Origin: a virus | Length of the DNA: 33,993 nucleotides | Reading direction: 5' to 3' (one strand) | Virus record (IMG/VR): IMGVR_UViG_3300026097_000059 | Coordinates: 1-33,993 of that record | Part shown: piece after piece, positions 1 through 33,993 of the stretch | Layout: each line of letters starts with the position of its first letter | Position numbering within the stretch: position 1 is the stretch's first letter | Notes under the pieces: generated by a model | The model's database searches: none | What the model saw: the letters and a program-made list of their open reading frames with translations, nothing else | Told to the model about the DNA's origin: nothing | Position numbers and translations under genes: made by a program

Positions 1-210
1 CTCGAGCAAATGCTCGGGGTGACTGGAAGAAATTCCGAGTTAGAGGACAAGTATCCAGATCTCAAGGCTATTGGTGAGCAGATGGATCGTGAAGTAACCC
101 GTGTCTGGCGTGAATCAGCCAGCAAAGTAAGTATGATTGCAAATGAATATCAAGATTTCATTGAACAATGTCAACTCATGGACAAGCTTAAGGAAAATAA
201 TGACCCCTAA
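1..210 (+). CDS. Partial phage protein, C-terminal end (unknown function)
   Basis: The reading frame is open from the first base of the window, so the true start lies upstream; an internal ATG at base 10 exists but nothing favours it. The visible 69 residues are charged and probably helical (for example LEDKYPDLKAIGEQMDREV). No family is recognised. The stop lies inside the next gene, which begins 11 bases earlier, so the two are probably translationally coupled. Confidence 0.6.
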   Translation, partial: LEQMLGVTGRNSELEDKYPDLKAIGEQMDREVTRVWRESASKVSMIANEYQDFIEQCQLMDKLKENNDP

Positions 211-370
211 CAATCAAGATGACAAGGAACAAAAACTAGAAGAGCTTTTTGATCTGCTTGAACATATGGCAGACAAAATGACGACCATCGAGAAAAATAC
301 CCATGACCTTGAAAAGGATATGCGAGACGAAATCAAAAGACTAAGGGAAGAAATCAATCGTGACAGGTAA
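200..370 (+). CDS. Small coiled-coil phage protein
   Basis: This encodes 56 residues, almost all charged or heptad-like (KLEELFDLLEHMADKM and then DMRDEIKRLREEI), which suggests one long coiled coil. The frame is open further upstream, but the ATG at 200 is preferred because an AAGGA ribosome site sits five bases before it and an earlier start would overlap the preceding gene heavily. Its end overlaps the GTG start of the thymidine kinase gene by 11 bases. Function is unknown. Confidence 0.6.
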   Translation: MTPNNQDDKEQKLEELFDLLEHMADKMTTIEKNTHDLEKDMRDEIKRLREEINRDR

Positions 371-911
371 ACTACGAACCATTGCCGGCCCAATGTATGC
401 AGGCAAGACATCTGAACTACTGCGCACCATATTATGGGAGCAGCATTGTGGTAATAAGGTGTTAGTGCTCAAGCCCAACATCGATAATCGTTACAGCACA
501 GACCATATTGAAACACATAACCGCTTGAGTTTTCCGTGTTTTGCCATGGATGACTGGGACCAGGCACTTGACAAATACAACTTTAAGCCATATAATTACC
601 ATACAGTGTTCCTGGACGAAGTTCAGTTCATGAACACCAAACAGACAGTTGAAGTCGTCACCAATATGTTAGTAGATGGTGTTAATGTGGTAGCTGCTGG
701 TCTTGATCAAGACAGCCGCGGTGTACCATTTGAAACTACCGCAATGCTTCTCGCACTGAGCGATGAGGTTACAAAGATACAGGCAATCTGCACAGTCACA
801 GGCAAGCCAGCAACCAAAACACAACGTCTTGTCGAAGACGGAGATCGAGTCGCTGTTGGCAGCGTGGGCATGTATGAACCAAGATGCCTTGAACATTGGA
901 TACCAAGATGA
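360..911 (+). CDS. tdk: Thymidine kinase (type II)
   Basis: This enzyme phosphorylates thymidine to dTMP with ATP in the salvage pathway. The 183 residues show the P-loop GPMYAGKTS (10-18), the Walker B/catalytic motif FLDEVQF (84-90, Glu87 the expected base) and the lasso region near YEPRCLEH. The start is GTG, giving VTGKLRTIAGPM, which matches the family N-terminus, and a purine-rich AGGGAAG lies nine bases upstream. Oddly, the usual zinc-ribbon cysteine pairs are incomplete: Cys144, Cys176 and His179 are present, but the usual second cysteine of the first pair is replaced (ICTVTG). It is coupled by short overlaps to the coiled-coil gene before it and to peptide deformylase after it. DHFR and ThyA later in the window complete dTMP supply. 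Confidence 0.95.
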   Translation: MTGKLRTIAGPMYAGKTSELLRTILWEQHCGNKVLVLKPNIDNRYSTDHIETHNRLSFPCFAMDDWDQALDKYNFKPYNYHTVFLDEVQFMNTKQTVEVVTNMLVDGVNVVAAGLDQDSRGVPFETTAMLLALSDEVTKIQAICTVTGKPATKTQRLVEDGDRVAVGSVGMYEPRCLEHWIPR

Positions 912-1450
912 GTGAAGAAATTGACTTGAGCGCACACCAGTTAGTATACGTACCACACAACGCACTCGAGACGCCCGTGCCTCCATTTCCTGAAGGCAAC
1001 AGCGCATACCGCATGGCGATCAGCCGTCACATGAAACAACTCACGGAACAATACCGTGGTATTGGATTGGCTGCTAATCAGATCAATCTCAACGCCGCAG
1101 TGCATGTGCAGATGATTCAGCAGGACATGATTACCATGTTTAATCCACAGGTCATGGAAATCAGCGAAGATCAAGTACTCATGAGCGAGGGCTGTCTGAG
1201 TGATCCTGGATTATATCTCAAGGTCAAACGACCTGATATGGTCAAAGTTCGTTGGGAAGACGAAGCTGGAGAGCTTGATGAAGCCGTGCTGTTCGGCATG
1301 GACGCAAGGGTATTTTTACATGAATACGACCATTTGCAAGGTATTCTGTTTACAGATCGTGTTGGCAATGTTAAGCTGAAGGCAGCTCGCAAAAAACAAG
1401 CCAAACTGATGAATCGTGCTGCTGACCGCATCATAGCGAGTATGTCATGA
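908..1450 (+). CDS. def: Peptide deformylase
   Basis: This metalloenzyme removes the formyl group from the N-terminal Met of nascent proteins. All three family motifs are present in 180 residues: GIGLAANQ (51-58), EGCLS (94-98) with the metal-binding Cys96, and HEYDH (138-142) with the two His ligands and catalytic Glu139. The ATG at 908 overlaps the thymidine kinase stop as ATGA; a TTG 12 bases upstream is also in frame but less likely. It has nearly the length of bacterial enzymes, whereas some phage deformylases are shorter and lack the C-terminal helix; here residues 155-180 could form that helix. Phage deformylases are known in marine T4-like phages. Confidence 0.95.
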   Translation: MSEEIDLSAHQLVYVPHNALETPVPPFPEGNSAYRMAISRHMKQLTEQYRGIGLAANQINLNAAVHVQMIQQDMITMFNPQVMEISEDQVLMSEGCLSDPGLYLKVKRPDMVKVRWEDEAGELDEAVLFGMDARVFLHEYDHLQGILFTDRVGNVKLKAARKKQAKLMNRAADRIIASMS

Positions 1451-1734
1451 TAGACGATAATTATGTTATTGACGGTATAAGATTCCAGGATGATGAAAAT
1501 CCCGAGGTGCTATACTGTGGGCCAAATAGCCCAGTTGATGCTCTAGACAAAGGCATAACTTACGATGACATTGTTCGTGCCACTATTAGATTCCTCATTG
1601 ATGAAGAAGGCTTTTCACCAGAATCATTTCTCATAAAAAGAGATAATTCAGACGAAAAAAAGAATATGTTGGTTAAGGTTGAATTTATCAATGACGGCAT
1701 AACGATGGCAAAAATTAAAGGGTTAATTGAATAA
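1447..1734 (+). CDS. Hypothetical phage protein (95 aa)
   Basis: No family is recognised. The start overlaps the deformylase stop (ATGA) and the gene ends two bases before queE, so it belongs to the same transcription unit. The protein is acidic and probably globular with alternating strands and helices (YDDIVRATIRFLIDEEGF, then MLVKVEFINDGITMAKI). Confidence 0.75.
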   Translation: MIDDNYVIDGIRFQDDENPEVLYCGPNSPVDALDKGITYDDIVRATIRFLIDEEGFSPESFLIKRDNSDEKKNMLVKVEFINDGITMAKIKGLIE

Positions 1735-1736
1735 AT

Positions 1737-2621
1737 ATGGTAAGTGAAATTCGATATACAGAAATTTTTTACTCGCTGCAAGGTGAGGGTCGGTTCGTGG
1801 GTGTTCCAAGTATTTTTTTTAGGACGTTCGGGTGTAATTTCAGATGCAAGTCATTTGGACTACCACGTGGCCTCGAGGTGGGACGATACAACCCAGAGGT
1901 AGAGAAATTGATACAGGCTGGCGTCCACGAATCGACTGAGAAGTTTGAGGATCTGCCGCTAGTGCACACAGGTTGCGACACTTACGCAAGCATCTATCCT
2001 GAGTTTAAGCATCTCAATCAAACAGCTGAAATAGCCGATTTGCCAGAACGCCTTTTGGAAAAAGTACCTAATCAACGCTGGACACAACCAAATGGGCAAG
2101 ACATTCATCTGATCTTTACAGGTGGTGAACCACTATTGGCTTGGCAAAATCTCTATCCTGATTTACTTGAGCAGTCAAGGATGCGTGATTTGCAAAACAT
2201 CACGTTTGAAACCAATACCACACAAATGCTCAAAGAACCACTGTATAATTACCTAGACAACTATCATCGTCATTTCCATGTTACATTCAGTTGTTCGCCC
2301 AAGCTAAGTGTCAGTGGTGAATCTTGGGAGCAAGCTATTCAGCCTGAAATAGCACGTCAGTATATTAGCTTGCCTAATGTTCAACTTTACCTCAAGTTTG
2401 TTGTGGCTGATCGCCAGGACGTTGAAGAAGTTAGACAAGCTGTTGATGAATACAAGCAAGTTCTTAAACGTGACGTACCTGTCTACTTGATGCCATTGGG
2501 CGGAAGAAGTGAAGAATATCAGCTCAGTGTGCAAGACGTCGCTGATCTAGCAATGGAACAAGGATGGCGTTTTACACCTCGCTTGCACATTGATCTGTTT
2601 GGTAATGCGTGGGGCACATGA
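1737..2621 (+). CDS. queE: QueE-like radical SAM protein (7-carboxy-7-deazaguanine synthase family)
   Basis: QueE converts 6-carboxy-tetrahydropterin to 7-carboxy-7-deazaguanine, a step towards preQ0. The 294 residues begin with the family signature YTEIFYSLQGEGRFVGVPS, then FRTFGCNFRC, FTGGEPLL (127-134), FETNTT and SCSPKL (185-190). The iron-sulfur motif is not canonical: after Cys33 and Cys37 the expected third cysteine of CX3CX2C is Phe40. A cysteine 43 residues further on, in HTGCDTYAS (Cys80), sits in an insert and is a candidate replacement. Similar-looking phage QueE proteins seem to share this insert, but that is from memory. A QueC-like gene lies about 18 kb downstream. Confidence 0.88.
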   Translation: MVSEIRYTEIFYSLQGEGRFVGVPSIFFRTFGCNFRCKSFGLPRGLEVGRYNPEVEKLIQAGVHESTEKFEDLPLVHTGCDTYASIYPEFKHLNQTAEIADLPERLLEKVPNQRWTQPNGQDIHLIFTGGEPLLAWQNLYPDLLEQSRMRDLQNITFETNTTQMLKEPLYNYLDNYHRHFHVTFSCSPKLSVSGESWEQAIQPEIARQYISLPNVQLYLKFVVADRQDVEEVRQAVDEYKQVLKRDVPVYLMPLGGRSEEYQLSVQDVADLAMEQGWRFTPRLHIDLFGNAWGT

Positions 2622-2815
2622 GCGAAGACGTTGAAATAGGCAGCAACCCACTGCCACTAGATGTTCAAGAAAAACTGGGCGAATTTTTGGACTGGCTTGA
2701 TAAGTATTATGAAGCGGACCAAGGAAGTACCGCATTGTATTGGCAATTGTCACATACACTCGCACCCAGGATCAAGCCCCGTGCCCAAGAAGATACAGAC
2801 CGAAGCCCACTATGA
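2618..2815 (+). CDS. Small phage protein (65 aa)
   Basis: ATG overlaps the queE stop as ATGA; an in-frame GTG nine bases earlier is less likely. The protein is acidic with a helical stretch (VQEKLGEFLDWLDKYYEADQG). Its last 35 bases overlap the next gene in another frame. No recognised family. Confidence 0.6.
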   Translation: MSEDVEIGSNPLPLDVQEKLGEFLDWLDKYYEADQGSTALYWQLSHTLAPRIKPRAQEDTDRSPL

Positions 2816-2990
2816 CCGAGCTATGTCAAGGTTAGAAGAGCTCGTAGTGGGTGGATGTGATAATCGAGACAAGATCAAAGAACTCAAAAAAGCTATCAAC
2901 CAGTATGAAAAACAGCATTGCCCAGAACGACGAGCGCGCCGAAAGAAAAAACGTAAGGTGGCGGGTTCTCACGCGGGTAACAAAAGCTGA
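2781..2990 (+). CDS. Small basic phage protein with antitoxin-like N-terminal motif
   Basis: The 69 residues start at GTG and read KKIQTEAHYDRAMSRLEEL and then KELKKAINQYEK. That pattern (I-TEA-YD-A--RLEEL) resembles the N-terminus of HigA-type antitoxins and related phage proteins, but there is no helix-turn-helix domain. The C-terminus is strongly basic (RRARRKKKRK), suggesting nucleic-acid contact. An alternative ATG at 2823 would remove the motif, which is why the GTG is preferred; AGGA lies about ten bases before it. Overlaps on both sides make this call uncertain. Confidence 0.5.
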   Translation: MPKKIQTEAHYDRAMSRLEELVVGGCDNRDKIKELKKAINQYEKQHCPERRARRKKKRKVAGSHAGNKS

Positions 2991-3090
2991 GTACGACATG
3001 GCCGCCGCCAGTGACTGGTTACAAAAATTTTTACAAGAAGAAATTGATAATGAAGTTGTAACCTATATTACAACAAAAGGAACCAAATGA
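2905..3090 (+). CDS. Small phage protein overlapping its upstream neighbour
   Basis: The first 86 bases are shared with the preceding gene in another frame, and the stop overlaps the metK start (ATGA). The second half (EYDMAAASDWLQKFLQEEI) has the look of a real phage protein, while the first part is basic and may be constrained by the overlap. The ATG at 2905 is the most economical start but lacks a clear ribosome site. No family recognised. Confidence 0.45.
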   Translation: MKNSIAQNDERAERKNVRWRVLTRVTKAEYDMAAASDWLQKFLQEEIDNEVVTYITTKGTK

Positions 3091-4190
3091 CATACACATT
3101 CACATCGGAGAGCGTAAGCCGTGGACACCCTGACAAAGTTGCAGATCAAATTAGTGATGCTTTACTCGATGCAGCGCTCGAAGCGGGCGACGAAACAACT
3201 CGCTGTGCGATCGAAACTCTCGTTACAACAAATATGGTCACCCTTGCTGGGGAAGTCAAAAACTTCAATCTCAGCAAAATGGAGGTTGAACAAATCGTAC
3301 GGGATACGGCCAGGTCTATTGGATATCGAGATGGCGGGGGGTTCGACTGGGCCACGCTTCGCATATACAACGAACTACACTCACAATCCTCAGATATTGG
3401 ATTGGGCACGGATGACTTTGGAGCAGGAGATCAAGGCCTCATGTTCGGTTACGCAAGCAATGAGAACTCTGAGTTTATGCCCACCCCCATCTACCTCGCA
3501 CACCAGCTTCTCAAGGAATTGGATGGAAGAAGGCTGTCCGGAGATGACTTTCTCCTTCCAGATGCTAAAAGCCAGGTCACAGTCGAATACGAAGGGAACA
3601 AGCCTAAAAGAATTGCAAGCGTGGTGTGCAGCCACCAACACACCAGTGGTAACATCGATGCAGTCCGTACGGCCATCAGGGAAACCGCTTTCGAAACGTT
3701 CAGAGATCTACTTGACGGGGATACGCAATGGCACATCAACCCGACAGGAAACTTCGTAATCGGTGGCCCGGATGGAGACGCAGGACTAACAGGTCGCAAG
3801 ATCATTGTAGACACTTACGGAGGCTGGGCGCCACATGGCGGCGGAGCATTCAGCGGCAAAGACCCCACAAAGGTTGACCGCAGTGCTGCATACGCCGCTC
3901 GTTGGCTGGCGAAGAATGTTGTCGCAGATGACATGGCTGACTGGTGTCAGATCCAGCTCAGCTATGCTATCGGGGTCAAAGAGCCAGTGAGCATCTATGT
4001 TGATTCAAACGGACATAATCGCAGTATCGAACGATTCATCCGCAACGAGATTGACCTCACACCCAAGGGTATCATCGACCGCTTTGACCTTTTCAATTTC
4101 CACAAGTATGCAGATAACTGTGTCTACGGACATTTTGGCGACAAAGACGTACCATGGGAAAAAATAGGCTGGGAGAATAACAATGTTTAA
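3087..4190 (+). CDS. metK: S-adenosylmethionine synthetase
   Basis: The enzyme makes S-adenosylmethionine from methionine and ATP. At 367 residues it is slightly shorter than the E. coli protein but essentially complete: ATP-site HPDK (14-17), the signature GAGDQGLMFGYA (112-123), DAKSQVT (159-165), GPDGDAGLTGRK (227-238) and the P-loop-like GGGAFSGKD (251-259), then KVDRSAAYAAR. One oddity is the N-terminal motif ESVSRGHPDK, where the near-universal Glu before Gly-His is Arg12. MetK is uncommon in phages. It may support the radical SAM enzymes and methyltransferases of this genome (inference). It is coupled by overlaps to genes on both sides. Confidence 0.95.
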   Translation: MTYTFTSESVSRGHPDKVADQISDALLDAALEAGDETTRCAIETLVTTNMVTLAGEVKNFNLSKMEVEQIVRDTARSIGYRDGGGFDWATLRIYNELHSQSSDIGLGTDDFGAGDQGLMFGYASNENSEFMPTPIYLAHQLLKELDGRRLSGDDFLLPDAKSQVTVEYEGNKPKRIASVVCSHQHTSGNIDAVRTAIRETAFETFRDLLDGDTQWHINPTGNFVIGGPDGDAGLTGRKIIVDTYGGWAPHGGGAFSGKDPTKVDRSAAYAARWLAKNVVADDMADWCQIQLSYAIGVKEPVSIYVDSNGHNRSIERFIRNEIDLTPKGIIDRFDLFNFHKYADNCVYGHFGDKDVPWEKIGWENNNV

Positions 4191-4464
4191 ATGGTGGAAA
4201 CGCTGGAGGGCTGGCAAGATCGAGGACGAAATCCTTCGTGAAAAAACGTTGGCCAATATCGATAATGAGCCTTGGGTTAAGGTCGTTTCCGTACAGTTTG
4301 AAGATCCTGAACGACCAACAACCGGTTTCTTTGAACTAGACTGGAACAAGAAATTTGTCGAAAAACTGTCAGACGCAGGCTATAGCGGTCGCACAGACGA
4401 AGATATTGTTGACATGTGGTTCAATGATATCTGCCGCGGCGCTGCGGGGATTGAACCAGAATGA
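4183..4464 (+). CDS. Conserved T4-like phage protein (93 aa)
   Basis: Overlaps the metK stop by eight bases and the next gene by four. The N-terminus is aromatic and basic (MFKWWKRWRAGK), followed by NEPWVKVVSVQFED, GFFELDWNKKFVEKL and a final GYSGRTDEDIVDMWF. This arrangement of NEPWV, FELDWN and DEDIVDMWF is familiar from T4-like marine phages as an uncharacterised small protein (from memory). Function unknown. Confidence 0.75.
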   Translation: MFKWWKRWRAGKIEDEILREKTLANIDNEPWVKVVSVQFEDPERPTTGFFELDWNKKFVEKLSDAGYSGRTDEDIVDMWFNDICRGAAGIEPE

Positions 4465-4679
4465 GCGACCACAGACACTGGCGGATTGTGCATACCTTTA
4501 CCCAACGCTATCATGGCTGGGACGGCACTGACTATGATCGGTTCGACGCCCGCATAGGAACCTTCGACATACTGGAACATCTTGACACATTGGAGAGACA
4601 AGTGTATCGTGATCGAGAATACACCATGGCCAATGAGATGTTGGAGGCTATCCATGACCGACAAGGAAATCATCGCTGA
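4461..4679 (+). CDS. Small phage protein (72 aa)
   Basis: Starts in an ATGA overlap and ends inside the next gene. It is rich in His, Arg, Asp and Tyr, with a helical C-terminal half (DILEHLDTLERQVYRD, then MANEMLEAIHD). No family recognised. Confidence 0.65.
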   Translation: MSDHRHWRIVHTFTQRYHGWDGTDYDRFDARIGTFDILEHLDTLERQVYRDREYTMANEMLEAIHDRQGNHR

Positions 4680-4809
4680 TCTGCAAGCTGACCTGCTTAT
4701 CGCTCGCAAGACTGTTCTAAAGGCGCTTGCCAGGGACAATGCACAAGAATACTTTGATGCTCGCGAGAAGGTACAGGAAATCGAAACCATGATTAAACTG
4801 GCCCGATGA
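4654..4809 (+). CDS. Small helical phage protein (51 aa)
   Basis: The ATG at 4654 is preceded by GGAG six bases away and lies inside the preceding gene; the longer in-frame extension is out-of-frame reading of that gene. The protein looks like one or two amphipathic helices (KEIIADLQADLLIARK, then REKVQEIETMIKLAR). It ends in an ATGA overlap with the next gene. Function unknown. Confidence 0.6.
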   Translation: MTDKEIIADLQADLLIARKTVLKALARDNAQEYFDAREKVQEIETMIKLAR

Positions 4810-5048
4810 AATACAAAACAGGATATTATGTGCCTGATTACAAACATCGGGTTCGATATAATTTTATGTCTGAAACTAAGCGTGGTCTGATTGATCGACC
4901 AAATGCAGTCAAACGTCGCAATGCAGCTATGAAATGGTGTGATGAACAAGGTATTGATTTCATATGGGATGCAGGCGAAGTCTTGTGGCGGTTTCGGTTC
5001 CGTACTGAAGAAGATGCGTTGCTCTTCAAACTAGCATGGGGCGTATGA
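4806..5048 (+). CDS. Small phage protein of the EEDAxLFKLAWG family, copy 1
   Basis: The C-terminus reads RTEEDALLFKLAWGV, preceded by AMKWCDEQGIDFIWDAG. The adjacent gene has the same layout (VEWLKENEIEFTWVGG, then SEEDAVLFKMAWGC), so the two are tandem paralogues that have diverged strongly. Two more distant relatives lie between the MoxR and metallopeptidase genes. The compact shape, with a final strand-helix unit, suggests a small globular domain. Function unknown; it is tied by ATGA overlaps to both neighbours. Confidence 0.75.
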   Translation: MKYKTGYYVPDYKHRVRYNFMSETKRGLIDRPNAVKRRNAAMKWCDEQGIDFIWDAGEVLWRFRFRTEEDALLFKLAWGV

Positions 5049-5341
5049 TGTCTGGATTTGAACCTTACCCTCCTAAACCAATACCATCTGGCATGCAAGA
5101 CTGGGGTGACGAAACCCTAATCAAGCATACAAGAGATCAAGGCTATAACTATTTTGTCGTCTACAACAATCCCAGGATAGGTTATAATCGCGTTAGCGAA
5201 ATTGAACGACGCAATATCGCGGTAGAATGGTTAAAAGAAAATGAAATTGAGTTTACCTGGGTAGGTGGACGAAGCGCATTTGAGTTTGCATTTCAGTCTG
5301 AAGAAGACGCGGTGCTATTTAAGATGGCATGGGGATGTTGA
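5045..5341 (+). CDS. Small phage protein of the EEDAxLFKLAWG family, copy 2
   Basis: Shares with the preceding gene the segments RRN-A--W, I-F-W and SEEDAVLFKMAWG, and adds an N-terminal stretch (PYPPKPIPSGMQDWGDETL). Start candidates are 5036, 5045 and 5048; 5045 gives the ATGA overlap used throughout this operon. Function unknown. Confidence 0.75.
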   Translation: MMSGFEPYPPKPIPSGMQDWGDETLIKHTRDQGYNYFVVYNNPRIGYNRVSEIERRNIAVEWLKENEIEFTWVGGRSAFEFAFQSEEDAVLFKMAWGC

Positions 5342-5386
5342 CATCTCTAACAATCAATGCTAGATTGAAACAAATAAGGATACCTC

Positions 5387-5791
5387 ATGAAAAAGTTTTT
5401 GAAATATTTTGGACTCACTCTTCTTGCGCTAATTGTTTTCAGCATTGCAGTGCCAAAAGACGATGCTCCAATTGTCGACATTCAGCCTGAATCAGAAACG
5501 CTTTCTGATTCAGAAACAGATACATTGCTTTCCGAAGCAACAAACTTATGCGAACGACTCGTAGTCAATGCTGCTATCAGTGCTGGCGCTCGTGCTAGTT
5601 TGATGACGCTAGAAATGGGCAATGCTGAGCGAGTGAACAGAGACAACATTTTTGTTCCGTTCAGTCTCCAAATCGAGAACGTTGGCTTCATAGAACCAAT
5701 GTCAGGATCATGCGAGTTTCACGAAGCTTCGACCGGCGAGCTACTCATAGCTGATTTGAATTTGACGCTTGAAGAAATTATTTTCGAGTAG
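5387..5791 (+). CDS. Exported or membrane-anchored phage protein
   Basis: The 134 residues begin with a basic N-terminus and a hydrophobic segment (MKKFLKYFGLTLLALIVFSI), which is a signal peptide or a signal anchor. A Ser/Glu-rich linker follows, then a probable beta-rich domain (NIFVPFSLQIENVGFIEP). Two cysteines (in NLCERL and GSCEFH) may pair outside the cytoplasm. AAGGA six bases before the ATG is a good ribosome site. The 45-base gap before it sets it slightly apart from the operon. It may act at the host envelope; nothing more specific can be said. Confidence 0.7.
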   Translation: MKKFLKYFGLTLLALIVFSIAVPKDDAPIVDIQPESETLSDSETDTLLSEATNLCERLVVNAAISAGARASLMTLEMGNAERVNRDNIFVPFSLQIENVGFIEPMSGSCEFHEASTGELLIADLNLTLEEIIFE

Positions 5792-5915
5792 ATCGGTTCA
5801 CAGCCTTTTTGTGATCCTTGATATTTCTGACCGCCTTCGTCATACCACTTATTGGCTTAGGCGGTCTTTTCGTGGCCGGGAGGGCACTGTTCTTTTTCAA
5901 GTCTTTTTCACGCAT
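5778..5915 (-). CDS. Possible small basic protein downstream of the GIY-YIG gene
   Basis: A 45-residue frame starts at an ATG that overlaps the endonuclease stop (ATGCGTGA). It is very basic and Pro-rich (ALPATKRPPKPISGMTKAV). It runs through the candidate terminator and ends 14 bases inside the opposite-strand gene. Coupling to the endonuclease is plausible, but there is no family evidence. Confidence 0.25.
   Translation of the reverse strand: MREKDLKKNSALPATKRPPKPISGMTKAVRNIKDHKKAVNRSTRK
5829..5870 (+). terminator. Possible rho-independent terminator
   Basis: GACCGCC and GGCGGTC form a seven-base-pair stem with a 24-base loop (which can fold further through CCA/TGG), followed by TTTT. It lies 38 bases after the stop of the exported-protein gene, between it and the convergent homing endonuclease gene. 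The long loop and short T-run make it a weak candidate. Confidence 0.4.
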
Positions 5916-6660
5916 CGACTTTCCTATATCCTTTGAAGTCACGGCCTTCCTTGAACGCCTTCCATATACCACCATATGATATATTGTTCTCGCGGCACCA
6001 AGTCCTGAGTCCAGTCACTTCGAATGTTCTGCCTGTATTTACGTCAAGTATGGTAATCTGTTTGGCATTGTGCGGCATACAACCCTTTTCAAAACCATAG
6101 CCGTTGAAACCACGCTGCAACGCTGCCTCGCTCATCTTTTGTCTTGTTTTAGATGAAAATGTCCGACCTTTGAGCGCTGCTGATGTTTTTGCTTTGGACT
6201 CTGCCGAACGTCTTTTACCTGTGTTCTTGGCTACACGTTTTGCAATGGTGTCAGCGCTTTGCGGACCGCGCTCAATATTGCGGCGCCCAATTTCACGACG
6301 CTGCTCTTCAGTCCATATCTGCTTGCCCTTGTTCCAGGGAACACGACCCTTGCCAGCCTCGCCGATACGTTGGCGGACTTCAGCAGACTGTCGACCACCA
6401 TCACCACACTCTTCTTTGAGGTTGGCCCATCCGTCGCTCTCAACGATATCCCAGAGCTCAGTATAGTACAAACCTTGCTCACGTACCTCAGTTTTATCTT
6501 GACATTCGCAAAGAATTTCAGTATCGTAGTCATAACCGTGTTTCTCTAGATGCGCGCGCCAATATACGCCACTCCCGTGGTAAGTATGTGGGTCTTGACT
6601 TGTGTAACCGAGATATTTCAGTCCAGTTGTTCTGTGTGTCTTGACATATAAGTAAAGCAT
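5908..6660 (-). CDS. GIY-YIG homing endonuclease
   Basis: This is a free-standing mobile endonuclease of 250 residues. The N-terminal GIY-YIG-type nuclease domain reads LYVKTHRTTGLKYLGYTS with the following HGSGVYW. The middle carries NUMOD3-type DNA-binding motifs (GRVPWNKGK, TEEQRREIGRRN, SAESKAKTSAALKGR, SSKTRQKMSEAA). The C-terminus resembles an intron-encoded-nuclease helix-turn-helix repeat (VTGLRTWCRENNISYGGIWKA). It is opposite in strand to its neighbours and sits between two complete genes, so it is not inside an intron. A TATAAATA late promoter and an AGGA ribosome site precede the ATG. Confidence 0.9.
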   Translation of the reverse strand: MLYLYVKTHRTTGLKYLGYTSQDPHTYHGSGVYWRAHLEKHGYDYDTEILCECQDKTEVREQGLYYTELWDIVESDGWANLKEECGDGGRQSAEVRQRIGEAGKGRVPWNKGKQIWTEEQRREIGRRNIERGPQSADTIAKRVAKNTGKRRSAESKAKTSAALKGRTFSSKTRQKMSEAALQRGFNGYGFEKGCMPHNAKQITILDVNTGRTFEVTGLRTWCRENNISYGGIWKAFKEGRDFKGYRKVDA

Positions 6661-6670
6661 GTGTTATCCT
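6641..6670 (+). promoter_or_regulatory. Sigma70-like promoter for the exonuclease gene
   Basis: TTGACA (6641-6646) and TATCCT (6665-6670) are separated by 18 bases, 36 bases before the exonuclease ATG. The -35 box lies inside the start region of the divergent GIY-YIG gene, so the two promoters overlap back to back. Confidence 0.6.
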
Positions 6671-6688
6671 AAGTTGATGCGGCAAACA

Positions 6689-6696
6689 TATTTATA
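6689..6696 (-). promoter_or_regulatory. T4-type late promoter for the GIY-YIG gene
   Basis: The minus strand reads TATAAATA, the exact T4 late promoter octamer recognised by the phage sigma factor gp55 in T4. It lies about 29 bases before the endonuclease ATG with AGGA between them. The same bases overlap the AAGGA ribosome site of the divergent exonuclease gene. Confidence 0.65.
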
Positions 6697-6705
6697 AGGA
6701 AATCC

Positions 6706-7704
6706 ATGACCTACATCTTGGTAGATGCCCAGAATCTTTTCCACCGCGCCCGTCATGTGGTGCGTGGTGATGACATCGAAACGAAGATTGGCATGGCGAT
6801 GCATATCATCTTCTCCAGCGTGAGCAAGTGTTGGAGAGATTTTGACGGCGGCCACGTCGTCTTCTGCTTCGATTCAAAGTCATGGCGTCGCGACTATTAC
6901 GCACCCTATAAGGCCCAGAGGCGTGAACAGAGGGCGGCTGCTACACCTGCTCAACAAGAAGAAGACACACAGTTTTTTGCCGCCTTCGATGCATTCAAGG
7001 ACTTCTTACATGAAAAAACAAATGTCACTGTCTTACAGGCTCAAGGCTGCGAGGCTGATGACTTCATTGCGCGTTGGATTCAGACACACCCTGACGACGA
7101 ACATGTCATTGTTTCAAGCGACAGCGACTTTTATCAACTCATCAGCCCTAAAGTGTCGCAGTATAACGGTATCACCAACCAACATATCACTATGGAAGGG
7201 ATCTTCAACGATAGGGGTAAACCCGTGGTTGATAAGAAGAGCGGCGAGCCAAAGCGAATCGGCGATCCAGAGTGGCTTCTATTCGAAAAATGCATCCGTG
7301 GTGACACAAGTGACAACATCTTTTCCGCGTTTCCGGGTGCACGTAAGAAAGGTACCAAAAATAAAGTAGGTATGACCGAGGCATTCGAAGACCGCCACAA
7401 AAAAGGATACAACTGGAACAACTTTCTCCTACAAACTTGGACGGACCATGAAGGTGTTGAACATAGAGTTCTTGATGATTACAATCGCAATAAAACGTTG
7501 ATTGATTTGACGGCACAGCCCGACGAAATCAAAACTATTCTCGATGAAGCTATCGTTGAGGCGGTGCAAGCTGAGCACAAGAAGCAGGTAGGTATCCACT
7601 TTATGAGATTTTGTGGTGCTCATGACCTTGTTCGCGTCGGCCAGCAGGCTGACAGCCATTCAAGATACCTAGGAGCAAGCTATGCCCAAAGAGCGAGCGG
7701 TTGA
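6706..7704 (+). CDS. 5'-3' exonuclease / flap endonuclease (T4 RNase H family)
   Basis: This enzyme probably removes RNA primers and flaps during phage DNA replication. In 332 residues (T4 RNase H has 305) the FEN metal sites are visible: Asp7 (LVDAQN), FCFDS with Asp56, the arch motif RRDYYAPYKAQR (61-72), GCEADD (114-119), SSDSDF (137-142) and the helix-3-turn region RGDTSDNI (198-205). The region after residue 210 is less conserved. AAGGA precedes the ATG and a sigma70-like promoter lies upstream. It overlaps the next gene by 23 bases. Confidence 0.9.
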   Translation: MTYILVDAQNLFHRARHVVRGDDIETKIGMAMHIIFSSVSKCWRDFDGGHVVFCFDSKSWRRDYYAPYKAQRREQRAAATPAQQEEDTQFFAAFDAFKDFLHEKTNVTVLQAQGCEADDFIARWIQTHPDDEHVIVSSDSDFYQLISPKVSQYNGITNQHITMEGIFNDRGKPVVDKKSGEPKRIGDPEWLLFEKCIRGDTSDNIFSAFPGARKKGTKNKVGMTEAFEDRHKKGYNWNNFLLQTWTDHEGVEHRVLDDYNRNKTLIDLTAQPDEIKTILDEAIVEAVQAEHKKQVGIHFMRFCGAHDLVRVGQQADSHSRYLGASYAQRASG

Positions 7705-8158
7705 AGTAATCGCAGACAAGCTGTGGATCACATACGATTCTGACGGCAACAAGACTGGTACTATGCGTCCATCCAATGATGGCGACTGGTTTGTGCAGTA
7801 TTTTACTGATGGTTCAAAGCTCGCTCATGATAGCGACGATGCTGACCAGTTTTTTGATTTTGAAGGTAAGCCTGAACCCAGCAGTTGGCACCAAGAGCAT
7901 GTCTACGGTTATCCAGTGCCCAAGATTGAAACGTTCAAGATACAAGAACGTGAAAACCTGCCTTGCTTTACCAAAACACCTACCAGCAAGGTTTACTTTG
8001 CTGCTGGTTACTACGGCATCAACTTTGAGAACGGCGGATGGATGGATGCACTCTGTCCAAAACTAGCGACTCTGCGCAAATACGAATACATCGGACCGTT
8101 CAAGACACCCACCGACGCACAGATAGCTATCAAGAGAAAGCAAAGAAACTATGAGTAA
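7682..8158 (+). CDS. Hypothetical phage protein (158 aa)
   Basis: Starts inside the exonuclease gene with a strong AGGAG seven bases before the ATG. It is rich in aromatic residues and Asp (DGDWFVQYFTDGSKLAHDSD) and ends with YIGPFKTPTDAQIAIKRK, a helix-like tail. No family recognised. Overlaps the next gene by eight bases. Confidence 0.7.
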   Translation: MPKERAVEVIADKLWITYDSDGNKTGTMRPSNDGDWFVQYFTDGSKLAHDSDDADQFFDFEGKPEPSSWHQEHVYGYPVPKIETFKIQERENLPCFTKTPTSKVYFAAGYYGINFENGGWMDALCPKLATLRKYEYIGPFKTPTDAQIAIKRKQRNYE

Positions 8159-8402
8159 AGACAAGAGCAAAGTCAAAACCACAGCGTTTGCTAGTGTATT
8201 TCAGCAGAAGCTTGACAAGCTGATTGATCGCATCAAGACCGAGTACAAAAAGCCTAAAGCTAAACGAGATAAAGCAAGTCTTAAACGTATGGCAAAGGAA
8301 GCCAAAGAACTGCGGGACCTACTCAAAGAGTGCAACGTCACAATGAAGGAAGTAGAGTGTCCCAAATGTGGCCATGAGTTCAAGGTAGTACATGACTGCT
8401 GA
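8151..8402 (+). CDS. Small coiled-coil protein with C-terminal zinc-binding motif
   Basis: The first 60 residues are Lys-rich and helical (KLDKLIDRIKTEYKKPKAK). The C-terminus reads ECPKCGHEFKVVHDC, a CPxCG half-zinc-ribbon with a further His and Cys that could complete one metal site. It may bind nucleic acid or a protein partner. Overlaps at both ends place it in the exonuclease operon. Confidence 0.65.
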   Translation: MSKDKSKVKTTAFASVFQQKLDKLIDRIKTEYKKPKAKRDKASLKRMAKEAKELRDLLKECNVTMKEVECPKCGHEFKVVHDC

Positions 8403-8640
8403 CGATAAGACACCACAGTTTCTGCAACCTGTCAGGTGGGTGTCGGCAAAAGGCCGCGACATCGACGAGATGCGTGAGAATTTGCTAAACGATCTTGACG
8501 GACAAGCGCTGTTTCAAATGGGTGATGTCAAGCTCGTATGGGTCAATGAATCAGACATCATCATGCAGGATATGAACATCTGGGTATACAACCAAAACAT
8601 TGCTTTAGGAACGTTGGACGATCCCGAAGACGGTATCTAA
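8392..8640 (+). CDS. Hypothetical phage protein (82 aa)
   Basis: Acidic protein with a probable alpha/beta layout (RDIDEMRENLLNDLDG, then VKLVWVNESDIIMQDMNIW). The start overlaps the preceding gene by 11 bases. It is the last gene before the hairpin at 8645-8686. No family recognised. Confidence 0.65.
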   Translation: MTADDKTPQFLQPVRWVSAKGRDIDEMRENLLNDLDGQALFQMGDVKLVWVNESDIIMQDMNIWVYNQNIALGTLDDPEDGI

Positions 8641-8644
8641 TTTT

Positions 8645-8686
8645 TCTCCATTCTAGCTAAATAGTTAAAGCTAGATTTAATGGAGA
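8645..8686 (+). promoter_or_regulatory. Hairpin that would mask a ribosome-binding site
   Basis: Two consecutive seven-base arms, TCTCCAT and TCTAGCT, pair perfectly with AGCTAGA and ATGGAGA; a four-base bulge (TTTA) separates the right-hand arms and the loop is ten bases. The right arm contains the GGAG that serves the ATG at 8692, so folding would hide it. This looks like a translational switch or an RNA-processing signal, not a terminator, because no T-run follows. Confidence 0.5.
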
Positions 8687-8691
8687 ATGAC

Positions 8692-9003
8692 ATGGCGCGA
8701 CCCAAACCACGTGTTTTGTTGGAGCAAACCGACAAGAACTTCCGAAGCGAGCAGGTGCTTGAAGCAGACGCAATCTATGCTGTATTCTTTCAAGGGTCGC
8801 CAGTTAATCTCAAAAGCTTCAACAGCCTTACAGACAGCCCTGGAGCCAAGTACAAGAAAACCAGCTTCAGCAATGCCGCGCATTGTTTTAATCTTGCTGA
8901 CAGGTTAAACAAGAAATTCAAAACAAATGAATTTAGTGTTGTAAAATTCTCAGCAGAAGGAGCGCAAAAAATTGAAAGGCCTGACAAAAATAATTGGTTC
9001 TAA
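8692..9003 (+). CDS. Phage protein whose 3' end is duplicated beyond the HNH gene
   Basis: The 103-residue protein has a globular look (VLEADAIYAVFFQGSPVNLK, SNAAHCFNLADRLNKKF). ATG 8692 is chosen over ATG 8680 because GGAG lies six bases before it. The last 35 codons are noticeably A/T-rich, like the HNH gene that follows, and a second version of the same segment (NLCERLNAKFNTDDFTVI) exists downstream of the HNH gene. The current C-terminus may therefore have arrived with the mobile element. The stop overlaps that of the convergent HNH gene. Function unknown. Confidence 0.7.
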   Translation: MARPKPRVLLEQTDKNFRSEQVLEADAIYAVFFQGSPVNLKSFNSLTDSPGAKYKKTSFSNAAHCFNLADRLNKKFKTNEFSVVKFSAEGAQKIERPDKNNWF

Positions 9004-9755
9004 CCTTTTTTACATTTGATACCATGCCATCTTGTATACATGGCTACACTGTATTCTCCTCCACAGTTCTCGCATACTTTTCTTGGATGAACTATACCTT
9101 TTTTTGCGTCGCTCATTAATTTTCTAGTATTCTCAGAACGTGTGATGCCAACTAATGATTCGGATACTGCTTTTTTATGTTGTTCACTAAGTTTACGACC
9201 GCGCATCTTCGACGAAATAAGTGCTTTTGTTTCTTCAGAATGTGTCAACCCAGTCATGCCGCCGCCTTCATATTTTCTTCCTTTGTTCCATGGCACTCGA
9301 CCAATAACAGCATCTGATATTTTTTTCTTAGTTTCATCTGAATGTTTGTAATTGGTTTTTCGTTTCGGAAGTGATTTGAGAGTTTTACTAATTTTTTCTC
9401 TTATTTCAGGTCGTTTCGATGGATTATCATTTTTCATTATTTCACTATATTGATGTTTCAATGATTCATACATCTTAGAATTTATTTTATTTTTGTTCAT
9501 AATGGCCATCCCAAATGCTGCCTTAACCATTTTATATTTGTGATTTTTATTTGACACCATTTTAACTAAAAGCAAGTGACATATAAAATGTTCTCTAGCA
9601 GTTAATTTGATTATGTTATTTTTTGAATCATCTCCGCCAAGAGAACGAGGAATTATGTGATGTTTTTCACCATATTCATTTTCTAATACAGAAGACGATA
9701 ATCTTTTATTAACAATCTGATAATACCATTTTGTATATTTGTTTTTAAGAAACAT
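9000..9755 (-). CDS. HNH homing endonuclease
   Basis: This 251-residue protein has an N-terminal HNH nuclease (EKHHIIPRSLGGDDSKNN, then LTAREHFICHLLLVKM), three or four NUMOD3-like DNA-binding repeats (GRVPWNKGR, HSEETKALISSKMRGR, SEQHKKAVSESLVG, RSENTRKLMSDAKKG) and a C-terminal zinc-ribbon-like CENCGGEY with a later Cys. It is much more A/T-rich than the flanking genes, a sign of transfer. It is oriented against its neighbours, ends exactly on the stop of the upstream gene, and has its own TATAAATA promoter and AGGAG ribosome site. Confidence 0.92.
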   Translation of the reverse strand: MFLKNKYTKWYYQIVNKRLSSSVLENEYGEKHHIIPRSLGGDDSKNNIIKLTAREHFICHLLLVKMVSNKNHKYKMVKAAFGMAIMNKNKINSKMYESLKHQYSEIMKNDNPSKRPEIREKISKTLKSLPKRKTNYKHSDETKKKISDAVIGRVPWNKGRKYEGGGMTGLTHSEETKALISSKMRGRKLSEQHKKAVSESLVGITRSENTRKLMSDAKKGIVHPRKVCENCGGEYSVAMYTRWHGIKCKKG

Positions 9756-9775
9756 AAGAACTCCTATAACTTACT

Positions 9776-9783
9776 TATTTATA
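9776..9783 (-). promoter_or_regulatory. T4-type late promoter for the HNH gene
   Basis: The minus strand reads TATAAATA about 20 bases before the HNH ATG, with AGGAG in between. The leader is short, as expected for a T4 late transcript starting a few bases after the octamer. Confidence 0.65.
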
Positions 9784-9796
9784 AAACTCACTAAAT

Positions 9797-9925
9797 AACT
9801 TATGCGAAAGATTGAACGCTAAGTTCAACACAGATGATTTTACGGTGATTAACCTTGTCGAAGGAGAACAAATCGAAGAGGACCTTGACGGAGGAGATTA
9901 CCCAATGGCTCCGAAAAGAGATTGA
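9797..9925 (+). pseudogene. Orphan C-terminal segment of the gene interrupted by the HNH element
   Basis: In frame, this reads NLCERLNAKFNTDDFTVI followed by NLVEGEQIEEDLDGG and a stop. It aligns with NLADRLNKKFKTNEFSVV near the end of the gene that precedes the HNH gene. There is no start codon or ribosome site of its own, and the frame closes with a stop just upstream. The codons are less A/T-rich than in the 5' copy, so this is probably the original tail, left behind when the HNH element brought a replacement tail. A decayed tandem paralogue is the alternative. Confidence 0.65.
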
Positions 9926-10238
9926 AGACTGTGAAGACGCAACCATTAAAACCATATTTGGTGGTCGCGATTATCAAGTAGGCGATTATTTTCACCAACC
10001 TGATAGTCTCCGTCTTAGGGCTGCTGGATATCAACTTCTCAAGATCTTCTTCGACCATGAAGAATTTAAACACGAGCGCGGCTTCTACGCAGGCGAAATC
10101 ATCGCACTCAGCAAGCATATGAACGCCCCGTTTTACATCAACCGTGAAACCATTGTTCTCTTCAGTAACGAACACATCGTGATGTGTAAGCTAGCCGGAT
10201 CAGTCGAATCTTGGCTAAAGAACTTCCCTGACTCTTGA
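9885..10238 (+). CDS. Hypothetical phage protein (117 aa)
   Basis: Begins at TTG with GAAGAGG just upstream; the frame is open further 5' (another TTG at 9855), and an ATG start would cut the protein badly. Residues read LTEEITQWLRKEIEDCEDA, then a globular middle (DSLRLRAAGYQLLKIFFDHE). It overlaps the orphan tail of the split gene by 41 bases, an overlap typical of this genome and a sign that the two were adjacent before the insertion. No family recognised. Confidence 0.6.
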   Translation: MTEEITQWLRKEIEDCEDATIKTIFGGRDYQVGDYFHQPDSLRLRAAGYQLLKIFFDHEEFKHERGFYAGEIIALSKHMNAPFYINRETIVLFSNEHIVMCKLAGSVESWLKNFPDS

Positions 10239-10260
10239 CGCCTTGGTCTTGAAAAATACA

Positions 10261-10289
10261 TTGACGAAGTATGGCATAGTGCTTATATT
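10261..10289 (+). promoter_or_regulatory. Sigma70-like promoter
   Basis: TTGACG (10261-10266) and TATATT (10284-10289) with a 17-base spacer. It shares the GCTTATATTA block with the promoter at 10570. Confidence 0.65.
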
Positions 10290-10292
10290 AGA

Positions 10293-10300
10293 TATAAATA
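10293..10300 (+). promoter_or_regulatory. T4-type late promoter octamer
   Basis: An exact TATAAATA lies four bases after the sigma70-like -10 box and 40 bases before the next ATG. Two promoter types in tandem would allow early and late expression of the small downstream gene. Confidence 0.5.
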
Positions 10301-10339
10301 TCAGCACACGTGAAGAACGTGAGACAGGAGAAGCACACG

Positions 10340-10516
10340 ATGTCTACACCAGATAAAGCTTTTGAAGATTTTGCCCGAGGCCTAGTGCCGTCGCAAAACA
10401 GTGTTGATCCTGAGACCCTACGCAAAGCGCGTGAGTGGTACAATTCATTTGCAGGCGCACATGCTGTACCAATGACAGATCGCGACATGGTAGAGATTTA
10501 TCTCGAACTCAACTAA
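10340..10516 (+). CDS. Small phage protein (58 aa)
   Basis: AGGAG lies nine bases before the ATG. The protein has two predicted helices (DKAFEDFARGLVPSQNS, then DPETLRKAREWYNSFAG) and ends TDRDMVEIYLELN. It is a single-gene unit: promoters lie directly upstream and a terminator 24 bases downstream. Function unknown. Confidence 0.7.
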   Translation: MSTPDKAFEDFARGLVPSQNSVDPETLRKAREWYNSFAGAHAVPMTDRDMVEIYLELN

Positions 10517-10526
10517 CTAACTAACT
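10511..10526 (+). repeat. Tetranucleotide repeat AACT x4
   Basis: Four perfect AACT units overlap the stop codon of the 58-residue protein and run into the spacer before the terminator. Confidence 0.7.
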
Positions 10527-10540
10527 GATTTCTAAAGATT

Positions 10541-10567
10541 GAAAGCCGGCCTTTTTGGTCGGCTTTC
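10541..10567 (+). terminator. Rho-independent terminator
   Basis: GAAAGCCGGCC pairs with GGTCGGCTTTC over 11 positions (one G-T wobble) around a TTTTT loop. The following TCTT is a weak U-tract, and the -35 box of the next promoter starts three bases later. Confidence 0.7.
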
Positions 10568-10569
10568 TC

Positions 10570-10598
10570 TTGACTAACCAAGACACTTCGCTTATATT
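10570..10598 (+). promoter_or_regulatory. Sigma70-like promoter, diverged member of the repeated cassette
   Basis: TTGACT and TATATT are 17 bases apart, followed by a leader with GTAAGCAAAGGAGA. Spacer (CCAAGAC--TT-GCT) and leader match the two identical cassettes at 11237 and 11981, so this is an older copy of the same module. Confidence 0.75.
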
Positions 10599-10625
10599 AT
10601 AAAAGTAAGCAAAGGAGATATACAC

Positions 10626-10988
10626 ATGTCGACCGAAACCCTCAGTATCCTCGCCGAATATCCTGCCGTGCTGGTACTGGAAATCCCCGCAACCATGGAT
10701 ATTCAGCTGACCAACGACAAAGGGTATGCGCGGACTGCCCCGTTTGCGATTTACCTCAAAAGCTTTCCCCGTGACCGTTACGAGTTCATCCGCAGTTTCA
10801 CCATCGGGTGCGATGGAGACAATCCTGAAAATGTTTGGGCATATGGCAACGGCAGTATGCTCACTGCTGAAGAGCGTCGTCAAGAGACTGCTTTTGGTGT
10901 CGAACTTGGACAGGTGATTCGGGTCGAGGGCCGCGAGTTTCGGGTCGAGCCCGACCACAACCACAACATCAAACTGACGGAAGTATAA
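10626..10988 (+). CDS. Hypothetical phage protein (120 aa)
   Basis: AAAGGAG eight bases before the ATG and a strong promoter suggest early, high expression. The protein is probably beta-rich (AVLVLEIPATMDIQLTND, then QVIRVEGREFRVEPDHN). No family recognised. A two-base gap separates it from the next gene. Confidence 0.7.
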   Translation: MSTETLSILAEYPAVLVLEIPATMDIQLTNDKGYARTAPFAIYLKSFPRDRYEFIRSFTIGCDGDNPENVWAYGNGSMLTAEERRQETAFGVELGQVIRVEGREFRVEPDHNHNIKLTEV

Positions 10989-10990
10989 TA

Positions 10991-11242
10991 ATGAATACTT
11001 TTTTCAACAATCTTTATCAAAATGGCGAAGGCTGCACTGTCACTGGGTTTTACCGTGAGCAACCCTTTCATGGCAAAATCAGTAATGTTCGCAGCACTTA
11101 TGGTGGTGGGTTGAACGTTTATGTTGAACTGGACCATGAGTTCACGATCGAACGCCATGAACGTGATTCTCTTGTGCTGGACGGCGAAGAGTTGTTCAAC
11201 GGCAGTGGTTCGTGCACTAAAAATCTTCACGTTTATTTCTGA
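10991..11242 (+). CDS. Hypothetical phage protein (83 aa)
   Basis: Probably a small beta-barrel: GCTVTGFYREQPFHGKISNV, then LNVYVELDHEFTIERHE. The layout (a variable domain with charged strands) is reminiscent of small phage-encoded nucleic-acid or protein binders, but no family is recognised. It ends inside the first 63-bp promoter repeat. Confidence 0.65.
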   Translation: MNTFFNNLYQNGEGCTVTGFYREQPFHGKISNVRSTYGGGLNVYVELDHEFTIERHERDSLVLDGEELFNGSGSCTKNLHVYF

Positions 11243-11299
11243 TTTTGGTTGACATCACCAAGACGTTTTGCTATATTGGTCTTGTAAGCAAAGGAGACA
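11237..11299 (+). repeat. 63-bp direct repeat (promoter/RBS cassette), copy 1
   Basis: Sixty-three bases from TTCTGATTTTGG to AAGGAGACA are identical to bases 11981-12043. The unit contains a complete sigma70-like promoter, transcript leader and ribosome site, and both copies end just before an ATG followed by GCTT. It overlaps the last six bases of the preceding gene. Confidence 0.9.
11249..11277 (+). promoter_or_regulatory. Sigma70-like promoter inside repeat copy 1
   Basis: TTGACA and TATATT with a 17-base spacer, a near-consensus promoter; AAAGGAG follows at 11290. Confidence 0.8.
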
Positions 11300-11302
11300 G
11301 AC

Positions 11303-11578
11303 ATGGCTTTCCAGATTCACGCAGAAAACATCAGCGGTGCGTTCCAGGAGAAGGACACTGGTAACTGGTTCGAGTTCAGCGAGAATCCTGAAATGCTTCT
11401 CGCTCCGCCTGCACATGGCGGACGCAACATTGTTTTCCCCCACGTTATCTGGACTGGCGATGGCTATCGCTATGCCAAAGTTGGCAAAACTGTTGTTCAC
11501 ATCATCACCGACGAAACTGAGTTTGGTTGGGTGGTTGAAAAGTGGTACATCAAAAATCTCCGTGAATATGCAAAATAA
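11303..11578 (+). CDS. Hypothetical phage protein (91 aa)
   Basis: Directly behind repeat copy 1. The protein is rich in aromatic residues and probably beta-stranded (GNWFEFSENPEMLLAPPAHG, then HIITDETEFGWVVEKWYIKN). No family recognised. It is probably expressed early and strongly. Confidence 0.7.
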   Translation: MAFQIHAENISGAFQEKDTGNWFEFSENPEMLLAPPAHGGRNIVFPHVIWTGDGYRYAKVGKTVVHIITDETEFGWVVEKWYIKNLREYAK

Positions 11579-11589
11579 AGGTTAAGACA

Positions 11590-11976
11590 ATGCACAGTAT
11601 TCGCGACATCCTGTACACACAACGAACTGGATTCTTTTCTGGACGCGGCACAACGCTGGGTGATGCAGTCATGTTATTGGCGTTCGGACCGCCAGTTGAT
11701 CCGGTTGCCCTTGATCTTTACTATGATGTCTTCGGCACCACCAAGTGGACAAAATATCTGCGTTATTTTGTCCGGCATTATCGTTGGCTGTATGCTGACA
11801 AAATCAAGAACCGTGACAGCATCATGATGATTCAGCATACGGTTTTGAATGAAACATTCGAACTGCCGCTTGAAGCCTATACTGCAATCAGGATTGACAC
11901 ATTGCTGGCCTACAGGGGTTTGATCAACTGCCCTTGGGTGAGCATGAATGGCGGTCATAACCGAATCCCATCGTAA
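11590..11976 (+). CDS. Hypothetical phage protein (128 aa)
   Basis: Probably helical and rich in Tyr and Trp (FGTTKWTKYLRYFVRHYRWL), with a final GLINCPWVSMNGGHN. It follows the preceding gene by 11 bases and is the last gene before repeat copy 2. No family recognised. Confidence 0.65.
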   Translation: MHSIRDILYTQRTGFFSGRGTTLGDAVMLLAFGPPVDPVALDLYYDVFGTTKWTKYLRYFVRHYRWLYADKIKNRDSIMMIQHTVLNETFELPLEAYTAIRIDTLLAYRGLINCPWVSMNGGHNRIPS

Positions 11977-11980
11977 AAAG

Positions 11981-12043
11981 TTCTGATTTTGGTTGACATC
12001 ACCAAGACGTTTTGCTATATTGGTCTTGTAAGCAAAGGAGACA
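11981..12043 (+). repeat. 63-bp direct repeat (promoter/RBS cassette), copy 2
   Basis: Identical to copy 1 over 63 bases, 744 bases downstream. It starts four bases after the preceding stop codon. One extra base after the repeat shifts the distance to the following ATG. Confidence 0.9.
11993..12021 (+). promoter_or_regulatory. Sigma70-like promoter inside repeat copy 2
   Basis: Same TTGACA-N17-TATATT promoter as in copy 1, with AAAGGAG before the ATG at 12048. Confidence 0.8.
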
Positions 12044-12047
12044 AGAC

Positions 12048-12266
12048 ATGGCTTCCAACCTCGAAATGCTCGCTGCACTGAACCCGAACTGCAAAACTGA
12101 TGCACTTCCTGGTGGCGAGTGGAAAGTCACCTATGCTAGCATGTTCACTCACCTTACTGGCGATGAGCGCAAAGAACTTGCTCGTGGCACCTATGGTGAG
12201 ATGATCAAGAAGATGGCTCTTCTGCCCAAAGGCAAGTATGCAGATGTCAAGCTGGAGCCTGCATAA
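12048..12266 (+). CDS. Small phage protein (72 aa)
   Basis: Helical small protein (LEMLAALNPNCKTD, then TGDERKELARGTYGEMIKKM). Transcribed from repeat copy 2, and its stop overlaps the next start as TAATG. No family recognised. Confidence 0.7.
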   Translation: MASNLEMLAALNPNCKTDALPGGEWKVTYASMFTHLTGDERKELARGTYGEMIKKMALLPKGKYADVKLEPA

Positions 12267-12478
12267 TGGCTATTAAGTCAACCCGTCACGCACCTGGCAG
12301 CTACGTCGTTACTGACGGAGTCAATGAAGTCGACGTCTACAAGATTGAACTTGCGGACGGCGAGTGGTGGATTGCCAGCTGCTTCGTCAACCACAGCGAT
12401 CCTGTTTCCACGTACCGTGAAGCACGGGAAAACGCTGTCTACATCCTCGAGAACTGGAAAGAGCTCGCAGCAATATGA
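12266..12478 (+). CDS. Small phage protein (70 aa)
   Basis: Strand-rich first half (GSYVVTDGVNEVDVYKIELA, GEWWIASCFVN) and a helical end (YREARENAVYILENWKEL). TAATG and ATGA overlaps link it to both neighbours. Function unknown. Confidence 0.7.
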   Translation: MAIKSTRHAPGSYVVTDGVNEVDVYKIELADGEWWIASCFVNHSDPVSTYREARENAVYILENWKELAAI

Positions 12479-12798
12479 CCCGCAACGAATATATTGCACT
12501 GATCCTGCGCGATGACGCTGTTGGTACCCGCGCTGTTGGCAAAGCCCTTGTTCACCTTTTCCGTCGGCAGACGGAGGACGAGCAGGCCAGCAATGACACC
12601 CGTCACCACAACATGCGGGGCTTCACAGGTGCGGATGCTCGCCGCGGCAGCATTACCGCCAAGTATTTTCTCAAGCACGGTGACCTGCTTGACTGGCAAC
12701 TTGAATACTGGCGCGCTCCCAACCGTCGTGGTGTTCCTCGGCTAGGCAAGTATTACGGCCAGATCGCAGAAGAAGCACAACGGAAGGAAACGGCATGA
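12475..12798 (+). CDS. Phage protein with the RGFTGADA-GS-AK motif
   Basis: The 107 residues contain HHNMRGFTGADARRGSITAK followed by LLDWQLEYWR and GVPRLGKYYGQIAEEA. A similar arrangement (G-F---DA--GS--A, then Q---------L-KY--Q) recurs in phage and plasmid proteins as a small helical module of unknown role (from memory). The N-terminus (NEYIALILRDDAVGTRAVG) is probably a helix. Coupled by ATGA overlaps to both neighbours. Confidence 0.7.
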   Translation: MTRNEYIALILRDDAVGTRAVGKALVHLFRRQTEDEQASNDTRHHNMRGFTGADARRGSITAKYFLKHGDLLDWQLEYWRAPNRRGVPRLGKYYGQIAEEAQRKETA

Positions 12799-13250
12799 AC
12801 TTCAATCTTGATTATCGTGACTACGGCCGCCGTGATGAAGAGCGTGGCGATGGTGAATGGGATTATAGCTGGTCGGAAGATCACGACTATCATTACAATG
12901 GTGCTCACATTGTTGAAGAAGGATATTCAGATGTAGGTTTGTTTCCGGGAGAACATGAGCCCCGTCTAGGTGATCGAATCTTCGTAGTCTATGTCAGCTA
13001 TGATAGTGGCGATAGCTTCGGTAACGAGCGAGGCCGGCGAGTACATTTGTGGGCATTCACTGATGCTGAGCGCGCTGCTCGGCTGTGTGACCTGGTCACA
13101 CTGGATGCTGAAACCACTCCTGATTACGACTATGATCACAAACCTTTGATGTTCGAAGGGGTACCGATTTCTGTCAATGAATGGAAGGGCTATTTCGAGC
13201 ACTTCAACCATGCTGATTATGAATCTCTTGAAATCAAGCGCAAAAGGTAA
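12795..13250 (+). CDS. Acidic phage protein (151 aa)
   Basis: The N-terminal 40 residues are extremely rich in Asp, Glu, Tyr and Arg (DYGRRDEERGDGEWDYSWSE), possibly disordered, followed by a folded region (PRLGDRIFVVYVSYDSGD and VHLWAFTDAERAARLCDLV). A strongly acidic N-terminus would suit DNA mimicry or protein binding, but this is only a suggestion. No family recognised. Confidence 0.65.
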   Translation: MNFNLDYRDYGRRDEERGDGEWDYSWSEDHDYHYNGAHIVEEGYSDVGLFPGEHEPRLGDRIFVVYVSYDSGDSFGNERGRRVHLWAFTDAERAARLCDLVTLDAETTPDYDYDHKPLMFEGVPISVNEWKGYFEHFNHADYESLEIKRKR

Positions 13251-13255
13251 ATCCA

Positions 13256-13663
13256 ATGGAAAAGATTGTAAAATCTGTGCCTGCATATGTTCAGCGGCGG
13301 CTTGATGCCGAAGCTGAAGAGCAGGCGCAGCGGAACGCCGCCCTTGAAAATCGGAAACGGATTCGGCAGACCGAAATGATAGTTGACCGTGTCGGTTACC
13401 AGCCGCCTGAAACTGACAATTGGAAAACTCGTGTCGAGCGGGCTTTGCTCAAATACAAGATGGGTGGAGACGGAGGCTGGGATATTCTGCGTTACACCAA
13501 GCAAGGCCGTGTTGAAATCGATCCTGTGATTTTCGGCACCCTCATGCAAGACTGGTATCCTAAAAACCCTGATTATATCATCTTGGAAATGGCCAAGATG
13601 GGTAAACTGTCCTATAAGATGACTGACGAAGAGAAACTTGCTCAACTTGAAAAAACAGGTTGA
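13256..13663 (+). CDS. Hypothetical phage protein (135 aa)
   Basis: N-terminal helix rich in Ala, Glu and Arg (RRLDAEAEEQAQRNAALENR), then a mixed domain ending YKMTDEEKLAQLEKTG. Its stop codon overlaps the -35 box of the next promoter. Function unknown. Confidence 0.65.
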   Translation: MEKIVKSVPAYVQRRLDAEAEEQAQRNAALENRKRIRQTEMIVDRVGYQPPETDNWKTRVERALLKYKMGGDGGWDILRYTKQGRVEIDPVIFGTLMQDWYPKNPDYIILEMAKMGKLSYKMTDEEKLAQLEKTG

Positions 13664-13688
13664 CATCACCACCGTTACCGCGTAAAGT
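13660..13688 (+). promoter_or_regulatory. Sigma70-like promoter for the MoxR gene
   Basis: TTGACA and TAAAGT are separated by 17 bases. The block GGTTGACATCACCA is shared with the 63-bp repeats, but the downstream half differs. CAGGAG lies seven bases before the ATG at 13727. Confidence 0.6.
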
Positions 13689-13726
13689 GGGTAACATAAC
13701 GCAAGCCATAGACCAGGAGTATACAA

Positions 13727-14839
13727 ATGGCAGATATTGTTGACCAGCATCAGGTACGCCTGAGCGAAGCAAAGCGCTACATCAAGCACGCCAGTGTCAA
13801 GCGCAAGCGCCCCGTGTTTATTTGGGGCCCCCCGGGTGTGGGTAAATCCGATGTCGTTGAGTCCATCGTGAAGGACGCGGAGGCCGAGGGCAAGGACGCC
13901 AAGCTTTACGACATGCGTCTCAGCATGTGTGAGCCCACTGACATCATGGGTATTCCCTACTACGACGCAACCGCAGGCACCATGAAGTGGGCGCCGCCCG
14001 CTCTGCTTCCCAAGCCGGAAGATGCTGAGCGTGACCTGGTTGTGCTCTTCCTGGACGAAATGAACGGTGCTGCACCGGCTGTGCAGAGCGCTGCATACCA
14101 GTTGGTTCTCAACCGCCGCGTGGGTGAATACGTTCTGCCCGACAACGTTGCTGTGGTTGCTGCTGGTAACCGTGAAAGCGACAAGGGCGTTACCTACCGT
14201 ATGCCCAAGCCGCTCAGCAACCGCTTCATCCACTTTGAAGTCAAGGTTCACTTCGATGACTGGGCCGAATGGGCAACTGACAACGGTGTCAGCGCTGACG
14301 TAGTTGGTTACCTGACCGCCAAGAAGAACGACCTCTGGAAGTTCGACCCGCGCTCGCCGGAACATGCGTTCCCCACTCCGCGTAGCTGGGCATTCGTTTC
14401 CGATATCCTTGGAGACTCGGATGACTTCACTGAGGGTGAGATCACTGACATGATCATCGGCACCATTGGTCAAGGTACGGCGCTCAGCTTTGCTGCACAC
14501 CGTAAGACCAGTGCACTACTGCCCGACCCGACCCTTATCCTCAAGGGCCAGGTCAAGGAGCTCAAGACCAAGGAAATCAGCGCAATGTACTCGCTGGCAA
14601 CCAGCCTGGCATACGAGCTCAAGGCACAGAACGAAGAAATCGGACGTTCGATCGACAACGAAAAATTCCAGGAGTATATCGACAACACCATTGGCTTCTG
14701 GATGGATCACTTCGAGCCTGAGATGGTTGTGATGAGCTTCCGTATGGTCATCAAGTATGGCATCAAGATCGACATGAAGCGCATCAAGAACTGGAAGGTG
14801 TTCTACGATCGTTACGGCAACCTGGTCCGTGCCGCGTAA
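13727..14839 (+). CDS. MoxR-type AAA+ ATPase
   Basis: MoxR ATPases act as chaperones, usually together with VWA-domain proteins, to remodel or mature protein complexes. The 370 residues show Walker A GPPGVGKS (34-41), Walker B VLFLDE (106-111), sensor-1 Asn148 in AAGNRESDKG and an arginine-finger region LSNRF (163-167). The codons use more G and C than those of most neighbours, in keeping with high expression. A strong terminator follows directly. The metallopeptidase/VWA protein two genes later is the likely partner. Comparable pairs occur in other large phages, but their role is not established. Confidence 0.9.
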   Translation: MADIVDQHQVRLSEAKRYIKHASVKRKRPVFIWGPPGVGKSDVVESIVKDAEAEGKDAKLYDMRLSMCEPTDIMGIPYYDATAGTMKWAPPALLPKPEDAERDLVVLFLDEMNGAAPAVQSAAYQLVLNRRVGEYVLPDNVAVVAAGNRESDKGVTYRMPKPLSNRFIHFEVKVHFDDWAEWATDNGVSADVVGYLTAKKNDLWKFDPRSPEHAFPTPRSWAFVSDILGDSDDFTEGEITDMIIGTIGQGTALSFAAHRKTSALLPDPTLILKGQVKELKTKEISAMYSLATSLAYELKAQNEEIGRSIDNEKFQEYIDNTIGFWMDHFEPEMVVMSFRMVIKYGIKIDMKRIKNWKVFYDRYGNLVRAA

Positions 14840-14860
14840 GCGACACCGCTTACCAACTAA

Positions 14861-14886
14861 GTGGGGCCCTTTGGCCCCACTCTTTT
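14861..14886 (+). terminator. Rho-independent terminator
   Basis: GTGGGGCC, a CTTT loop and GGCCCCAC form a perfect eight-base-pair stem followed by TCTTTT, 22 bases after the MoxR stop. Confidence 0.85.
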
Positions 14887-14889
14887 CAT

Positions 14890-15318
14890 ATGATCGAATC
14901 CTTTGAATACCTGAATTATGCCTTGGAGAATTCTGCCTTGAGTGATGTGCGTTTACGCCAATGGGAAAAACTATACCCAGGCTGCACAGAGCGTTTCGGT
15001 GAAATCTTCAATACACAGTTACCAACAACGGCTGACGTTGCCAGATGGAAAATGAGTTGGTACGAAACAACCACAAACTACATGGTATTGGAAGATGCCC
15101 AGCCGTCAGAGCTTGTGGTCAATCCAGGCATCAAGGAAGAAATTTACCAGACATGTCATCGTCTAGGTATACATCCCTACTTCTGGGAATATTGGACACA
15201 TCGAGAAACACTATGGTTACCAGACTTAGATCGTGTTGAGACTGCTATTGAACCCAGAGTGAGCTTTTTTGAAGAACAAGACCTGGTGATGTTCAAACTT
15301 GCCTGGAGAAATGAATGA
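14890..15318 (+). CDS. Phage protein, distant EEDAxLFKLAWG relative, copy 3
   Basis: The C-terminus reads FEEQDLVMFKLAWRNE, matching the end of the two small paralogues at 4806-5341, and the middle has GIHPYFWEYW where they have GIDFIWDAG or EIEFTWVGG. The N-terminal half (ALENSALSDVRLRQWEKLYPG) is different. The ATG lies directly behind the terminator with no clear ribosome site, so transcriptional read-through or a missed promoter is needed. Function unknown. Confidence 0.6.
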   Translation: MIESFEYLNYALENSALSDVRLRQWEKLYPGCTERFGEIFNTQLPTTADVARWKMSWYETTTNYMVLEDAQPSELVVNPGIKEEIYQTCHRLGIHPYFWEYWTHRETLWLPDLDRVETAIEPRVSFFEEQDLVMFKLAWRNE

Positions 15319-15614
15319 GTCGTGATGGTAAATACAGTAAAGAAGCGCTTATAGAAGTGTTTGGTACGCCCAACCCATCACCTGACACAGTAACACGTTG
15401 GCGTTGGTCATGGAAACACCACCGTGGCCGCGTAAGAATCAACAACTTCAACAGTGCAATCAGGATAATGCGAGAAGCAGGTGTTGACCCACTGTTTTAC
15501 CAGATGGGCGCTGACATAGAGGGCCAAGTTGACGATGCGGCCGAAGTCTACTACATCATCTTCTACAAAGAAGAGCACGAAGTTTTCTTCAAGTTACATT
15601 CAGGTATATCTTGA
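15315..15614 (+). CDS. Phage protein, distant EEDAxLFKLAWG relative, copy 4
   Basis: Starts in an ATGA overlap. It ends FYKEEHEVFFKLHSGIS, a degenerate version of the family C-terminus, and has GVDPLFYQMG where copy 3 has GIHPYFWEYW. The first half (PSPDTVTRWRWSWKHHRG) resembles the middle of copy 3 (TTADVARWKMSWYETT), supporting local duplication. Function unknown. Confidence 0.6.
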   Translation: MSRDGKYSKEALIEVFGTPNPSPDTVTRWRWSWKHHRGRVRINNFNSAIRIMREAGVDPLFYQMGADIEGQVDDAAEVYYIIFYKEEHEVFFKLHSGIS

Positions 15615-15639
15615 CAAGCGACACATATTACCTTATCAT
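15611..15639 (+). promoter_or_regulatory. Sigma70-like promoter for the metallopeptidase gene
   Basis: TTGACA and TATCAT with a 17-base spacer; the -35 overlaps the preceding stop. AGAGG precedes the ATG at 15666; an ATG at 15661 leads only to a two-codon frame. Confidence 0.7.
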
Positions 15640-15665
15640 AGAAACGTAATCAACAGAGGTATGAC

Positions 15666-17024
15666 ATGACCCAAAAAGCCAATGAAGACCTGAAACGCCA
15701 CGAAGGCAAAGAATACATGACCATGGAGATCACAGACGCCGTTATGAATCAGGCGCGTGAGACTCTTATCAAGGCACGTATGGGTCTGCTCTTCAAGCAC
15801 CCGTTCTTTGGTCAGCTTGCACTCAGGCTCACGCTGACACCAGCTGACCGCAAGTGGTGCCCTACCGCTGCAACTGATGGCAAGAAGTTCTATTACAATC
15901 CTGCATTCATCGCCAACCTGGACGACAAGGAAAATGTATTCCTGGTCGGGCATGAGCTTGGTCACTGCATTTACGAGCATATGATTCGCCGTGGTGGTCG
16001 TGATCCCAAGCTCTATAACATCGCTGGCGATTACATCATCAACAACATGCTCGACACTGAAATGGTCCAGGGCAAAGACTATGCCCGCGTGATCACCTAC
16101 GTCAAGCCGTTCCTTGACCACAAGTATGATGGCTGGTCCAGTGAAGAGGTTTACGACGACCTGCTTGAGCAACAGCAAAACGGTGGTAAGCCTGAAGAAG
16201 ACGGTGACCTGATCGACGTTCACATTGACATGACTGCTGGTGGCGGTGATGGTGATGGTGATGGTGACGGTGTTGAGGTTGAAGGAGCCGGAGCCGGTCA
16301 AGGCGACGAAGACGGTGACGGCAAGGGTCTTGCTGGTAAGCCGGGTCCGATGAGCGAAGAAGAGCAGAAGCAGCTCAGCAACGAGATGAAAGACGCTCTT
16401 ATCCAGGCTGCACAGAGCAGCGGTGCTGGTAATGTTCCTGGCGACATCAAGCGTATGATCAAGGATCTGCTTGAGCCTGAAATGGACTGGCGTGAAATCA
16501 TCCGCGCACAGATTGAGAGCTCGCTCAAGAGCAACTTCACGTTCATGCGTCCTAATCGTAAGGGTTGGCACATGGGCGCGGTACTGCCCGGCATGGACCG
16601 CGACATGATGATCGACATCGCGCTTTGCATTGACACCAGTGGCTCTATCAGCCAGCAGATGCTCACTGAGTTTGTCAGCGAGGTTGCTGGCATCATGGAG
16701 CAGTACGAAGACTATCGTATCCGCATCTGGCAGTTCGATACCCGTGTTTACGGCTACGACGAGTTCACGCATGACGATGGTCGTGAGATCACTGAGTACG
16801 AGATCAAAGGCGGCGGTGGTACTGATTTCATGGCCAACTGGACCTACATGAAGGAAAAGGAAATCGAGCCTGATCAGTTCATCGTGTTCACTGACGGCAT
16901 GCCTTGCGGTAGCTGGGGTGATCCTGATTACTGTGACACTGTATTCCTGATCAACCCGGTTTATGGTAAGCCCGAAGCACCGTTTGGCCAGACTGTTTAC
17001 TATGAGCGTGGAAAGACTGCCTAA
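15666..17024 (+). CDS. Metallopeptidase-like protein with C-terminal VWA domain (DUF2201-like)
   Basis: The 452 residues combine an N-terminal zinc-peptidase-like region with GHELGHCIYEH (His96, Glu97, His100) and a C-terminal von Willebrand A domain with the MIDAS motif DTSGS (323-327), GGGTD (383-387) and TDG (409-411). Between them is an acidic, Gly-rich linker (191-222) encoded partly by GGTGAT repeats. The architecture matches proteins annotated as VWA-like DUF2201 predicted metallopeptidases that pair with MoxR ATPases, so the MoxR gene upstream is the likely partner. Its target, a phage assembly protein or a host protein, is unknown. Confidence 0.85.
   Translation: MTQKANEDLKRHEGKEYMTMEITDAVMNQARETLIKARMGLLFKHPFFGQLALRLTLTPADRKWCPTAATDGKKFYYNPAFIANLDDKENVFLVGHELGHCIYEHMIRRGGRDPKLYNIAGDYIINNMLDTEMVQGKDYARVITYVKPFLDHKYDGWSSEEVYDDLLEQQQNGGKPEEDGDLIDVHIDMTAGGGDGDGDGDGVEVEGAGAGQGDEDGDGKGLAGKPGPMSEEEQKQLSNEMKDALIQAAQSSGAGNVPGDIKRMIKDLLEPEMDWREIIRAQIESSLKSNFTFMRPNRKGWHMGAVLPGMDRDMMIDIALCIDTSGSISQQMLTEFVSEVAGIMEQYEDYRIRIWQFDTRVYGYDEFTHDDGREITEYEIKGGGGTDFMANWTYMKEKEIEPDQFIVFTDGMPCGSWGDPDYCDTVFLINPVYGKPEAPFGQTVYYERGKTA
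16245..16268 (+). repeat. Short tandem repeat GGTGAT x4 inside the VWA gene
   Basis: Four in-frame hexamers (the last GGTGAC) encode Gly-Asp repeats in the linker between the peptidase and VWA domains. Unit number could vary without a frameshift. Confidence 0.75.
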
Positions 17025-17307
17025 GGTGAAGTGGGTACGTCATAAAGTTATCAATGATGATGACTTCAAGCTTCTTCGTGGTAGTCCATCCATGGAGAAG
17101 CTTCAAAAAAATCGTCTCGTGTTCACGCTCGATCCGAATGACACACATCCGAGCACAAAAGAGCTAGGCCTTTATGAAACCAAGGGCCTAGTTTATATTC
17201 GAAATCTGTCCGGCCGTAAAGACACGGTTGAAGTGATGTTCGAGAAAGAAGAAGATTTAGAGATGCTCGAGCAGTATCTTACACAATACAAGATGATCAT
17301 GGAATAA
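17002..17307 (+). CDS. Hypothetical phage protein (101 aa)
   Basis: Overlaps the end of the metallopeptidase gene. ATG 17002 is chosen, but GTG 17026 just after that stop is also possible. The protein carries DTVEVMFEKEEDLEMLEQYL at its C-terminus, loosely like the EED-helix end of the small paralogue family, and ETKGLVYIRNLSGR before it. No family recognised. Confidence 0.6.
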   Translation: MSVERLPKVKWVRHKVINDDDFKLLRGSPSMEKLQKNRLVFTLDPNDTHPSTKELGLYETKGLVYIRNLSGRKDTVEVMFEKEEDLEMLEQYLTQYKMIME

Positions 17308-17323
17308 ACTGCTACTTTAATGT

Positions 17324-17331
17324 GATAAATA
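17324..17331 (+). promoter_or_regulatory. Possible late promoter (GATAAATA)
   Basis: GATAAATA differs from the T4 late octamer only at the first base, the position that varies in T4-like cyanophages. It lies in the short non-coding gap before the next operon. Confidence 0.4.
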
Positions 17332-17364
17332 AACGTAGCACGAAATCCAGACATTGTATTGTCA

Positions 17365-17380
17365 CACCACAATAGTGGTG
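17365..17380 (+). promoter_or_regulatory. Small hairpin in the leader of the next gene
   Basis: CACCAC, AATA loop, GTGGTG: a perfect six-base-pair stem-loop 11 bases before the AGGAG of the gene at 17407. It could stabilise the transcript or regulate its translation; there is no T-run. Confidence 0.35.
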
Positions 17381-17406
17381 GAACCTATCCACAGGAGAAG
17401 AAACCG

Positions 17407-17670
17407 ATGGCAGAAGATACAGCCACCGAAGTACAGAACAAAGAAGCTTCTGCGCCAGAAGCAGAGGCTCCACAAATTCCAAATTTGGAACTACGCGATC
17501 TTGCAGTAGTCCTAAACCTGCTCAATGCAGCTATCAAGCGTGGCGCATATGAGCCAGATGAGTTGACCAGCGTCGGCGCAACTTACGGAAAGCTTGAGGC
17601 ATTTCTCAAGTTTCAAGCACAACGCCAAGCCGTATCAGCTGAAGCTGAAACTCAAGAAGGAGAAGCCTAA
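17407..17670 (+). CDS. Conserved T4-like phage protein (87 aa)
   Basis: AGGAG lies about ten bases before the ATG. After an acidic low-complexity start (EASAPEAEAPQIP) comes a helical core, NLELRDLAVVLNLLNAAIKR, then GAYEPDELTSVGATYGKLEA, an arrangement I associate with an uncharacterised T4-like phage protein. The stop overlaps the next start (TAATG). Confidence 0.7.
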   Translation: MAEDTATEVQNKEASAPEAEAPQIPNLELRDLAVVLNLLNAAIKRGAYEPDELTSVGATYGKLEAFLKFQAQRQAVSAEAETQEGEA

Positions 17671-18347
17671 TGGCCCAACTTAAACATGTCGGTCGAATCA
17701 AAAATACTGGTCGTCGTTGTGTCGTGGTTTTCCGCGAGATTTACGACGATAATGGCAATGTTATCGATGATGACAACTGCCTTATACTTGAAACCGAATC
17801 ACTTCCTGATGCAGAGCACCAGGACATTATGCGCATTATTGAAAGCGAGCCAGCACAGTCATCACCTGAAATTTATGATGTTTTTGCTCGCAGCCGACTC
17901 GGGTCTGGTGTATTGGCACTAAACTGGATGGTATCAAGCAACCGTCTTCGAAAGTTTCCAACCAGCAATATTGAGCTGACGCCCGACTCTCAAACAGTTT
18001 TGGGGCTCGATACGCTAAATAAGATTGTGAAGATGCAAAAAACTGGTGCAACTGAAGCAGACATAAATCGTGTTCTACAGGACGACACTGATATGCCGCC
18101 GCGCCAAGCTAATATGATGGCGGAATCAATTGAGCCAACACCAGAATCTGGATCTTCTACACAGTCAGGCGACGACGGTGTAATGGATGATGCTGCAATT
18201 GCGCAAAGCTACGTGAGCCAAGCTGAGATGTTTGAAAAGCAAGCTAAAGAGCTTCGTGAACAAGCATTCGAACTTGACCCATCACTAAAGCCAAAGCGTA
18301 CACGCAAAACCCCACCTAAGAAAGAGCCTGCTAACAAGAAGGCGTAA
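17670..18347 (+). CDS. Conserved T4-like phage protein (225 aa)
   Basis: The N-terminal 150 residues look globular (MAQLKHVGRIKNTGRRCVVV, then DAEHQDIMRIIESEPAQSS and RLRKFPTSNIELTPDSQTVL). The remainder is a low-complexity Ser/Gln region, a helix (QAEMFEKQAKELREQAFELD) and a Lys/Pro-rich tail (KPKRTRKTPPKKEPANKKA). It resembles a hypothetical protein common in T4-like marine phages (memory, not a search). The basic tail suggests contact with nucleic acid or acidic proteins. Confidence 0.7.
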   Translation: MAQLKHVGRIKNTGRRCVVVFREIYDDNGNVIDDDNCLILETESLPDAEHQDIMRIIESEPAQSSPEIYDVFARSRLGSGVLALNWMVSSNRLRKFPTSNIELTPDSQTVLGLDTLNKIVKMQKTGATEADINRVLQDDTDMPPRQANMMAESIEPTPESGSSTQSGDDGVMDDAAIAQSYVSQAEMFEKQAKELREQAFELDPSLKPKRTRKTPPKKEPANKKA

Positions 18348-18353
18348 AGCCAC

Positions 18354-18653
18354 ATGGCAATTTATCAGCGTGATAGAGACTTTCACAGAATTTTTTCTGA
18401 AATCAACATCGACGTTGTACCTCTAAGATTCATCAAGAATATCACCTGTCTTCTAGAAGACGGTAGGCAGGTAGTTCTTGACGAGGTATCACTTCGTGAA
18501 GCAGATCATGGCCAATCCGATGATCTTGAAAACCTTATTAAAGCACTCGACTTCTACGAAGATCTAAACGATCTTCAAATTCGAATTGATTATGATTTGG
18601 TTGAACGTGATGTTGATGATCGTGTTAAGGACATACTTAATAAAGCATCATGA
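18354..18653 (+). CDS. Conserved T4-like phage protein (99 aa)
   Basis: Reads VPLRFIKNITCLLEDGRQVV, then LDFYEDLNDLQIRIDYDLVE, a compact alpha/beta pattern with a strongly acidic C-terminal half. Located between the 225-residue protein and DHFR, overlapping DHFR by four bases. Function unknown. Confidence 0.7.
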   Translation: MAIYQRDRDFHRIFSEINIDVVPLRFIKNITCLLEDGRQVVLDEVSLREADHGQSDDLENLIKALDFYEDLNDLQIRIDYDLVERDVDDRVKDILNKAS

Positions 18654-19144
18654 TCCAAGCAATTTTAGCTTGCGATGGTCAAGGAGGCATAGCACGTAAT
18701 GGTGTTATGCCTTGGCCTCGCAATGAATTAGATTTACGCCACTTTCGTGATCTCACACGCGGCGCAGTGGTAGTAATGGGCCGAGGGACATGGGAGGCAA
18801 CTGATATGCCTAGCCCACTGCCAGGCAGAACGAACATTGTGGTGACACGAGATCCTGAATATGCAGCGCCTGGTGCCACAATTCTCACAGACAATCTTGA
18901 AGAACACTTGACAAATCTTGCTCATAAGCATACACTGTTCATTATCGGTGGTGCGGATCTATTTGCACGTTTGATTGATTCAATTGACGTTTTTCATTTG
19001 ACGCGCATTGCTGGTGACTATGACTGCGACACTTTCTTGCCATTAGAGCAGATTGCCCAACGGTTTGAAGTTGTCGAAACAGTAACACTTGACAAGAACA
19101 CTGAGGTGGAAAAACATGTCGCTAGAGACAATCGACCTATCTGA
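18650..19144 (+). CDS. folA: Dihydrofolate reductase
   Basis: Regenerates tetrahydrofolate from the dihydrofolate produced by thymidylate synthase, using NADPH. The 164 residues carry the Met20-loop segment GIARNGVMPWP, the acidic catalytic residue (Asp28 in NELDLRHF, matching E. coli Asp27), VVMGRGTWEA (41-50), PLPGRTNIVVTR (56-67) and the nucleotide-binding IIGGADLF (97-104). Two genes before thyA and coupled by short overlaps, as expected for a phage dTMP operon. Confidence 0.95.
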   Translation: MIQAILACDGQGGIARNGVMPWPRNELDLRHFRDLTRGAVVVMGRGTWEATDMPSPLPGRTNIVVTRDPEYAAPGATILTDNLEEHLTNLAHKHTLFIIGGADLFARLIDSIDVFHLTRIAGDYDCDTFLPLEQIAQRFEVVETVTLDKNTEVEKHVARDNRPI

Positions 19145-19331
19145 TGAAGCATTGGAAGATTTGCATCTTGCTGCTGTAAGTGCCTCAATCTCTGCCTGCA
19201 ATTGCGGAACCAAAAGTCCAGAATTGAAATTTCATGACCGGTCCTGCAAGTATCGTGTTCTGATTATGCAGGACTCTATCATCTGGGCACTCAGAACTCA
19301 AATTGTACTCATGAAAGAGGGAACATCATGA
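19116..19331 (+). CDS. Small Cys-rich phage protein (71 aa)
   Basis: Overlaps the DHFR gene by 29 bases. ATG 19116 has GAGGTGGA just upstream. The centre has CNCGTKSPELKFHDRSCKY, a CxC-H-C pattern that could bind one metal ion, between two helical segments. ATGA overlap with the next gene. No family recognised. Confidence 0.6.
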   Translation: MSLETIDLSDEALEDLHLAAVSASISACNCGTKSPELKFHDRSCKYRVLIMQDSIIWALRTQIVLMKEGTS

Positions 19332-19963
19332 CATTTATCCCAGTCAACACTCTCGACGAAAACGGCGAATTCAAGGTAATCAAAAAACGCCGTAAAATCC
19401 TCAAAGAAGGTGAAGTCCAAGAGGACGGCAGCATAAAAGGCAAGGCGGAAATCAAGCTGGAATATGGCACGTTGACACGAGAAGACCTCAACACAGAAGT
19501 CGGCAACCTGTACGCTGCTGAAGTGTTGGCGCTGGAAGAGTTTGAAATTTTCTGGGGCATGGGAACACCTCCCTTGAATCATGTTGATCCCGACAGTCAT
19601 CTTGCGCATCGTATAAGTATGGCGGCGGCGAACATTGGAGATGCTACCAAGCGTGGACGTGGTAACACAGTGATTTGTCATCCCACGCTGCGCGACAAGG
19701 TCGACAACTGCTGGGACAAGATCAAGACTGTTAAGCAATATGATGAGAGTGTTGACGACATGGTTGATGCCCAGCGTCCTTATTTTCAAGAGCCGCTAGA
19801 GGTCATCGAACATGATGCTGCACCTGATGACAGTGTGCTGGTCCTGTATCGTGGTGAAGACGACACAGACCAACCTCTTATCTACATCGAAGGCGAAGGC
19901 TTGCTGATGAACAGCGCCATCACTGATGTAGAAAATTATGGAAAGTTTGTACGAGTTACATGA
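19328..19963 (+). CDS. Phage protein with possible gp23-like capsid-domain segment
   Basis: The 211 residues contain [20 protein letters not shown], then [14 protein letters not shown], and later [20 protein letters not shown]4-type major capsid proteins have a similar order: a helix ending in RRGAGN, a following strand, and a Gly-rich segment where the chain reaches the capsomer surface. Here the preceding part ([20 protein letters not shown]) and the overall length do not match a full capsid protein. It might be a capsid-related paralogue, a binding partner, or unrelated. It sits between folA and thyA, an odd place for a structural gene. Confidence 0.55.
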
Positions 19964-20808
19964 AGGCATATCACGACGCATTAGAGCATATTCTAGAACA
20001 CGGAGAGACAAGAACAGACCGAACTGGAGTCGGTACTAGAGGCGTATTTGGTTATCAAATGCGCTTCAACCTTTCAGAAGGATTCCCGGCGGTCACCACA
20101 AAAAAACTGGCGTGGCGACCTGTGGTAGCAGAGCTGCTATGGTTCCTCGAAGGCAGCACAGACGAGCGTCGTCTAGCTGAGATACAATACGGTGTACGTG
20201 ACCCAGCCAAGAAGACCATCTGGACTGCCAATGCGGACGAGCAAGGTGTCGCTCTTGGACACATGAACACTGATGATGTCAAAGAGCTCGGCCCAGTTTA
20301 CGGTAAACAATGGCGTGACTTTGGCGGCATTGATCAAATCAAAGGTCTAGTGAACAGCATCAAAGCAGATCCTTATAGCAGACGACACATCATGTCAGCA
20401 TGGAATGTGGGCGAACTGAGATTCATGGCGCTGCCTCCTTGTCATGTCATGGCACAGTTTTATGTCAGCAATAACAACAGACTTAGCTGTCAGCTCTATC
20501 AGCGCAGCGCTGACATGTTCCTTGGTGTTCCGTTCAACATAGCCAGCTATAGTCTACTCACACACATCATGGCGCAGCTAACTGATCTAGAAGTAGGTGA
20601 TTTTGTCCACACCATTGGTGATGCACATATCTACCTCAATCATGTAGAACAGGTGCGCGAGCAGCTATCGCGTGAAGAAAGAACAACACCCCAGCTAATT
20701 ATGCCGGCATTCAGCAAATTGGAAGATGTGCTCAAGAGCAAGGTAGAAGATTATCAGCTAGCAGGCTACAACCCACACCCACCCATCACAGCACCAATGG
20801 CAGTATGA
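19960..20808 (+). CDS. thyA: Thymidylate synthase (ThyA type)
   Basis: Methylates dUMP to dTMP with methylenetetrahydrofolate. In 282 residues: [16 protein letters not shown], the catalytic Cys161 in [24 protein letters not shown] with Asn193 at the position that distinguishes thymidylate synthase (Asn) from dCMP hydroxymethylase (Asp), and [11 protein letters not shown] (221-231). The Asn argues against hydroxymethylcytosine DNA being made by this enzyme. It overlaps the genes on both sides by four bases and works with TK and DHFR. Confidence 0.96.
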
Positions 20809-21467
20809 AACTAGAGATCCCCCAAGAGTACCAGAGCATAGGGTTGATGTTCAGCGGCGGCATGGACAGCACCCTACTGCTCTATCACTTGGGGCGTCAG
20901 TACGCAGATCGTGACATATATGCTGTAACTGCTGGCTCATGTGGATATGTGTCTTATCCGGTTCATATAGAATTCGCACAACAGGCATTCAATCGTGTTA
21001 GCCAAAATCTTGGCTATGGTGCTGTCAAATATCATGTGGTTCACTATCTTGACGATCGCGAATCACATCACTGCAATGAAGTCATGAAGGCATGGGATCA
21101 CATCGACTGCTGGGTAGTCGGGCAGAATAGTTCACCGCCGCCTGGCAGCGTTGTCGTAGACCCATATAACAAGCATCATGATCTCTACGAGACCTGCCCA
21201 ATGCCACATCGCAAAAACACAGAAGGCGATGTTTGGACTGAGCAGCATGGGCGACCTGTCTATCGTCCCATGATGCACATGAACAAACGAGATATCGTGC
21301 AAGACTATCGTGACAACCAAATCTATCACCTGATCCAACACACCAGAAGTTGTCCCAAGGTCTGGAGTCCAGCGGAAGCCGCTGACTTCGTACCACACTG
21401 CGGATACTGCTGGTGGTGTTTGGAACGCAAATGGGGTCTACAGGATGAAAATGAAATCAGGACTTAG
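20805..21467 (+). CDS. queC: QueC-like PP-loop ATPase (preQ0 synthase family)
   Basis: QueC converts 7-carboxy-7-deazaguanine to preQ0 with ATP and ammonia. The 220 residues show the PP-loop motif SGGMDST (17-23) and a C-terminal zinc site formed by Cys183, Cys199, Cys202 and Cys205 (HTRSCPKVW, then CGYCWWC). This arrangement is typical of QueC. The middle ([18 protein letters not shown] and [11 protein letters not shown]) is less usual, so substrate specificity is not certain. Together with the QueE-like gene it suggests 7-deazaguanine metabolism, known from phages that modify DNA guanine. No preQ0 DNA-inserting transglycosylase is visible in the window. Confidence 0.8.
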
Positions 21468-22056
21468 GCACGTCGAAGCCATATACAACGATCTCAGTGA
21501 AACGTATGAAGAAAAATACGTCGCTGGCAGATTACAGAATCCATATATGGCTGACGAGTTTCATGCAGGGACCTGGTGGCAGTGGTCACGATTGAAAGGC
21601 CGTATCGTCAGTCTTGGTGTTGGCAGTGGACAAGATATTGAGATCCTGGGCTATCCAGATCCAGCTGACTTTACCGGTTACGACATCAGCGAAGGCATGT
21701 TGGCAAACGCCAGACAAAAGTTTCCTGCTTACGCTGATCGACTTTTACATTTTGACTGTGAGCAAAGGCTTCCAGGGGGAATACAGGCTGATGTGTTGGT
21801 CAGCATGTTTGGTGCGCCCAACTATCTTGGCGCCGAGAGATTGCTTAGACATTACGACGATCTTGGATGTAAGGGCGCATTTTTTGTGTTCTACAATGAA
21901 ATGTATGATGATGGCTTGGATGTCGGTACTATATACTATAGCAAACGAGACCTATTCGATATCTTTACACCATTCTTTCCCACCATGAATGTGATCGATC
22001 TCTTTCCTGGGTCAAATTATTATGTGGTGATGTGGAATGAAAATCAAAATTTATAA
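21445..22056 (+). CDS. Class I SAM-dependent methyltransferase-like protein
   Basis: Residues include motif I SLGVGSGQDIEIL, motif II TGYDISEGMLANAR and a motif IV-like ADVLVSMFGAPNYLG. Target unknown; a small-molecule methyltransferase fold is most likely. The start is ATG 21445 or 21451; the second has AGGA at a good distance. It overlaps the QueC-like gene by 23 bases and the next gene by 20, so it may act with them. Confidence 0.8.
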   Translation: MKMKSGLRHVEAIYNDLSETYEEKYVAGRLQNPYMADEFHAGTWWQWSRLKGRIVSLGVGSGQDIEILGYPDPADFTGYDISEGMLANARQKFPAYADRLLHFDCEQRLPGGIQADVLVSMFGAPNYLGAERLLRHYDDLGCKGAFFVFYNEMYDDGLDVGTIYYSKRDLFDIFTPFFPTMNVIDLFPGSNYYVVMWNENQNL

Positions 22057-22573
22057 CCCAATACAAGACGCTGGTGCGCTTGAACGTTTCTTTGCTGAAA
22101 GTGACGTTGAAAACAGTACGAGCCTGGATACGCTAGGGTACAACAAACGTCCCAACAGCCTAATGGTGCTCACTATGGATGGTGATGTCATTGCTAGCCT
22201 GTGTTATGTTCATGATTTTTCTGAATACTATACCAACACATATCGTGCCTTCACACGCACGACGACGCTCTCTCGCTACCGAGGAAGGGGGGTGCCAGCC
22301 CAACGTAACTGCGCAAGCGCGGCGGGTATTAGCGCACACACAGCACCGTTTCAGGTTGACTACGCATTGCTGAATGGCGCTGATCATGTGTTGTTCACCA
22401 CCAATGCAACAGGCGGAATGTCCAGCTCACAGAGACTGGACCGCTACCTACGTCTCATTGAACCGCATGACCCACGGTTCAGTTATTGGGATGAAGGTGA
22501 AATATACGGTGTGCGACAGACGGTGTGGCGTCTCAACTTTCGCGACATTGTCAATATGCGTTATCCGATCTGA
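22037..22573 (+). CDS. GNAT-like acyltransferase (tentative)
   Basis: The 178 residues have DGDVIASLCYVHDFSEYY, then RTTTLSRYRGRGVPAQRNCA, where the RGRG loop resembles the acetyl-CoA pyrophosphate-binding turn of GNAT enzymes, and a final DEGEIYGVRQTVWRLN. The fold assignment rests on this pattern only. Last gene of the rightward operon; its end overlaps the convergent oxygenase gene by 23 bases. Confidence 0.5.
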   Translation: MKIKIYNPIQDAGALERFFAESDVENSTSLDTLGYNKRPNSLMVLTMDGDVIASLCYVHDFSEYYTNTYRAFTRTTTLSRYRGRGVPAQRNCASAAGISAHTAPFQVDYALLNGADHVLFTTNATGGMSSSQRLDRYLRLIEPHDPRFSYWDEGEIYGVRQTVWRLNFRDIVNMRYPI

Positions 22574-23210
22574 CTGCATACTCTCCGTAGCGGGCATCAC
22601 TGCGCTCTAAGAGAGCTTGATGGCGCGCATCGTCAATGATTCCTACCACACTCAATAAGATCTTTTCACCTGTGGGCGACAGCGCACCATGGGTGGTTTT
22701 GCTATTGTTGAAGGCGAACACTCGGGTCTGGTCTGGAATGTCAACCACCCGTCGCTGATCACCATCCCGCACCCAAAAGGTATTGTGCTGTGGGTCAGTG
22801 AGATAGATCAGATAGCGGCGGGGCTCTTGCGGCTCATTTGGATCGTAAGTGTCACGATGCTCAGCAATCTCACCCAACTGACGCATCATGCCTGCAACAC
22901 CAATCTCACGAAATGGCAACCGCTCTATGACTTCGAACAGGCCAGGAAAGCGCGCTGTAAAGCCTGGTGCATAACGTGTCATATTGTTGGGGTTATACTG
23001 GTAACCTTGGGCTTGCCAGCTAGCATAGGCGGCGACACTACGCCAATCAGTTACTGGTTGTCCTGATGCTACCAGAGCCCACTCGTGCTCTCCGTCACGA
23101 AAATTCCACTCACCTAAATCTTCGATTCGATTCTGTTCAAACCAGTCAACAATCTCATCTTGATCCGGAAGATCAAACTCGACGTCAATGGGCAGATATA
23201 AGATTGACAT
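22551..23210 (-). CDS. 2OG-Fe(II) oxygenase-like protein
   Basis: The 219 residues contain an iron-binding HRD (His118, Asp120) followed by RRYLIYLTDP, and NNSKTTHGALSPTGEKILLSV with a distal His174 about 54 residues later, the HxD-H facial triad of non-haem iron hydroxylases. The usual 2-oxoglutarate-binding Arg seems replaced or shifted (Lys183). The substrate may be a protein or a sugar of the leftward island. Last gene of that island; it overlaps the sulfotransferase gene by 26 bases. Confidence 0.75.
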   Translation of the reverse strand: MSILYLPIDVEFDLPDQDEIVDWFEQNRIEDLGEWNFRDGEHEWALVASGQPVTDWRSVAAYASWQAQGYQYNPNNMTRYAPGFTARFPGLFEVIERLPFREIGVAGMMRQLGEIAEHRDTYDPNEPQEPRRYLIYLTDPQHNTFWVRDGDQRRVVDIPDQTRVFAFNNSKTTHGALSPTGEKILLSVVGIIDDARHQALLERSDARYGEYAVRSDNAY

Positions 23211-23901
23211 CTTTTATTATTCCTTGTTCAACAGTTATATTAGGATTTTCTAGAAAATGTCTATCTATTTTTTCAATCAAACTGTCAAAAAGGTCATTAT
23301 AATTGCAAATAACCTGTTTCTTATCAGGAGATCTGTAATAGGTATAATCGATATTTTTATCGAACAAAAAATAGTCAGACATTTTTTCTTTTGGATCGTC
23401 TTCATAAAAGATATTCAAATCATATTTGATTTTCAATTTGTTATTCATTAATTTATCAATATTATTGATATGCTCAAAATATAATTGATATACTCTTTTT
23501 TCATCTAACGAAATGCTTCCTGGATTTTCAATATAATTTTCATAACACCAGGTTGATGATTGATAGGCATATGCCCAACTAATCACAGTATCAACTATAT
23601 TGCGCCGCATTAATCTTACAAATATGGTATTATTTTTTATTACTTCAAGCATGTCATTATCGATATTCATTAAATGAGTAATATGCGACATCATTACACA
23701 ATGCTTAGATAATTGTATATCTTTTGTAATTTTTTCGAATGTTCCTCTTGTATGAAAATGCCTATTATAAATCTCTGGACCAAAAGGTTCATTATATGAT
23801 AAAACTTCACCTTCACCATATTTGTCAAATAACTGGTCAGTCAACCATTTGTGTAATACAGTTGAACCAGACCTAGGATGCCCTACCAGATGTATTTTCA
23901 T
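23185..23901 (-). CDS. Sulfotransferase-like protein
   Basis: Sulfotransferases move sulfate from PAPS to sugars, proteins or small molecules. The 238 residues begin LVGHPRSGSTVLHKWL, the 5'-phosphosulfate loop PRSGST (8-13), and later have FVRLMRRNIVDTVISWAYAY, where Arg and Ser match the 3'-phosphate-binding region. The gene is clearly A/T-rich. It overlaps the preceding radical SAM gene by four bases. Confidence 0.8.
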   Translation of the reverse strand: MKIHLVGHPRSGSTVLHKWLTDQLFDKYGEGEVLSYNEPFGPEIYNRHFHTRGTFEKITKDIQLSKHCVMMSHITHLMNIDNDMLEVIKNNTIFVRLMRRNIVDTVISWAYAYQSSTWCYENYIENPGSISLDEKRVYQLYFEHINNIDKLMNNKLKIKYDLNIFYEDDPKEKMSDYFLFDKNIDYTYYRSPDKKQVICNYNDLFDSLIEKIDRHFLENPNITVEQGIIKDVNLISAH

Positions 23902-25157
23902 TTCTTAATCCAAGGATCTGGCGTTGCATCGTAATATTCCGAAAACTCAGGAAAATGCTCGACCAGATTGGTATTGCGCACCTGATCATATTTCTTGAGT
24001 GTTTTCATACCTTCCCAGAAGTCAGCCTCACTGTCCTGTGGGCTCTCAAGAATCTTGATCATGCGCTCGATGTTGTTGAGATCTTCCCTCACAATGACGT
24101 GCTCACCTAGCTTTTCTAGATATTGCTGTTTGATGTCAGACGGTAGGTTGATAGCACGCCATTTGCGAGGATTGGTGACCAGATTGTTCCATGAAATAAA
24201 CTTTGGGGCAATGCCAAGATCGTGATATAGGTAATCGTATATGTCATCAAGGTATCCGATGTTGAGCATCTGTGTTGCTACCACGAAGCTATTGGTGATG
24301 TGAGGATGATCCTTGTAGATGCGCATGTGACGATCAAACGTCTCCCAGTTCAAACCACTACGCACATAGCTGCCACGTTCATAGACACCATCAATGCTGC
24401 ACACCATGCTGAGGTGTCGGAAACGGTGCGCATTGTCAAGCACAATCTCAGGGACACGAGTGCCATTTGTGATGATGGTTAGATTGAGATTGGCAGCATT
24501 TGGGTTTTCAATGAACCTCTCAAACAGTTCAATGAAGTTGGGATGGATCAAATTTTCACCACCCACAAGGTTGAATTTTTGAACGTTGCTGATAATCTTA
24601 TCGATCTCATCAAAATATTCGTCTTTGTTGTCATCAGTGAACGGATTGATTTCAACCTTCTTGTTGGGGTTATTAGAGAAATATCGTTTTTCTTCAGCTG
24701 CGATTTTGCTTGAAGCACTGCTACCACACATGATACATTTGAGGTTACATATATTTCCCAATACCTTGAAGTTCACATAGAGCAAGTCGCTGTACTCAAA
24801 AGTTTCTCCACTGAGGTGTTTTTCGATATTGGTTTCTACTAGCTCATTGTCGCCATAATGCTTGAACTCTTGTACCCGCCTGCTGGTGATACCACTATGA
24901 TGGTTGCTGATACATTGTGAACAGGCGTGCTTGGTAAACTCTGAGAATTTTTCTGGATCGCCTGTGAGCATGTCACTTCGAACCTGCTGCATTTCAGGTG
25001 TATTGAAGAACTCGATGGGTGTCATCTCTGTGGTCTTGAACTTGCTGTCACGATGAACCTCACCAATACAACACACACGGTAAAACCCGTCTGCTGTATG
25101 CGCCATTTGAATGAATGGGTCAACGCACCATGTCTTTTTTTCAATATCAGATGTCAT
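23898..25157 (-). CDS. Radical SAM protein with N-terminal auxiliary-cluster (twitch-like) domain, A
   Basis: The radical SAM motif is CNLKCIMC (Cys137, Cys141, Cys144), followed by LVGGENLIHP in place of the common GGEP. The N-terminal 130 residues carry extra cysteines (WCVDPFIQMAH, FYRVCCIGE, HACSQC), the pattern of N-terminal twitch-domain radical SAM proteins thought to hold an auxiliary iron-sulfur cluster. At 419 residues it appears full length. Reaction unknown. ATGA overlaps join it to the sulfotransferase and the 296-residue protein. Confidence 0.88.
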   Translation of the reverse strand: MTSDIEKKTWCVDPFIQMAHTADGFYRVCCIGEVHRDSKFKTTEMTPIEFFNTPEMQQVRSDMLTGDPEKFSEFTKHACSQCISNHHSGITSRRVQEFKHYGDNELVETNIEKHLSGETFEYSDLLYVNFKVLGNICNLKCIMCGSSASSKIAAEEKRYFSNNPNKKVEINPFTDDNKDEYFDEIDKIISNVQKFNLVGGENLIHPNFIELFERFIENPNAANLNLTIITNGTRVPEIVLDNAHRFRHLSMVCSIDGVYERGSYVRSGLNWETFDRHMRIYKDHPHITNSFVVATQMLNIGYLDDIYDYLYHDLGIAPKFISWNNLVTNPRKWRAINLPSDIKQQYLEKLGEHVIVREDLNNIERMIKILESPQDSEADFWEGMKTLKKYDQVRNTNLVEHFPEFSEYYDATPDPWIKK

Positions 25158-26044
25158 TGAATTATTTCTACCTTATCAATTGTTTGGTGATTGACTAGCT
25201 CATTAATAACGTCGTCGATATCATGTATTTCTGTTAGGGCTGCGACTGGAATGTAACCGATAGCGTTTTTGGGGTCGCCTTTGGTAAATCCTAATGCTCC
25301 AAGATAGTTATCGTTTTGATCCCACCATGAGTCCATGGCTGTTAAAAAATTGTCAACCTTGTAAGGCTGTGTATTGTGAAAGTAGAGTGCGAAGTCTGGA
25401 GAATAATAACGCAATGGTCGAATGTTATCTTCTCCAACAACGTCATCACCGTCTTTGAAAACATCATACAGTGGTTTGCCTACTTCACAATAGTTGATGT
25501 AGACTTCGCCAAATTGACGATGTAGAGTGAAATGTTGGTAGTCTGTACCAAGCAACGGCACTCGTTCACGATTTTTGAATCGACACACAACACGTGGAAA
25601 GTAGTTTTCTCTTCCTGACGTGTTGTAAAAATTTTCAGCTCTGTGTATAAGAACATTGTATCTTTCCAACGCTGCTCTTACCTCGCTATTTGCCATTGTC
25701 CAAAATGAACCTGGATTGAGAACACCACCTCTCAATGTTTCAAAATAATGATGAAGAACGTTCAATCTTTCTTGCGACATTCCAATTTCAGCTGATTCTA
25801 AAATTCCAGCATTTGCTTTATTCAATCTTGCAATACACAAATTTATTTCAGATACAATGTGTTCTTCGGTCCAGACATTGTCTGGAAAATTATAGAAGCG
25901 ATCTTTTTCGTAAATTTCTGGTTCAAACATACATTGATAAGACAGCAATTGAGCCCAACGATTTGATATGTCGTTATTGTATGTTTCATAATCAAGATGA
26001 TATGTGCTATCTAAATTGTTTTTGAATATTACCCTAAACTTCAT
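25154..26044 (-). CDS. Unknown protein between radical SAM genes (296 aa)
   Basis: The ATG at 26044 overlaps the preceding stop (ATGA) with GGGA upstream; a start at 26056 would add four residues. The protein is rich in Tyr, Phe, Asn and Asp (NRWAQLLSYQCMFEPEIYEK, then FTLHRQFGEVYINYCEVG and YYSPDFALYFHNT). I recognise no domain. Its fixed place between two radical SAM genes makes it a candidate partner, carrier or substrate-binding protein. Confidence 0.75.
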   Translation of the reverse strand: MKFRVIFKNNLDSTYHLDYETYNNDISNRWAQLLSYQCMFEPEIYEKDRFYNFPDNVWTEEHIVSEINLCIARLNKANAGILESAEIGMSQERLNVLHHYFETLRGGVLNPGSFWTMANSEVRAALERYNVLIHRAENFYNTSGRENYFPRVVCRFKNRERVPLLGTDYQHFTLHRQFGEVYINYCEVGKPLYDVFKDGDDVVGEDNIRPLRYYSPDFALYFHNTQPYKVDNFLTAMDSWWDQNDNYLGALGFTKGDPKNAIGYIPVAALTEIHDIDDVINELVNHQTIDKVEIIQ

Positions 26045-27141
26045 TTTTTGTCCCATATTTTCGTTTTTTCAACTCGGTAATCAATTTGATTATCAGTGCC
26101 GCATGTACGTATACATTCTTGAAACGCATCTCCTTGCCAAGAAGAAGAAATATCATCCAGCAAACCAGTTTCTAATATGTTTTCAATATCGTGTAAATCA
26201 AGTCGATTGAAATTTTCATCATAACCAAGATCTTCATAAAAATGATCTGTAAAACTGCAAGAATGTCCATACCATTTCTTTTGATCAACCGAATTTTTGA
26301 CCCAACAGCATGGCCACATCTTGAGGTCAGCTGAAATATAAATTGACCGGTCGCTTTTTGCTTTGCATATTATGCAAGACAGATGTCTTTTTGATTTGAA
26401 TGTTTTGTCTTCACCACGATTTAGATACTCTATGTATTTGCTCGGCGTGGAATTGTCTGATTCAAGATGAAATGTACGCTCAGTAACTGATGAACTCGGT
26501 GAGATCCTATAGCTTTCCTTATAGTGTTTATCAACGACAACAAGATCTTTTTTATGCCATCTGACAGATGGCTTTGCTTCAAATCTGAAAAAGTTCATAC
26601 TATCAGCTAGATTCTTGCATTCCTGAACCTGGTGTTCGTTGTGTTTGAAAATCAACATCGACCATGTTGCTGTTCCACCAGCATTGATATAGGTTTGTGC
26701 ATTTTCAATTACTTTGTCCCAACGGGTATTGCGCCGATATAAATGGTGTGTATCTGAAAGCCCATCAATTCCGAATTCTACTTCGGTATTTGGCATTTTA
26801 CCAAACCATTCCCAAAATTCCTTTTTCAAGCCTCCACCATTTGTGTTGATTTTTATCCATGCATTGGGGGTTACTGACCTCATTGAATTGACAAATGCAT
26901 ATGGATCAGGATGCATTACAATGTCTCCCAAATTACCATTGACGTGAAACATGGTCACATGTTCAAAGAAATCTTGTCTCAAAATTTCTTCAAATTTTTC
27001 TGAATCAGCGTCATACTCTTGTAATTCAGGCAGTGTCTCAAGACTGGCGCCCATCGTTCGCAAACATTGCGGACAACGAGCATTGCATCGGCTTGTTGGT
27101 TCGATATGTACCTTGGTGATTGGCTGTTCATGAAATTTCAT
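26041..27141 (-). CDS. Radical SAM protein with SPASM-like C-terminus, B
   Basis: The N-terminus gives VHIEPTSRCNARCPQCLRTM with the cluster motif CNARCPQC (Cys19, Cys23, Cys26) and FHVNGNLGDI where many relatives have GGEP. The C-terminal third has CIICKAK, MWPCCW and CIRTCGTD, consistent with one or two auxiliary clusters. SPASM proteins often modify peptides or sugars. At 366 residues it looks complete. Confidence 0.9.
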   Translation of the reverse strand: MKFHEQPITKVHIEPTSRCNARCPQCLRTMGASLETLPELQEYDADSEKFEEILRQDFFEHVTMFHVNGNLGDIVMHPDPYAFVNSMRSVTPNAWIKINTNGGGLKKEFWEWFGKMPNTEVEFGIDGLSDTHHLYRRNTRWDKVIENAQTYINAGGTATWSMLIFKHNEHQVQECKNLADSMNFFRFEAKPSVRWHKKDLVVVDKHYKESYRISPSSSVTERTFHLESDNSTPSKYIEYLNRGEDKTFKSKRHLSCIICKAKSDRSIYISADLKMWPCCWVKNSVDQKKWYGHSCSFTDHFYEDLGYDENFNRLDLHDIENILETGLLDDISSSWQGDAFQECIRTCGTDNQIDYRVEKTKIWDKK

Positions 27142-28447
27142 ATTGGTCTTTAAATTCTTTCAATTCTGGATAAACTGAATCAAAGTTCAATTGGCGTCGT
27201 TGATCATATTGTGTAATAAATTTAGCGAAATCTTCTCGATGATGTTCAACATTATCAATTTCAGACATTGCAAATTCCAGTGTTCGATTAATTTGCAGTA
27301 GCTCTCGCTCACTAAATTCTTCCGAGCCAAAAGCAAGCTGCTTGGTTCTTTCAACCACATTTTTCCTGATTTTCCTGGGAAGTATACGAATATCAAGATA
27401 GGTTGGATGCCTTACTTCATTGCTAAACATTTTGAATTTGAACGGCAATCTTCTGTGTTTGAAATCGATAATCAAATCCAGAAATCGGTCAAAATCAGTA
27501 AAAGAAAGAGCATTGTTCGCGGTCACTACATTGACGAATACATGTTGAAATTGTGATATTTGGTCAAGGTTACATATAAATCTGTCATATTCCATGCCGT
27601 GACGTCCATACTCAGCACGGTTTCCGGTTGATTCAAGACTGACAGAAACTTCGATTTTTTTCTTGCCCTCAAGCTTTTCGACCATTTCGATAAATCGTTT
27701 CCAGTTTTTGTCCGGAACACAAAGATTTGTATTGATATTGATTCTCAAATTATAATCATTTTGTATTACACGATCAAGAACTTGAAATGTATTTTTGCTA
27801 AGCAAAGGCTCGCCGCCGGTGATTGTCAAACGTTCAAGATTTTCGGCAAGCCCTTGATCCCACCATTCCCAAAAAGCATCAACATATGGATTTTGATCAC
27901 GATTTGGTATTGTTATCTTTTCAAGTTGATCAAGAGGAGTCTTTCGATATGATGTCTCATATTCACCATTCCGTCGGATATCGTCTGCCCATTTGCTGCT
28001 GTTTTGCGGGCCACAATAAGCACAGGCAAAGTTACATGTGTTTTCAAAAGCCACATCAAGTATTTTTGGAAAAGCAGTCAACTTGCTAAAAGATTCATTT
28101 GGCCTAACACCCATTGAATCAATCAATTGATCGCTTTTAAGCTTGCGATCACTAATTTCACCAATGGCTTCTTTTTCCCAGCAATAGCTACATTCATCAG
28201 GTTTCTCTCCATCGAGCATTTCTGCTCGCCTTTCTTGAATATATTTTGTATTGGTCAAGGCACTGGGATCTTTTTTTATTTCATCTCGGTCAATTTGATG
28301 GGCGACGCAGTGATGACAACTATATGTGCGACCGTTATATAGTCGCAGATTAGTACGATGCCATTTTGCTAGACATTGTGTACTGTTTTTAAAATATGGA
28401 TCAAACTTACTTGTCTTGTTTGTAGTCATCGATATATACGACCTCAT
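27128..28447 (-). CDS. Radical SAM protein with N-terminal auxiliary-cluster (twitch-like) domain, C
   Basis: The radical SAM motif is CNFACAYC (Cys138, Cys142, Cys145), with LTITGGEPLLSKN later. The N-terminal extra cysteines (Cys25, CHHC at 44-47, CSYC at 86-89) again fit a twitch-type auxiliary site, so A and C are probably distant paralogues. ATG 28447 gives 439 residues; ATG 28429 is an equally possible start six codons later. It overlaps the preceding gene by 41 or 23 bases accordingly. Confidence 0.88.
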   Translation of the reverse strand: MRSYISMTTNKTSKFDPYFKNSTQCLAKWHRTNLRLYNGRTYSCHHCVAHQIDRDEIKKDPSALTNTKYIQERRAEMLDGEKPDECSYCWEKEAIGEISDRKLKSDQLIDSMGVRPNESFSKLTAFPKILDVAFENTCNFACAYCGPQNSSKWADDIRRNGEYETSYRKTPLDQLEKITIPNRDQNPYVDAFWEWWDQGLAENLERLTITGGEPLLSKNTFQVLDRVIQNDYNLRININTNLCVPDKNWKRFIEMVEKLEGKKKIEVSVSLESTGNRAEYGRHGMEYDRFICNLDQISQFQHVFVNVVTANNALSFTDFDRFLDLIIDFKHRRLPFKFKMFSNEVRHPTYLDIRILPRKIRKNVVERTKQLAFGSEEFSERELLQINRTLEFAMSEIDNVEHHREDFAKFITQYDQRRQLNFDSVYPELKEFKDQYEIS

Positions 28448-29432
28448 CTTTGATTTGTGATAGTGAGTTTACGATACGGTTGGTCCCTCTGAGGTATATT
28501 GGAACATATTCTATTGGACATACTTCAGGATTTTGAAAGTAGTTTTCAACAATTTGCTTTACTTCCAGTGAAAATTCAGAATCTGGTTTACCCATACATT
28601 TGAATTTGATCATTTCACCAGTATTTGCTTTAATGGCCGCGTCCTTTATCCCGAGCAACTTATCAAGAATTTTTCTAGTTGTAAATTCTGGGTGAATTGT
28701 TATATCTGATCTCACACCATGATCAATCAACCACAAATACGTGGCACGTGATCCTGTTCCGTTTGTATTTACCCTTATTTCATTCATGTGGTAATCATTT
28801 TTCGAAATGTTAACCAGTTCTTTGAGGTCTTTAGATATAGTGGGTTCTCCACCTGTAATAGTCAAACTTCGTTCACCCACATGCTCACGGAGTCCAAGTA
28901 AATCAAAAAGATATCTAACTTTGTCAAGAGATATGAATGGACTATAATTATCATGCACTGTCGGAGGACAATATGAGCAATCAAAGTTGCACTTTTTGCC
29001 CCAATCTAGATGCAGCTCAAAACGGTTGTCGGTAACGTGTTTCGCTCTACCAAATGCCAAAATAATATCATCATCTGATATCCCATGTTCAACCTGATTT
29101 AGATCAATTGAATTGCATTTTGTCAAGAACTTATCATAATGTTCTTTATTGACTGCTTTTGGAACCATAAGGTCGGTTCCGCAAGCACAGGTTTTTCTTT
29201 TGAATGCACAATGAAAGTCATCTTGCCAAGAAATTGACATGCTTTCTATATCCCACCATGGTGAATCAGCCGTAGCTATGCTTACTTCGCCACAAATTCC
29301 TGATTTTAATGATCCATCATGCCTGGCAATATAAACATGACGATGTATTGGACAAAACCATCCAGTTAAATCGTCATTTCGATATTTCAAATCAGATGCA
29401 AGACATCCTTTGATCTCGCCTTTTTGATTCAT
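28407..29432 (-). CDS. Radical SAM protein with Cys-rich N-terminus, D
   Basis: The motif KKCNFDCSYCP (Cys148, Cys152, Cys155) and LTITGGEPTISKD identify the radical SAM domain. The N-terminal part holds further cysteines (FCPIH, GICGEV, FHCAF, TCACG), possibly a metal or cluster site. ATG 29432 is chosen because it overlaps the SGNH gene stop as TAATG; the frame extends slightly upstream. Reaction unknown. Confidence 0.85.
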   Translation of the reverse strand: MNQKGEIKGCLASDLKYRNDDLTGWFCPIHRHVYIARHDGSLKSGICGEVSIATADSPWWDIESMSISWQDDFHCAFKRKTCACGTDLMVPKAVNKEHYDKFLTKCNSIDLNQVEHGISDDDIILAFGRAKHVTDNRFELHLDWGKKCNFDCSYCPPTVHDNYSPFISLDKVRYLFDLLGLREHVGERSLTITGGEPTISKDLKELVNISKNDYHMNEIRVNTNGTGSRATYLWLIDHGVRSDITIHPEFTTRKILDKLLGIKDAAIKANTGEMIKFKCMGKPDSEFSLEVKQIVENYFQNPEVCPIEYVPIYLRGTNRIVNSLSQIKDEVVYIDDYKQDK

Positions 29433-30124
29433 TATGTACAATTTGTATTCTCCCTAGCATTAATTTCATTGACAATGTCAATACCAAATTGCCGTTGTCC
29501 TTGCTCACCTAGGTGTCTATTATCTAGTGCTGTTGGATACTCATTTCGATATTCATCAAAATACAGGTCAATATTATTCTTAGGATACCACCATTTGTGT
29601 TCCTTAGCCCATTTCCAGTTACTGGAATAAAGAAATGGTATTTGATAATATCTGATATTTCTTTTATCAAAAAAATCCTGTGCAGCCTGTATTCTCAAAA
29701 GCATATCAACTTGCAAATCATATGGGCAATAAAAATGTTCATAGAATATGTTGTCATGAGGCAAACACTTGTCTTTGAAAATAGACTTTCCAACCATATG
29801 TAAATTAATTCGTCGATAATTTGGGTGTATTTTTTCTTCAAGTTCTGGAAAAAAGAAAACAAATCTCTGAAAATGAGACCATTGTATTATGACCAGATCA
29901 TCATCATGATAGTCGAAATTAACAATCGAGTGCCAAATACGTTTATTAGATCCACCTGGCCATCCTTTGTTAACTAATTCTCTATTCATGGTTTTAGCTA
30001 CGTGTCCGGCCCAACTAAGTTGACTCGGCTTAAATGAAGTATCACGTTTTTTGCAATATTCTGAATCCGGCAATCCAACCCCAAAAGTGTGACTGCATCC
30101 AAACGCAACCAATCTTTTATTCAT
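29432..30124 (-). CDS. SGNH/GDSL hydrolase-like protein
   Basis: The first block reads FGCSHTFG (8-15), a variant of the GDS block with the nucleophile Ser11, then NKGWPGGSNKRIWH with a Gly-Asn-type region, and a final DNRHLGEQGQRQFG carrying the Asp-x-x-His pair. Such proteins hydrolyse esters or transfer acyl groups on sugars. The position among glycosyl-, carbamoyl- and sulfo-transfer genes fits a carbohydrate substrate, but this is inference. It overlaps the 34-residue peptide gene by eight bases. Confidence 0.75.
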   Translation of the reverse strand: MNKRLVAFGCSHTFGVGLPDSEYCKKRDTSFKPSQLSWAGHVAKTMNRELVNKGWPGGSNKRIWHSIVNFDYHDDDLVIIQWSHFQRFVFFFPELEEKIHPNYRRINLHMVGKSIFKDKCLPHDNIFYEHFYCPYDLQVDMLLRIQAAQDFFDKRNIRYYQIPFLYSSNWKWAKEHKWWYPKNNIDLYFDEYRNEYPTALDNRHLGEQGQRQFGIDIVNEINARENTNCT

Positions 30125-30221
30125 AGTTAAATGGGTCCTGTTTCTTGTATTCTTTCAATTCTTTTTTTCGGCGACGTTTAAATTTAGCAATTATCCACCA
30201 TTCTTTTATTTTACGAAACAT
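30117..30221 (-). CDS. 34-residue basic mini-protein, QDP[FY] family copy 1
   Basis: The start is coupled to the methyltransferase stop (TGATG) and the end overlaps the SGNH gene start. The sequence opens MFRKIKEWWIIAKFKRRRKK and closes ELKEYKKQDPFNYE: a basic, Trp-containing probable helix and a short acidic tail. A second gene in this island encodes a relative ending AKQDPYIYD at a similar coupled junction. Two independent copies with the same ending and the same kind of overlap argue for real genes. Function unknown. Confidence 0.7.
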   Translation of the reverse strand: MFRKIKEWWIIAKFKRRRKKELKEYKKQDPFNYE

Positions 30222-31264
30222 CACTTTATTCCTATTCGCATAAATCGCATATACTTATCGAATTCCATTTCACCGCTGTAGTAGACTTCACTCATGGGAG
30301 TCTGAACAGCAAACTCATAAAGATTAGCTGAGGTATTTACATGTTCATCGATATCATCATAATCGTTGCTCTGCAATACAACTAGTCGTCCTTGAGGTAT
30401 CTTTGAATACCATTCGTCGAAGTTTTCAATATGCTCACAACTGGTATTAATTACGGTATCGGCAGTATCTGTTAACTGTATACTGGATCCATCAGAACGA
30501 GTAACAATGTAGCTGAAGTCGTTATATTTAAGGTCGTGTATATCAATTTCTGATGGTTTGAACTTCCATTCATTCTTGACCCACGACAAGTTGAATTTTT
30601 CTGCTATTGGTTTCACGACAGGGTCAATATCAAAGCTGCGCACACGATTGATTTTCAACCCATTTTCAAACATGAGCACTGACAGTATGCCATACCATCC
30701 AGCACACAAAAATACAGTTCCCAGATCAGCATCGATATCCTTGAGCTCGTTTATCAACCACATCTTGCTACGCAATTGCCCTTGACTCAATGCATCCTTG
30801 TCAAATCTAGTGCCGCTAGCATGTAGACTCTTGATGGCTCGAACAATTTGCGTATCCTGGATATTGAGCAATACCCGATACAAACTCCACACATTGTCAT
30901 TCATGATAACTTTCTTGAAATCCATTGGATCTATATCATCGTGTGGGAAAGTCATGTCTGAAACAATACTGGACGCATCAGGATCAAACAGCCTGAACAG
31001 ACTCCACAAATTATTTTCCAATGTTGCCTTGCGTAAATCATCATTAATGTCAGGATGATCAGCTAGTATACGGAATACAGAGTAAAGATTTTGTTCAAGG
31101 ATTGCACGACGCTCATCATCGAAATTTGCATCCCAAAGATAATCTTGTATACGAAAGACACTGCTCAAGTCTCTGTCAATGTATGCACGGCGTAGATCAG
31201 AAAACAATGGTTGGTCTGGAAAGAGTATTTCCATCCTGTTTAACAGTGCACTCTTAATCAACAT
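30221..31264 (-). CDS. Methyltransferase-like protein with N-terminal SVFRI repeats
   Basis: The C-terminal half looks like a class I SAM methyltransferase: TVFLCAGWYGILSVLMF (183-199), then VRSFDIDP (208-215) and VINTSCEHIE (271-280). The N-terminal 135 residues carry four related repeats, RDLSSVFRI (31), QNLYSVFRI (58), NNLWSLFRL (84) and DNVWSLYRV (123). The domain pair is unusual and could be substrate-binding. ATG 31264 is used; an in-frame TTG three codons upstream is nearer to AGAGG. 347 residues. Confidence 0.75.
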   Translation of the reverse strand: MLIKSALLNRMEILFPDQPLFSDLRRAYIDRDLSSVFRIQDYLWDANFDDERRAILEQNLYSVFRILADHPDINDDLRKATLENNLWSLFRLFDPDASSIVSDMTFPHDDIDPMDFKKVIMNDNVWSLYRVLLNIQDTQIVRAIKSLHASGTRFDKDALSQGQLRSKMWLINELKDIDADLGTVFLCAGWYGILSVLMFENGLKINRVRSFDIDPVVKPIAEKFNLSWVKNEWKFKPSEIDIHDLKYNDFSYIVTRSDGSSIQLTDTADTVINTSCEHIENFDEWYSKIPQGRLVVLQSNDYDDIDEHVNTSANLYEFAVQTPMSEVYYSGEMEFDKYMRFMRIGIK

Positions 31265-31961
31265 GCGTATCAAATACCTCTCTTAACCAAGCAAAGTCGT
31301 TGATACGTCCAAGCGTCTTTGGCTTTTCACGATATCGCTCACCGAAATCACGGCCCTGTTGGGCACCCAAAACAGCATACGACCCAAACGGTCTCTTGAT
31401 ACCTCGTTCGCACCAAACCCTGAGTCGGTATTCGTTGTCAGTATTATCTCCGTTCGGAATAATACTACTAGCAAGTTTTGTACACTCCCTAAAGGCGCTT
31501 TTCCAAGTGTTAAAAGGATCTGTGTTGAAAGCCGTAACATTGGAGATTTGAAATTTTGGGACAAAAGGGGCTCCTATTGTGGTAGTCATGTCGACATTCC
31601 AATGCTCTGCCTCGAGCAGTTTCTGCTTGGGGAAAAGCTTTGCACCACCATAACCATAGAGCAGATCGTTTACTGGATTGCGGCTGCGCCATACAAAGAC
31701 ACATTCAGTCTCTGGTACGGTTTCGTACACAAAGCGGTCTGGCTGTGGTGTGAATTTGAATGTGAACTCTTCTTCGATGACAGCGTCAGCGTCGATCACA
31801 TAGAAATGACTGGTCTTGCTTTGTCGGGCACATTCCTGGTGTGCTTCAAAGATACCTTTGATGCCATGCACACGCTTTGCATTGGGTGCAAACATCTGTA
31901 GTATTTCAAAATTTTCGTCGGCGAACGCCTCGTCATAGCTCAGAAAGAAAACGTCGAGCAT
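31254..31961 (-). CDS. Glycosyltransferase-like protein (GT-A pattern)
   Basis: The 235 residues contain VFFLSYDEAFADENFEIL, AKRVHGIKGIFEAHQECARQ and then HFYVIDADAVIEEEF, where DAD (57-59) is a candidate DxD nucleotide-sugar and metal site. The later part (NPVNDLLYGYGGAKLFPKQK) is typical of an uncharacterised phage family with this layout. The donor is unknown. A near-consensus promoter and AAAGGAAT precede the ATG, so it heads its own transcription unit. Confidence 0.7.
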   Translation of the reverse strand: MLDVFFLSYDEAFADENFEILQMFAPNAKRVHGIKGIFEAHQECARQSKTSHFYVIDADAVIEEEFTFKFTPQPDRFVYETVPETECVFVWRSRNPVNDLLYGYGGAKLFPKQKLLEAEHWNVDMTTTIGAPFVPKFQISNVTAFNTDPFNTWKSAFRECTKLASSIIPNGDNTDNEYRLRVWCERGIKRPFGSYAVLGAQQGRDFGERYREKPKTLGRINDFAWLREVFDTHVD

Positions 31962-31978
31962 ATTGATTCCTTTGATTT

Positions 31979-32007
31979 AATCTAGCTTACCTTGACTGAT
32001 ATGTCAA
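31979..32007 (-). promoter_or_regulatory. Sigma70-like promoter inside the tailoring island
   Basis: On the minus strand TTGACA and TAGATT are separated by 17 bases, 18 bases before the glycosyltransferase-like ATG. The -35 box overlaps the stop codon of the 29-residue peptide gene. It would drive the genes from the glycosyltransferase-like one through to the oxygenase. Confidence 0.65.
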
Positions 32008-32093
32008 TCGTAGATGTATGGGTCTTGCTTGGCTAACCGCTTGAGCCTGCGCTTGCGTTGCCATTTGCGCCATTTACTCTTGATCCAGTTCAT
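32004..32093 (-). CDS. 29-residue basic mini-protein, QDP[FY] family copy 2
   Basis: The ATG overlaps the carbamoyltransferase stop (ATGA). The sequence starts MNWIKSKWRKWQRKRRLKRL and ends AKQDPYIYD. Like copy 1 it has a Trp-rich basic helix and a conserved Gln-Asp-Pro-aromatic tail with an acidic last residue. Composition and position are shared, although the two genes are almost 2 kb apart. Function unknown. Confidence 0.7.
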   Translation of the reverse strand: MNWIKSKWRKWQRKRRLKRLAKQDPYIYD

Positions 32094-33589
32094 TTGGATA
32101 TCCTCACTTTCAGTCCATGAAGATCACTCCAGCGTTGGGCATCTTCAAGGGTATTTACTAGGGGCTCATCCTTGATGTTGAGACTGGTGTTAAGCAACAT
32201 TGGGCATCCTGTTCGCTCATACCAACGACGCAATAGCTGGTAGATATCTCCGTCGTATTCATCTACAGTCTGTACACGGCTGGTTCCGTCTACATGCACG
32301 ATACCAGGAAACTTTTGAGGCTGTAGACAGGGTATGGCAAACTGCATGAACGGTGCCTCAAAGTTTCTGCGTGGCACCTGGAAGTATTCATGTACATGCT
32401 CTAGTAGAACTATCGGAGCAAACGGTCTAAATTCTTCTCTCTGTTTGATGGCGTTGACCTGATCCTTGACATCCAAGATTCTTGGGTCTGCAAAGATAGA
32501 ACGGTGGCCGAGAGCGCGGGGTCCGAATTCAGCCTGCCCTGCTGCTACCGCGCTGATGCCTTGCATTTCAAGGTCAATGAGGATATCATCAATCGGGTAA
32601 AAATCGCCTTCAATCCTTGTTCCGTAAAATGCTTCGTGCATTGGTGTGCTGGTATTTAATCCGGCGGCGATTGCGCCCACGCTGCTGCCTGCATCGCCCG
32701 GGTTAGGTGGCACCCAGACACGGTCGTAAAAGTTGAATGCCAGCGTGTTGGCTACACAGTTCAACGCACAGCCGCCTACCAATGTCACAGTGTTGCAATC
32801 ACTTCGGTGACTCATCCATGTCAGAAGCCCAACGAGGATCTCTTCGTAGATTTTCTGCACTGCGGCAGCAATGTCCACATAGTCTTGAATACTAGTAAGT
32901 TCTGGCCGCCACCACCGACAACCGCGATGCAGGTTGTGTTTGAAGTAAGTGCCAGGACCATCTATACCGGGAATCTGTTCAAAGAAATCATCCCGTATGG
33001 TAGAATAAAAACGAGCTGGGTCTCCCAGTGCTGCCATGCCCATAAGGATGTACTCATGCTCTTGTGGTTTGAGGCCCAGACGCTGCGTCATAGCGCTGTA
33101 CCATAGCCCGATGCTATGCGGATAGTCCTGGCTCCATATCTTGTTCAGAACGCCGTCTCGCCCATGCCACACGCTCACTGTCTCAAACTCGCCGATACTG
33201 TCGATGACCAAGATGTCTTGGTTTCTGCGCCCCAGTGGATCACTGTGATAGCCATAAGCTGCATGACTGTGGTGGTGATCGATCATGGTGACACCTGTGT
33301 TGATGCCAAGGCGCTTGAGATACTGTGATGGGCTCTGCTTGAGCAGTAGCTTGTACTGTCCTGCTGACCACTGCCGCTGTTTCTTGCGTCGTGTGTTTTC
33401 ATAAAAGAACACGTGACTGGGCTCACCAAATGCCAATGCTTCAGCAATCTGGTCAGGATGAAGGTCACGGTCATTCTTGACACGACTATAGCGCTCGCCA
33501 TGGCTAGCATATACAATGCCGCTCTCCTTGTAGTCATACACTGCTAATGCAGCATCATGACTCATTGCACTCACACCCCAAATGGTCAT
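32090..33589 (-). CDS. NodU/CmcH-type carbamoyltransferase
   Basis: These enzymes use carbamoyl phosphate and ATP to carbamoylate sugars or small molecules. The N-terminal Kae1-like domain has MIDHHHSHAAYGYH (102-115) with the metal-binding histidines, VIDSIGEFETVSV and GGCALNCVANT. The later part has VPPNPGDAGSSVGAIAAG, EFGPRALGHRSIFADPR, FRPFAPIVL and MLLNTSLNIKDEPLVNT. At 499 residues it is shorter than many bacterial members but has all key motifs. Known in other phages, where it is linked to modification of sugars or DNA bases; the acceptor here is unknown. Confidence 0.93.
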   Translation of the reverse strand: MTIWGVSAMSHDAALAVYDYKESGIVYASHGERYSRVKNDRDLHPDQIAEALAFGEPSHVFFYENTRRKKQRQWSAGQYKLLLKQSPSQYLKRLGINTGVTMIDHHHSHAAYGYHSDPLGRRNQDILVIDSIGEFETVSVWHGRDGVLNKIWSQDYPHSIGLWYSAMTQRLGLKPQEHEYILMGMAALGDPARFYSTIRDDFFEQIPGIDGPGTYFKHNLHRGCRWWRPELTSIQDYVDIAAAVQKIYEEILVGLLTWMSHRSDCNTVTLVGGCALNCVANTLAFNFYDRVWVPPNPGDAGSSVGAIAAGLNTSTPMHEAFYGTRIEGDFYPIDDILIDLEMQGISAVAAGQAEFGPRALGHRSIFADPRILDVKDQVNAIKQREEFRPFAPIVLLEHVHEYFQVPRRNFEAPFMQFAIPCLQPQKFPGIVHVDGTSRVQTVDEYDGDIYQLLRRWYERTGCPMLLNTSLNIKDEPLVNTLEDAQRWSDLHGLKVRISK

Positions 33590-33993
33590 TGGAAATTCTT
33601 TACCTCTACATTTACTAGTCTCGTGTCGTGGAAATCAAATCTTTCCTGTCTGCCTTGCTTATAGATAAACTCTCTTGTTTGAGCTTGCAACTGTTCATAA
33701 TTCATAACTCTTTCTCGTTTGTTTGGTGATTTCTGAACAAATGGCGTAACGTCAAAATCTTTGATATTTTCTTCATGAATTATATTGAAACCCATCGAAT
33801 AGAAATCTTTCTTGGGTATAAAAGTCAAATCGTCATAGAATTTGATCTCATCATATTTTATTCTAAATGGATTGGTAATCTGATTGACAAGAGTACTGTA
33901 ACAATACTTTAATGATGTTGCAAATACCTCGTCATCTATTTCAACCATGCCTGTATTTAGATATTCTGTCCAATCACCCGTTTGAACACTCAG
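33586..33993 (-). CDS. Partial unknown phage protein
   Basis: The frame stays open to the window edge and reads SVQTGDWTEYLNTG before the first internal Met, so the start probably lies outside. 135 codons are visible, with DDEVFATSLKYCYSTLVNQI and FIPKKDFYSMGFNIIHEENI. It overlaps the carbamoyltransferase by four bases (ATGA). No family recognised. Confidence 0.65.
   Translation of the reverse strand: MSVQTGDWTEYLNTGMVEIDDEVFATSLKYCYSTLVNQITNPFRIKYDEIKFYDDLTFIPKKDFYSMGFNIIHEENIKDFDVTPFVQKSPNKRERVMNYEQLQAQTREFIYKQGRQERFDFHDTRLVNVEVKNFQ

Follow-up and report, generated by a model that had tools for sequence, protein, structure and literature searches.

The window considered here, i.e., the whole 33,993-nucleotide stretch of the viral record IMGVR_UViG_3300026097_000059, carries four genes on its + strand in the order MoxR, S1, S2 and metallopeptidase–VWA, and the open reading frames lie where the first-pass annotation had placed them. 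These genes and the features associated with them are as follows.

4806–5048 and 5036–5341, + strand: two more FKLAWG-type open reading frames, distant from MoxR, with the FGT/WKxxW part absent
13660–13688, + strand: sigma70-type promoter-like site of MoxR, TTGACA-17-TAAAGT, 10/12
13727–14839, + strand: MoxR-type AAA+ ATPase, 370 aa, with Walker A GPPGVGKS at about 13826–13849
14860–14881, + strand: terminator-like hairpin after MoxR, 9 bp stem
14890–15318, + strand: S1, 142 aa, FKLAWG-type, starting within the T tail of the hairpin
15315–15614, + strand: S2, 99 aa, tandem paralogue of S1, with an ATGA overlap at the S1 stop
15611–15639, + strand: sigma70-type promoter-like site of the VWA gene, TTGACA-17-TATCAT, 11/12
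15666–17024, + strand: DUF2201_N metallopeptidase and DUF2201 VWA protein, 452 aa
15951–15965, + strand: HELGH, H96-E97-x-x-H100, putative zinc site
16632–16646, + strand: MIDAS DxSxS, D323/S325/S327, completed by T386 and D410
16963–17307, + strand: small conserved gene overlapping the 3′ end of the VWA gene; its family is found in 76/80 VWA loci (best 80 of 112)

The two large proteins had been likened to a chaperone-type pair of bacteria, and the family matches bear this out. MoxR matches AAA_5 above the curated Pfam cut-off, while AAA_3, which we take to be the Pfam model associated with MoxR, reaches 24.7 bits, below its cut-off of 27, and bpMoxR reaches 18.3 against 27. The protein also matches phrog_1297, labelled ‘ATPase’ (7e-92), and carries GPPGVGKS as Walker A, FLDE as Walker B and SNRF as arginine finger, nearly all invariant in 85 sequences. 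A sequence search of MoxR against solved structures gave no match at E 0.01, and a PADLOC defence search gave weak matches only for MoxR (DolB, 5e-6; MkoA, 9e-4) and nothing for the VWA protein, S1 or S2.

The partner protein matches both PF13203, DUF2201_N ‘putative metallopeptidase’ (E 6e-43), and PF09967, DUF2201 ‘VWA-like’ (E 5e-18), each above the curated cut-off, as well as phrog_1314 (3e-114), whose label ‘HNH endonuclease’ does not fit. The HELGH zinc site that had been claimed for this protein is an intact HExxH at residues 96–100. Among 96 distinct VWA sequences (116 before identical ones were removed), H96, H100 and D122 are found in 96/96 and E97 in 95/96, and either D122 or H105 (95/96) is a candidate for the third metal ligand; the MIDAS residues D323, S325, S327, T386 and D410 are each present in all 96. 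In Agrobacterium phage Atu_ph07, however, the motif reads HQxxH, with Gln replacing the catalytic Glu, while the His ligands and the MIDAS are retained. A structural model of the whole protein, of middling quality (pLDDT 68), supports a VWA fold in the C-terminal part (VIA-align Z 10.7, rmsd 3.3, 162 aligned); the N-terminal half, barely tested in the VIA list, shows a weak likeness to selecase (Foldseek E 0.1). Nothing better than E 0.2 was returned when the sequence was searched against solved structures.

A scan with the VWA protein gave 112 relatives, the best 80 of which were kept. MoxR lies upstream of the VWA gene on the same strand in 79/80 of these loci, the 80th contig beginning at the VWA gene, and the distance between the genes was therefore counted on 79. 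For model A3, L001, L002, L005 and L054 were excluded and 77 were thinned to 38. Among 10 relatives found on bacterial or MAG contigs, 9 show the same order, and the contig of the other one begins within the VWA gene. The 16 named phages considered all have both genes: 8 have them adjacent, 6 on the same strand with 1–9 genes between and 2 on opposite strands. Phage records with a VWA relative number 776 and those with a MoxR 816; among loci with room for both, this MoxR family was never found without the VWA gene, in agreement with the expectation of the first-pass annotation.

The MoxR–metallopeptidase/VWA pair is already known. It was described from jumbo phages in 2021 by Iyer et al., who reported a MoxR–vWA pair with an N-terminal metallopeptidase and proposed a role in virion assembly and proteolysis (PMC7824862); the two proteins and the fusion are the same as in the window, whereas the consulted account makes no mention of S1/S2, of the boundary formed by hairpin and promoter or of a Gln variant. 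The pair also corresponds to gp24/gp25 of N4, which are listed among the core genes of N4-like phages (PMC4193335, PMC2784036). The N4 proteins are homologous (phmmer E 1e-35 for MoxR, 9e-40 for the VWA protein), occur in the same order and retain HExxH and DxSGS, although N4-like pairs share about 28% identity or less with the window; no gene lies between the two in N4, and a dCTP deaminase gene follows directly 3′. Both N4 genes are described as middle, not late, transcripts (PMC4193335), an observation that speaks against a role in assembly. As for essentiality, the main text of the CRISPRi-ART paper, in the portion available (PMC11879866), mentions neither phage N4, MoxR nor gp24, and PMC13282480 and PMC7247149 contain none of the words searched for.

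The closest named-phage pair found is gp149/gp144 of Pseudomonas phage PA5oct (VWA protein, 45% identity). An exonuclease gene lies upstream of the pair both there and in the window, but PA5oct, unlike the window, has three unrelated open reading frames and a homing endonuclease gene between the two. The PA5oct MoxR is annotated with ESI-MS/MS, a note also borne by an exonuclease.

RavA–ViaA and the ATV p618 pair likewise combine a MoxR with a VWA cofactor and have a chaperone role. The ATV VWA partner is described as having no peptidase domain (PMC7824862). In NorQ–NorD, a MoxR-like AAA+ protein with a VWA partner loads iron into nitric oxide reductase; this is a separate family, for which the consulted portion of the source mentions no metallopeptidase domain (PMC13036017). 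The Foldseek matches of the window's VWA model include a NorD chain (rank 47, E 0.2).

The NorQ–NorD precedent raises the question of whether the phage VWA partner is a metal-loading or metal-holding cochaperone rather than a protease, perhaps acting on a metalloenzyme of phage nucleotide metabolism. The invariance of H96, H100 and D122 alongside the loss of the catalytic Glu in Atu_ph07 would fit such a role, as would the name ‘MoxR-type metalloprotein chaperonin’ given to the pair in a 2007 phage genome paper (PMC2147016) and the dTMP/dCTP genes within about 7 kb of the pair in 9/17 loci (the window and 8 named phages). However, a Glu retained in 95/96 sequences would be expected of an active peptidase, and the 9/17 is a raw count without a background rate, 4 of the 9 loci being Schitoviridae. 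We regard this metal-loading or metal-holding role as improbable.

Promoters of their own for the two large genes and a terminator after MoxR had been claimed, and all three kinds of site were found, conserved in most relatives. The counts rest on 56 distinct gap sequences from the VWA scan (best 80 of 112). The site upstream of MoxR scores at least 10/12 in 55/56 distinct loci, and at least 9/12 in 7/10 loci of the window's clade. The 60 nt 3′ of MoxR fold better than shuffles (z < −2) in 51/56 distinct loci, and the hairpin is present in 10/10 clade loci (z −1.5 to −5.3). The VWA site scores 11–12/12 in 50/56 distinct loci, compared with 17/1313 random windows. Promoter-like sites in the region alone are not above shuffles (5 found vs. 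4.1 expected), and what places the promoters beyond chance is not this count but that relatives have them at the same position. No promoter-like site was found 5′ of S1 in the window, nor in 9/10 clade loci, and the gene after VWA has a strong promoter of its own (at least 10/12) in only 2/58 loci. Early or late timing was considered as a reading of promoter type and rejected, as one relative (G002) has strong sigma70-like sites 5′ of its major capsid gene as well, which leaves promoter type silent on timing. In each of the three long records, the T4 late motif TATAAATA occurs less often than in shuffles (22 vs. 53, 4 vs. 23 and 21 vs. 35).

Two small FKLAWG-type genes had been said to separate MoxR from the VWA gene, and S1 and S2 do so. 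Compared directly, the two proteins show weak similarity (BLAST E about 0.03), and with their relatives they form one family with the common patterns E[IV]FGT..P....V.RWK..W and F[YF]KEEH.V.FKL; the open reading frames at 4806–5048 and 5036–5341 share only the C-terminal part. The predicted S2 fold is helix–helix followed by beta-alpha-beta-beta-alpha (pLDDT 84, pTM 0.71, from 9 sequences), for which Foldseek gave no match below E 0.1 (best PDB 0.22, BFVD 0.13). The C-terminal FKLAWG as a free tag is disfavoured, since the S2 model puts the motif in the last strand and helix. A regular-expression search for FKLAWG-type tails over the loci gave no signal (45 vs. 55.75 in shuffles).

The four-gene order was found to be a property of the window's clade. 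S1-S2 lie between MoxR and the VWA gene in 10/10 clade contigs extending past MoxR, whereas the gap is −55 to 250 nt, with S1/S2 absent, in 77/79 loci (from the best 80 of 112), and N4 likewise has no S1/S2; in those 77 loci the S1/S2 family gave no match at E 0.01. S1/S2 are thus outside the core machine, and the suggestion that they are general adaptors or clients is not supported. A reading of S1-S2 as a mere local insertion, seen in L002 and L003 only by the VWA scan, whose exact patterns favoured a clade other than the window's, was dropped because the MoxR scan shows the two genes fixed in the clade. Contrary to the expectation of the first-pass annotation, genes for FKLAWG-type proteins also occur elsewhere, at 4806–5341 of the window and scattered through a 149 kb phage record that yielded no MoxR. 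For the S1/S2 subfamily itself, no clear copy away from the pair was found in the S1 and S2 scans and the three long clade records.

That S1-S2 are neutral passengers, i.e., a cassette trapped between terminator and promoter and unconnected with the machine, is a possibility to which we give appreciable, though minority, weight. Unrelated genes occupy the same place in PA5oct (4, including the homing endonuclease), G7C (1, a homing-type endonuclease) and phage G (9), and the G+C of S1 and S2 (0.436 and 0.460) is below that of the flanks (0.557 and 0.525). Yet both genes are under purifying selection in frame (pN/pS 0.36–0.61, out-of-frame about 1), and they are retained in every contig of a clade that spans MoxR identities down to 69%.

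Alternatively, S1/S2 may dock on the MoxR–VWA machine as adaptors or clients specific to the clade, a reading we consider rather unlikely. Their retention coincides with turnover just upstream of MoxR, where the nine + strand open reading frames at 10626–13663 are present in 0, 2, 0, 0, 2, 0, 0, 0 and 2 of the 10 clade contigs, respectively. However, genes 3′ of VWA are kept equally well in the clade (7/7 or 8/8 contigs), and the retention of S1-S2 may therefore be plain synteny. S1-only and S2-only scans, run without MoxR, return clade contigs only (10/10 and 9/9), and the three long clade records have one S1-S2 pair apiece; against this stand the 77/79 loci and N4, in which the machine does without them. 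The two proteins change about 3–6 times faster than the machine (dN 0.41–0.66 vs. 0.09–0.20), a rate that would fit a component exposed to variable targets. But proteins of the record where no MoxR was found have the C-terminal motif as well, and in the S2 model this motif appears as part of the fold, not as a free tail. A more specific proposal, to which we give lower credence still, is that one T4-like large-phage clade added S1/S2 as fast-evolving, MoxR-coupled adaptors presenting changing host or phage targets, with the hairpin keeping their amount below that of the motor.

The locus holds a pair of defined family and gene order, with intact ATPase, zinc and MIDAS motifs and separate transcription signals. 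The reading we favour, and hold to be somewhat likely, is that of a phage MoxR AAA+/VWA chaperone–cochaperone with a zincin-like N-terminal domain, to which S1/S2 are accessory. MoxR would form a hexameric, ATP-driven ring, on which the VWA protein would dock by means of the MIDAS domain, on the pattern of NorQ–NorD. Through the resulting pull, the metal-binding domain would be enabled to act on a bound phage protein; the likeliest outcome is limited cleavage or remodelling while particles assemble, in line with the proposal of Iyer et al. The Gln of Atu_ph07 in place of the catalytic Glu indicates that not every phage needs the cleavage. The pair lies directly 3′ of virion structural genes in GAP32 and RaK2; the nearby dTMP/dCTP genes do not point to assembly. 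S1-S2 are probably accessories peculiar to the clade. Transcripts running on from MoxR through the hairpin would supply them, with the two frames translated in a coupled manner and in smaller amounts than MoxR and VWA; their role, probably in support of the machine or its client, would be limited to that clade.

The pair counts among the core genes of N4-like phages, is widespread in large phages and is widely mislabelled ‘HNH endonuclease’. The window's clade offers a handle on it, i.e., two extra genes tied to the pair as candidate partners, and in Atu_ph07 a natural Glu-to-Gln exchange allows metal binding to be told apart from cleavage. With these extra genes and the Gln form, whether the machine cuts, remodels or loads metal becomes directly testable.

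The four open reading frames that the first-pass annotation had placed at this locus are all present, and all lie on the + strand:

13727-14839, + strand: MoxR (370 aa)
14890-15318, + strand: S1, small FKLAWG-type gene (142 aa)
15315-15614, + strand: S2, small FKLAWG-type gene (99 aa)
15666-17024, + strand: VWA, metallopeptidase-VWA protein (452 aa)

Matches to AAA_5 and phrog_1297 identify MoxR as an AAA+ ATPase. The VWA protein consists of two domains, both well above cut-off, i.e., a putative metallopeptidase (PF13203, residues 34-299) and a VWA-like domain (PF09967, 318-444). PHROG 1314 labels this family "HNH endonuclease", a label that recurs in many phage records (e.g., NC_019401.1 GAP32_211 and NC_008720.1 gp25), whereas the window protein matches the DUF2201 domains instead.

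The window, a 33,993-base IMG/VR virus record, also encodes thymidine kinase, peptide deformylase, SAM synthetase, DHFR, thymidylate synthase and a 5'-3' exonuclease. Because T4-type capsid and portal proteins are encoded in its longer relatives, it appears to come from a large T4-like phage genome. Directly upstream of MoxR, a hypervariable region (10626-13663) contains nine + strand ORFs, each with a counterpart in 0-2 of 10 clade contigs. Genes for two NUMOD3 proteins, which are likely homing endonucleases, lie on the minus strand (5908-6660, 9000-9755) inside a + strand gene block, and neither has a match among 10 contigs of close kin. A low-G+C cargo island (22551-33948, minus strand) carries a radical SAM match with related ORFs, a carbamoyltransferase and a weak sulfotransferase match.

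With the VWA protein as query, 112 relatives were obtained from viral contigs, and the best 80 were used. MoxR lies upstream of VWA on the same strand in 79 of these 80 loci, and the 80th contig begins at VWA. The gap between the genes measures -55 to 250 nt at 77 of the 79 loci; at the other two it is 827 and 838 nt, and one of these contigs has the same VWA as the window, the other a VWA of 82% identity. Among 50,697 named phage records searched by tblastn, with each gene counted separately, 776 hold a VWA relative and 816 a MoxR relative, with nearly equal host-genus counts. Both genes were found in all 16 named phages examined: adjacent in eight (N4, Phosso, GAP32, RaK2, CR9, D491, RHph_N38, Atu_ph07), on the same strand but separated by 1-9 genes in six (G7C 1, Axy12 2, SCTP-2 2, PA5oct 4, Pag-Yong1 5, phage G 9), and on opposite strands in two (V18, BIS47). 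This co-occurrence even where the genes are separated argues for a functional MoxR-VWA pair.

The predicted promoters and terminator of the locus also hold up, their sites being conserved among 56 distinct MoxR-VWA gaps. A sigma70 site with 11 or 12 of 12 matches precedes VWA in 50 of the 56, against a background of 17/1313 for random windows drawn from these contigs and 5/560 for shuffled gaps. MoxR has a site scoring 10 or more of 12 in 55/56 distinct loci, and the 60 nt downstream of it fold with z below -2 in 51/56. Among neighbour genes, the exonuclease also has a sigma70-like site of at least 11 of 12 (36/41); a strong site occurs in 4/31 for one other family and in 0 or 1 for the remaining families. 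Promoters and fold together indicate, at the level of sequence, that MoxR is a separate transcription unit and that VWA begins the next. The promoter type does not reveal the timing of expression. By eye, ClpA-like-looking ORFs in two compared records, G001 (near 102935, minus, 752 aa) and G002 (near 115664, minus, 749 aa), each have a strong sigma70-like site.

In the window's clade, the hairpin follows MoxR in 10/10 loci, and a promoter-like site with at least 10 of 12 matches precedes VWA in 9/9; the one in L147 overlaps the start codon used, which is therefore probably wrong. The MoxR site reaches 9 or more of 12 in only 7/10. Several clade hairpins (L144-L147, L151) are without a good T run, which makes read-through plausible. 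Upstream of S1, 9/10 clade loci show no promoter-like site; in the window, no Shine-Dalgarno was seen before S1, and S2 overlaps the S1 stop. We infer that S1-S2 expression would be low and MoxR-coupled.

A MoxR scan found 11 close relatives in this clade (MoxR identity 69-100%). S1 and S2 come next in all ten that extend past MoxR, and VWA follows in all nine contigs that extend so far. Of these ten contigs, L141 represents the population of the window itself, and L144 is nearly identical to L145, leaving about eight independent lineages. S1 and S2 are tandem paralogues, with identities to the window's proteins of 29-54% and 36-49%, respectively. Their dN is 0.41-0.66 versus 0.09-0.20 for MoxR/VWA, and they are under in-frame purifying selection (pN/pS 0.36-0.61; about 1 in a shifted frame). 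Searching with S1 (10 loci) or with S2 (9 loci) returned clade contigs only. In the three long records of the clade (159, 168 and 56 kb), an S1/S2 model detected that one pair alone, and seven other records gave only one marginal match (E 0.0046).

The looser FKLAWG family is more widespread, with further copies at window 4806-5341 and, in L090, one copy 1 kb downstream of VWA, where MoxR and VWA are adjacent. The 149 kb record of L088 (match at L088 5617-6159) has five FKLAWG-type matches, one strong and four weak, and MoxR was not found in it. The family may thus be dispersed and multi-copy.

The kind of system is not new: the MoxR-VWA pair is known from phage 0305phi8-36 in 2007 (PMC2147016), belongs to the N4 core genes (PMC4193335) and was published for jumbo phages in 2021 (PMC7824862). 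Literature searches turned up nothing on S1/S2, nameless genes that are not searchable by name, and no model in Pfam, PHROG, NCBIfam or PADLOC matched them. On these two grounds, the fixed S1-S2 pair inside the locus is, as far as seen, new.

Among 96 distinct VWA sequences (116 before identical ones were removed), no variation occurs at H96, H100 or D122 or at any of the five MIDAS residues (D323, S325, S327, T386, D410), and E97 and H105 are each present in 95/96. The VWA of Agrobacterium phage Atu_ph07 (NC_042013.1 202253-203542) has HQILH versus HExxH in 95/96, with MIDAS intact. We infer that metal is bound by H96, H100 and D122 (or H105). The N-terminal domain weakly resembles selecase (Foldseek E 0.1; phmmer E 0.67), and the C-terminal domain clearly has the VWA fold (Z 10.7, rmsd 3.3, 162 aligned).

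By analogy with NorQ-NorD (PMC13036017), the MoxR ring would pull the VWA protein via its metal-ion site, and the VWA metal domain would then act on a bound client. Virion assembly with processing was proposed for the pair by Iyer et al. (PMC7824862). The proposal is favored by the structural genes that immediately precede the pair in GAP32 and RaK2 and by an ESI-MS/MS note on MoxR of PA5oct. Against it, N4 expresses the pair with middle genes (PMC4193335), dTMP/dCTP genes lie near it in 9/17 loci, and the catalytic Glu is lost in one phage; metal handling by the pair is the rival reading. An assembly or processing role of the MoxR-VWA pair is nevertheless the most likely, with modest confidence.
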